A stretch of 64,000 nucleotides of DNA. Source: Xestospongia bergquistia (Eukaryota; Porifera; Demospongiae; Haplosclerida; Petrosiidae). Of this stretch, positions 1 to 64,000 are shown piece after piece; position 1 is the stretch's first letter, and each line of letters starts with the position of its first letter. Under the pieces are notes generated by a model. It saw only the letters and a list, made by a program, of their open reading frames with translations, was not told the origin of the DNA and searched no databases. The stretch lies in contig OZ014420.1 of NCBI GenBank assembly GCA_963965975.1, positions 2,878,001-2,942,000 on the forward strand. The letters run 5' to 3'. The position numbers and the translations under genes were made by a program.

Positions 1-2285
1 GCAAACTATCTTATTAAACTGCTAATAGCTGTTTGTTTAGTTAGTGCCATAAAGTCCTTTAGACTGAGCAGTTTACTTTATAAACTTCTCTCACTAGTCT
101 AAACCTACTAAAGTCTTTAACTTAAAGACTTTAGAGCGTTAACGCAAACTAACTTACTAAACTGTTAATAGCTGTTTCTTTTGTTAGTGCCATAAAGTCC
201 TTTAGACTGAGCAGTTTACTTTATACACTACTCTCAATAGCCTAAACCTACTAAAGTCTTTAATTTAAAGAGCTTACAGAGTTAATGCAAACTAACTACC
301 TAAACACTTAATAGCTGTTTATTTAGTTAGTGCCATAAAGTCCTTTAGACTGAGCAGTTTACTTTATTAACTTCTCTATACAGTGTAAACCTTCGAAAGC
401 CTTTAACTCAAAGACTTTAGAGAGTTAATGCAAACTAACTTACTAAACTGTTAATAGCTGTTTACTTATTTAGTGCCATAAAGCCCTTTAGACTGAGCAG
501 TTTACTTTATAAACTTCTCTCAATAGTCTAAACCTTCTAAAGTCTTTAACTTAAAGACTATAGAGCGTTAATGCAAAGTAACTTACTAAACTGTTAATAG
601 CTGTTTATTTATTTAGTGCCATAAAGTCCTTTAGACTGAGGAGTTTACTTTATAGACTTCTCTCAATAGTCTAAACCTTCTAAAGTCTTTAACTTAAAGA
701 CTTTAGAGCGTTAATGCAAAGTAACTTACTAAACTGTTAATAGCTGTTTATTTAGTTAGTGCCATAAAGTCCTTTAGACTGAGCAGTTTACTTTATAAAC
801 TTCTCTCTTTAGTCTAAACCTTCTAAAGTCTTTAACTTAAAGACTTTAGAGCGTTAATGCAAACTTACTTACTAAACTGTTAATAGCTGTTTATTTAGTT
901 AGTGCCATAAAGTCCTTTAGACTGAGCAGTTTACTTTATAAACTTCTCGCAATAGTCTAAGTCTTCTAAAGTCTTTAACTTAAAGACTTTAGAGCGTTAA
1001 TGCAAACTAACTTACTAAACTGTTAATAGCTGTTTATTTAGTTAGTGCCATAAAGTCCTTTAGACTGAGCAGTTTACTTATAAACTTCTCTCAATAGTCT
1101 AAACCTTCAAAAGTCTTTAACTTAAAGACTTTAGAGCGTTAATGCAAACTAACTTACTAAACTTTTAATAGCTTTTTATTTATTTAGTGCCATAAAGTCC
1201 TTTATACTGAGCAGTTTACTTTATAAACTTCTCTCAATAGTCTAAACCTTCTAAAGTCTTTAACTTTAAGACTTTACAGCGTTAATGCAAACTAACTTAC
1301 TAAACTGTTAATAGCTGTTTATTTAGTTAGTGCCATAAAGTCCTTTAGAATGAGCAGTTTACTTTACAAACTTCTCTCAATAGTCTAAATATACTAAAGT
1401 CTTTAACTTAATGACTTTAGAGCGTTAATGCAAACTAACTTACTAAACTGTTAATAGCTGTTTATTTAGTTAGTGCCATAAAGGCCTTTAGACTGAGCAG
1501 TTTACTTTATAAACTTCACTCAATAGTCTAAATCTTCTAAAGTCTTAAACTTAAAGACTTTAGAGCGTAAATGCAAAGTAACTTACTAAACTGTTAGTAG
1601 CTGTTTATTTAGTTAGTGCCATAAAGTCCTTCAGACTGAGCAGTTTACATCATAAAATTCTCTCAATAGTCTAAACCTTCTAAGGTCTTTATCTTAAAGA
1701 CTTTGGAGCGTTAATGCAAACTAACTTAGTAAACTGTTAATAGCTGTTTATTTAGTTAGTGCCATAAAGTCCTTTAGACTGAGCAGTTTACTTTATAAAC
1801 TTCTCTCAATAGTCTAAATATACTGAAGTCTTTAACTTAATGACTTTAGAGCGTTAATGCAAACTAACTTACTAAACTGTTAATAGCTGTTTATTTAGTT
1901 TGTACCATAAAGTCCTTTAGACTGAGCAGTTTACTTTATAAACTTCTCTCAATAGTCTAAACCTTCTAAAGTCTTTAACTTAAAGACTTTAGAGCGTTAA
2001 TGCAAAGTAACTTACTAAACTGTTAATAGCTGTTTATTTAGTTGGTGCCATAAAGCCCTTTAGACTGAGCAGTTTACTTTATAAACTTCTCTCAATAGTC
2101 TAAATGTGCTAAAGTCCTTAACTTAAAGACTTTAGAGCGTTAATGCAAACTAACTTACTAAACTGTTAATAGCTGTTTATTTAGTTAGTGCCATAAAGTC
2201 CTTTAGACTGAGCAGTTTACTTTATAAACTTCTCTCAATAGTCTAAATCTTCTAAAGTCTTTAACTTAAAGACTTTAAAGCGTTA
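1..2285. repeat. Higher-order block H, copy 1 (with A-type extension)
   Basis: The window opens with a variant monomer (ATCTTATTAAACTGCTAATAG, GTTTGTTTAG, CTCACTAGTC) that recurs at 6431, 8003 and 24576, followed each time by the same ordered series of variants (TTTCTTTTGTTAG, AACACTTAATAG, CTATACAGTG, TCGCAATAG, then the AATATACTAAAG/TTAATGAC monomer). From 1 to about 2285 the order follows that of 8003-10729, except for an extra three-monomer duplication in the latter. The block probably continues upstream of the window. Confidence 0.8.
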
Positions 2286-2429
2286 ATGCAAAGTAACTTA
2301 CTAAACTGTTAATAGCTGTTTATTTAGTTAGTGCCATAAAGTCCTTTAGACTGAGCAGTTTACTTTATTAACTTCTCTATACAGTGTAAACCTTCGAAAG
2401 CCTTTAACTCAAAGACTTTAGAGCGTTAA

Positions 2430-5400
2430 TGCAAACTAACTTACTAAACTGTTAATAGCTGTTTATTTAGTTAGTGCCATAAAGGCCTTTAGACTAAGCA
2501 GTTTACTTTATAAACTTCTCTCAATAGTCTAAACCTTCTAAAGTCTTTAACTTAAAGACCTTAGAGCGTTAATGCAAAGTAACTTACTAAACTGTTAATA
2601 GCTGTTTATTTAGTTAGTGCCATAAAGTCCTTTAGACTGAGCAGCTTACTTCATAAAATTCTCTCAATAGTCTAAACCTTCTAAAGTCTTTATCTTAAAG
2701 ACTTTAGTGCGTTAATGCAAACTAACTTACTAAACTGTTAATAGCTCTTTATTTAGTTGGTGCCATAAAGAGCTTTAGACTGAGCAGTTTACTTTACAAA
2801 CTTCTCTCAATAGTCTAAATATACTAAAGTCTTTAACTTAATCACTTTATAGCGGTAATGCAAACTAACTTACTAAACTGTTAATAGCTGTTTATTTAGT
2901 TAGTGCCATAAAGTCCTTTAGACTGAGCAGTTTACTTTATGTACTTCTCTCAATAGTATAAATTTACTAAAGTCCTTAACTTAAAGAGTTTAGAGCGTTA
3001 ATGCAAACTAACTTACTAAAATGTTAATAGCTGTTTATTTAGTTAGTGCCATAAAGGCCTTTAGACTGAGCTGTTTACTTTATAAACTTCTCTCAATAGT
3101 CTAAACCTTCTAAAGTCTTTAACTTAAAGACTTTAGAGCGTTAGTGCAAAGTAACTTACTAAAGTGTTAATAGCTGTTTATTTAGTTAGTTCCATAAAGT
3201 CCTTTAGACTGAGCAGCTTACTTCCTAAAATTCTCTCAATAGTCTAAACCTTCTAAAGTCTTTATCTTAAAGACTTTAGAGCGTTAATGCAAACTAACTT
3301 ACTGAGCTGTTAATAGCTTTTTATTTATTTGGTGCCATAAAGTCCTTTAGACTGAGCAGTTTACTTTATAAACTTCTCTCAATAGTCTAAATATACTAAA
3401 GTCTTTAACTTAATCACTTTATAGCGTTAATGCAAACTAACTTACTAAACTGTTAATAGCTGTTTATTTAGTTAGTGCCATAAAGTCCTTTAGACTGAGC
3501 AGTTTACTTTATAAACTTCTCTCAATAGTCTAAACCTTCTAAAGTCTTTAACTTAAAGACTTTGGAGCGTTAATGCAAACTAACTTACTAAACTGTTAAT
3601 AGCTGTTTAATTAGTTAGGGCCATAAAGTCCTTTAGACTGAGCAGTTTACTTTATAAACTTCTCTCAATAGTCTAAATCTTCTAAAGACTTTAACTTAAA
3701 GACTTTAGAGCGTTAATGCAAACAAACTTACTAAACTGTTAATAGCTGTTTATTTAGTTAGTGCCATAAAGTCCTTTAGACTGAGCAGTTTTCTTTATAA
3801 ACTACTCTCAATAGTCTAAATCTACTAAAGTCTTTAACTAAAAGACTTTAGAGCGTTAATGCAAACTAACTTACTAAACTGTTAATAGCTGTTTATTTAG
3901 TTAGGGCCATAAAGTCCTTTAGAATGAGCAGTTTACTTTATAAACTTCTCTCAATAGTCTAAATCTTCTAAAGTCTTTAACTTAAAGACTTTAGAGCGTT
4001 AATGCAAACTAACTTACTGAACTGTTAATAGCTGTTTATTTAGTTGGTGCCATAAAGTCCTTTAGACTGAGCAGTTTTCTATATAAACTTCTCTCAATAG
4101 TCTAAATCTACTAAAGTCTTCAACAAAAAGACTTTAGAGCGTTAGTGAAACAAACTTACTAAACTGTTAATAGCTGTTTATTTAGTTAGTGCCATAAAGT
4201 CCTTTAAACTGAGCAGTTTACTTTATAAACTTCCCTCAATAGTCTAAACCTTCTAAAGTCTTTAACTTAAAGACTTTAGAGCGTTAATGCAAACTAACTT
4301 ACTAAACAGTTAATAGCTGTTTATTTAGTTAGTGCCATAAAGTCCTTTAGACTGAGCAGTTTACTTTATAAACTTCTCTCAATATTCTAAACCTTCTCAA
4401 GTCTTTAACTTAAAGACTTTAGAGCGTTAATGCAAACTAACTTACTAAACTGTTAATAGCTGTTTATTTTGTTAGTGCCATAAAGTCCTTTAGACTGAGC
4501 AGTTTACTTTATAAACTTCTGTCAATAGTCTAATCCTTTTAAAGTCTTTAACTTAAAGACTTTAGAGCGTTAATGCAAACTAACTTACTAAACTGTTAAT
4601 AGCTGTTTATTTAGTTAACGCCATAAAGTCCTTTAGACTGAGCAGTTTACTTTATAAACTTCTCTAAACAGTCTAAACCTTCGAATGTCTTTAACTCAAA
4701 GACTTTATAGAGTTAATGCAAACTAACTTACTAAACTGTTAATAGCTTGTTATTTAGTTAGTGCCATAAAGCCCTTTAGACTGAGCAGTTTACTTTATAA
4801 ACTTATCTCAATAGTCTAAACCTTCTAAAGTCTTTAACTTAAAGACTTTAGAGCGTTAATGGAAGCTAACTTACTAAACTGTTAATAGCTGTTTATTTAG
4901 TTAGTGCCATAAAGTCCTTTAGACTGAGCAGTTTACTTTATAACCTTCTGTCAATAGTCTAAATCTTCTAATGTCTTTAACTTAAAGAGTTTAGAGCGTT
5001 AATGCAAACTAACTTACTAAACTGTTAATAGCTCTTTATTTAGTTATTGCCATAAAGTCCTTTAGACTGAGCAGTTTACATTATAAACTTCTCTCAATAG
5101 TCTAAACCTACTAAAGTCTTTGATTGAAAGACTTTAGAGCAGTAATGCAAATTAACTTACTAAACTGTTAATAGCTGTTTATTTAGTTAGTGCCATATAG
5201 TCCTTTAGACTAAGCAGTTTACTTTATAAAATTCTCTCAATTGTCTAAACCTTCTAATGTCTTTAACATAAAGACTTTCGAGCATTAATGCAAACTAACT
5301 TACTAAACTGTTAATAGCTGTTTATTTAGTTAGTGCTAGAATTTCCTTTAGACTGAGCAGTTTACTTTATAAACATATCTCAATAGTCTAAGTCTACTGA

Positions 5401-5490
5401 AGTCTTTCATTTAAAGACTTTAGAGCGTTATTACAAAGTAACTTACTAAACTGTTAATAGCTGTTTATTTAGTTAGTGCCATAAAGTCCT
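2430..5490. repeat. Block D, copy 1 (about 3 kb)
   Basis: The ordered marks GCAGCTTACTTC (2641), TTTATGTACTTC with AGTATAAATTTAC (2937), GTTCCATAAAG, GTTAGGGCC, TTTTCTATATAAAC, AACGCCATAAAG, TAGCTTGTTATT, and TAGTGCTAGAATTTCC (5331) all recur in the same order at about 21290-24500. The offset is 18866 bp at the start and 19000 bp at the end, which fits one extra monomer gained and one 11-bp deletion in the distal copy. Confidence 0.85.
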
Positions 5491-6430
5491 TTTGACTGAG
5501 CAGTTTACTTTATAAACTTCTCTCAATAATCTAAACCTTGTAAAGTCTTTAACTTAAAGACTTTAGAGCGTTAATGCAAACTAACTTACTGAACTGTTAA
5601 TAGCTGTTTATTTATTTAGTGCCATAAAGTCCTTTAGACTGAGCAGTTTACTTTATAAACTTCTCTCAATAGTTTAAAACTTCTAAAGTCTTTAACCTAA
5701 AGACTGAAAGCGTTAATGCAAACTAACTTACTAAACTGTTAATAGCTGTTTATTTAGGTAGTGCCATAAAGTCCTTTAGACTGAGCAGTTTACTTTATAA
5801 ACTTCTCTCAATAGTCTAAACCTTCAAAAGTCTTTAACTTAAAGACTTTAGAGCGTTAATGCAAACTAACTTACTAAACTTTTAATAGCTTTTTATTTAT
5901 TTAGTGCCATAAAGTCCTTTGACTGAGCAGTTTACTTTATAAACTTCTCTCAATAGTCTAAACCTTCTAAAGTCTTTAACTTAAAGACTTTAGAGCGTTA
6001 ATGCAAACTAACTTTTAAACTGTTAATAGCTGTTTATTTAGTTAGTGCCATAAAGTCCTTTAGAATGAGCAGTTTACTTTATAAACTTCTCTCAATAGTC
6101 TAAATATACTAAAGTCTTTAACTTAATGACTTTAGAGCGTTAATGCAAAGTAACTCACTAAGCTGTTAATAGCTGTTTATTCAGTTATTGCCATAATGTC
6201 CTTTAGACTGAGCAGTTTGCTTTATAAACTTTTCTAAATAGTCTAAACTTTCTAAAGTCTTTAACTTACAGACTTTACAGCGTTAAAGCAAAGCAACTTA
6301 CTAAACTGTTAATAGCTGTTTATTTAGTTAGTGCCATAAAGTCCTTTAGACTGAGCAGTTTACTTTATAAACTTCTTGAAATAGTCTAAACATTCTAAAG
6401 TCTTTACCTTAAAGACTTTAGAGCGTTAAT

Positions 6431-8002
6431 GCAAACTATCTTATTAAACTGCTAATAGCTGTTTGTTTAGTTAGTGCCATAAAGTCCTTTAGACTGAGCA
6501 GTTTACTTTATAAACTTCTCTCACTAGTCTAAACCTACTAAAGTCTTTAACTTAAAGACTTTAGAGCGTGAACGCAAACTAACTTACTAAACTGTTAATA
6601 GCTGTTTCTTTTGTTAGTGCCATAAAGTCCTTTAGACTGAGCAGTTTACTTTATACACTACTCTCAATAGCCTAAACCTACTAAAGTCTTTAATTTAAAG
6701 AGTTTACAGAGCTAATGCAAACTAACTTACTAAACACTTAATAGCTGTTTATTTAGTTAGTGCCATAGAGTCCTTTAGACTGAGCAGTTTACTTTATTAA
6801 CTTCTCTATACAGTGTAAACCTTCGAAAGCCTTTAACTCAAAGACTTTATAGAGTTAATGCAAACTAACTTACTAAACTGTTAATAGATGTTTACTTAGT
6901 TAGTGCCATAAAGCCCTTTAGACTGAGCAGTTTACTTTATAAACTTCTCTCAATAGTCTAAACCTTCTAAAGTCTTTAACTTAAAGACTTTAGAGCGTTA
7001 ATGCAAAGTAACTTACTAAACTGTTAATAGCTGTTTATTTATTTAGTGCCATAAAGTCCTTTAGACTGAGCAGTTTACTTTATAGACTTCTCTCAATAGT
7101 CTAAACCTTCTAAAGTCTTTAACTTAAAGACTTTAGAGCGTTAATGCAAAGTAACTTACTAAACTGTTAATAGCTGTTTATTTAGTTAGTGCCATAAAGT
7201 CCTTTAGACTGAGCAGTTTACTTTATAAACTTCTCTCAGTAGTCTAAACCTTCTAAAGTCTTTAACTTAAAGTGTTTAGAGCGTTAATGCAAACTAACTT
7301 ACTAAACTGTTAATAGCTGTTTATTTAGTTAGTGCCATAAAGTCCTTTAGACTGAGCAGTTTACTTTATAAACTTCTCGCAATAGTCTAAGTCTTCTAAA
7401 GTCTTTAACTTAAAGACTTTAGAGCGTTAATGCAAACTAACTTACTAAACTGTTAATAGCTGTTTATTTAGTTAGTGCCATAAAGTCCTTTAGACTGAGC
7501 AGTTTACTTTATAAACTTCTCTCAATAGTCTAAACCTTCAAAAGTCTTTAACTTAAAGACTTTAGAGCGTTAATGCAAACTAACTTACTAAACTTTTTAT
7601 AGCTTTTTATTTATTTAGTGCCATAAAGTCCTTTAGACTGAGCAGTTTACTTTATAAACTTCTCTCAATAGTCTCAACCTTCTAAAGTCTTTAACTTAAA
7701 GACTTTAGAGTGTTAATGCAAACTAACTTTTAAACTGTTAATAGCTGTTTATTTAGTTAGTGCCATAAAGTCCTTTAGAATGAGCAGTTTACTTTATAAA
7801 CTTCTCTCAATAGTCTAAATATACTAAAGTCTTTAACTTAATGACTTTAGAGCGTTAATGCAAACTAACTTACTAAACTGTTAATAGCTGTTTATTTAGT
7901 TAGTGCCATAAAGTCCTTTAGACTGAGCAGTTTACTTTATAATCTTCTTGAAATAGTCTAAACATTCTAAAGTCTTTACCTTAAAGACTTTAGAGCGTTA
8001 AT
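6431..8002. repeat. Higher-order block H, copy 2 (11 monomers, 1572 bp)
   Basis: Opens with the same diagnostic monomer as position 1 and is followed directly by another copy at 8003, an exact head-to-tail higher-order repeat of 11 monomers (1573 bp minus one base). Shared private marks include AGAGCGTGAACGC, TACAGAGCTAATGC, CAACCTTCTAAAG with TCTCAACC, and the shortened ACTTTTAAACTG monomer. The last monomer ends with TTCTTGAAATAG and TTACCTTAAAG, which precede the opener at all three internal copies. Confidence 0.85.
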
Positions 8003-10729
8003 GCAAACTATCTTATTAAACTGCTAATAGCTGTTTGTTTAGTTAGTGCCATAAAGTCCTTTAGACTGAGCAGTTTACTTTATAAACTTCTCTCACTAGT
8101 CTAAACCTACTAAAGTCTTTAACTTAAAGACTTTAGAGCGTGAACGCAAACTAACTTACTAAACTGTTAATAGCTGTTTCTTTTGTTAGTGCCATAAAGT
8201 CCTTTAGACTGAGCAGTTTACTTTATACACTACTCTCAATAGCCTAAACCTACTAAAGTCTTTAATTTAAAGAGTTTACAGAGCTAATGCAAACTAACTT
8301 ACTAAACACTTAATAGCTGTTTATTTAGTTAGTGCCATAAAGTCCTTTAGACTGAGCAGTTTACTTTATTAACTTCTCTATACAGTGTAAACCTTCGAAA
8401 GCCTTTAACTCAAAGACTTTAGAGAGTTAATGCAAACTAACTTACTAAACTGTTAATAGCTGTTTACTTAGTTAGTGCCATAAAGCCCTTTAGACTGAGC
8501 AGTTTACTTTATAAACTTCTCTCAATAGTCTAAACCTTCTAAAGTCTTTAACTTAAAGACTTTAGAGCGTTAATGCAAAGTAACTTACTAAACTGGTAAT
8601 AGCTGTTTATTTATTTAGTGCCATAAAGTCCTTTAGACTGAGCAGTTTACTTTATAGACTTCTCTCAATAGTCTAAACCTTCTAAAGTCTTTAACTTAAA
8701 GACTTTAGAGCGTTAATGCAAAGTAACTTACTAAACTGTCAATAGCTGTTTATTTAGTTAGTGCCATAAAGTCCTTTAGACTGAGCAGTTTACTTTATAA
8801 ACTTCTCTCAGTAGTCTAAACCTTCTAAAGTCTTTAACTTAAAGAGTTTAGAGCGTTAATGCAAACTAACTTACTAAACTGTTAATAGCTGTTTATTTAG
8901 TTAGTGCCATAAAGTCCTTTAGACTGAGCAGTTTACTTTATAAACTTCTCGCAATAGTCTAAGTCTTCTAAAGTCTTTAACTTAAAGACTTTAGAGCGTT
9001 AATGCAAACTAACTTACTAAACTGTTAATAGCTGTTTATTTAGTTAGTGCCATAAAGTCCTTTAGACTGAGCAGTTTACTTTATAAACTTCTCTCAATAG
9101 TCTAAACCTTCAAAAGTCTTTAACTTAAAGACTTTAGAGCGTTAATGCAAACTAACTTACTAAACTTTTTATAGCTTTTTATTTATTTAGTGCCATAAAG
9201 TCCTTTAGACTGAGCAGTTTACTTTATAAACTTCTCTCAATAGTCTCAACCTTCTAAAGTCTTTAACTTAAAGACTTTAGAGTGTTAATGCAAACTAACT
9301 TTTAAACTGTTAATAGCTGTTTATTTAGTTAGTGCCATAAAGTCCTTTAGAATGAGCAGTTTACTTTATAAACTTCTCTCAATAGTCTAAATATACTAAA
9401 GTCTTTAACTTAATGACTTTAGAGCGTTAATGCAAACTAACTTACTAAACTGTTAATAGCTGTTTATTTAGTTAGTGCCATAAAGGCCTTTAGACTGAGC
9501 AGTTTACTTTATAAACTTCACTCAATAGTCTAAATCTTCTAAAGTCTTTAACTTAAAGACTTTAGAGCGTAATGCAAAGTAACTTACTAAACTGTTAGTA
9601 GCTGTTTATTTAGTTAGTGCCATAAAGTCCTTTAGACTGAGCAGTTTACTTCATAAAATTCTCTCAATAGTCTAAACCTTCTAAGGTCTTTATCTTAAAG
9701 ACTTTGGAGCGTTAATGCAAACTAACTTAGTAAACTGTTAATAGCTGTTTATTTAGTTAGTGCCATAAAGTCCTTTAGACTGAGCAGTTTACTTTATAAA
9801 CTTCTCTCAATAGTCTAAATATACTGAAGTCTTTAACTTAATGACTTTAGAGGGTTAATGCAAACTAACTTACTAAACTGTTAATAGCTGTTTATTTAGT
9901 TTGTACCATAAAGTCCTTAAGACTGAGCAGGTTACTTTATAAACTTCTCTCAATAGTCTAAACCTTCTAAAGTCTTTAACTTAAAGACTTTAGAGCGTTA
10001 ATGCAAAGTAACTTACTAAACTGTTAGTAGCTGTTTATTTAGTTAGTGCCATAAAGTCCTTTAGACTGAGCAGTTTACTTCATAAAATTCTCTCAATAGT
10101 CTAAACCTTCTAAGGTCTTTATCTTAAAGACTTTAGAGCGTTAATGCAAACTAACTTAGTAAACTGTTAATAGCTGTTTATTTAGTTAGTGCCATAAAGT
10201 CCTTTAGACTGAGCAGTTTACTTTATAAACTTCTCTCAATAGTCTAAATATACTGAAGTCTTTAACTTAATGACTTTAGAGGGTTAATGCAAACTAACTT
10301 ACTAAACTGTTAATAGCTGTTTATTTAGTTTGTACCATAAAGTCCTTAAGACTGAGCAGGTTACTTTATAAACTTCTCTCAATAGTCTAAACCTTCTAAA
10401 GTCTTTAACTTAAAGACTTTAGAGCGTTAATGCAAAGTAACTTACTAAACTGTTAATAGCTGTTTATTTAGTTAGTGCCATAAAGCCCTTTAGACTGAGC
10501 AGTTTACTTTATAAACTTCTCTCAATAGTCTAAATCTGCTAAAGTCCTTAACTTAAAGACTTTAGAGCGTTAATGCAAACTAACTTACTAAACTGTTAAT
10601 AGCTGTTTATTTAGTTAGTGCCATAAAGTCCTTTAGACTGAGCAGTTTACTTTATAAACTTCTGTCAATAGTCTAAATCTTCTAAAGTCTTTAACTTAAA
10701 GTCTTTAGAGCGTTAATGCAAAGTAACTT
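8003..10729. repeat. Higher-order block H, copy 3, extended
   Basis: A tandem copy of 6431-8002 that continues past the 11-monomer unit with the same series seen at about 1430-2285 (AAGGCCTTTAG, TTCACTCAATAG, TTCATAAAATTC, GTTTGTACCATAAAG, TAAATCTGCTAAAG). This combines features of the 1-2285 block and of copy 2, as expected from unequal exchange between sister arrays. Confidence 0.8.
9594..10451. repeat. Local 3-monomer tandem duplication
   Basis: The series GTTAGTAGCTG / TTCATAAAATTC / CTAAGGTC / GAAGTC / AGAGGGTTAATGC / CAGGTTAC begins at 9594 and again at 10023, exactly 429 bp (3 x 143) apart. The corresponding part of the first block (about 1590-2020) has it once. One mark, GACTTTGGAGCG at about 9700, reads GACTTTAGAGCG in the second copy, so the copies have begun to diverge. 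Confidence 0.85.
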
Positions 10730-12899
10730 ACTAAACTGTTAATAGCTGTTTATTTAGTTAGTGCCATAAAGTCCTTTAGACTGAGCAGTTTACTATATAA
10801 ACTTCTCTCAATAGTCTAAATCTAGTAAAGTCTTTAACAAAAGACTTTATAGCGTTAATGCAAACTAACTTACTAAACTGTTAATAGCTGTTTATTTAGT
10901 TAGTGCCATAAAGTCCTTTAGACTGAGCAGTTTACTTTATAAACTTCTCTCAACAGTCTAAACCTTCTAAAGTCTTTAACTTAAAGACTTTAGAGCGTTA
11001 ATGCAAACTAACTTACTAAACTGTTAATAGCTGTTTATTTAGTTAGTGCCATAAAGTCCTTTAGACTGAGCAGTTTACTTTATAAACTTCCGTCAATAGT
11101 CTAAACCTTCTAAAGTCTTTAACTTAAAGACTTTAGAGCGTTAATGGAAACTAAATTACTAAACTGTTAATAGCTGTTTATTTAGTTAGTGCCATAAAGT
11201 CCTTTAGACTGAGCAGTTTACTTTATGAACTTCTCTCAATAGTCTAAATCTACTAAAGTCTTTACTTTAAAGACTTTAGAGCGTTAATGCAAAGTAACTT
11301 ACTAAACTGTTAATAGCTGTTTATTTAGTTAGTGCCATAAAGTCCTTTAGACTGAGCAGTTTACTTTCTTAACTACTCTCAATAGTCTAAACCTTCTAAA
11401 GTCTTTAACTTAAAGACTTTAGAGCGTTAATGCAAAGTAACTTACTAAACTGTTAATAGCTTTTTATTTAGTTAGTGCCATAGAGTCCTTTAGACTGAGC
11501 AGTTTACTTTCTTAACTACTCTCAATAGTCTAAACCTTCTAAAGTCTTTAACTTAAAGACTTTAGAGCGTTAATGCAAAGTAACTTACTAAACTGTTGAT
11601 AGCTGTTTATTTAGTTAGTGCCATAAAGTCCTTTAGACTGAGCAGTTTACTTTATAAACTTCTCTCAATAGTCTAAACCTTCTAAAGTCTTTAACTTAAA
11701 GACTTTAGAGCGTTAATGCAAACTAACTTACTAATCTGTTAATAGCTCTTTATTTAGTTAGTGCCATAAAGTCCTTTAGACTGAGCAGTTTACTTTATAA
11801 ACTTCCGTCAATAGTCTAAACCTTCTAAAGTCTTTAACTTAAAGACTTTAGAGCGTTAATGGAAACTAAATTACTAAACTGTTAATAGCTGTTTATTTAG
11901 TTAGTGCCATAAAGTCCATTAGACTGAGCAGTTTACTTTATAAACTTCTCTCAATAGTCTAAATCTACTAAAGTCTTTACTTTAAAGACTTTAGAGCGTT
12001 AATGCAAACTAACTTACTAAACTGTTCATAGCTGTTTATTTAGTTATTGCCATAAAGTCCTTTAGACTTAGCAGTTTACATTATAAACTTCTCTCAATAG
12101 TCTAAACCTACTAAAGTCTTTAATTGAAAGACTTTAGAGCGTTAATGCAAACTAACTTACTAAACTGTTAATAGCTGTTTATTTATTTAGTGCCATAAAG
12201 TCCTTTAGACTGAGCAGTTTACTTTATAAACTTCTATCAATAGTCTAAACCTTCTAAAGTCTTTAGCTTAAGGACTTTAGAGCGTTAATGCACAGTAACT
12301 TACTAAACTGTTAATAGCTGTTTATTTAGTTAGTGCCATAAAGTCCTTTAGACTGAGCTGTTTACTTTATAAACTTCTATAAACAGTCTAAACCTTCTAA
12401 AGTCTTTAACTCAAAGAATCTATAGAAATAATGCAAACCAATTTACTAAACTGTTAATAGCTGTTTATTTAGTTGGTGCCATAAAGCCCTTTAGACTGAG
12501 CCGTTTACTTTATATACTTCTCTCAATAGTCTAAACCTTCTAAAGTCTTTAACTTATAGACTTTAGAGCGTTAATGCAAACTAACTTACTAAACTGTTAA
12601 TAGCTGTTTATTTAGTTAGTGCCATAAAGTCCTTTAGACTGAGCAGTTTACTTTATACACTTCTCTCAATCGTCTAAATCTACTAAAGTCTTTACTTTAA
12701 AGACTTTAGAGCGGTAATGCAAACTAACTTACTAAACTGTTAATAGCTGTTTATTTAGTTAGTGCCATAAAGTCCTTTAGACTGAGCAGTTTACTTTATA
12801 AACTTCTCTCAATAGTCTAAACTTCTAAAGTCTTTAACTTAAAGACTTTAGAGCGTTAATGCAAACTAACTTACTAAACTGTTAATAGCTGTTTATTTA

Positions 12900-14340
12900 G
12901 TTAGTGCCATGAAGTCCTTTAGACTGAGCAGTGTACTTTCTTAACTACTCTCAATAGTCTAAACCTTCTAAAGTCTTTAACTTAAAGACTTTAGAGCGTT
13001 AATGCAAAGTAACTTACTAAACTGTTGATAGCTGTTTATTTAGTTAGTGCCATAAAGTCCTTTAGACTGAGCATTTTACTTTATAAACTTCCCTCAATAG
13101 TCTAAACCTTCTAAAGTCTTTAACTTAAAGACTTTAGAGCGTTAATGCAAACTAACTTACTAAACTGTTAATAGCTGTTTATTTATTTAGTGCCATAAAG
13201 TCCTTTAGACTGAGCAGTTTACTTTATAAACTTCTCTCAATAGTCTAAACCATCTAAAGTCTTTAACTTAAAGACTTTAGAGCGTTAATGCAAACTAACT
13301 TACTAATCTGTTAATAGCTCTTTATTTAGTTAGTGCCATAAAGTCCTTTAGACAGAGCACTTTACTTTATAAACTTCTCTCAATAGTCTAAGTCTTCTAA
13401 AGTCTTTAACTTAAAGACTTTAGAGCGTTAATGCAAACTAACTTAGTAAACTGTTAATAGCTGTTTATTTAGTTAGTGCCATAAAGTCCTTTAGACTGAG
13501 CAGTTTACATTATAAACTTCTCTCAATAGTCTAAACCTTCTAAAGTCTTTAACTTAAAGACTTTAGAGCGTTAATGCAAAGTAACTTACTAAACTGTTAA
13601 TAGCTGTTTATTTAGTTAGTGCCATGAAGTCCTTTAGACTGAGCAGTTTACTTTCTTAACAACTCTCAATAGTCTAAACCTTCTAAAGTCTTTAACTTAA
13701 AGACTTTAGAGCGTTAATGCAAAGTAACTTACTAAACTGTTGATAGCTGTTTATTTAGTTAGTGCCATAAAGTCCTTTAGACTGAGCATTTTACTTTATA
13801 AACTTCCATCAATAGTCTAAACCTTCTAAAGTCTTTAACTTAAAGACTTTAGAGCGTTAATGCAAACTAACTTACTAAACTGTTAATAGCTGTTTATTTA
13901 TTTAGTGTGATAAAGTCCTTTAGACTGAGCAGTTTACTTTATAAACTTCTCTGAATAGTCTAAACCATCTAAAGTCTTTAAATTAAAGACTTTAGAGCGT
14001 TAATGCAAACTAACTTACTAATCTGTTAATGGCTCTTTATTTAGTTAGTGCCATAAAGTCCTTTAGACAGAGCACTTTACTTTATAAACTTCTCTCAATA
14101 GTCTAAGTCTTCTAAAGTCTTTAACTTAAAGACTTTAGAGCGTTAATGCAAACTAACTTACTAAACTGTTAATAGCTGTTTATTTAGTTAGTGCCATAAA
14201 GTCCTTTAGACTGAGCAGTTTACTTCATAAACTTCTCTCAATAGTCTAAACATCCTAAAGTCTTTAACTTTAAGACTTTAGAGCGTTAATGCAAACTAAC
14301 TTACTAAACTGTTAATAGCTGTTTATTTAGTTATTGCCAT
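12900..14340. repeat. Five-monomer (about 715 bp) higher-order repeat
   Basis: The series GCCATGAAG with TTTCTTAACTACTC, CTGTTGATAG, GAGCATTTTAC with TTCCCTC, TAAACCATC, TAATCTG with GACAGAGCACTTTAC, and CTAAGTCTTC appears twice, about 715 bp apart (5 x 143). The same cassette recurs inside the 12-monomer unit at 16960-20391. A related 5-monomer spacing is seen for TTCCGTCAATAG with GGAAACTAAATTAC at about 11090 and 11805. Confidence 0.7.
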
Positions 14341-16959
14341 AAAGTCCTTTACACTTAGCAGTTTACATTATAAACTTCTCTCAATAGTCTTAACCTACTA
14401 AAGTCTTTAACTGAAAGACTTTAGAGCGTTAATGCAAAGTAACTTACTAAACTGTTAATAGCTGTTTATTTAGTTAGTGCCATAAAGTCCTTTAGACTGA
14501 GCAGTTTACTTTCTTAACTACTCTCAATAGTCAAACCTTCTAAAGTCTTTAACTTAAAGACTTTAGAGCGTTAATGCAAAGTAACTTACTAAACTGTTGA
14601 TAGCTGTTTATTTAGTTAGTGACATAAAGTCCTTTAGACTGAGCAGTTTACTTTATAAACTTCCCTCAATAGTCTAAACCTTCTAAAGTCTTTATCTTAA
14701 AGACTTTAGAGCGTTAATGCAAAGTAACTTACTAAACTGTTAATAGCTGTTTATTTAGTTAGTGCCATAAAGTCCTTTAAACTGAGCAGTTTACTTTCTT
14801 AACTACTCTCAATAGTCTAAACCTTCTAAAGTCTTTAACTTAAAGACTTTAGAGCGTTAATGCAAAGTAACTTACTAAACTGTTGATAGCTGTTTATTTA
14901 GTTAGTGCCATAAAGTCCTTTAGACTGAGCAGTTTACTTTATAAACTTCCCTCAATAGTATAAACCTTCTAAAGTCTTTAACTTAAAGACTTTAGAGCGT
15001 TAATGCAAACTAACTTACTAATCTGTTAATAGCTCTTTATTTAGTTAGTGCCATAAAGTCCTTTAGACTAAACAGTTTACTTTATAAACTTGTCTCAATA
15101 GTCTAAACCTTCTAAAGTCTTTAACTTAAAGACTTTAGAGCGTTAATGCAAACTAACTTACTAAACTGTTAATAGCTGTTTATTTAGTTAGTGCCATAAA
15201 GTCCTTTAGACTGAGCAGTTTACTTTATAAACTTGTCTCAATAGTCTAAACCTTCTAATGTCTTTAACTTAAAGACTTTAGAGCGTTAATGCAAACTAAC
15301 TTACTAAACTGTTAATAGCTGTTTATTTAGTTATTGCCATAAAGTCCTTTAGACTTAGCAGTTTACATTAAAAACTTCTCTCAATAGTCTAAACCTACTA
15401 AAGTCTTTAATTGAAAGACTTTAGAGCGTTAATGCAAACTAACTTTCTAAACTGTTAATAGCTGTTTATTTATTTAGTGCCATAAAGTCCTTTAGACTGA
15501 GCAGTTTACTTTATAAACTTCTCTCAATAGTCTAAACCTTCTAAAGTCTTTAACTTAAAGACTTTAGAGCGTTAATGGAAACTAAATTACTAAACTGTTA
15601 ATAGCTGTTTATTTAGTTAGTGCCATAAAGTCCTTTAGACTGAGCAGTTTACTTTATAAACTTCTCTCAATAGTCTAAATCTACTAAAGTCTTCACTTTA
15701 AAGACTTTAGAGCGTTAATGCAAACTAACTTACTAAACTGTTAATAGCTGTTTATTTAGTTATTGCCATAAAGTCCTTTAGACTTAGCAGTTTACATTAT
15801 AAACTTCTCTCAATAGTCTAAACCTACTAAAGTCTTTAATTGAAAGACTTTATAGCGTTAATGCAAACTAACTTACTAAACTGTTAATAGCTGTTTATTT
15901 ATTTAGTGCCATAAAGTCGTTTAGACTGAGCAGTTTACTTTATAAACTTCTATCAATAGTCTAAACCTTCTAAAGTCTTTAACTTAAAGACTTTAGAGCG
16001 TTAATGCACAGTAACTTACTAAACTGTTAATAGCTGTTTATTTAGTTAGTGCCATAAAGTCCTTTCGACTGAGCTGTTTACTTTATAAACTTCTCTAAAC
16101 AGTCTAAACCTTCTAAAATCTTTAACTCAAAGAATCTATAGAATTAATGCAAACTAATTTACTAAACTGTTAATAGCTGTTTATTTAGTTGGTGCCATAA
16201 AGCCCTTTAGACTGAGCAGTTTACTTTATATACTTCTCTCAATAGTCTAAACCTTCTAAAGTCTTTAACTTAAAGACTTTAGAGCGTTAATGCAAACTAA
16301 CTTACTAAACTGTTAATAGCTGTTTATTTAGTTAGTGCCATAAAGTCCTTTAGACTGAGCAGTTTACTTTATACACTTCTCTCAATCGTCTAAATCTACT
16401 AAAGTCTTTACTTCCATGACTTTAGAGCGTTAATGCAAAGTAACTTACTAAACTGTTAATAGCTGTTTATTTAGTTAGTGCCATAAAGTCCTTTAGACTG
16501 AGCAGTTTACTTTATAAACTTCTCTCAATAGTCTAAACCTTCTAAAGTCTTTAACTTAAAGACTTTAGAGCGTTAATGCAAACTAACTTACTAAACTGTT
16601 AATAGCTGTTTATTTAGTTAGTGCCATAAAGTCCTTTAGACTGAGCAGTTTACTTTCTTAACTACTCTCAATAGTCTAAACCTTCTAAAGTCTTTAACTT
16701 AAAGACTTTAGAGCGTTAATGCAAAGTAACTTACTAAACTGTTGATAGCTGTTTATTTAGTTAGTGCCATAAAGTCCTTTAGACTGAGCATTTTACTTTA
16801 TAATCTTCCCTCAATAGTCTAAACCTTCTAAAGTCTTTAACTTAAAGACTTTAGAGCGTTAATGCAAAGTAACTTACTAAACTGTTAATAGCTGTTTATT
16901 TATTTAGTGCCATAAAGTCCTTTAGACTGAGCAGTTTACTTTATAAAATTCACTCAATA

Positions 16960-18675
16960 GTCTAAACCATCTAAAGTCTTTAACTTAAAGACTTTAGAGC
17001 GTTAATGCAAACTAACTTACTAATCTGTTAATAGCTCTTTATTTAGTTAGTGCCATAAAGTCCTTTAGACAGAGCACTTTACTTTATAAACTTCTCTCAA
17101 TAGTCTAAGTCTTCTAAAGTCTTTAACTTAAAGACTTTAGAGCGTTAATGCAAACTAACTTAGTAAACTGTTAATAGCTGTTTATTTAGTTAGTGCCATA
17201 AAGTCCTTTAGACTGAGCAGTTTACTTTATAAACTTCTCTCAATAGTCTAAACCTTATAAAGTCTATAACTTAAAGACTTTAGAGCGTTAATGCAAAGTA
17301 ACTTACTAAACTGTTAATAGCTGTTTATTTAGTTAGAGCCATGAAGTCCTTTAGACTGAGCAGTTTACTTTCTTAACTACTCTCAATAGTCTAAACCTTC
17401 TAAAGTCTTTAACTTAAAGACTTTAGAGCGTTAATGCAAAGTAACTTACTAAACTGTTGATAGCTGTTTATTTAGTGAGTGCCATAAAGTCCTTTAGACT
17501 GAGCATTTTACTTTATAAACTTCCCTCAATAGTCTAAACCTTCTAAAGTCTTTATCTTAAAGACTTTAGAGCGTTAATGCAAAGTAACTTACTAAACTGT
17601 TAATAGCTGTTTATTTAGTTAGTGCCATAAAGTCCTTTAGACTTAGCAGTTTAAATTTTAAACTTCTCTCAATAGTCTTAACCTACTAAAGTCTTTAACT
17701 AAAAGACTTTAGAGCGTTAATGCAAACTAACTTACTAAACTGTTAATAGCTGTTTATTTATTCAGTGCCACAAAGTCCTTTAGACTGAGCAGTTTACTTT
17801 ATAAACTTCTCTCAATAGTCTAAACCTTCGAAAGTCTTTGACTTAAAGACTTTAGAGCGTTAATGCAAAGTAACTTACTAAACTGTTAATAGCTGTTTAT
17901 TTAGTTAGTGCCATAAAGTCCTTTAGACTGAGCTGTTTACTTTATAAACTTCTCTCAATAGTCTAAACCTTCTAAAATCTTTAACTCAAAGAATCTATAG
18001 AATTAATGCAAACTAACTTACTAAACTGTTAATAGCTGTTTATTTAGTTGGTGCCATAAAGCCCTTTAGACTGAGCAGTTTACTTCATAAACTTCTCTCA
18101 ATAGTCTAAACCTTCTAAAGTCTTTAACTTAAAGACTTTAGAGCGTTAATGCAAACTAACTTACTAAACTGTTAATAGCTGTTTATTTAGTTAGTGCCAT
18201 AAAGTCCTTTAGACTGAGCAGTTTACTTTATACACTTCTCTCAATAGTCTAAATCTACTAAAGTCTTTACTTTAAAGACTTTAGAGCGGTAATGCAAACT
18301 AACTTACTAAACTGTTAATAGCTGTTTATTTAGTTACTGCCATAAAGTCCTTTAGACTTAGCAGTTTTCATTATAAACTTCTCTCAACAGTCTAAACCTA
18401 CTAAAGTCTTTAATTGAAAGACTTTAGAGCGTTAATGCAAACTAACTTACTAAACTGTTAATAGCTGTTTATTTATTTAGTGCCATAAAGTCCTTTAGAC
18501 TGAGCAGTTTTCTTTATAAACTTCTCTCAATAGTCTAAACCTTCTAAAGTCTTTAACTTAAAGACTTTAGAGCGTTAATGCAAAGTAACTTACAAAACTG
18601 TTAATAGCTGTTTATTTAGGTAGTGCCATAAAGTCCTTTCAAATGAGCAGTTTACTTTATAAACTTCTCTCAATA
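16960..18675. repeat. 12-monomer unit, copy 1 (1716 bp)
   Basis: TAATCTG with GACAGAGCAC at 17021 recurs at 18737, exactly 1716 bp (12 x 143) later. Every intervening variant repeats in order: GTTAGAGCCATGAAG, CTGTTGATAG, CTTAACCTAC with TAACTAAAAG, GAATCTATAGAATTAATGC, GTTACTGCC with TTTTCATTATAAAC, and TTTAGGTAG with TTTCAAATGAGC. The junction with copy 2 lies near 18675. Confidence 0.85.
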
Positions 18676-20391
18676 GTCTAAACCATCTAAAGTCTTTAAC
18701 TTAAAGACTTTAGAGCGTTAATGCAAACTAACTTACTAATCTGTTAATAGCTCTTTATTTAGTTAGTGCCATAAAGTCCTTTAGACAGAGCACTTTACTT
18801 TATAAACTTCTCTCAATAGTCTAAGTCTTCTAAAGTCTTTAACTTAAAGACTTTAGAGCGTTAATGCAAACTAACTTAGTAAACTGTTAATAGCTGTTTA
18901 TTTAGTTAGTGCCATAAAGTCCTTTAGACTGAGCAGTTTACTTTATAAACTTCTCTCAATAGTCTAAACCTTCTAAAGTCTTTAACTTAAAGACTTTAGA
19001 GGGTTAATGCAAAGTAACTTACTAAACTGTTAATAGCTGTTTATTTAGTTAGAGCCATGAAGTCCTTTAGACTGAGCAGTTTACTTTCTTAACTACTCTC
19101 AATAGTCTAAACCTCCTAAAGTCTTTAACTTAAAGACTTTAGAGCGTTAATGCAAAGTAACTTACTAAACTGTTGATAGCTGTTTATTTAGTTAGTGCCA
19201 TAAAGTCCTTTAGACTGAGCATTTTACTTTATAAACTTCCCTCAATAGTCTAAACCTTCTAAAGTCTTTATCTTAAAGACTTTAGAGCGTTAATGCAAAG
19301 TAACTTACTAAACTGTTAATAGCTGTTTATTTAGTTAGTGCCATAAAGTCCTTTAGACTTAGCAGTTTACATTTTAAACTTCTCTCAATAGTCTTAACCT
19401 ACTAAAGTCTTTAACTAAAAGACTTTAGAGCGTTAATGCAAAGTAACTTACTAAACTGTTAATAGCTGTTTATTTATTCAGTGCCATAAAGTCCTTTAGA
19501 CTGAGCAGTTTACTTTATAAACTTCACTCAATAGTCTAAACCTTCTAAAGTCTTTAACTTAAAGACTTTAGAGCGTTAATGCAAAGTAACTTACTAAACT
19601 GTTAATAGCTGTTTATTTAGTTAGTGCCATAAAGTCCTTTAGACTGAGCTGTTTACTTTATAAACTTCTCTCAATAGTCTAAACCTTCTAAAATCTTTAA
19701 CTCAAAGAATCTATAGAATTAATGCAAACTAACTTACTAAACTGTTAATAGCTGTTTATTTAGTTGGTGCCATAAAGCCCTTTAGACTGAGCAGTTTACT
19801 TCATAAACTTCTCTCAATAGTCTAAACCTTCTAAAGTCTTTAACTTAAAGACTTTAGAGCGTTAATGCAAACTAACTTACTAAACTGTTAATAGCTGTTT
19901 ATTTAGTTAGTGCCATAAAGTCCTTTAGACTGAGCAGTTTACTTTATACACTTCTCTCAATAGTCTAAATCTACTAAAGTCTTTACTTTAAAGACTTTAG
20001 AGCGGTAATGCAAACTAACTTACTAAACTGTTAATAGCTGTTTATTTAGTTACTGCCATAAAGTCCTTTAGACTTAGCAGTTTTCATTATAAACTTCTCT
20101 CAACAGTCTAAACCTACTAAAGTCTTTAATTGAAAGACTTTAGAGCGTTAATGCAAACTAACCTACTAAACTGTTAATAGCTGTTTATTTATTTAGTGCC
20201 ATAAAGTCCTTTAGACTGAGCAGTTTACTTTATAAACTTCTCTCAATAGTCTAAACCTTCTAAAGTCTTTAACTTAAAGACTTTAGAGCGTTAATGCAAA
20301 GTAACTTACAAAACTGTTAATAGCTGTTTATTTAGGTAGAGCCATAAAGTCCTTTCAAATGAGCAGTTTACTTTATAAACTTCTCTCAATA
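18676..20391. repeat. 12-monomer unit, copy 2 (1716 bp)
   Basis: Direct tandem copy of 16960-18675 with only scattered substitutions (for example TTCTAAAGTC for TATAAAGTC, and AGAGGG). It ends with TTTAGGTAGAGCC and TTTCAAATGAGC near 20370, after which the array continues with TAAACCTTC rather than TAAACCATC. Confidence 0.85.
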
Positions 20392-21289
20392 GTCTAAACC
20401 TTCTAAAGTCTTTAACTTAAAGACTTTAGAGCATTAATGCAAACTAACTTACTAAACTGTTAATAGCTGTTTATTTAGTTTGTGCCATAAAGTCTTTTAG
20501 ACTGAGCACTTTACTTTATAAACTTCTCTCAATAGTCTAAACCTTCTAAAGTCTTTATCTTAAAGACTTTAGAGCGTTAATGCAAAGTAACTTACTAAAC
20601 TGTTAATAGCTGTTTATTTAGTTAGTGCCATAAAGTCCTTTAGACTGAGCAGTTTACTTTCTTAACTACTCTCAATAGTCTAAACCTTCTAAAGTCTTTA
20701 ACTTAAAGACTTTAGAGCGATAATGCAAAGTAACTTACTAAACTGTTGATAGCTGTTTATTTAGTTAGTGCCATAAAGTCCTTTACACAGAGCATTTTAC
20801 TTTATAAACTTCCCTCAATAGTCTAAACCTTCTAAAGTCTATAACTTAAAGACTTTAGAGCGTTAATGCAAAGTAACTTACTATACTGTTAATAGCTGTT
20901 TATTTAGTTAGTGCCATTAAGTCCTTTAGACTGAGCAGTTTACTTTATTAACTACTCTCAATAGTCTAAACCTTCTAAAGTCTTTAACTTAAAGACTTTA
21001 GAGCGTTAATGCAAAGTAACTTACTAAACTGTTGATAGCTGTTTATTTATTTAGTGCCATAAAGTCCTTTAGACTGAGCAGTTTACTTTATAAACTTCCC
21101 TCAATAGTCTAAACCTTCTAAAGTCTTTAACTTAAAGACTTTAGAGCGTTAATGCAAACTAACTTACTAATCTGTTAATAGCTCTTTATTTAGTTAGTGC
21201 CATAAAGTCCTTTAGACTGAGCAGTTTACTTTATAAACTTCTCTCAATAGTCTAAGTCTTCTAAAGTCTTTAACTTAAAGACTTTAGAG

Positions 21290-24200
21290 CGTTAATGCAA
21301 ACTAACTTACTAAACGGCTAATAGCTGTTTATTTAGTTAGTGCCATAAAGTCCTTTAGATTAAGCAGTTTACTTTATAAACTTGTCTCAATAGTCTAAAC
21401 CTTCAAAGGTCTTTAACTTAAAGACTTTAGAGCGTTAATGCAAAGTAACTTACTAAACTGTTAATAGCTGTTTATTTAGTTAGTGCCATAAAGTCCTTTA
21501 GACTGAGCAGCTTACTTCATAAAATTCTCTCAATAGTCTAAACCTTCTAAAGTCTTTATCTTAAAGACTTTAGTGCGTTAATGCAAACTAACTTACTAAA
21601 CTGTTAATAGCTGTTTATTTAGTGGGTGCCATAAAGTCCTTTAGACTGAGCAGTTTACTTTATAAACTTCTCTCAATAGTCTAAATATACTAAAGTCTTT
21701 AACTTAATCACTTTATAGCGTTAATGCAAACTAACTTACTAAACTGTTAGTAGCTGTTTATTTAGTTAGTGCCATAAAGTCCTTTAGACTGAGCAGTTTA
21801 CTTTATGTACTTCTCTCAATAGTATAAATTTACTAAAGTCCTTAACTTAAAGAGTTTAGAGCGTTAATGCAAACTAACTTACTAAACTGTTAATAGCTGT
21901 TTATTTAGTTAGTGCCATAAAGGCCTTTAGACTGAGCAGTTTACTTTATAAACTTCTCTCAATAGTCTAAACCTTCTAAAGTCTTTAACTTAAAGACTTT
22001 AGAGCGTTAATGCAAAGTAACTTACTAAAGTGTTAATAGCTGTTTATTTAGTTAGTTCCATAAAGTCCTTTAGACTGAGCAGCTTACTTCGTAAAATTCT
22101 CTCAATAGTCTAAACCTTCTAAAGTCTTTATCTTAAAGACTTTAGAGCGCTAATACAAATTACTGTTAATAGCTGTTTATTTATTTGGTGCCATAAAGTC
22201 CTTTAGACTGAGCAGTTTACTTTATAAACTTCTCTCAATAGTCTAAATATACTAAAGTCTTTAACTTAATCACTTTATAGCGTTAATGCCAACTAACTTA
22301 CTAAACTGTTAATAGCTGTTTATTTATTTAGTGCCATAAAGTCCTTTAGACTGAGCAGTTTACTTTATAAACTTCTCTCAATAGTCTAAACCTTCTAAAG
22401 TCTTTAACTTAAAGACTTTGGAGCGTTAATGCAAACTAACTTACTAAACTGTTAATAGCTGTTTAATTAGTTAGGGCCATAAAGTCCTTTAGACTGAGCA
22501 GTTTACTTTATAAACTTCTCTCAATAGTCTAAATCTTCTAAAGACTTTAACTTAAAGACTTTAGAGCGTTAATGCAAAGTAACTTACTAAACTGTTAATA
22601 GCTGTTTATTTAGTTAGTGCCATAAAGTCCTTTAGACTGAGCAGTTTTCTTTATAAACTACTCTCAATAGTCAAAATCTACTAAAGTCTTTAACTTAAAG
22701 ACTTTAGAGCGTTAATGCAAACTAACTTACTAAACTGTTAATAGCTGTTTATTTAGTTAGTGCCATAAAGTCCTTTAGACTGAGCAGTTTACTTTATAAA
22801 CTTCTCTCAATAGTCTAAATCTTCTAAAGTCTTTAACTTAAAGACTTTAGAGCGTTATGGCAAACTAACTTACTGAACTGTTAATAGCTGTTTATTTAGT
22901 TAGTGCCATAAAGTCCTTTAGACTGAGCAGTTTTCTATATAAACTTCTCTCAAAAGTCTAAATCTAATAAAGTCTTCAACAAAAAGACTTTAGAGCGTTA
23001 GTGCAAACAAACTTACTAAACTGTTAATAGCTGTTTATTTAGTTAGTGCCATAAAGTCCTTTAAACTGAGCAGTTTACTTTATAAACTTCCCTCAATAGT
23101 CTAAGCCTTCTAAAGTCTTTAACTTAAAGACTTTAGAGCGTTAATGCAAACTAACTTACTAAACAGTTAATAGCTGTTTATTTAGTTAGTGCCATAAAGT
23201 CCTTTAGACTGAGCAGTTTACTTTATAAACTTCTCTCAATATTCTAAACCTTCTCAAGTCTTTAACTTAAAGACTTTAGAGCGTTAATGCAAACAAACTT
23301 ACTAAACTGTTAATAGCTGTTTATTTAGTTAGTGCCATAAAGTCCTTTAGACTGAGCAGTTTACTTTATAAACTTCTGTCAATAGTCTAATCCTTCTAAA
23401 GTCTTTAACTTAAAGACTTTAGAGCGTTAATGCAAACTAACTTACTAAACTGTTAATAGCTGTTTATTTAGTTAACGCCATAAAGTCCTTTAGAATGAGC
23501 AGTTTACTTTATAAACTTCTCTAAACAGTCTAAACCTTCTAAAGTCTTTAACTCAAAGACTTTATAGAGTTAATGCAAACTAACTTACTAAACTGTTAAT
23601 AGCTTGTTATTTTGTTAGTGCCATAAAGCCCTTTAGACTGAGCAGTTTACTTTATAAACTTATCTCAATAGTCTAAACCTTCTAAAGTCTTTAACTTAAA
23701 GACTTTAGAGCGTTAATGGAAGCTAACTTACTAAACTGTTAATAGCTGTTTATTTAGTTAGTGCCATAAAGTCCTTTAGACTGAGCAGTTTACTTTATAA
23801 ACTTCTCTCAATAGTCTAAATCTTCTAAAGTCTTTAACTTAAAGACTTTATAGCGTTAATGCAAACTAACTTACTAAACTGTTAATAGCTGTTTCTTTAT
23901 TTAGTGCCATAAATTCCTTTAGACTGAGCAGTTTACTTTATAAACTTCTGTCAATAGTCTAAATCTTCTAATGTCTTTACCTTAAAGAGTTTAGAGCATT
24001 AATGCAAACTAACTTACTAAACTGTTAATAGCTCATTATTTAGTTATTGCCATAAAGTCCTTTAGACTGAGCAGTTTACATTATAAACTTCTCTCAATAG
24101 TCTAAACCTACTAAAGTCTTTCATTGAAAGACTTTAGAGCAGTAATGCAAACTAACTTACTAAACTGTTAATAGCTGTTTATTTAGTTAGTGCCATAAAG

Positions 24201-24500
24201 TCCTTTAGACTAAGCAGTTTACTTTATAAAATTCTCTCAATTGTCTAAACCTTCTAATGTCTTTAACATAAAGACTTTCGAGCATTAATGCAAACTAACT
24301 TACTAAACTGTTAATAGCTGTTTATTTAGTTAGTGCTAGAATTTCCTTTAGACTGAGCAGTTTACTTTATAAACTTATCTCAATAGTCTAAGTCTACTGA
24401 AGTCTTTCATTTAAAGACTTTAGAGCGTTAATGCAAAGTAACTTACTAAACTGTTAATAGCTGTTTATTTAGTTAGTGCCATAAAGTCCTTTAGACTGAG
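21290..24500. repeat. Block D, copy 2 (about 3.2 kb)
   Basis: A distal copy of 2430-5490 with the same order of variant monomers. It carries an 11-bp deletion at about 22150 (CTAATACAAATTACTG) and one extra monomer near 23830-23970 (TTTCTTTATTTAG, AAATTCC). At about 24500 it switches directly into block H, whereas copy 1 passes through another six monomers first, so the two blocks have been rejoined differently. Confidence 0.85.
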
Positions 24501-26030
24501 CAGTTTACATTATAAACTTCTTGAAATAGTCTAAACATTCTGAAGTCTTTACCTTAAAGACTTTAGAGCGTTAATGCAAACTATCTTATTAAACTGCTAA
24601 TAGCTGTTTGTTTAGATAGTGCCATAAAGTCCTTTAGACTGAGCAGTTTACTTTATAAACTTCTCTCACTAGTCTAAACCTACTAAAGTCTTTAATTTAA
24701 AGACTTTAGAGCGTTAACGCAAACTAACTTACTAAACTGTTAATAGCTGTTTATTTTCTTAGTGCCATAAAGTCCTTTAGACTGAGCAGTTTACTTTATA
24801 TACTTCTCTCAATAGCCTAAACCTACTAAAGTCTTTAATTTAAAGACTTTAGAGAGTTAATGCAAACTAACTTACTAAACACTTAATAGCTGTTTATTTA
24901 GTTAGTGCCATAAAGTCCTTTAGACTGAGCAGTTTACTTTATTAACTTCTCTAAACAGTGTAAACCTTCTAAAGCCTTTAACTCAAAGACTTTAGAGAGT
25001 TAATGCAAACTAACTTACTAAACTGTTAATAGCTGTTTACCTAGTTAGTGCCATAAAGCCCTTTAGACTGAGCAGTTTACTTTATAAACTTCTCTCAATA
25101 GTCTAACCTTCTAAAATCTTTAACTTAAAGACTTTAGAGCGTTAATGCAAACTATCTTACTAAACTGTTAATAGCTGTTTATTTATTTAGTGCCATAAAG
25201 TCCTTTAGACTGAGCAGTGTACTTTATAAACTTCTCTCAATAGTGTAAACCTTCTAAAGTCTTTAACTTAAAGACTTTAGAGCGTTAATGCAAAGTAACT
25301 TACTAAACTGTTAATAGCTGTTTATTTAGTTAGTGCCATAAAGTCCTTTAGACTGAGCTGTTTACTTTATAAACTTCTCTCAATAGTCTAAACCTTCTAA
25401 AGTCTTTAACTTAAAGACTTTAGAGCGTTAATGCAAACTAACTTACTAAACTGTTAATAGCTGTTTATTTAGTTAGTGCCATAAAGTCCTTTAGACTGAG
25501 CAGTTTACTTTATAAACTTCTCTCAATAGTCTAAGTCTTCTAAAGTCTTTAACTTAAAGACTTTAGAGCGTTAATGCAAACTAACTTACTAAACTGTTAA
25601 TAGCTGTTTATTTAGTTAGTGCCACAAAGTCCTTTAGACTGAGCAGTTTACTTTATAAACTTCTCTCAATAGTCTAAACCTTCAAAAGCCTTTAACTTAA
25701 AGACTTTAGAGCGTTAATGCAAACTAACTTACTAAACTTTAAATAGCTTTTTATTAATTTAATGCCATGAAGTCCTTTAGACTGAGCAGTTTACTTTATA
25801 AACTTCTCTCAATAGTCTAAACCTTCTAAAGTCTTTAACTTAAAGACTTTAGAGCGTTAATGCAAACTAACTTTTAAACTCTTAATAGCTGTTTATTTAG
25901 TTAGTGCCATAAAGTCCTTTAGAATGAGCAGTTTACTTTATAAACTTCTCTCAATAGTCTAAATATACTAAAGTCTTTAACTTAATGACTTTAGAGCGTT
26001 AATGTAAACTAACTTACTAAACTGTTAATA
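24500..26030. repeat. Higher-order block H, copy 4
   Basis: The opener at 24576 is preceded by TTCTTGAAATAG and followed by the same order of variants as 6431-7860, down to the shortened ACTTTTAAACT monomer and the AATATACTAAAG/TTAATGAC monomer. It has more private changes (GTTTAGATAG, ATTTTCTTAG, TTAATTTAATGCCATG), so it is the oldest or least homogenised copy. Confidence 0.75.
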
Positions 26031-29000
26031 GCTGTTTATTTAGTTAGTGCCATAAATTCCTTTAGACTGAGCAGTTTACTTTATAAACTTCTCTCGATAG
26101 TCTAAACCTTCTAAAGTCTTTAACTTAAAGACTTTAGAGCGTTAATGCAAACTAACTTACTAAACTGTTAATAGCTCTTTATTTAGTTAGTGCCATAAAG
26201 TCCTTTAGACTGAGCAGTTTACTTTATAAACTTCTCTCAATAGTCTAAACCTTCTAAAGTCTTTAACTTAAAGACTTTAGAGCGTTAATGCAAACTAACT
26301 TACTAAACTGTTAATAGCTATTTATTTAGTTAGTGCGATAAAGTCCTTTAGACTGAACAGTTTTCTTTATAAACTTCTCTCAATAGTCTAAATCTACTAA
26401 AGTCTTTAACTAAAAGACTTTAGAGCGTTAATGCAAACTAACTTACTAAACTGTTAATAGCTGTTTATTTAGTTAGTGCATAAAGTCCTTTAGACTGAGC
26501 AGTTTACTTTATAAACTTCTGTCAATAGTCTAAATCGTCTAAAGTCTTTAACTTAAAGACCTTAGAGCGTTAATGCAAACTAACTTACTGAACTGTTAAT
26601 AGCTGTTTATTTAGTTAGTGCCATAAAGTCCTTTAGACTGAGCAGTTTACTTTAAAAACTTATCTCAATAGTCTAAATCTACCAAAGTCTTTAACTAAAA
26701 GACTTTAGAGCGTTAATGCAAACTAACTTACTAAACTGTTAATAGCTGTTTATTTAGTTAGTGCCATAAAGTCCTTTAGACTGAGCAGTTTACTTTATAA
26801 ACTTCTCTCAATAGTCTAAACCTTCTAAAGTCTTTAAATTAAAGACTTTAGAGCGTTAACGCAAACTAACTTACTAAACAGTTAATAGCTGTTTATTTAG
26901 TTAGTGCCATAAAGTCCTTTAGACTGAGCAGTTTACTTTATAAACTTCTCTCAATAGTCTAAACCTTCTCAAGTCTTTAACTTAAAGACTTTAGAGCGTT
27001 AATGCAAACTATCTTACTAAACTGTTGATAGCTGTTTATTTAGTTAGTGCCATCAAGTCCTTTAGACTGAGCACTTTACTTTATAAACTTCTCTAAACAG
27101 TCTATACCTTCTAAAGTCTTTACTTAAAGACTTTAGAGCGTTAATGCAAAGTAATTTACTAAACTGTTAATAGCTGTTTATTTATTTAGTGCCATAAAGT
27201 CCTTTAGACTGAGCAGTTTACTTTATAAACTTCTCTCAATAGTCTAAACCTTCTAAAGTCTTTAACTTAGAGACTTTAGAGCGTTAATGCAAAGTAACTA
27301 ACTAAACTGTTAATAGCTGTTTATTTAGTTAGTGCCATAAAGTCCTTTAGACTGAGGAGTTTACTTTATACACTTCTCTCAATAGTCTAAACCTACTAAA
27401 GTCTTTAACATAAAGACTTTAGAGCGTTAAAGCAAACTAACTTACTAAACTGTTAATAGCTGTTTATTTAGTTAGTGCCATAAAGTCCTTTAGACTGAGC
27501 AGTTTACTTTATAAACTTCTCTCAATAGTCTACACGTCCTAAAGTCTTTAAACTTAACGACTTTACAGCATTAATGCAAAGTAACTTACTAAACTGTTAG
27601 TAGCTGTTTATTTAGTTAGTGCCATAAAGTCCTTTAGACTGAGCAGTTTACATTATAAACTTCTTGAAATAGTCTAAACCTTCTAAAGTCTTTAACTTAA
27701 AGATTTTAGAGCGTTAATACAAAGTAACTTACTAAACTGTTAAAGCTGTTTATTTAGTTATTGCCATAAAGTCCTTTAGACTGAGCAGTTTACTTTATAA
27801 ACTTCTCTCAATAGTCTAAATCTACTAAAGTCCTTAACTTAAAGACTTTAGAGAGTTAATGCAAAGTAACTTACTAAACTGTTAATAGCTGTTTATTTAG
27901 TTAGTGCCATAAAGTCCTTTAGACTGAGCAGTTTACTTTATAAACTTCTCTCAATAGTCTATACCTTCTAAAGTCTTTAACTTAAAGACTTTAGAGCGTT
28001 AATGCAAACTAACTTACTAAACTGTTAATAGCTGTTTATTTAGTTTGTGCCATAAAGTCCTTTAGACTGAGCAGTTTACTTTATGAACGTCTAACAATAG
28101 TCTAAACCTTCTAAAGTCTTTAACTTAAAGACTTAAAACGTTAATGCAAACTAACTTACTAAACTGTTAATAGCTTTTTATTTATTTAGTGCCATAAAGT
28201 CCTTTAGACTGAGCAGTTTACTTTAAAAACTTGTCCCCATAGTGTAAACCTTCTAAAGTCTTTAACTTAAAGACTTTAGAGCGTTAATGCAAAGTAACTT
28301 TCTAAACTGTTAATAGCTGTTTATTTAGTTAGTGCCATAAAGTCCTTTAGACTGAGCAGTTTACTTTATAAACTTCTCTCAATAGTCTAAACCTTCTAAA
28401 GTCTTTAACTTAAAGACTTTAGAACGTTAATGCAAAGTAACTTACTAAACTGTTAATAGCTGTTTATATAGTTAGTGCCATAAAGTCCTTTAGACTGAGC
28501 AGTTTACTTTATAAACTTCTCTAAACAGTCTAAACCTCTAAAGTCTTTAACTTAAACACTTTAGAGCGTTAATGCAAACAAACTTACTTAACTGTTAATA
28601 GCTGTTTATTTAGTTAGTGCCATAAAGTCCTTTAGTCTGTGCAGTTTACTTTATAAACTTCTCTCAATAGTCTAAATCTACTAAAGTCTTTAACTAAAAG
28701 ACTTTAGAGCGTTAATCCAAACTAACTTACTAAACTGTTAATAGCTGTTTATTTAGTTAGTGCCATAAAGTCCTTTAACTGAGCAGTTTACTTTATAAAC
28801 TTCTCTCAATAGTCTAAACCTTCTAAAGCCTTTAAGATAAAGACTTTAGAGCGTTAATGCAAAGTAACTTACTAAACTGTTAAAAGCTGTTTATTTAGTT
28901 AGTGCCATAAAGTCCTTTAGACATAGCAGTTTATATTTATAAACTTCTCTCAATAGTCTAAATCTACTAAAGTCTTTAACTAAAAGACTTTACAGCGTTA

Positions 29001-32000
29001 ATGCAAACTAACTTACTAAACTGTTAATAGCTGTTTATTTATTTAGTGCCATAAAGTCCTTTAGACTGAGCAGTTTACTTTATAAACTTCTCTCAATAGT
29101 CTAAACCTTCTAAAGTCTTTAACTTAAAGACTTTAGAGCGTTAATACAAACTAACTTACTAAACTGTTAATAGCTGTTTATTTAGTTAGTGCCATAAAGT
29201 CCTTTAGACTGAGCAGTTTACTTTATGAACTTCTCTTAATAGTCTAAGCCTTCTAAAGTCTTTAACTTAAAGACTTTAGAGCGTTAATGAAAACTAACTT
29301 ACTAGACTGTGAATAGCTGTTTATTTAGTTAGTGCCATAAAGTCCTTTAGACTGAGCTGTTTACTTTATAAACTTCTCTCAATAGTCTAAATCTACTAAA
29401 GTCTTTAACTAAAAGACTTTAGAGCATTAATGCAAAGTAACTTACTAAACTGTTAATAGCTGTTTATATAGTTAGTGCCATAAAGTCCTTTAGACTGAGC
29501 AGTTTACTTTATCAACTTCTCTCAATATTCTAAATCTACTAAAGTCTTTAACTAAAAGACTTTAGAGCGTTAATGCAAACTAACTTACTAAAATGTCAAT
29601 AGCTGTTTATTTAGTTAGTGCCATAAAGTCCTTTAGACTGAGCAGTTTACTTTATAAAATACTCTGAATAGTCTAAACCTTCTAGTGTCTTTAACTTAAA
29701 GACTTTAGAGCGTTAATGCAAAGTAACTTACTAAACTGTTAATAGCTGTTTATTTATTTAGTGCCATAAAGTCCTTTAGACTGAAAAGTTTACTTTATAA
29801 ACTTCTCTCAATAGTCTAAATCTACTAAAGTCTTTAACTTAAAGACTTTAGAGCGTTAATGCAAAGAAACTTACTAAACTGTTAATAGCTGTTTATTTAG
29901 TTAGTGCCATAAAGTCCTTTAGACTGAGCAGTTTACTTTATAAACTTCTCTCAATACTCAAACTCTACTAAAGTCATTAACTTAAAGACTTTAGAGCGTT
30001 AATGCAAACTAACTTACTAAACTGTTAGTAGCTGTTTATTTAGTTAGTGCCATAAAGTCCTTTAGACTGAGCAGTTTACTTTATGAACTTCTCTCAATAG
30101 TCTAAACCTTCTAATGTTTTTAACTTAAAGACTTTAGAGCCTTAATGCAAACTAACTTACTAAACTGTTAATAGCTGTTTATTTAGTTAGTGCCATAAAG
30201 TCCTTTAAACTGAGCAGTTTACTTTATAAACTTCTCTCAATAGTCTAAATCTACTAAAGTCTTTAACTTAAAGACTTTAGAGCGTTAATGCAAACTAACT
30301 TACTAAACTGTTAATAGCTGTTTTTTTAGTTAGTGCCATAAAGTCCTTTAGACTGAGCAGTTTTCTTTATAAACTTCTCTCAATAGTCGAAACTTTGTAA
30401 AGTCTTTAACTTAAAGACTTTAAAGCGTTAACACAAACTAACTTACGAAACTGTTAATAGCTTTTTATTTAGTTGATGCTATAAAGTCCTTTAGACTGAG
30501 CAGTTTACTTTATAAACTTCTCTCTATAGTGTAAATCTACTAAAGTCTTTAACTTAAAGACTTTAGAGCGTTAATGCAAACTATCTTACTAAACTGTTAA
30601 TAGCTGTTTATTTAGTTAGTGCCATAAAGTCCTTTAGACTGAGCAGTTTACTTTATAAACTACTCTCAATAGTCTAAACCTTCTAAAGTCTTTAACTTAA
30701 AGACTTTAGAGCGTTAATGCAAACTAACTTTCTAAACAGTTACTAGCTGTTTATTTAGTTAGTGCCATAAAATCCTTTAGACTGAGCAGTTTACTTTATA
30801 AACTTCTCTCAATAGTCTAAATCTACTAAAGTTTTTAAGTAAAAAACTTTAGAGCGTTAATGCAAACTAACTTACTAAACTGTTAATATCTGTTTATTTA
30901 GTTAGTGCCACAAAGTCCTTTAGACTGAGCAGTTTACTTTATAAGCTTCTCTCAATAGTGTAAATCTACTAAATTCTTTAACTTAAAGACTTTAAAGCGC
31001 TAATGCAAACTAACTTACTAAACTGTTAATAGCTGTTTATTTAGTTAGTACCATAAAGTCCTTTAGACTGAGCAGTTTACTTTATAAACTTCTCTCAATA
31101 GTCTAAGCCTTCTAATGTCTTTAACTTAATGACTTTAGAGCGTTAATGCAAAGTAACTTACTAAAGTGTTAATAGCTGTTTATTTAGTGGGAGCCATAAA
31201 GTCCTTTAGACTGAGCAGTTTACTTTATAAACTTCTCTCAATAGTCTAAATCTACGAAAGTCCTTAACTTAAAGACTTTAGAGCATTAATGCAAACAAAC
31301 TTACTAAACTGTTAATAGCTCTTTATTTAGTTAGTGCCATAAAGTCCATTAGACTGAGCAGTTTACTTTATAAACTTCTCACAATAGTCTACACCTTCTC
31401 AAGTCTTTAACTTAAAGACTTAAAGCGTTAATGCAAACTAACTTACTAAACTGTTAATAGCTGTTTATTTAGTTAGTGCCATATAGTCCTTTAGACTAAG
31501 CAGTTTACTTTATAAACTTATCTCAATAGTCTAAACCTTCTAAAGTCTTTAACTTAAAGACTTTGGAGCGTTAATGCAAACTAACTTACTAAACTGTTAA
31601 TAGCTGTTTATTTAGTTAGTGCCATAAAGTCCTTTAGACTGAGCATTTTACTTTATAAAATTCTCACAATAGTCTAAACCTTCTACAGTCTTTAACATAA
31701 AGACTTAAAGCGTTAATGCAAACTAACTTACAAAACTGTTAATAGCTGTTTATTTAGTTAGTGCCATAAAGTCCTTTAGACTGAGCAGTTTAATTTAAAA
31801 CTTGTCTCAATAGTCTAAACCTTCTAAAGTCTTTAACTTAAAGACTTTAGAGAGTTAATGCAAAATAACTTACTAAACTGTTAATAGCTGTTTATTTAGT
31901 TAGTACCATAAAGTCAATCAGGCTGAGCAGTTTACTTTATAAACTTTGCTCAATAGTCTAAACCTTCTAAAGTCTTTAACTTTAAGACTTTAGAGCGTTA

Positions 32001-35000
32001 ATGCAAACTAACTTACTAAACTGTTAATAGCTGTTTATTTTGTTAGTGCGATAAAGTCCTTTAGACTGAGCAGTTTACTTTATAAACTTCTCTAAATAGT
32101 CTAAACCTTCTAAAGTCTTTAACTTAAAGACTTCAGAGCCTTAATGCAAACTAACTTACTAAACTGTTAATAGCTGTTTATTGAGTTAGTGCCATAAAGT
32201 CCTTTAGACTGAGCAGTTTACTTTATAAACTTCTCTCAATAGTCTAAACCTTCTAAAGTCTTTAACTTAAAGACTTTAGAGCGTTAATGCAAACTAACTT
32301 ACTAAACTGTTAATAGCTGTTTATTTAGTTTGTGCCATAAAGTCCTTTAGACTGAGCAGTTTACTTTATAAAATTCTCTAAACAGTCTAAACTTTCTAAA
32401 GTCTTTAACTTAAAGACTTTAGAGCATTAATGCAAAGTAACTTACTAAACTGTTAATAGCTGTTTATTTAGTTAGTGCCATAAAGTCCTTTATACTGTGC
32501 AGATTACTTTATAAAATTCTCTCAATAGTCCAAACCTTTAAAGTCTTTAACTTAAAGACTTTAGAGCGTTAATGCAAACTAACTTACTAAACTGTTAATA
32601 GCTGTTTATTTAGTTAGTGGCATAAAGTCCTTTGGACTTAGCAGTTTACTTTATAAACTTCTCTCAATAGTCTAAATCTACTAAAGTCCTTAACTTAAAG
32701 ACTTTAGAGCGTTAATGCAAACTAACTTACTAAACTGTTAATAGCTGTTTATTTAGTTAGTGCCATAAAGTCCTTTAGACTGAGCAGTTTACTTTATAAA
32801 CTTCTCTCAATAGTCTAAATCTACTAAAGTCCTTAACTTAATGACTTTAGAGCGTTAATGCAAACTAACTTACTAAACTGTTAATAGCTGTTTATTTAGT
32901 TAGGGCCATAAAGTCCTTTAGACTTAGCAGTTTCCTTTATAAACTTCTCTCTATAGTCTAAACCTTCTAAAGTCTTTAACTTAAAGACTTAAAGCGTGAA
33001 CGCAAAGTAACTTACTAAACTGTTAATTGCTGTTTATTTAGTTAGTGCCATAAAGTCCTTTAGACTGAGCAGTTTACTTTATAAAAATCTCTCAATAGTC
33101 TAAACCTTCTAAAGTCTTTAATTTAAAGACTTTAGAGCGTTAATGCAAAGTAACTTACTAAACTGTTAATAGCTGTGGATTTAGTTAGTGCCATAAAGTC
33201 CTTTAGACTGAGCAGTTTACTTTATAAACTTCTCTAAACAGTCTAAACTTTCAAAAGTCTTTAACGTAAAGACTTTAGAGATTTAATGCAAAGTAACTTA
33301 TTAAACTGTTATTAGCTATTTATTTAGTTAGTGCCATAAAGTCCTTTAGACTGAGCAGTTTACCTTATAAACTTCTCTAAACAGTCTAAACCTTCTAAAG
33401 TCTTTAACTTAAAGACTTTAGAGCGTTAATGCAAAGTAACTTACTAAACTGTTAATAGCTGTTTATTTAGTTAGTGCCATAAAGTCCTTTAGACTGAGCA
33501 GTTTACTTTATAAACTTTTCTCAATTGTCTAAACCTTCTAAAGTCTTTATCTTAAAGACTTTAGAGCGTTAATGCAAAGTAACTTACTAAACTGTTAATA
33601 GCTGTTTATTTAGTTAGTGCCATAAAGTTCTTTAGACTGAGCAGTTTACTTTATAAACTTCTCTCAATAGTCTAAAGCTTCAAAAGTCTTTAACTTAAAG
33701 TCTTTAGAGCGTTAATGCAAACTAACTTACTAAACTGTTAATAGCAGTTTATTTAGTTGGCACCATAAAGTCCTTTAGACTGAGCAGTTTACTTTATAAA
33801 CTTCTCTCAGTGGTCTAAATCTACCAATGTCCTTAACTTAAAGACCTTAGAGCGTTAATACAAACTAACTTACTAAACTGTTAATAGCTGTTTTTTTAGT
33901 TAGTGCCATAAAGTCCTTTAGACTGAGCAGTTTACTTTATAAACTTTTCTCAATAGTCTAAACCTTCTAAAGTCTTTATCTTAAAGACTTTAGAGCGTTA
34001 ATGCAAAGTAACTTACTAAACTGTTAATAGCTGTTTATTTAGTTAGTGCCATAAAGTCCTTTAGACTGAGCAGTTTACTTTATAAAATTCTCTCAATAGT
34101 CTAAACCTTCTAAAGTCTTTATCTTAAAGCTTTAGTGTGTTAATGCAACTAACTTACTAAACTGTTAATAGCTGTTTATTTAGTTGGTGCCATAAAGTCC
34201 TTTAGAATGAGCAGTTTACTTTATAAACTTCTCTCAATAGTTTAATCTACTAAACTCTTTAACTTAATGACTTTAGAGCGTTAATGCAAACTAACTTACT
34301 AAACTGTTAGTAGCTGTTTATTTAGTTAGTGCCATAAAGTCCTTTAGACTGAGCAGTTTACTTTATAAACTTCTCTCAATAGTCTAAACCTTCTAAAGTC
34401 TTTAACTTCAAGACTTTAGAGCGTAAATGCAAACTAACTTACTAAACTGTTAATAGCTGTCTATTTGGTTAGTGCCATAAAGTCTTTTAGACTGAGCAGT
34501 TTACTTTATAAAATTCTCTCAATAGTCTAAACCTTGTAAAGTCTTTAACATAAAGACTTAAAGCGTGAATGCAAACTAACTTACTAAAGTGTTAATAGCT
34601 GTATATTTAGTTAGTGCCATGAAGTCCTTTAGACTGAGCAGTTTACTTTATACACTTCCGTCAATAGTCTAAACTTTCTAAAGTCTTTAATTTAATGACT
34701 TTAGAGCGTTAATGCAAAGTAACTTACTAAACAGTTAATAGCTGTTTATTTAGTTAGTGCCATAAAGTCCTTTAAACTGAGCAGTTTACTTTATAAACTT
34801 CTCTAAACAGTCTAAACTTTCTAAAGTCTAACTAAAGATTTTAGAGCGTCAATGCAAAGTAACTTACTAAACTGTTAATAGCTGTTTATTTAGTTAGTGC
34901 CATAAAGTCCTTTAGACTGAGCAGTTTACTTTATAAACTTCTCTCAATAGTCTAAGCCTTCTAAAGTCTTTAACTTAAAGTCTTTAGAGCGTTAATGCAA

Positions 35001-38000
35001 ACTAACTTACTAAACTGTTAATAGCTGTTTATTTATTTGGTGCCATAAAGTCCTTTAGACTGAGCAGTTTACTTTATAAACTTCTCTCAATAGTCTAAAC
35101 CTTCTAAAGTCTTTAACTTAAAGACTTTAGAGCGTTAATGCAAAGTAAATTACTAAACTGTTAATAGCTGTTTATTTAGTTGGTGCCATAAAGTCCTTTA
35201 CACTGAGCAGTTTACTTTATAAACATCTCTCAATAGTCTAAACCTTCTAAACTCTTTAACTTAAAGACTTTAGAGCGTAAATGCAAACTAACTAACTAAA
35301 CTGTTAATAGCTGTCTATTTGGTTAGTGCCATGAAGTCTTTTAGACTGAGCAGTTTACTTTATAACTTCTCTCAATAGTCTAAGCGTTCTAAAGTCTTTA
35401 ACATAAAGACTTAAAGCGTTAATGCAAACTAACTTACTAAACTGTTAATAGCTGTTTATTTAGTTAGTGCCACGAAGTCCTTTAGACCTAGCAGTTTACT
35501 TTATACAATTCTGTCAATAGTCTAAACATTGTAAAGTCTTTAATTTAAAGACTTTAGAGCGTTAATGCAAAGTAACTTACTAAACTGTTAATAGCTGTTT
35601 ATTTAGTTATTGCCATAAAGTCCTTTAGACTGAGCAGTTTACTTTATACACTTCTGTCAATAGTCTAAACATTCTAAAGTCTTTAATTTAATGACTTTAG
35701 AGCGTTAATGCAAAGTAACTTACTAAACTGTTAATAGCTGTTTATTTAGTTAGTGCCATAAAGTCCTTTAAACTGAGCAGTTTACTTTATAAACTTCTCT
35801 AAAAAGTCTAAACTTTCTAAAGTCTAACATAAAGATTTTAGAGCGTTAATGCCAAGTAACTTACTAAACTGTTAATAGCTGTTTTTTTAGTTAGTGCCAT
35901 AAAGTGCTTTAGACTGAGCAGTTTAAATTATACACTTCTATAAATAGTCTAAACCTACTAAAGTCTTTAATTTAAAGACTTTAGAGAGTTAATGCAAACT
36001 AACTTACTAAACAGTTAATAGCTTGTTATTTAGTTAGTGCGATAAAGTCGTTTAGACTGAGCAGTTTACTTAAAAACTTATATCAATAGTCTAAACCTTC
36101 TAAAGTCTTTAACTTAAAGACTTTACAGCGTTAATGCAAACTAACTTACTAAACTGTTAATAGCTGTTTATTTAGTTAGTGCCATAAAGTCCTTTAGACT
36201 GAGCAGTTTACTTTATAAACTTCTCTCAATAGTCTAAATCTACTAAAGTCTTAACTTAATGACTTTAGAGCGTTAATGCAAACTAACTTACTAAACTGTT
36301 AATAGCTGTTTATTTAGTTAGTGCCATAAAGTCCTTTAGACTGAGCAGTTTACTTTATAAACTCCTCTCAATAGTCTAAACCTTCTAAAGTGTTTAACTT
36401 AAAGACTTTAGAGCGTAAATGCAAACTAACTTACTAAACTGTTATTAGCTGTCCATTTAGTTAGTGCCATAAAGTCTTTTAGACTAAGCAGTTTACTTTA
36501 TAAAACTCTCTCAATAGTCTAAACCTTCTAAAGTCTTTAACATAAAGACTTAAAGCGTTAATGCAAACTAACTTACTAAACTGTTAATAGCTGTTTATTT
36601 AGTTAGTGCCACGAAGTCCTTTAGACCTAGCAGTTTACTTTATACAATTCTGTCAATAGTCTAAACATTCTAAAGTCTTTAATTTAAAGACTTTAGAGCG
36701 TTAGTGCAAAGTAACTTACTAAACTGTTAATAGCTGTTTATTTAGTTAGTGCCATAAAGTCCTTTAGACTGAGCAGTTTACTTTATAAACTTCTCTAAAC
36801 TGTCTAAACTTTCTAAAGTCTAACTTAAAGACTTTAGAGCGTTAATGCAAAGTAACTTACTAAACTGTTAATAGCTGTTTATTTTGTTAGTGCCATAAAG
36901 TCCTTTAGACTGAGCAGTGTACATTATAAACTTCTTTAAATAGTCTAAACCTTCTAAAGTCTTTAACTTAAAGACTTTAGAGCGTTAATGCAAACTATCT
37001 TACTAAACTGTTAATAGCTGTTTATTTAGTGAGTGCCATAAAGTCCTTTAGACTGAGCAGTTTACTTTATAAACTTCTCTCACTAGTCTAAAACTACTAA
37101 AGTCTTTAACTTAAAGACTTTAGAGCGTTAATGCAAAGTAACTTACTAAACTGTTAATAGCTGTTTATTTATTTAGTGCCATAAATTCCTTTAGACTGAG
37201 CAGTTTACATTATACACTTCTATAAATAGTCTAAACCTTCTAAAGTCTTCAACTTAAAGACTTTAGAGCGTTAATGCAAACTATCTTACTAAACTGTTAA
37301 AAGCTGTTTATTTAATTAGTGCCATAAAGTCCTTTAGACTGTGCAGTTTACTTTATAATCTTCTCTCACTAGTCTAAAACTACTAAGGTCTTTAACTTAA
37401 AGACTTTAGAGCGTTAATGCAAAGTAACTTACTAAACTGTTAATAGCTCTTTATTTATTTAGTGCCATAAAGTCCTTTAGACTGAGCACTTTACCTTATA
37501 CACTGCTGTCAGTAGTGTAAACCTACTAAAGTCTTTAATTTAAAGACTTTGGAGAGTTAATGCAAACTAACTTACTAAACAATTAATAGCTGTTTATTTA
37601 GTTAGTGCCATAAAGTCCTTTAGACTGAGCAGTTTACTTTAAAAACTTATATCAATAATCTAAACCTTCTAAAGTCTTTAACTTAAAGACTTTAGAGCGT
37701 TAATGCAAACTAACTTACTAAACTCTTAATAGCTGTTTATTTAGTTAGTGCCATAAAGTCCTTTAGACTGAGCAGTTTACTTTATAAACTTCTCTCAACA
37801 GTCTAAATCTACCAAAGTCTTTAACTTAATGACTTTAGAGCGTTAATGCAAACTAACTTACTAAACTGTTAATAGCTGTTTATTTAGTTAGTGCCATAAA
37901 GTCCTTTAGACTGAGCAGTTTACTTTATAAACTTCTCTCAATAGTCTAAATCTACTAAAGTCTTTAACTTAATGACTTTAGAGCGTTAATGCAAAATAAC

Positions 38001-39131
38001 TTACTAAACTGTTAATAGCTGTATATTTATTTAGCGCCATAAAGTCCTTTAGAGTGAGCAGTTTACCTTATACAATTCTCTCAATCGTCTAAACCTACTA
38101 ATGTCTTTAATTTAAAGACTTTAGAGAGTTAATGCAAACTAACTTACTAAACAGTTAATAGCTGTTTATATAGTTAGTGCCATAAAGTCCTTTAGACTGA
38201 GCAGTTGATTTTATAAACTTCTGCCAATAGTCTAAATCTACTAAAGTCTTTAACTAAAAGACTTTAGAGCGTCAACGCAAACTAACTTACTAAACTGTTA
38301 ATAGCTGTTTATTTAGTTAGTGCCATAAGGTCGTTTAGACTGAGCAGTTTACTTTATAAACTTCTCTCGATAGTCTAAACTTTCTAAAGTCTTTAACTTA
38401 AAGACTTTGGAGCGTTAATGCAAAGTAACTTCCTAAACTGTTAATATCTGTTTATTTAGTTATTGCCATAAAGTGCTTTAAACTGAGCAGTTTACTTTAT
38501 AAACATCTCTCAATAGTCTAAACCTTCTAAAGTCTTTAACTTAAAGACTTTAGAGCGTTAATGCAAAGTAACTTACCAAACTGTTAACAGCTGTTTATTT
38601 AGTTAGTGCCATAAAGTCCTTTAGACTCAGCAGTTTACTTTATAAATTTCTCTCAATAGTCTAAACCTACTAAAGTCTTTAACTTAAAGACTTTGAGCAT
38701 TAATGCAAACTAACTTACTAAACTGTTAATAGCTGTTCATTTAGTTAGTGCCATAAAGCCCTTTAGACTTAGCATTTTACTTTATAAACTTCTCTCAGTA
38801 GTCTAAACCTTCTAAAGTCTTTAACTTAAAGACTTTAGAGCATTAATGCAAACGAACTTACTAAACTGTTTATAGCTGTTTATTTAGTTAGTGCCATAAA
38901 GTCCTTTAAACTGAGCAGTTTACTTTATAAACTTCTCTCAATAGTCTAAACCTACTACAGTCTTTAATTTAAAGTCTTTAGAGCGTTAATGCAAACAAAC
39001 TTCTAAACAGTTAATAGCTGTTTATTTAGTTAGTGCCATAATGTCCTTTATACTGAGCAGTTTACTTTATACCTACTCTAAATGTTCTAAACCTTCTAAA
39101 GTCTTTAAATTAAAGACTTTAGAGCGTTAAT

Positions 39132-39274
39132 GCAAACTAACTTACTAAACTGTTAATAGCTGTTTATTTAGTTAGTGCCATAAAGTCCTTTAGACTGAGC
39201 AGTTTACTTTATAAACTTCTCTCAATAGTCTAAACCTTCTAAAGTCTTTAACTTAAAGACTTTAGATCGTTAAT
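39132..39274. repeat. Representative near-consensus A monomer
   Basis: This 143-bp unit differs from the A consensus at one position (AGATCG for AGAGCG), so it serves as a reference for the fold described here. Three inverted-repeat modules cover most of it. Module I, positions 6-44, pairs CTAACTTACTAAAC with GTTTATTTAGTTAG (12 of 14 pair). Module II, positions 58-103, pairs TTTAGACT with AGTCTAAA and encloses AGTTTA-CTTTA-TAAACT. Module III, positions 107-135, is a near-perfect palindrome. The TTTATAAA in module II resembles a TATA box but is simply part of the repeat. Confidence 0.85.
39238..39266. repeat. 29-bp dyad of the monomer (module III, example)
   Basis: Arms TCTAAAGTCTTTAA and its exact reverse complement flank a single central base, here C at 39252. 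The same dyad recurs in nearly every A and B2 monomer. It is the longest symmetric element in the satellite, about a fifth of the unit, and could extrude as a cruciform or act as a site for a dimeric DNA-binding protein. Those roles are inference; the symmetry is directly visible. Confidence 0.85.
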
Positions 39275-41539
39275 GCAAACTATCTTACTAAACTGTTAAT
39301 AGCTGTTTATTTAGTTAGTGCAATAAAGTCCTTTAGACTGAGCAGTCTACTTTATAAACTTCTGTAAATAGTTTAATCCTACTAAAGTCTTTAACTTAAA
39401 GACTTTAGAGTGTTAAGGCAAAGTAACTTACTAATCTGTTAATAGCAGTTTATTTAGTTAGTGCCATAAAGTCCTTTAGACTGAGCAGTTTACTTTATAA
39501 ACTTCTCGCAATAGTCTAAACCTTCTAAAGTCTTTAACCTAAAGACTTTAGAGCGTGTATGCAAACTAACTTACTAAACTCTTTATAGCTGTTTATTTAG
39601 TTAGTGCCATAAACTCCTTTAGACTGAGCAGTTTACTTTATAAACTTCTCTCAATAGTCTAAACCTTCTAAAGTCTTTAGCTTAAAGACTATAAAGCATT
39701 AATGCAAACTAACTTACTAAAGTATTAACAGCTGTTTATTTAGTTAGTGACATAAAGTCCTTTAGATTGAGCAGTTTACTTTATAAACTTCTCTCAATAG
39801 TCTCAAAGTTCTAATGTCTTTAACTTAACGACTTTAAAGCGTTAATGCAAACTAACTTACTAAACTGTTAATAGCTGTTTATTTAGTTAGTGCCATAAAG
39901 TCATTTAGACTGAGCAGTTAATTTTATACACTTCTCTCAATAGTCTAATCCTACTACATTCACTAATTTAAAGACTTTAGAGCGTTAATGCAAACTAACT
40001 TACTAAACAGTTTATAGCTGTTTATTTAGTTAGTGCCATAAAGTCCTTTAGATTGACCAGTTTACTTTATAAACTTCTGTCAATGGTCTAAACCTACTAA
40101 AGTCTTTAACTTAAAGACTTTAGAGCATTAATGCAAACTAACTTACTAAACTGTTAATAGCTGTTTATTTAGTTAGTGCCATAAAGTCCTTTAGACTGAG
40201 CAGTTTACTTTATAAACTTTTCTCAATAGTCTAAACCTTCTCAAGTCTTTAACTTAAAGACTTTATAGCGTTAATGCAAACAAACTTACTAAACTGTTAA
40301 TAGCTGTTTATTCAGTTAGTGCCATAAAGTCCTTTAGACTGAGCAGTTTACTTTATAAACTTCTCTCAATAGTCTAAACCTTCTAAAGTCTTTAACTTAA
40401 AGACTTTAGAGCGTTAATGCAAACAAACTTACTAAACTGTTAATAGCTGTTTATTTAGTTAGTGCCATAAAGTCCTGTAGACTGAGCAGTTTACTATATA
40501 AACATCTCTAAACAGTCTGAACATTCTAAAGTCTTTAACTTAAAGAGTTTGGAATGTTAATGCAAACTAACTTACTAAAATGCTAATAGCTGTTTACTTA
40601 GTTAGTGCCATAAAGTCCTTTAGACTGAGCAGTTTACTTTATAAACTTCTCTCAATAGTCTAAACCTTCTAAAGTCTTTATCTTAAAGACTTTATAGAGT
40701 TAATGCAAACTAACTTACTAAACTGTTAATAGTTGTTTATTTAGTTAGTGCCATAAAGTCCTTTAGACTGAGCAGTTTACTTTCTTAACTTCTCTCAATA
40801 GTCTAAACATTCTAAAGTCTTTAACTTAAAGACTTTAGAGCGTTAATGCAAACTAACTTACTAAACTGTTAATAACTGTTTATTTAGTTAGTGCCATAAA
40901 GTCCTTTAGACTGAGCAGTTTACTTTATAAAATTCTCTCAATAGTCTAAACCTTCTAAAGTCTTTAACTTAAAGACTTTAGAGCGTTAAGACAAAGTAAC
41001 TTACAAAACTATTAATCGCTGTTTATTTAGTTGGTGCCATAAAGTCCTTTAGACTGAGCAGTTTACTTTATAAAATCCTCTCAATAGTCTAAACCTTCTA
41101 AAGCCTTTAACTTAAAGACTTTAGAGCGTTAATGCAAAGTAACTTACTAAACTGTTAATAGCTGTTTATTTAATTAGTGCCATAAAGTCCTTTAGACTGA
41201 GCAGTTTACTTTATAAACTTCTCTCAATAGTCTAAATCTTCTAAAGTCTTTAACTTAAAGACTTTAGAGCGTTAATGCAAACTAACTTACTAAACTGTTA
41301 ATAGCTGTTTATTTAGTTAGTGCCATAAAGTTTTTTTTACTGAGCAGTTTACTTTATAAACTTCTCTCAATAGTCTAAATCTACTAAAGTCTTTAACTAA
41401 AAGACTTTAGAGCGTTAATGCAAACTAACTTAGTAAACTGTTAATAGCTGTTTATTAGTTAGTGCCATAAAGTCCTTTAGACTGAGCAGTTTACTTTAGA
41501 AACTTCTCTCAATAGTCTAAACCTTCTAAAGTCTTTAAC

Positions 41540-43790
41540 TTAAAGACTTTGGAGCGTTAACGCAAAGTAACTTCCTAAACTGTTAATATCTGTTTATTTA
41601 GTTAGTGCCATAAAGTCCTTTAAACTGAGCAGTTTACTTTATAAATCTCTCTCAATAGTCTAAACCTACTAAAGTCTTTAACTTAAAGACTTTAGAGCGT
41701 TAATGCAAACTAACATACTAAACTGTTAATACATGTTTATTTAGTTAGTGCCGAAAAGTCCTTTAGACTGAGCAGTTTACTTTATAAACTTCTTTCAATA
41801 GTATAAACCTACTAAAGTCTTTAACTTAAAGACTTTGGGCAGTAATGCAAACTAACTTACTAACCTGTTAATAGCTGTTTATTTAGTTAGTGCCATAAAG
41901 CCCTTTAGACTGAGCAGTTTACTTTATAAACTTCTCTCAATAGTCTAAACCTTCTAAAGTCTTTAACTTAAAGACTTTAGAGCATTAATGCAAACGAACT
42001 TACTAAACTCTTAATAGCTGTTTATTTAGTTAGTGCCATAAAGTCCTTTAGACTGAGCAGTTTACTTTATAATGTTCTCTCAATAGTCTAAACCTACTAC
42101 AGTCTTTAATTTAAAGAGTTTAGAACGTTAATGCAAACTAACTAACTAAACAGTTAATAGCTGTTTATTTAGTTAGTGCCATAAAGTCCTTTAGACTGAG
42201 CAGTTTACTTTATAAAATTCTCTAAATAGTCTAAACCTTCTAAAGTCTTTAAATTAAAGACTTTAGAGCGTTAATGCAAACAAACTTTCTAAAGTGTTAA
42301 TAGCTGTTTATTTAGTTAGTGCCATAGAGTCCTTTAGACTGAGCAGTTTACTTTATAAACTTCTTTAAATAGTCTAAACCATCTAAAGTCTTTAACTTAA
42401 AGAGTTTAGAGCGTTAATGCAAGCTATCTTACTAAACCGTTAATAGCTGCTTATTTAGTTAGTGCAATAAAGTCCTTTAGTCTGAGCAGTCTACTTTATA
42501 AACTTCTGTAAATAGTCTAAACCTACTAAAGTCTTTAACTTAAAGACTTTAGAGCATTAATGCGAACTAACTTACTAAACTGTTAATAGCTGTTTATTTA
42601 GTTAGTGCCATAAAGTCCTTTAGACTGAGCAGTTTACATTATAAAATTCTCTCAATAGTCTAAACCTTCTAAAGTCTTTAACTTAAAGACTTTAGAGCGT
42701 TAATGCAAACTAACTTACTAAACTGTTTATAGCTGTTTATTTAGTTAGTGCCATAAAGTCCTTTAGACTGAGCAGTTTACTTTATAAACATCTCTCAATA
42801 GTCTAAACCTTCTAAAGTCTTTCAGTTAAAGACTTTAAGGCATTAATGCAAACTAACTTACTAAAGTATTAACAGCTGTTTATTTAGTTACTGCCATAAA
42901 GTCGTTTAGACTGAGCAGTTAATTTTATACACTTCACTCAATAGTCTAATCCTACTACATTCATTAATTTAAAGACTTTAGAGCGTTAATACAAACTAAC
43001 TTACTAAACAGTTAATAGCTGTTTATTTAGTTAGTGCCATAAAGTCCTTTAGATTGAGCAGTTTACTTTATAAACTTCTCTCAATAGTCTAAACCTATTA
43101 AAGTCTTTAACTTAAAGAGTTTAGAGCGTTAATGCAAACTAACTTACTAAACTGTTAACAGCTGTTTATTTAGTTAGTGCCATAAAGTCCTTTAGACTGA
43201 GCACTTTACTTTATAAACTTCTCTCAATAGTCTAAAACTTTTCAAGTCTTTAACTTAAAGACTTTAGAACGTTAATGCAAACTAACTTACTAAACTGTTA
43301 ATAGCTGTTTATTTAGTTAGTGCCATAAAGTCCTTTAGACTGAGCAGTTTACTTTGTAAACTACACACAATAGTCTAAACCTTCTAAAGTCTTTAACTTA
43401 AAGACTTTAGAGCGTAAATGCAAACTAACTTACTAAACTGTTAATAGCAGTTTATATAGTTAGTGCCATAAAGTCCTTTAGACTGAGCAGTTTACTATAT
43501 GAACATCTCTAAACAGTCTAAACCTTCTAAAGTCTTTAACTTAAAGACTTTAGAGTGTTAATGCAAAGTAACTTACTGAACTGTTAAAAGCTGTTTATTT
43601 AGTTAGTGCCATAAAGTCCTTTAGACTGAGCAGTTTACTTTATAAAATTCTCTCAATAGTCTAAACATTCTAAAGTCTTTAACTTAAAGAGTTTGGAGTG
43701 TTAATGGAAATTAACTTACTAAAATGCTAATAGCTGTGTACATAGTTAGTGCCATAAAGTCCTTTAGACTGAGCAGTTTACTTTATAAAC
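41540..43790. repeat. Block F, copy 2
   Basis: Downstream copy of 38400-40640, with ACTTCCTAAACTG at about 41570, AAAGTATTAACAG at about 42862, CTAATCCTACTACATTC at about 42945, ACATCTCTAAACAG at 43502 and AAAATGCTAATAG at about 43720. The offset changes between about 2999 and 3146 bp along the block, so whole monomers were gained or lost after duplication. Confidence 0.75.
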
Positions 43791-44556
43791 TTCTCTCAAT
43801 AGTCTAAGCCTTCTAAAGTCTTTAACTTAAAGACTTTAGAGCGTTAATGCAAAGTAACTTACTAAACTGTTGATAGCTGTTTATTTAATTAGTGCCATAA
43901 AGTCCTTTAGACTGAGCAGTTTACTTTATAAACTTCTCTCAATAGTCTAAACCTTCTAAAGTCTTTAACTTAAAGACTTTAGAGCGTTAATGCAAACAAA
44001 CTTACTGAACTGTTAATAGCTGTTTATTTAGTTTGTGCCATAAAGTCCTTTAGACTGAGCAGTTTACTTTATAAACTTCTCTCAATATTCTAAATCTACT
44101 AAAGTTTTTAACGTAAAGACTTTAGAGCGTTAATGCAAACTAACTTACTAAACTGTTAATAGCTGTTTATTTAGTTAGCGCCATAAAATCATTTAGACTG
44201 AGCAGTTTACTTTATAAACTTCTCTCAATAGTCTAAACCTTCTAAAGTCTTTAACTTAAAGACTTTAGAGCGTTAATGCAAACTAACTTACGAAACTGTT
44301 AATAGCTGTTTATTTAGTTAGTGCCATAAAGTCCTTTAGACTGAGCAGTTTACTTTATAAACTTCTCTCAATAGTCTAAACTTTCTAAAGTCTTTAACTT
44401 AAAGACTTTAGAGCGTTAATGCAAACTAACTTACTAAACTGTTAATAGCTGTTTATTTAGATAGTGCCGTAAAATCCTTCAGACTGAGCAGTTTACTTTA
44501 TAAAATTCTCTCAATAGTCTAAATCTACTAAAGTCTTTAACTTAAAGACTTTAGAG

Positions 44557-47138
44557 TGTTAATGCAAACAAAGTTACTAAACTGTTAATAGAAGTTTATT
44601 TAGTTAGTCCCACAGAGTCCTTTAGACTGAGCTCTTTACTTTATAAACTTCAATCAATAGTCTAATCCTTCTAAAGTCTTTAATTTAAAGACTTTAGATT
44701 GTTAAAGCAAACAAACTTACTAAACTGTTAATAGAAGTTTATTTAGTTAGTCCCATAGAGTCCTTTAAAAAGTGCAGTTTACTTTATAAAATTTACTCGA
44801 TAGTCTAAACCTTCTAAAGTTTTTAAATTAAAGACTTTAGATTGTTAATGCAAACCTACTTACTGAACTGTTAATCACGGTTTATTTACTTAGTCCCATA
44901 GAGACCTTTAGACTGCGCTCTTTACTTTATAAACTTAACTCAATAGTGTAAACCTTCTGAACTCTTTAATTTAAAGACTTTAGAGTCTTAATGCAAACAA
45001 ACGTACTAAACTGTTATTAGCAGTTTATTGAATTAGTCCCATAGAGTCCTTTAGAATGAGCAGTTTACTTTATGAAATTTACTCAATAGTGTAAACCTTC
45101 AAAAGTCTAGAAATTAAAGACTTTAGAGTGTTAATGCAAACCAACTTACTAAACAGTTAATAGCATTTTATTCAGTTAGTCCCATAGAGTCCTTTAGACT
45201 GAGCGGTTAAAATTATAAACATTACTTAATAGTCTAAACCTCTAAACTCTTTAATTTAAAGACTTTAGAGTGTTAAAGGAAACGAACTTACTAAACTGTT
45301 AATAGCAGTTTATTTAGTTAGTCCCATAAGTCCTTTAGACTGACCAGTTTAATTTACTCAATAGTCTAAACCTTCTAAAGTCTTTAAATTAAAGACTTTA
45401 GAGTGTTAATGCAAACCAACTTACTAAACTGTTCTAGCAGTTTATTTAGTTAGTTTCATAGAGTCCTTTAGACTGAGCTGTTTACTTTATAAACTTCACT
45501 CAATAGTCTAAACTTTCTGAAGTCTTTAAATTAAAGACTTTAGAGTTTTAATGCAAATCAACTAACTAAAGTGTTAATAGTAGTTTAATTAGTTAGTCCC
45601 TTAGAGTCTTTTAGATTGAGCAGTTTACTTTATAAAATATACTCAATAGTCTAAAGATTCTAAAGTCTTTAAATTAAAGACTTTAAAGTGGTAATGCAAA
45701 CCAACTTACTAAACTATTAATAACAGTTTATTTCTTTAGTCTCATAGAGTCCTTTAGACTGCGCTCTTTACTTTATAAACATCACTCAATAGTCTAAACC
45801 TTCTGAACTCTTTAATTTAAAGACTTTAGAGTGTTAATGTAAATCATCTTACTAAACTGTTAATAGCAGTTTATTTAGTTAGTCCCATAAGTCCTTTAGA
45901 CTGAGCAGTTTACTTTATAAAATTTACTCAATAGTGTAAACTTCCTAAAGTTTTTAAATTAAAGACTTTAGAGTGTTAATGCAAACCAACTTACTAAACT
46001 GTTAATAACTGTTTATTTATTTAGTTTCATAGAGTCCTTTAGACTGACCAGTTCACTTTATAAAATTTATTCAATAGTTTAAATCTTCTAAAGTCTTTAA
46101 ATTAAAGACTTTAGAGCGTTAAAGCAAACGAACTTATTATACTGTTAATACCATTTTATTTAGTTAGTGCGAGAAAGTCCTTTAGACTGAGCAGTTTACT
46201 TTATAAAATTTACCCAATAGTCTAAACCTTCTAATGTTCTTATATCAAAGACTTTGGAGTGTTAATGCAAACCAACTTACCAAACTGTTAATAAGAATTT
46301 ATTTAGTTAGTCCCATAGAGTCCTTTAGACTGAGCTGTTTACTTTATAAACTTCACTCAACAGTCTAAACCTTCTGAACTCTTTAATTTAAAGACTTTAG
46401 AGTGTTAATGCGAACCAATTAACTAAACTGTTAATAGCAGTTTATTTTGTTAGTCCCATAGTGTCTTTTGGAATGAGCAGTTTACTTTATACAATTTACT
46501 CGATAGTCTAAACCTTCTAAAGTCTTTAAATTAGAGACTTTAGAGTGTTAATGCAAACCAACTTACTAAACTGTTAATCACAGTTTATTTAGTTAGTCCC
46601 ATAGAGTCCTTTAGACTGAGCTGTTACTTTATAAACTTCACTCAATAGTCTAAACCTAGTGTCTTTTGGAATGAGCAGTTTACTTTATACAATTTACTCG
46701 ATAGTCTAAACCTTCTAAAGTCTTTAAATTAGAGACTTTAGAGTGTTAATGCAAACCAAGTTACTAAACTGTTAAGAAAAGTTTATTTTGTTAGTCCCAT
46801 AGAGTCCTTTAGACTGAGCTGTTTACTTTATATATTTCCCTCACTAGTCTAAACCTTCTAAACTCTTTAATTTAAAGACTTTCGAGTGTTATTGCAAACC
46901 AACTTACTAAACTGTTAACAGCAGTTTATTTAGTTAGTCCCATAGAGTCCTTTAGACTGAGCAGTTTACTTTACTCAATAGTCTAAACCTTCTAAAGTCT
47001 TTAAATGAAAGACTTTAGAGTGTTAATGCAAACCAACTTACTAAACTGTTAATAGCAGTTTATTTAGTTATTTTCATACAGTTCTTCAGACTGAGCTGTT
47101 TACTTTATAATCTTCACTCAATAGTCTAAACCTTCTAA
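44557..47138. repeat. Satellite subfamily B, first segment; block G copy 1
   Basis: At 44557 the array switches from A to B within one monomer. B keeps the 143-bp period and register. Its diagnostic features are GCAAACCAAC, TAGCAGTTTAT, GTCCCATAGAG and AGAGTGTTAATGC. Two types alternate: B1 (GAGCTGTTTAC, AAACTTCACTCAATAG, CTGAACTCTTTAATTTAAAG) and B2 (AATGAGCAGTTTAC, AAAATTTACTCAATAG, CTAAAGTCTTTAAATTAAAG). The segment matches 53598-56594 in order (TTTAAAAAGTGCAG, CTTACTGAACTGTTAATCACGG, TTATTATACTG, TAAACCTAGTGTC), with the distal copy longer by three monomers. It ends at transposon E1. No gene is seen. Confidence 0.93.
47135..47138. repeat. Left target-site duplication of E1 (CTAA)
   Basis: CTAA directly precedes the CCCTTTT terminus and is matched by CTAA at 48068-48071. 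The paralogous empty site at 56591-56594 has a single CTAA in the same context (CCTTCTAAAGAC), which shows that the four bases were duplicated on insertion. Confidence 0.85.
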
Positions 47139-47150
47139 CCCTTTTCGCGC
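47139..47150 (+). repeat. E1 left terminal inverted repeat
   Basis: CCCTTTTCGCGC; pairs with the complement of the right end with one mismatch (T for C at position 7). It is followed by a 10-bp palindrome, GCGCATGCGC, at 47147-47156 that overlaps the repeat. Confidence 0.8.
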
Positions 47151-47277
47151 ATGCGCATAAAGCAAGTAACTACTGCCAACGCACGAGTATTTTCAGGGTT
47201 GGAGTGGTTGCGTTTAAGCTCTTGTATCATCTCTAAACTGTCTCCTAGAAGTTTAGCTGTTTCAAGTTTGCTTCAAT

Positions 47278-47332
47278 ATGGATACCTGGATATTTTGTTC
47301 TTCTAATGAATTGTGTATTCGTCGTCTACAAG
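47278..47332 (+). other. E1 possible remnant exon with consensus 5' splice site
   Basis: An ATG at 47278 opens 18 codons (starting MDTWIFCSSN) that run into ACAAG|GTAAGC, a consensus vertebrate/insect-type donor, at 47332/47333. A pyrimidine-rich acceptor, TTCTATTTCAG, ends at 47825, and an AATAAA lies at 47906-47911, so a two-exon unit can be drawn on paper; read through, it stops within about 20 codons. I do not recognise the peptide. This may be chance in a 929-bp element. Confidence 0.25.
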
Positions 47333-47781
47333 GTAAGCATTATGTTATAACTACGCACACATTGTAAATGACGTATAAAGCATCTTTCAAGAGTCCCCAT
47401 GTTTTTTTTATTTGAAATAGACTTAGATGATAGTAGGAATGAGTAGAATGTTTCTTATTTCTTCGTTGCAGTGTTTTTTTGCGTTGTAGTACTAGTTCTT
47501 TGAGTGGGCGTGGCCTTCTGTTTTTGGAATGTACTTATCTTGTGGTTGTAAAATAGAGCAATTAGGCATTTTTGAGGATAGTGAAATAGGTGATCACTAG
47601 CTACAGTGTAAGGTGAACAAAAAGCTTCAGCTTTATTATGTTGCTTTTGTCTGTAGCAAGACATGTGAAGCTTCTAGTAAGATGTATCATAATTACAAAC
47701 CACAATTTCAAGACAATAGTTATACAATGCAATACAACACAGTACAAACATTGACAAGTAAGTAATATTTATATAGTTTAT

Positions 47782-48042
47782 TTATGTACCTAAATGATAA
47801 TTACCATTCAATTGTTCTATTTCAGTCTCATCAACCGCAACAATATTATCAGCTACTACATCAATTTCATCATCTATATATATATAATTTTTTTGCTTTT
47901 ATTGAAATAAATTATAATCAAAAATGTCATGTTCTATGAAATACTGAAGTTTCTGGGTAAATCGATCAACGTACGAGATGTTATACACACGAAACGCATA
48001 AATGCGTCGTCGGCGCTGGTGAACAATCAGCCACCGACGCAT
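47782..48042 (-). pseudogene. E1 minus-strand broken reading frame, possible relic
   Basis: An ATG formed inside the subterminal palindrome (48042-48040) opens 47 codons to a TAA at 47901-47899. The same frame continues after it for 38 codons to a second TAA at 47784-47782. The second part is markedly acidic (DDEIDVVADN, then VDETEIEQLN). Acidic N-terminal regions are common in piggyBac transposases, and this strand starts from the palindromic end, so a decayed transposase start is conceivable. There is no recognisable catalytic or DNA-binding domain, and a chance frame is equally possible. Confidence 0.2.
47994..48007. repeat. E1 inner subterminal palindrome
   Basis: ACGCATAAATGCGT, 6-bp arms around AA. 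Its centre lies 67 bp from the right end of E1 and 43 bp from the centre of the outer palindrome. Read from the element end it is GACG-N8-CGTT, one base short of the full GACG-N8-CGTC form. Confidence 0.85.
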
Positions 48043-48057
48043 AAATGCGTCGGTGGC
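48030..48057. repeat. E1 outer subterminal palindrome
   Basis: Perfect 13-bp arms (GCCACCGACGCAT and its complement) around AA. It contains the same ACGCATAAATGCGT core as the inner copy, and its centre is 24 bp from the terminus. Paired subterminal repeats of this kind are typical transposase-binding candidates in piggyBac-like elements; binding itself is inferred. Confidence 0.9.
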
Positions 48058-48067
48058 GCGGAAAGGG
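48056..48067 (-). repeat. E1 right terminal inverted repeat
   Basis: GCGCGGAAAGGG, the complement of CCCTTTCCGCGC; 11 of 12 positions match the left end. The outer palindrome overlaps its inner two bases. Confidence 0.8.
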
Positions 48068-48071
48068 CTAA
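48068..48071. repeat. Right target-site duplication of E1 (CTAA)
   Basis: CTAA immediately follows GGG and leads into AGACTTTAAATA, the continuation of the interrupted satellite monomer. The same continuation follows the single CTAA of the empty paralogous site at 56591. Confidence 0.85.
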
Positions 48072-48089
48072 AGACTTTAAATAAAAGAC

Positions 48090-50650
48090 TTTAGAGTTTT
48101 AATGCCAACCAACTTACTAAACTGTTAATAGCAGTTTATTTAATTAGTGCCATAGAGTCCTTTAGATTGAGATGTTTACTTTATAAACTTCACTCAATAG
48201 TCTAAACATTCTGTACTCTTTAATTTAAAGACTTTAGAGTGTTAATGCCAACCAACTTACTAAGCTGTTAATAGCAGTTTATTTAGTTCGTTTCATAGAG
48301 TTCTTTAGACTAAGCTGTTTAGTTTTAAACTTCACTCAATAGTCTAAACCTTCTAAAGTCTATAAATAAAAGACTTTAGATTTTTAATGCAAACCAACTT
48401 ACTAAACTTTTAATAGCAGTTTATTTAGTTAGTCCCATAGAGTCCTTTGAAATGAGCTGTTTACTTTGTAGAATTTACTCAATAGTCTAAACCTTCTAAA
48501 GTCTTTAAATTGAAGACTTTATAGTGTTTATGCAAACCAACTTACTAAACTATTAATAAAAGTTTTTTTAGTTAGTCCAATAGAGTCCTTTAGACTGACC
48601 AGTTTACTTTATAAAAATTTACTCAATAGTCTAAACCTTCTAAAGTCTTTAAATTGGAGACTGAGATCTTTACTTTATAAATTTCACTCAATAGTCTAAA
48701 CCTTCTAAACTCTCAATTTAAAGACTTTTGAGTGTTAATGCAAACCTAGTCACTAAACTGTTAATAGCAGTTTATTTAGTTAGTCCCATAAGTTCTTTAG
48801 ACTGACGAGATTACTTTATAAAATTTACTCAAAGGTCTAAACCTTCTAAAGTCTTTAAATTAAAGACTTTAGAGTGTTTATCAAACCAACTTACTAAGCT
48901 GTTAAGAGCAGTTTATTTAGCTAGAGCTATAGAGTCCTTTACAATGAGCAGTTTTCTCTATAAACTTCACTCAATAGTCTAAACCTTCTAAACTCTTTAA
49001 TTTAAAGACTTTAGAGTTTGAATGCCAACCAACTTACTAAACTGTTAATAGCAGTTTATTTAATTAGTGCCATAGAGTCCTTTAGACTGAGATGTTTACT
49101 TTAAAAACTTCACTCAATTGTCTAAACATTCTCAACTCTTTAATTTAAAGACTTTAGAGTGTTAATGCCAACCAACTTACTAAGCTGTTAATAGCAGATT
49201 ATTTAGTACGTTTCATAGAGTTCTTTAGACTGAGCTGTTTACTTTATAATCTTCACTCAATAGTCTAAACCTTCTAAAGTCTATAAATTAAAGACTTTAG
49301 AGTTTTAATGCAAACCAACTTTGTAATCTGTTAATAGCAGTTTATTTAGTTAGCCCCATAGAGTCATTAAAAATGCGAAGTTTACTTTATAAAAATGACT
49401 GAAAAGTCTAAACCTTCTAAAGACTTTAAATTAAAGACTTTAGAGTGTTAATGCAAACCAACTTACTAAACTGTTAATAACAGTTTATTTAGTTAGTCTC
49501 ATAGAGTCCTTTAGACTTTGATGTTTACTTTATAAACTTCACTCAATAGTCTAATTCTTCTGAACTCTTTAATTTAATGACTTTAGAGTGTTAAAGCAAA
49601 CCAACTTACTAAACTGTTAATAGTAGTTTATTTAGTTAGTGACATAGACTCCTTTAGATTGAGCAGTTTACATTATAAAATTTACTCGATAGTCTAAACC
49701 TTCTAAAGCCTTTAAATTAAAGACTTTATAGTGTTAATGCAAACCAACTTACTAAACTGTTAATTAAATTTTATTTAGTTAGTCCCATTGAGTCCTTTAG
49801 AATGAGCTGTTTACTTTATAAAATTTACTCAAAAGTCTAAACCTTCTAAATTCTTCAAATTAAAGACCTTAGAGTGTTAATGCAAACCAACTTACTAAAC
49901 TGTTAATAAGAGTTTATTTAGTTAGTAACATAGAGTCCTTTATACTTTGATGTTTACTTTATAAACTTAACTCAATAATCTAAACCTTCTGAACTCTTTA
50001 ATTTAAAGACATTTGAGTGTTAAAGCAAACTAACTTACTAAACTGTTAATAGAAGTTTATTTAGTTAGTGCCATAGAGTCCTTTAGAATGAGAGTTTACT
50101 TTATAAAATTTACTCGATAGTCTAAACCTTCTAAAGTCTTTAAATTAAAGACTTTAGAGTGTTAATGCAAACAAACTTACTAAACTGTTAATAGCATTTT
50201 ATTTAGTTTGTTTCATAGAGTCCTTTAGACTGAGCTGTTTACTTTATAATCTTCCCTCATTTGTCTAAACCTTATAAAGTCTTTAAATTAAAGACTTGGG
50301 AGAGTTAATGCAAACAAACTTACTAAACTGTTAATATCAGTTTATTTACTTAGTCCCACAGAGTCCTTTAGAATGAGCAGTTTACTTTATAAAATTTACT
50401 CAATAGTCTAAACCTTCTAAAGTCTTTAAATTAAAGACTTTAGAGTGTTAATGCAAACAAAGTTACTAAACTGTTAATAGCAGTTTATTTAGTTAGTCCC
50501 ATAGAGTCCTTTAGAATGAGCAGTTTACTTTATAAAATTTACTCAATAGTCTAAACCTTCTAAAGTCTTTAAATTAAAGACTTTAGAGTGTTAATGCAAA
50601 CAAAGTTACTAAACTGTTAATAGCAGTTTATTTATTTAGTCCCACAGAGT
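48090..50650. repeat. Block K, copy 1 in B
   Basis: Ordered marks (TTTAATTAGTGCC, TTTAGTTCGTTTC, CAGTTTTCTCTATAAAC with CTAGAGCTATAG, AAAAATGACTGAAAAG, TTTAGACTTTGATG, GACTTGGGAGAG, TTTACTTAGTCCCACAG) recur in the same order at 51030-53750. The offset is 2936 bp at the first mark and 3154 bp at the second GCCAACC mark because this copy has lost part of two monomers near 48590-48665. Confidence 0.8.
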
Positions 50651-51029
50651 CTTTTAGAGTGAGCTCTTTACTTAATAAACTTCAATCAATAGTCTAAACC
50701 TTCTGAACTCTTTAATTTAAAGACTTTAGATTGTTAAAGCCAACAAACTTACTAAACTGTTAATAGCAGTTATTTAGTTAGTCCAATAAGTTCTTTAGAA
50801 TGAGCAGTTTACTTTATAAAGTTTACTCAAAAGTCTAAACCTTCTAAAGTCTTTAAATTAAAGACTTTAGTGTGTTAATCAAACCAACTTACTAAAGCAA
50901 ACAAACTTACTAAACTGTTAATAGCAGTTTATTTAGCTAGTCCCATAGAGTCCTTTACAATGAGCAGTGTACTTTATAAACTTCACTCAATAGTCTAAAC
51001 CTTCTAAACTCTTTAATTTAAAGACTTTA

Positions 51030-53750
51030 GAGTTTGAATGCCAACCAACTTACTAAACTGTTAATAGCAGTTTATTTAATTAGTGCCATAGAGTCCTTTA
51101 GACTGAGATGTTTACTTATAAACTTCACTCAATAGTCTAAACATTCTGTACTCTTTAATTTAAAGACTTTAGAGTGTTAATGCCAACCAACTTACTAAGC
51201 TGTTAATAGCAGTTTATTTAGTTCGTTTCATAGAGTTCTTTAGACTAAGCTGTTTAGTTTTAATCTTCACTCAATAGTCTAAACCTTCTAAAGTCTATAA
51301 ATAAAAGACTTTAGATTTTTAATGCAAACCAACTTACTAAACTTTTAAAAGCAGTTTATTTAGTTAGTCCCGTAGAGTCCTTTGGAATGAGCTGTTTACT
51401 TTGTAGAATTTACTCAATAGTCTAAACCTTCTAAAGTCTTTAAATTGAAGACTTTATAGTGTTTATGCAAACCAACTTACTAAACTATTAATAAAAGTTT
51501 TTCTAGTTAGTCCAATAGAGTCCTTTAGACTTAGCTCTTTAGTTTATAAACTTCACTCAATAATTTAAATGATCTAATCTCTTTAATTTAATGACTTTTG
51601 AGTGTTAATGCAAACCAACTTATAAAACTGTTAATAGCAGTTTATTTAGTTAGTCCCATATCTCCTTTAGACTGACCAGTTTACTTTATAAAAATTTACT
51701 CAATAGTCTAAACCTTCTAAAGTCTTTAAATTAAAGACTTTAGAGTGTTAATGCAAACCAACTTACTAAACTGTTAATAACAGTTTATTAAGTTAGTCCC
51801 ATAGAGTCCTTTAGACTGAGCTCTTTACTTTATAAATTTCACTCAATAGTCTAAACCTTCTAAACTCTCAATTTAAAGACTTTTGAGTTTTAATGCAAAC
51901 CAAGTTACTAAACTGTTAATAGCAGTTTATTTAGTTAGTCCGATAAGTTCTTTAGACTGACCAGATTAGTTTATAAAATTTACTCAAAGGTCTAAACCTT
52001 CTAAAGTCTTTAAATTAAAGACTTTAGAGTGTTTATCAAACCAACTTACTAAGCTGTTAATAGCAGTTTATTTAGCTAGTGCTATAGAGTCCTTTACATG
52101 AGCAGTTTTCTTTATAAACTTCACTCAATAGTCTAAACTTTCTAAACTCTTTAATTTAAAGACTTTAGAGTTTGAATGCCAACCAACTTACTAAACTGTT
52201 AATAGCAGTTTATTTAATTAGTGCCATAGAGTCCTTTAGACTGAGATGTTTACTTTAGAAACTTCACTCAATTGTCTAAACATTCTCAACTCTTTAATTT
52301 AAAGACTTTAAAGTGTTAATGCCAACCAACTTACTAAACTGTTAATAGCAGTTTATTTAGTACGTTTCATAGAGTTCTTTAGACTGAGCTGTTTAGTTTT
52401 AATCTTCACTCAATAGTCTATACCTTCTAAAGTCTATAAATAAAAGACTTTAGAGTTTTAATGCGAACCAACTTTGTAATCTGTTAATAGCAGTTTATTT
52501 AGTTAGCCCCATAGAGTCCTTTAGAATGAGCAGTTTACTTTATAAAAATGACTCAAAAGTCTAAACCTTCTAAAGACTTTAAATTAAAGACTTTAGAGTG
52601 TTAATGCAAACCAACTTACTAAACTGTTAATAACAGTATATTTAGTTAGTCTCATAGAGTCCTTTAGACTTTGATGTTTACTTTACAAACTTCACTCAAT
52701 AGTCTAATTCTTCTGAACTCTTTAATTTAATGACTTTAGAGTTTGAATGCAAATAACTTAATAAACTGTTAATAGTAGTTTATTTAGTTAGTGACATAGA
52801 CTCCTTTAGAATGAGCAGTTTACATTATAAAATTTACTCGATAGTCTAAACCTTCTAAAGCCTTTAAATTAAAGACTTTATAGTGTTAATGCAAACAAAC
52901 TTATTAAACTGTTAATAAAATTTTATTTAGTGAGTCCCATTGAGTCCTTTAGAATGAGCAGTTTACTTTATAAAATTTACTCAATAGTCTAAACCTTCTA
53001 AATTCTTCAATTTAAAGACTTTAGAGTGTTAATGCAAACCAACTTACTAAACTGTTAATAAGAGTTTATTTAGTTAGTAACATAGAGTCCTTTATACTTT
53101 GATGTTTAATTTATAAACTTAACTCAATAGTATAAACCTTCTGAACTCTTTAATTTAAAGACATTTGAGTGTTAAAGCAAACTAACTTGCTAAACTGTTA
53201 ATAGAAGTTTATTTAGTTAGTGCTATAGAGTCCTTTAGAATAAGAGTTTACTTTATAAAATTTACTCGATAGTCTAAACCTTCTAAAGTCTTTAAATTAA
53301 AGACTTTAGAGTGTTAATGCAAACCAACTTACTAAACTGTTAATAGCATTTTATTTAGTTTGTTTCATAGAGTCCTTTAGACTGAGCTGTTTACTTTATA
53401 ATCTTCCCTCATTTGTCTAAACCTTATAAAGTCTTTAAATTAAAGACTTGGGAGAGTTAATGCAAACAAACTTACTAAACTGTTAATATGAGTTTATTTA
53501 CTTAGTCCCACAGAGTCCTTTAGAATGAGCAGTTTACTTTATAAAATTTACTCAATAGTCTAAACCTTCTAAAGTCTTTAAATTAAAGACTTTAGAGTGT
53601 TAATGCAAACAAAGTTACTAAACTGTTAATAGCAGTTTATTTAATTAGTCCCACAGAGTCCTTTAGAGTGAGCTCTTTACTTAATAAACTTCAATCAATA
53701 GTCTAAACCTTCTGAACTCTTTAATTTAAAGACTTTAGATTGTTAAAGCA
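51030..53750. repeat. Block K, copy 2 in B
   Basis: Distal copy of 48090-50650. It retains the monomers at 51530-51830 that copy 1 lost, so the deletion is on the copy 1 side. GACTTGGGAGAG recurs at about 53446 and TTTACTTAGTCCCACAG at about 53496. Confidence 0.8.
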
Positions 53751-56594
53751 AACAAACTTACTAAACTGTTAATAGAAGTTTATTTAGTTAGTCCCGTAGA
53801 GTCCTTTAAAAAGTGCAGTTTACTTTATAAAATTTACTCGATAGTCTAAACCTTCTAAAGTTTTTAAATTAAAGACTTTAGATTGTTAATGCAAACCAAC
53901 TTACTAAACTGTTAATAGCTGTTTATTTAGTTAGTCCCATAGAGTCCTTTAGAATGAGCAGTTTACTTTATAAAATTTACTGAATTGTCTAAACCTTCTA
54001 AAGTCTTTAAATTAAAGACTTTAGAGTGTTAATGCAAACCTACTTACTGAACTGTTAATCACGGTTTATTTACTTAGTCCCATAGAGACCTTTAGACTGC
54101 GCTCTTTACTTTATAAACTTAACTCAATAGTGTAAACCTTCTGAACTCTTTAATTTAAAGACTTTAGAGTCTTAATGCAAACAAACGTACTAAACTGTTA
54201 TTAGCAGTTTATTGAATTAGTCCCATAGAGTCCTTTAAATGAGCAGTTTACTTTATGAAATTTACTCAATAGTGTAAACCTTCAAAAGTCTAGAAAGTGT
54301 TAATGCAAACCAACTTACTTAGCAGTTAATAGCATTTTATTCAGTTAGTCCTATAGAGTCCTTTAGACTGAGCAGTTTACATTATAAACATTACTTAATA
54401 GTCTAAGCCTTCTAAACTCTTTAATTTAAAGACTTTAGCGTGTTAATGGAAACCAACTTACTAAACTGGTAATAGCAGTTTATTTAGTTAGTCCCATAAG
54501 TCCTTTAGACTGACCAGCTTAATTTACTCAATAGTCTAATCCTTCTAAAGTCTTTCAATTAAAGACTTTAGAGTGTAAATGCAAACCAACTTACTAAACT
54601 GTTCTAGCAGTTTATTTAGTTAGTTTCATAGAGTCCTTTAGACAGAGCTGTTTACTTAATAAACTTTACTCAATAGTCTAAACTTTCTGAAGTCTTCAAA
54701 TTAAAGACTTTAGAGTTTTAATGCAAATCAACTAACTAAACTGTTAAGAGTAGTTTAATTAGTTAGTCCCTTAGAGTCCTTTAGAATGAGCAGTTTACTT
54801 TATAAAGTATACTCAATAGTCTAAACATTCTAAAGTCTTTAAATTAAAGACTTTAAAGTGGTAATGCAAACCAACTTACTAAACTATTAATAACAGTTTA
54901 TTTAGTTAGTCCCATAGAGTCTTTTAGACTGCGCTCTTTACTTTATAAACATCACTCAATAGTCTAAACCTTCTGAACTCTTTAATTTAAAGACTTTAGA
55001 GTGTTAATGCAAACAAACTTACTAAACTGTTAATAGCAGTTTATTTAGTTAGTCCCATAGAGTCCTTTAGAATGAGCAGTTTACTTTCTAAAATTTACTC
55101 GATAGTCTAAACCTTCTAAAGTCTTTAAATTAGAGACTTTAGAGTGTTAATGCAAACCAACTTACTAAACTGTTAATAACAGTTTATTTAGTTAGTCCCA
55201 TAGAGTCCTTTAGACTGAGCTGTTTACTTTATAAAATTCACTCAATAGTCTAAACCTTCTGAACTCTTTAATTTAAAGACTTTAGAGTGTTAATGCAAAC
55301 CATCTTACTAAACTGTTAATAGCAGTTTGTTTAGTTAGTCCCATAAGTCCTTTAGACTGAGCAGTTTACTTTATAAAATTTACTCAATAGTCTAAACTTC
55401 CTAAAGTCTTTAAATTAAAGACTTTAGAGTGTTAATGCAAACCAACTTACTAAACTGTTAATAACAGTTTATTTATTTAGTTTCATAGAGTCTTTTAGAC
55501 TGACCAGTTCACTTTATAAAATTTATTCAATAGTTTAAATCTTCTAAAGTCTTTAAATTAAAGACTTTAAAGCGTTGAAGCAAACGAACTTATTATACTC
55601 TTAATACCATTTTATTTAGTTAGTGCGATAAAGTCCTTTAGACTGAGCAGTTTACTTTATAAAATTTACCCAATAGCCTAAACCTTCTAATGTTCTTTAA
55701 TCAAAGACTTTAGAGTGTTAATGCAAACCAACTTACCAAACTGTTAATAAGAATTTATTTTGTTAGTCCCATAGAGTCCTTTAGACTGAGCTGTTTACTT
55801 TATAAACTTCACTCAATAGTCTAAACCTTCTGAACTCTTTAATTTAAAGACTTTAGAGAGTTAATGCGAACCAATTAACTAAACTGTTAATAGCAGTTTA
55901 TTTGGTTAGTCCCATAGTGTCTTTTGGAATGAGCAGTTTACTTTATACAATTTACTCGATAGTCTAAACCTTCTAAAGTCTTTAAATTAGAGACTTTAGA
56001 GTGTTAATGCAAACCAACTTACTAAACTGTTAATCACAGTTTATTTAGTTAGTCCCATAGAGTCATTTAGACTGAGCTGTTACTTTATAAACTTCACTCA
56101 ATAGTCTAAACCTAGTGTCTTTTGGAATGAGCAGTTTACTTTATACAATTTACTCGATAGTCTAAACCTTCTAAAGTCTTTAAATTAGAGACTTTAGAGT
56201 GTTAATGCAAACCAAGTTACTAAAAAGTTAAGAAAAGTTTATTTTGTTAGTCCCATAGAGTCCTTTAGACTGAGCTGTTTACTTTATATACTTCCCTCAC
56301 TAGTCTAAACCTTCTAAACTCTTTAATTTAAAGACTTTCGAGTGTTATTGCAAACCAACTTACTAAACTGTTAACAGCAGTTTATTTAGTTAGTCCCATA
56401 GAGTCCTTTAGACTGAGCAGTTTAATTTACTCAATAGTCTAAACCTTCTAAAGTCTTTAAATTAAAGACTTTAGAGTGTTAATGCAAACCAACTTACTAA
56501 ACTGTTAATAGCAGTTTATTTAGTTATTTTCATAGAGTTCTTCAGACTGAGCTGTTTACTTTATAATCTTCACTCAATAGTCTAAACCTTCTAA
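53598..56594. repeat. Block G, copy 2 in B (contains the empty E1 site)
   Basis: Repeats 44557-47138 in order. The offset is 9041 bp at the start, 9184 bp after one extra monomer at about 53900-54040, and 9456 bp at the end after an extra B2+B1 dimer at about 55005-55290. Its end (TTTTCATAGAGTTCTTCAG to CCTTCTAAAGAC) is the sequence interrupted by E1 in copy 1. Confidence 0.85.
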
Positions 56595-57504
56595 AGACTT
56601 TAAATAAAAGACTTTAGAGTTTTAATGCAAAACAACTTAGTAATCTGTTAATAGCAGTTTATTTATTTAGTCCCATAGAGTCCTTTAGAATGAGCAGTTT
56701 ACTTTATAAAATTTACTCGATAGTCTAAGCCTTCGAAAGTCTTTAAATTAGAGACTTTAGAGTGTTATTGCAAACAAACTTACTAAACTGTTAAAAACAG
56801 TTTTTTTAGTTAGACTCATACAGTTCTTTAGACTGAGCTGTTTACTTTATAATCTTCACTCAATAGTCTAAACCTTCTAAAGTCTTTAAATAAAAACTTT
56901 ATAGTTTTAATGCATACCAAGTTACTAAACTGTTAATAGCAGTTTATTTAGTTAGTCCCGTAGAGTCCTTTAAAATGAGCAGTTAATTTTATACAATTTA
57001 CTCAATAGTCTAAACGTTCTAATGTATTCAATTTAAAGATTTTAGAGTGTTAATGCAAAAAAACTTACTAAACTGTTAATAACAGATTATTTAGTTAGTC
57101 CCATAGAGTCCTTTAGACTGAGCTGTTTAATTTATAAAATTCACTCAATAGTCTAAACCTTCTAAACCTTTTAATTTAAAGACTTTAGAGTGTTAATGCA
57201 AACAAACTTACTAAACTGTTAATAGCAGTTTATTTAGTTAGTCCCATAGAGTCCTTTGGAGTGAGCAGTTTACTTTGTAGAATTTACTCAATAGTCTAAA
57301 CCTTCTAAAGTCTTTAAATTGGAGACTTTATAGTGTTTACGCAAACCAACTTACTAATCTGTTAATAAAAGTTTATTTGGTAAGTCCAATAGAGTCCTTT
57401 AGACTTAGCTCTTTCGTTTATAAACTTCACTCAATAATTTAAACGATCTAAACTTTTTAATTTAATGACTTTAGAGTGTTAATGCAAACCAAGTTACTAA
57501 ACTG

Positions 57505-57508
57505 TTAA
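57505..57508. repeat. Left target-site duplication of E2 (TTAA)
   Basis: ACTGTTAA precedes the CCCTTTAC terminus and the satellite resumes with TTAATAGCAG after the element, so TTAA is duplicated inside the usual monomer string CTGTTAATAGCAG. Confidence 0.92.
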
Positions 57509-57521
57509 CCCTTTACTTCCC
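57509..57521 (+). repeat. E2 left terminal inverted repeat
   Basis: CCCTTTACTTCCC; pairs with the complement of the right end (CCCTTTACATGCC) at 11 of 13 positions. Confidence 0.88.
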
Positions 57522-57524
57522 GTT

Positions 57525-57540
57525 GACGAGTATACTCGTC
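57525..57540. repeat. E2 outer subterminal palindrome
   Basis: GACGAGTATACTCGTC, perfectly self-complementary over 16 bp and over 18 bp with the flanking T and A. Its centre is 24 bp from the left terminus, the same distance as the outer palindrome of E1 from its right terminus. Confidence 0.93.
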
Positions 57541-57567
57541 ATTAAAAAAGTGGGCGTAATTCCCAAT

Positions 57568-57583
57568 GACGAGTATACTCGTC
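57568..57583. repeat. E2 inner subterminal palindrome
   Basis: A second identical GACGAGTATACTCGTC, starting 43 bp after the first, with its centre 67 bp from the terminus. Both distances equal those in E1. Confidence 0.93.
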
Positions 57584-57725
57584 GTCTGTTTTATACCGAG
57601 TTTGGCGCTCTGGTTTGCTTTGTGGAAGCGTCTTTTTTAGCTAGTCGTGCTTCAGGTAGCTGGGTTGCAAGGTAGAAAGACCAAAGAAGCTGCTGTGTCT
57701 CTTCGTTCTTGCTTTCAGACCATCT

Positions 57726-57783
57726 ATGCTTGAAAACTCATCTTTGTATCATTATGATTGCCACGCTCGTCACTCGATCAAAG
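57726..57783 (+). other. E2 possible remnant exon with consensus 5' splice site
   Basis: An ATG at 57726 is followed by 19 codons without a stop (starting MLENSSLYHY) that run into TCAAAG|GTAAGT, a strong donor match. TTGTCACTATTGTAG at about 57912-57926 could be an acceptor. The peptide is not recognised. It reads away from the palindromic end, whereas the comparable signal in E1 reads towards it, which weakens the case for a shared gene. Confidence 0.22.
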
Positions 57784-58148
57784 GTAAGTGTGAAGCTACA
57801 AAGTAAACATGCAACTATTCATTATGATCATTTAACAACAATCATTAAAATATAAAACAATAGTATATAGTGCACTGTTTATAATACGTGGAGCTGAGAG
57901 AGTTCATCGTTGTCACTATTGTAGCCGATACTATATTCAACAATAATCATTTATAAAAGGTAAAACATTAAAAGTACAGTTTAAGAACAACTCACCATCT
58001 TATCATTCACTTTATGAAAGAAACTCGACTTCTAAACACTTCCATCATCAAGATAGAAAGAATATAACGCAAAACGAAGTAAAAAACATGCTTATTACAT
58101 CAGGGCAAAATAATTTGGTAATTACGGTATACGCCCACGCAGAAACTT

Positions 58149-58161
58149 GGCATGTAAAGGG
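58149..58161 (-). repeat. E2 right terminal inverted repeat
   Basis: GGCATGTAAAGGG, directly followed by TTAA. Unlike the left end, the adjoining 70 bp contain no GACG-N8-CGTC palindrome, so the element is asymmetric, as piggyBac ends usually are. Confidence 0.88.
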
Positions 58162-61100
58162 TTAATAGCAGTTATTTAGTTAGTCCAATAAGTTCTTTAG
58201 ACTGACCAGTTTACTTTATAAAGTTTATTCAAAAGTCTAAACCTTCTAAAGTCTTTAAATTAAAGACTTTAGTCTGTTAATCAAACCAACTTACTAAGCT
58301 CTTAATAGCAGTTTATTTAGCTAGTCCCATAGAGTCCTTTACAATGAGCAGTGTACTTTATAAACATCACTCCATAGTCTAAACCTTCTAAACTCTTTAA
58401 TTTAAAGACTTTAGAGTTTGAATGCCAACCAACTTACTAAACTGTTAATAGCAGTTTATTTAATTAGTGCCATAGAGTCCTTTAGACTGAGATGTTTACT
58501 TTATAAACTTCACTAAATAGTCTAAACATTCTGTACTCTTTAATTTAAAGACTTTAGAGTGTTAACGCCAACCAACTTACTAAGCTGTTAATAGCAGTTT
58601 ATTTAGTTCGTTTCATAGAGTTCTTTAGACTAAGCTGTTTAGTTTTAATCTTCACTCAATAGTCTAAACCTTCTAATGTCTATAAATAAAAGACTTTAGA
58701 TTTTTAATGCAAACCAACTTTCTAAACTTTCAATAGCAGTTTATTTAGTTAGCCCCATAGAGTCCTTTAGAATGAGCAGTTTACTTTATAAAAATGACTC
58801 AAAAGTCTAAACCTTCTAAAGACTTTAAATTAAAGACTTTAGAGTGTTAATGCAAACCAACTTACTAAACTGTTAATAACAGTTTATTTAGTTAGTCTCA
58901 TAGAGTCCTTTAGACTTTGATGTTTACTTTATAAACATCACTCAATAGTCTAATTCTTCTGAACTCTTTAATTTAATGACTTTAGAGTGTTAAAGCAAAC
59001 CAACTTACTAAACTGTTAATAATAGTTTATTTAGTTAGTGACATAGACTCCTTTAGAATGAGCAGTTTACATTATAAAATTTACTCGATAGTCTAAACCT
59101 TCTAAAGCCTTTAAATTAAGGATTTTATAGTGTTAATGCAAACCAACTTACTAAACTGTTAATAAAATTTTATTTAGTTAGTCCCATTGAGTCCTTTAGA
59201 ACTAGCAGTTTACTTTATAAAATTTACTCAATAGTCTAAACCTTCTAAATTCTTCAAATTAAAGACCTTAGAGTGTTAATGCAAACCAACTTACTAAACT
59301 GTTAATAACAGTTTATTTAGTTAGTAACATAGAGTCCTTTAGACTTTGATGTTTACTTTATAAACTTAACTCAATAGTCTAAACCTACTGAACTCTTTAA
59401 TTTAAAGACATTTGAGTGTTAAAGCAAACTAACTTACTAAACTGTTAATAGTAGTTTATTTAGTTAGTGCCATAGAGTCCTTTAGAATGAGAGTTTACTT
59501 TATAAAATTTACTCGATAGTCTAAACATTCTAAAGTCTTTAAATTAAAGACTTTAGAGTGTTAATGCAAACCAACTTACTAAACTGTTAATAACACCTTA
59601 TTTAGTTAGTCCGATAGAGTCCTTTAGAAAGAGCAGTTTATTTTATAAAATTAACTCGATAGTCTAAACCTTCTAAATTCTTCAAATTGAAGACTTTAGA
59701 TTGTTAATGCAAACCAACTTACTAAACAGTTAATAACAGATTATTTAGTTAGTCCCATAGAGTCCTTTAGACTGAGTTGTTTACTTTATAAACTTCAATC
59801 AATAGTCTAAACCTTCTAAACTCTTTAATTTAAAGACTTTAGATTGTTAATGCAAACCAACTTACTAAACTGTTTATAGCAGTTTATTTAGTTAGTCGCA
59901 TAGAGTCCTTTAGAATGAGCAGTTTACTTTATAGATATTACTCAATAGTCTAAACCTTCTAATGTCTTTAAATTAAAGACTTTAGAGTGTTAATGCAAAC
60001 CAACTTACTAAACTGTTAATAACAATTTATTTAGTTAGTCCAATAGAGTCCTTTGACTTAGCTCTTTAATTTATAAACTTTACTCAATAATCTAAACCAT
60101 CTAAACTCTTTAATTTAATGACTTTAGAGTTTTAATGCAAAACAACTTATAAAACTGTTAATAGCAGTTTATTTAGTTAGTACCATAAGTCCTTTAGACT
60201 GACCAGTTTACTATATAAAATTTACTCAATAGTCTAAACCTTCGAAAGTCTTTAAAATTAAAGACTTTAGAGTGTTAATGCAAACCAACTTACTAAACTG
60301 TTAATAACAGTTTATTAAGTCAGTCCCATAGAGTCCTTTAGACTGAGCTCTTTACTTTATAAACTTCACTCAATAGTCTAAACCTTATAAACTCTTCAAT
60401 TTAAAGACTTTAGAGTGTTAATGCAAACCAACTTACTAAACTGTTAATAGCAGTTTATATATTTAGTCCCATAAGTTCTTTAGACTGACCACTTTAATTT
60501 ATAAAATTTACTCAAAAGTCTAAACCATCTAAAGTCTTTAAATTAAAGATTTTAGTGTGTTAATGCAAACCAACTTACTAAACTGTTAATAGCAGTTTAT
60601 TTAGCTAGTCCCATAGAGTCCTTTAGAACCAGCAGTTTCTTTTATAAACTTAACTCAATAGTCTAAACCTTCTAAACTCTTTAATTTGAAGACTTTAGAG
60701 TGTTAATGCAAACCAACTTACTAAACTGTTAATAGAAGTTTATTTAGTCAGTGGAATATGTCCTTTAGACTGACCAGTTTACAGTACTCAATAGTCTAAA
60801 CTTTCTAAAGTCTTTAAATTAAGGACTTTAGAGTTTTAATGCAAATCATCTTACTAAATGGTTAATAGCAGTTTATTTAGCTAGTTTCATAGAGTCCGTC
60901 AGACTGAGCTGTTTACTTTATAAACTTCACTAAATAGTCTAAAAATTATAAACACTTCAATTTAAAGACTTTAGAGCTTGAATGCAAACCAACTTATTAA
61001 ACTGTTAATGACAGTTTATTTAGTTAGTCCCGTAGAGTCCTTTAGAATGAGCAGTTTACTTTATAAAATTTACCGAATAGTCTAAACTTTCTAAAGTCTT

Positions 61101-64000
61101 TAATATAAAGACTTTACAAAGTTAATGCAAACCATCTTACTAAACTGTCCATAACAGTTTAGTTAGTCCCATAGAGTCCTTTATACTGAGCTGTTTACTT
61201 TATGAACTTCAGTCAATAGTCTAAACATTCTGAACTCTTTAATTTAAAGACTTTAGACTGTTAATGCAAACGAACTTACTAAACTGTTAATAGTACTTTA
61301 TTTATTTAGTGCCATAGAGACCTTTAGAATGTACAGTTTACTTTATAAAATTTACTCAATAGTCTAAACCTTCTAAAGTCTTTAAATTAAAGACTGTAGA
61401 GTGTTAATTCAAACGAACTTACTAAACAGTTAATAGCAGTTTAATTATTTAGTCCCACAGAGTCCTTTAGAATGAGCAGTTTACTTTATAAAAATCACTT
61501 AATAGTCTAAACCTTCTAAACTCTATAATTTAAAGTCTTTAGAGTGTTAATGGAAACCAACTTACTAAACTCTTAAAAGCAGTTTATTTAGTTACTCCCA
61601 TAAGTCCTTTAGACTGACCAGTTTATTTTACTCAATAGTCTAATCCTTTTAAAGTCTTTAAATTAAAGACTTTAGAGTGTTAATGCAAACCAACTTACTA
61701 AACTGTTAATAGGAGTTTATTTAGTTAGTTTCATAGAGTCCTTCAGACTGAGCTGTTTACTCTATAAACTTCAATCAATAGTCTAAACCTTCTAAAGTCT
61801 TTAAATTAAAGACTTTAGAGTTTTAATGCAAACCAACTTACTAAACTGTTAATAGTAATTTATTTAGTTAGTCCCATAGAGTCCTTTAGAATGAGCTGTT
61901 TACTTTATAAAATTTACTCATTAGTCCAAACCTTCTAAAGTCTTTCAATTAAAGACTTTAGAGTGTTAACGCAAAGCAACGTACTAAACTGTTAATAACA
62001 GTTTATTTAGTTAGTCCCATAGAGTGCTTTAGACTGCGTTCTTTACTTTATAAATTTCACTCAATAGTCTAAACTTCTGAACTCTTTAATTTAAAGCCTT
62101 TAGAGTGTTAATGCAAACCATCTTACTAAACTGCTAATAGCAGTTTATTTAGCTAGTCCCATAGAGTCCTTTAGAATGAGCATTGAACTTTATAAAATTT
62201 ACTCCATAGTCTAAACCTTCTAAAGTTTTTAAATTAGAGACTTTATAGTGTTAATGCAAATCAAGTTACTAAACTGTTAAGAACAGTTTAATTAGTTAGT
62301 CCCATAGAGTCCTTTAGACTGAGCTGTTTACTTTATAAAATTCACTCATTAGTCTAAACCTTCTGAACTTTTTAATTCATGGACTTTAGAGTGTTAATGC
62401 AAACCAACTTACTAAACTGTTAATAGCAGTTTATTTAGTTAGTCCCATAAGTCCTTTAGACTGAGCAGTTTACTTTATAAAATTTACTCAATAGTCTAAA
62501 CCTTCTAAAGTCTTTAAATTAAAGACTTTAGAGTGTTAACGGAAACCAACTTACTAAACTGTTAATAGCAGTTTATTTAGTCAGTTTCATAGAGTCCTTT
62601 TCATTGAGCTTTTTACTTTATAAACTTCACTCAATAGTCTAAACCTTCTAAAGTCTTTATAATAAAGACTTTAGAGATTTAATGCAAACCAACTTACGAA
62701 ACTGTTTATAGCAGTTTTTTTCGTTAGTCCCATAGAGTCCTTTAGACTGAGCTCTTTACTTTATAAAATTTACTCAATAGTCTAAAGCTTCTAAAGTCTT
62801 TCAATTAAAGACTTTAAAGTGTTAATGCAAACCAACTTACTAAACTGTTAATAGCAGTTTATTTAGTTAGTCCCATTGAGTCCTTTAGACCTGTCAATTT
62901 ACTTTATAAACTTAACTCAATAGTCTAAACCTTCTAAAGTCTTTAAATTAAAGTCTTTAGAGTGTTAATGCAAACAAACTTACTGAACTGTTAATAGCAT
63001 TTTATTTAGTTTGTCCCATAAAGTCCTCTAGAATGAGCAGTTTACTTTATAAAATTTACTTAATAGTCTAAACCTTCTAAACTCTTTAAATGAAAGACTT
63101 CAGATTGTTAATGCAAACCAACTTACTAAGCTGTCAGTAGCAGTGAATTTAGTTAGTTTGATAGAGTCCTTCAGACTGAGCTGTTTATTTTATAAACTTC
63201 ACTCAATAGTCTAAACATTCTAAACTCTTTTATTTAAAGATTTTAGACGGTTAATTCAAACCAACTTACTAAACTGTTAATAGCAGTTTATTTAGTTAGT
63301 CCCATAGAGTCCTTTAGAATGAGCAGTTTACTTTATAAAATTTACTCGATAGTCTAAACCTTCTAATGTCTTTAAATTAAAGATTTTACGGTATTAATGC
63401 AAACCAACTTACTAAACTGTTAATAACAGTTTATTTAGATAGTCCCATAGAGTCCTTTATACTGAGCTGTTTACTTTATAAACTTCACTCAATAGTCTAA
63501 ACCTTCTAAAGTCTTTATAATAAAGACTTTAGAGTTTTAATCCAAACCAACTTACAAAACTGTTTATAGCAGTTTTTTTCGTTAGTCCCATAGAGTCCTT
63601 TAGACTGAGATCTTTACTTTATAAAATTTACTCAACAGTCTAAACCTTCTAAAGTCTTTAAATTAAAGACTTTAGAGTGTTAATGCTAGCCAACTTACTA
63701 AACTGTTAATAGCAGTTTATTTAGTTAGTCCCATTGAGTCCTTTAGACCTATCAGTTTACTTTATAAACTTAACTCAATAGTCTAAACCTTCTAAAGTCT
63801 TTAAATTAAAGTCTTTAGAGTGTTAACGCAAACCAACTTTCTGAACTGTTAATAGCATTTTATTTAGTTAGTCCCATAAAGTCCTCTAGAATGAGCATTT
63901 TACTTTATAAAATTTACTTAATAGTCTAAACCTTCTAAACTCTTTAAATTAAAGACTTTAGATTGTTAATGCAAACCAACTTACTAAACTGTCAATAGCA
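58162..64000. repeat. Satellite subfamily B, last segment
   Basis: About 41 B monomers in the same register, running off the window edge. From 58162 to about 58740 they follow the order at 50760-51340 (TTTAGTTAGTCCAATAAG, TCTGTACTC, TTTAGTTCGTTTC). After about 58749 they follow 49352 and 52503 (GTTAGCCCCATAG, AAAAATGACTCAAAAG), so the block is a mosaic. B1/B2 alternation is clear from about 59750. A near-identical pair of monomers (TTTTTTTCGTTAG, CCCATTGAGTCC, GTCCTCTAGAATG) recurs at about 62700-63060 and 63560-63920. No gene, RNA or further transposon is seen. Confidence 0.93.

Follow-up and report, generated by a model that had tools for sequence, protein, structure and literature searches.

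Two palindromes at equal distances from the left tip: a piggyBat-like end organization in two piggyBac-like elements and their relatives in Xestospongia bergquistia

Introduction

The DNA analyzed here, which we call the window, is a stretch of 64,000 nucleotides from the sponge X. bergquistia (contig OZ014420.1). A 143-bp satellite array (positions 1..63999, no strand assigned) is the host of two different transposable elements, E1 and E2. According to a first-pass annotation, one end of each carries two palindromes of the form GACG-N8-CGTC, placed at the same distances from the tip but with unrelated bases inside. Why should symmetry and distance be shared when the bases are not? Our answer is that E1 and E2 are, very probably, non-autonomous elements of the piggyBac superfamily whose left end carries two tandem predicted sites for transposase dimers, as in piggyBat, a transposon from the bat Myotis lucifugus. 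The two-site layout is already known from piggyBat, the novelty is its breadth: One geometry is used with many half-sites in a single host.

Results and Discussion

Elements E1 and E2

E1 (47139..48067, minus strand) is a 929-bp non-autonomous piggyBac-like element, with its left end at 48067. By left end we mean the one that, in full-length relatives, precedes the transposase gene. E1 matches genomic place L024 with 97.8% identity along 676 bp at one end and 93.5% identity along 170 bp at the opposite end, and judging by these alignments it is an internal-deletion derivative of family F1, whose full-length element in L024 has 2842 bp. Intact frames of F1 are present in L020, L025, and L027. 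E2 (57509..58161, plus strand) is a 653-bp non-autonomous element of family F2. It matches L016 (84% over 377 bp, 83% over 234 bp), and the full-length relatives in its family, L015 to L018, have open frames of 506, 515, 515, and 515 amino acids. E2 is flanked by TTAA on both sides (57505-57508 and 58162-58165), like many relatives. E1 had also been described as flanked by TTAA, its flanks are in fact CTAA (47135-47138 and 48068-48071), a variant of the TTAA target. These flanks, the CCCTTT tips and the DDE_Tnp_1_7 domain (PF13843) of full-length relatives place both elements in the piggyBac superfamily. The domain match covers positions 1-349 in L020 and L009, 31-347 in L015, and 44-347 in L039. 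An Rfam search of the 64-kb window gave 0 matches.

Read from the tips, 48067 in E1 (on the minus strand) and 57509 in E2, the palindromes occupy the same positions in both elements. The outer one, P1, covers bp 17-32 and is centered at 24.5 (48036..48051, minus strand, in E1; 57525..57540, plus strand, in E2). The inner one, P2, covers bp 60-75, with its center at 67.5 (47993..48008, minus strand; 57568..57583, plus strand). The equality of the distances is thus confirmed, with centers half a base pair beyond the 24 and 67 first given and 43 bp apart in both elements. P2 of E1 ends in CGTT, as had been noted, while its P1 extends to a 28-bp palindrome with one mismatched central pair. Each palindrome, a predicted dimer site for the zinc domain (CRD) of the transposase, is preceded by a core-type motif. 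In E1 this motif is GCGCCACC at bp 9-16 (48052..48059, minus strand) and recurs ahead of P2 as GCGCCGAC at bp 52-59 (48009..48016, minus strand); in E2 the motifs are TTCCCGTT (57517..57524, plus strand) and TTCCCAAT (57560..57567, plus strand). The pair is present at one end only, also as claimed: The right end of E1, with its tip at 47139 (47139..47178, plus strand, starting CCCTTTTCGCGCATGCGC), and that of E2, with its tip at 58161 (58122..58161, minus strand, CCCTTTACATGCCAAG read inward), lack it.

Occurrence of the palindrome pair

Allowing one mismatch, GACG-N8-CGTC is found four times in the window, precisely at the P1 and P2 sites of E1 and E2. Shuffled windows are expected to contain 0.73, and none of 100 shuffles reached four. 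In the whole genome, the pattern CCCTTT-N5..20-GACG-N8-CGTC has 73 matches (one site is listed twice), against 3 for a reversed control pattern. Searches with the exact palindromes, which only detect undamaged pairs, gave 56 sites for E1: 25 pairs, all spaced 43 bp, and 6 singles (paired by hand). In one of these singles, L067, a mutated inner copy lies only 27 bp away, through a deletion. The exact E2 palindromes have 75 sites. Among the 50 listed there are 22 pairs (by hand), 21 of them at 43 bp and one at 42, while 6 sites have no partner among the matches listed. A chance origin of the pairs is rejected, both by the window shuffles and by the left-end shuffle sets described below.

Left ends in ten transposase families

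Transposase matches number 122 in the host genome, and the 39 distinct places examined among them form ten families (F1 to F9 and F12). A paired-site left end was found in every family, with the first palindrome centered at 24.5 bp. The spacing between P1 and P2, taken as a direct-repeat shift, is 43 bp in six families and 44 bp in three others, while F5 alone has 35 bp. The half-sites are diverse: GACGNN, TACGCC, GTCACG, GGCTCC, GTTGCA, and TGCGCA. Since they vary, we reject a family defined by GACG, it is one of several half-sites which use this geometry. The statement that symmetry and distance are kept while bases change holds between families, at transposase identities of 27-65%.

A left end with the pair is present in 34 of the 39 places. 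Thirty have a TTAA-like flank, with the candidate end at each place picked by its palindrome score; they include L014 and L058, where P1 is spoilt by a 1-bp deletion. The other four are L012, whose pair was recognized by eye in L070, decayed and with its first center at 25.5, and L021, L022, and L032, whose pairs are among the exact E1 palindrome pairs. No paired end was recognized in L013, L035, L036, L037, and L052. L013, a member of F4 with an open frame without stops, has a TTAA-CCCTTT 30 bp ahead of the start of its homology to L059, with no palindromes there: It may have arisen by chance, or it may be a left end from which both sites have gone. The match at L066 is probably due to chance, it has CTAA instead of TTAA and no second site by eye. 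In F11 (L061), P1 is present and a second site was not found (p 0.208), so it was dropped as a further example.

When the palindrome score is averaged over 11 left ends, a single peak stands out at 24.5 bp, 6.91 of 8, the next center reaching 3.0. None of 2000 left-end shuffle sets reached this value (the largest was 3.73). Eight right ends, one each from eight of the ten families, score 2.25 at 24.5 and lack the pair. The inner palindrome of F7 is poor (4 of 8 pairs). The core motif at bp 7-16 is repeated ahead of the second palindrome at 4-9 of 10 positions in F1 to F9: 7 in E1 and E2, 9 in F8, and only 4 in F3 and F6.

Descent of the layout

One simple explanation, named in the first-pass annotation as a possible refutation, would be that both elements are copies of a single family that have diverged, with ends alike through DNA homology. 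All families here do have a common superfamily ancestor, and ACG is found within the half-site in 7 of the 11 left ends compared. Nevertheless, the full-length elements related to E1 and E2 have no blastn match, their transposases are 30% identical, and they fall in two clades (support 82/86 and 100/100). The linker between palindromes (bp 33-58) has an identity of 0.30 between families, and families with unrelated half-sites keep the center: The four non-ACG families alone peak at 24.5 with a score of 7.25. We therefore reject recent common descent, which is highly improbable. The layout itself is probably common to both through deep descent, and the shared distances most likely reflect the membership of both elements in the piggyBat branch within piggyBac transposons.

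Comparison with piggyBat and piggyBac

The first-pass annotation knew of no piggyBac family with this arrangement. In fact, the left end of piggyBat has the same plan. Its motifs are placed every 44 bp, at bp 11-16, 55-60, and 99-104, its palindromes are found on the left end only, and there are bends in the DNA around bp 25 and bp 69 (PMC11707139, PMC13405395). Cryo-EM shows the palindromes held by the zinc domains of transposase dimers, two of which form the tetrameric transpososome (PMC11707139, PMC13405395). As in the elements described here, each piggyBat palindrome follows a short core motif; the distance between palindromes is about 44 bp, and they lie near bp 25 and bp 69. The likeness extends to the protein: The transposases are related, with 27-35% identity over the compared part of piggyBat, and the cysteine/histidine pattern of the CRD is found in our families. 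F6, with centers at 24.5, 67.5, and 111.5, has three sites, as in piggyBat, the third scoring 20 of 27. There are also differences. The half-sites are not the same, and many of our palindromes are perfect or nearly so, while those of piggyBat, as described, are imperfect. A third site is clear only in F6 among the 11 left ends in which it was sought (the others score at most 14 of 27), and the spacing of F5 is 35 bp.

Against piggyBat (PDB 9c0f), the E1-family transposase matches with 1e-54, including a second match within the CRD, and the E2-family transposase with 4.6e-37. The zf-Tnp_2 profile matches E1 and gives no match in E2, F3, or F4, and the E2 CRD has only a weak match to that of piggyBat (3.7 bits). 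The pattern H...CxxC...CxxC...[CH]...CF..[YF]H is whole in nine of the ten families, F12 having a proline in place of the upstream histidine. From this pattern we infer that the CRD of the E2 clade has the same fold as that of piggyBat. In a loose alignment, all ten families have an insert at the differential binding loop of piggyBat, and the piggyBac of Trichoplusia ni is shorter.

T. ni piggyBac, whose transposase is 23-30% identical to our families, is alike in its left end, where one palindrome (bp 17-33, center about 25) is bound by a CRD dimer (PMC7351741). It differs in having another CRD fold (PMC11707139) and a 19-bp repeat on both ends, at different distances (PMC7351741, PMC12324416). 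No such layout was found in the available text of the accounts of Mage (PMC10954464) and Pokey (PMC3849761), or by a term search in that of a survey of piggyBac in small genomes (PMC10813416). It may have been described earlier in the survey of end organization by Bouallegue (2017).

According to a 2021 paper, end organization and CRD fold are not correlated in any straightforward way in the data available on these transposons (PMC8086355). Since ten families with one CRD pattern have a common left-end plan here, there may be a correlation of this kind, and piggyBat seems less of a special case.

A model for the left end

By analogy with piggyBat, the outer dimer would cut and join at the tip, and the inner dimer, at a site 43-44 bp farther from the tip, would help to join left and right ends in a tetramer. 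A fixed protein assembly, together with strong DNA bends, would maintain the geometry. The half-site could drift along with the CRD, and co-resident families would thereby grow apart in specificity. The idea, put forward in the first-pass annotation, that a transposase or its dimer recognizes the two sites is essentially right: In the cryo-EM of piggyBat a dimer reads each palindrome, and the mechanism was already known.

The annotation also proposed that the two sites are measured four helical turns apart. As a strict ruler, this would mean that the protein needs both sites on the same face of the helix. A spacing of 43 or 44 bp, found in nine of the ten families, is indeed 4.1-4.2 turns at 10.5 bp. 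Variable distances, which the annotation had named as a refutation, do occur in part, however. F5, a sister family of E1 with a 65% identical transposase and nearly the same half-site, has its sites 35 bp (about 3.3 turns) apart in all four exact pairs and in four copies (L034, L055, L057, L058). It shows how far the spacing can shift: The 43-44 bp distance is not absolute. Moreover, the two dimers of piggyBat are not in contact with each other, and the DNA has a bend of about 90 degrees at each of the two sites (PMC13405395). A strict helical ruler is thus unlikely.

It is very improbable that the palindromes are not transposase sites and instead act as hairpins, as cruciforms or as targets of a host factor. 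Extrusion is conceivable at their length of 16 bp (28 bp in P1 of E1, where one central pair is mismatched), and hairpins at repeats of this kind are discussed in a 2025 preprint (PMC12324416). However, half-sites differ between transposase families, although a host factor should use one sequence in all of them, the center keeps its distance from the cut tip, and in the structures that serve as precedent the CRD binds directly (PMC11707139, PMC7351741).

CRD residues and base pairs 19 and 20

The annotation suggested that half-sites and protein evolve together. Two CRD residues preceding an invariant threonine, which correspond to R543 and E545 of piggyBat, point in this direction. Arginine is found with C19 in 11 of 11 cases, and the sole family without it (F8, with leucine) has T19. 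Aspartate or glutamate is found with G20 in 8 of 8 cases, other residues in 2 of 4. Exact tests done by hand, with families counted without correction for kinship, give about 0.08 (1/12) and 0.09 (6/66), which is not significant. The link between these residues and the base pairs is therefore suggestive, statistically co-evolution is not shown. The correspondence was formed on F1 to F9 and piggyBat. Two cases came afterwards: F11, which has Arg-x-Asp and C19 G20, agrees, and F12 disagrees at bp 20, with glutamine and G20.

We may tentatively extend this to transposons with a piggyBat-type CRD in general, although we consider it somewhat doubtful: The geometry (24.5, then 43 or 44 bp) would be conserved while the half-site evolves, two residues would read bp 19 and 20, and this small code on an unchanged scaffold would keep co-resident families apart. 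With their different half-site specificities on a nearly fixed geometry, the families are a natural series in which CRD recognition and the orthogonality of families can be tested.

Finally, the left tip of AmiPB5 from Acropora millepora, CCCTTAGAGACC, is identical to the first 12 bp of F6; 14 bp of that AmiPB5 end are printed in the source (PMC2872659).

Paired palindromes in E1 and E2

The left ends of E1 and E2, two non-autonomous piggyBac-like elements, share the same plan (the left end is the one upstream of the transposase gene in full-length relatives). They start with CCCTTT and contain two 16-bp palindromes, at bp 17–32 and 60–75, with centres at 24.5 and 67.5. GACG-N8-CGTC with at most one mismatch is found four times in the window against 0.73 expected, and none of 100 shuffles has four or more matches, which confirms the pair geometry described in the first-pass annotation. 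The pair is absent from the opposite ends of E1 and E2, both right ends having been checked. The stretch in front of each palindrome recurs as well (GCGCCACC/GCGCCGAC in E1, TTCCCGTT/TTCCCAAT in E2), so each site consists of a motif and a palindrome.

The outer palindrome of E1 (window 48030–48057) extends to 28 bp, in which 13 pairs match and the central one is mismatched: The core motif is thus partly repeated, inverted, on the inner side of the palindrome. By eye, no such extension of the outer palindrome is seen in the sister family F5.

Families in the host genome

A PF13843 search of the host genome gives 122 matches. We have examined 39 of these 122 places (51 sequences, 12 of them longer versions of the same places), leaving a second copy inside L055 out of the scoring. 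They sort into ten families. F3 and F5–F9 came out of this transposase search. The F12 left end was found by a scan for shifts of 42–45 and those of F4, F10 and F11 through the GACG pattern, so these ends are less independent evidence. F10, known from an end only, has the pair with a spacing of 44; F11 has the outer palindrome only.

A paired left end is seen at 34 of the 39 places, 30 of them with TTAA-like flanks, where the best candidate end was selected by its own palindrome score. These 30 include L014 and L058, whose outer palindrome is spoiled by a 1-bp deletion. L012 has a decayed paired left end with its first centre at 25.5 (by eye, in L070), and L021, L022 and L032 have pairs at 43 bp among the exact E1 palindromes. 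No paired end was recognised at five places (L013, L035, L036, L037 and L052). L013, an F4 copy with a frame without stops, has TTAA-CCCTTT 30 bp before the start of homology to L059, with no palindromes there. This region (L013 745–775, equal to L039 3245–3275) may be a left end that has lost its two sites, or a chance match.

Two 749-aa open frames have a PF13843 match split in two (contig C4, 4412545–4413972 and 4563768–4565195). Near-identical copies of the F8 CRD, the zinc-binding domain of the transposase, are spaced about 65–175 kb on each of contigs C5, C6 and C15, which suggests large tandem duplications that include them.

Spacing and half-site sequence

Distances within families were counted by hand from the listed coordinates of exact palindrome matches. 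The E1 palindromes occupy 56 sites, which form 25 pairs, all at 43 bp, and six singles. One single is L067, an E1 copy whose mutated partner palindrome lies 27 bp away because of a deletion between the two. The E2 palindromes occupy 75 sites; among the 50 listed, 21 of 22 pairs are at 43 bp and one at 42. F5 has 19 sites, with four pairs, all at 35 bp.

Across families, the direct-repeat shift of bp 7–33 is 43 in F1 (the E1 family), F2 (the E2 family), F4, F6, F9 and F12, 44 in F3, F7, F8 and also F10, and 35 in F5. Shuffle p values for the left-end repeats other than that of F12 are 0.001–0.035, with 0.208 for F11. At right ends (ten rows from eight families, without F4 and F8) p is at least 0.2 in nine of ten. 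The exception is an F7 right end (L041, at 2086), with a direct repeat at 48 bp (18/27, p 0.002).

Mean palindromy over 11 left ends has its maximum at 24.5 (6.91 of 8 pairs), reached by none of 2000 shuffle sets; the next centre gives 3.0. F6, F7, F8 and F12, whose half-sites lack ACG, again have their maximum at 24.5 when taken on their own (7.25). Eight right ends reach just 2.25 at 24.5, their best value being 3.25 at 26.5. Identity between families is 0.91 for bp 1–6, 0.35 for bp 7–16, 0.51 for bp 17–32 and 0.30 for bp 33–58.

Specificity is therefore changeable without a change of spacing, since F6, F7, F8 and F12 retain the spacing with other half-sites. The reverse is found in F5 (L034, L055, L057 and L058), whose transposase is 65% identical to that of E1: Its half-site is almost the same, its sites are just 35 bp apart, and spacing is thus changeable without a change of specificity.

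Transposases

The E1-family and E2-family transposases are 30% identical. Identity to piggyBat, the bat (Myotis lucifugus) relative of piggyBac, is 34% and 28%, respectively, over the aligned part, and to T. ni piggyBac 25% and 26%. The top PDB match for both is piggyBat 9c0f (1e-54 and 4.6e-37). The tree has two clades, F1/F5/F6/F7/F12 (support 82/86) and F2/F3/F4/F8/F9 (100/100), which place the E1 and E2 families apart. The CRD pattern is H...CxxC...CxxC...[CH]...CF..[YF]H, with Pro in place of the upstream His in F12; this arrangement is the one described for PiggyMac and piggyBat (PMC8086355).

In piggyBat, R543 and E545 touch C19, G-19 and C-20 (PMC11707139). We placed these residues three and one positions before an invariant Thr, assuming an offset of 6 between the PDB chain and the paper numbering. 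Arg occurs with C19 in 11 of 11 cases (F1–F7, F9, F11, F12 and piggyBat), while F8 has Leu and T19. Asp or Glu occurs with G20 in 8 of 8 (F1–F5, F9, F11 and piggyBat); the other families have Leu/A20 (F6), Gln/T20 (F7), Trp/G20 (F8) and Gln/G20 (F12). Among the later cases F11 agrees and F12 disagrees. A possible residue code for bp 19–20 is a lead from sequence comparison that falls short of significance even with kinship left uncorrected.

A known arrangement

The host families are a clear set of new examples of an already known arrangement. The piggyBat left end has motifs at bp 11–16, 55–60 and 99–104, each followed by an imperfect palindrome, and these palindromes are confined to this end (PMC11707139). 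The plan seen here was thus known, and the novelty claimed in the first pass does not hold. What we add is the breadth of the plan and the finding that geometry and half-site can change separately. The general rule was not found stated in the literature searched, to which a survey from 2017 of how piggyBac ends are organised does not belong; according to a paper of 2021, a straightforward correlation of end organisation with CRD fold was not available (PMC8086355).

In T. ni piggyBac, a CRD dimer sits on a palindrome at bp 17–33 (PMC7351741). The piggyBat transpososome is described as a tetramer whose left-end DNA is bent at about bp 25 and again at about bp 69, with a role of the inner dimer in synapsis (PMC13405395). 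In the families studied here, each core motif with its palindrome would recruit one transposase dimer; the outer dimer would carry out the chemistry and the inner one would hold left and right ends together. By analogy with piggyBat, the earlier proposal of a transposase, or its dimer, measuring two sites four helical turns apart is probably right in large part, with its exact ruler weakened by the 35 bp of F5.

F6 (L031, tip at 894) has a third site at bp 94–120, centred at 111.5, with a spacing of 43 and then 44. It resembles the three-site left end of piggyBat, where the third site is reported to restrict transposition (PMC11707139).

E1 and E2 in the satellite

The host genome has 146 Mb in 21 contigs. 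A 143-bp satellite fills the window (1–63999; TRF periods 143, 286 and 429, 84–88% matches), and E1 and E2 are interruptions in it. E2 (57509–58161, left end at 57509) has TTAA on both sides. E1 (47139–48067, left end at 48067) is flanked by CTAA (47135–47138 and 48068–48071), a non-canonical piggyBac target, and its flanks, once joined, read as satellite. When flanks are joined across a single duplication copy, the resulting string is present once elsewhere in the window, for E1 as for E2, so both elements lie in ordinary satellite units.
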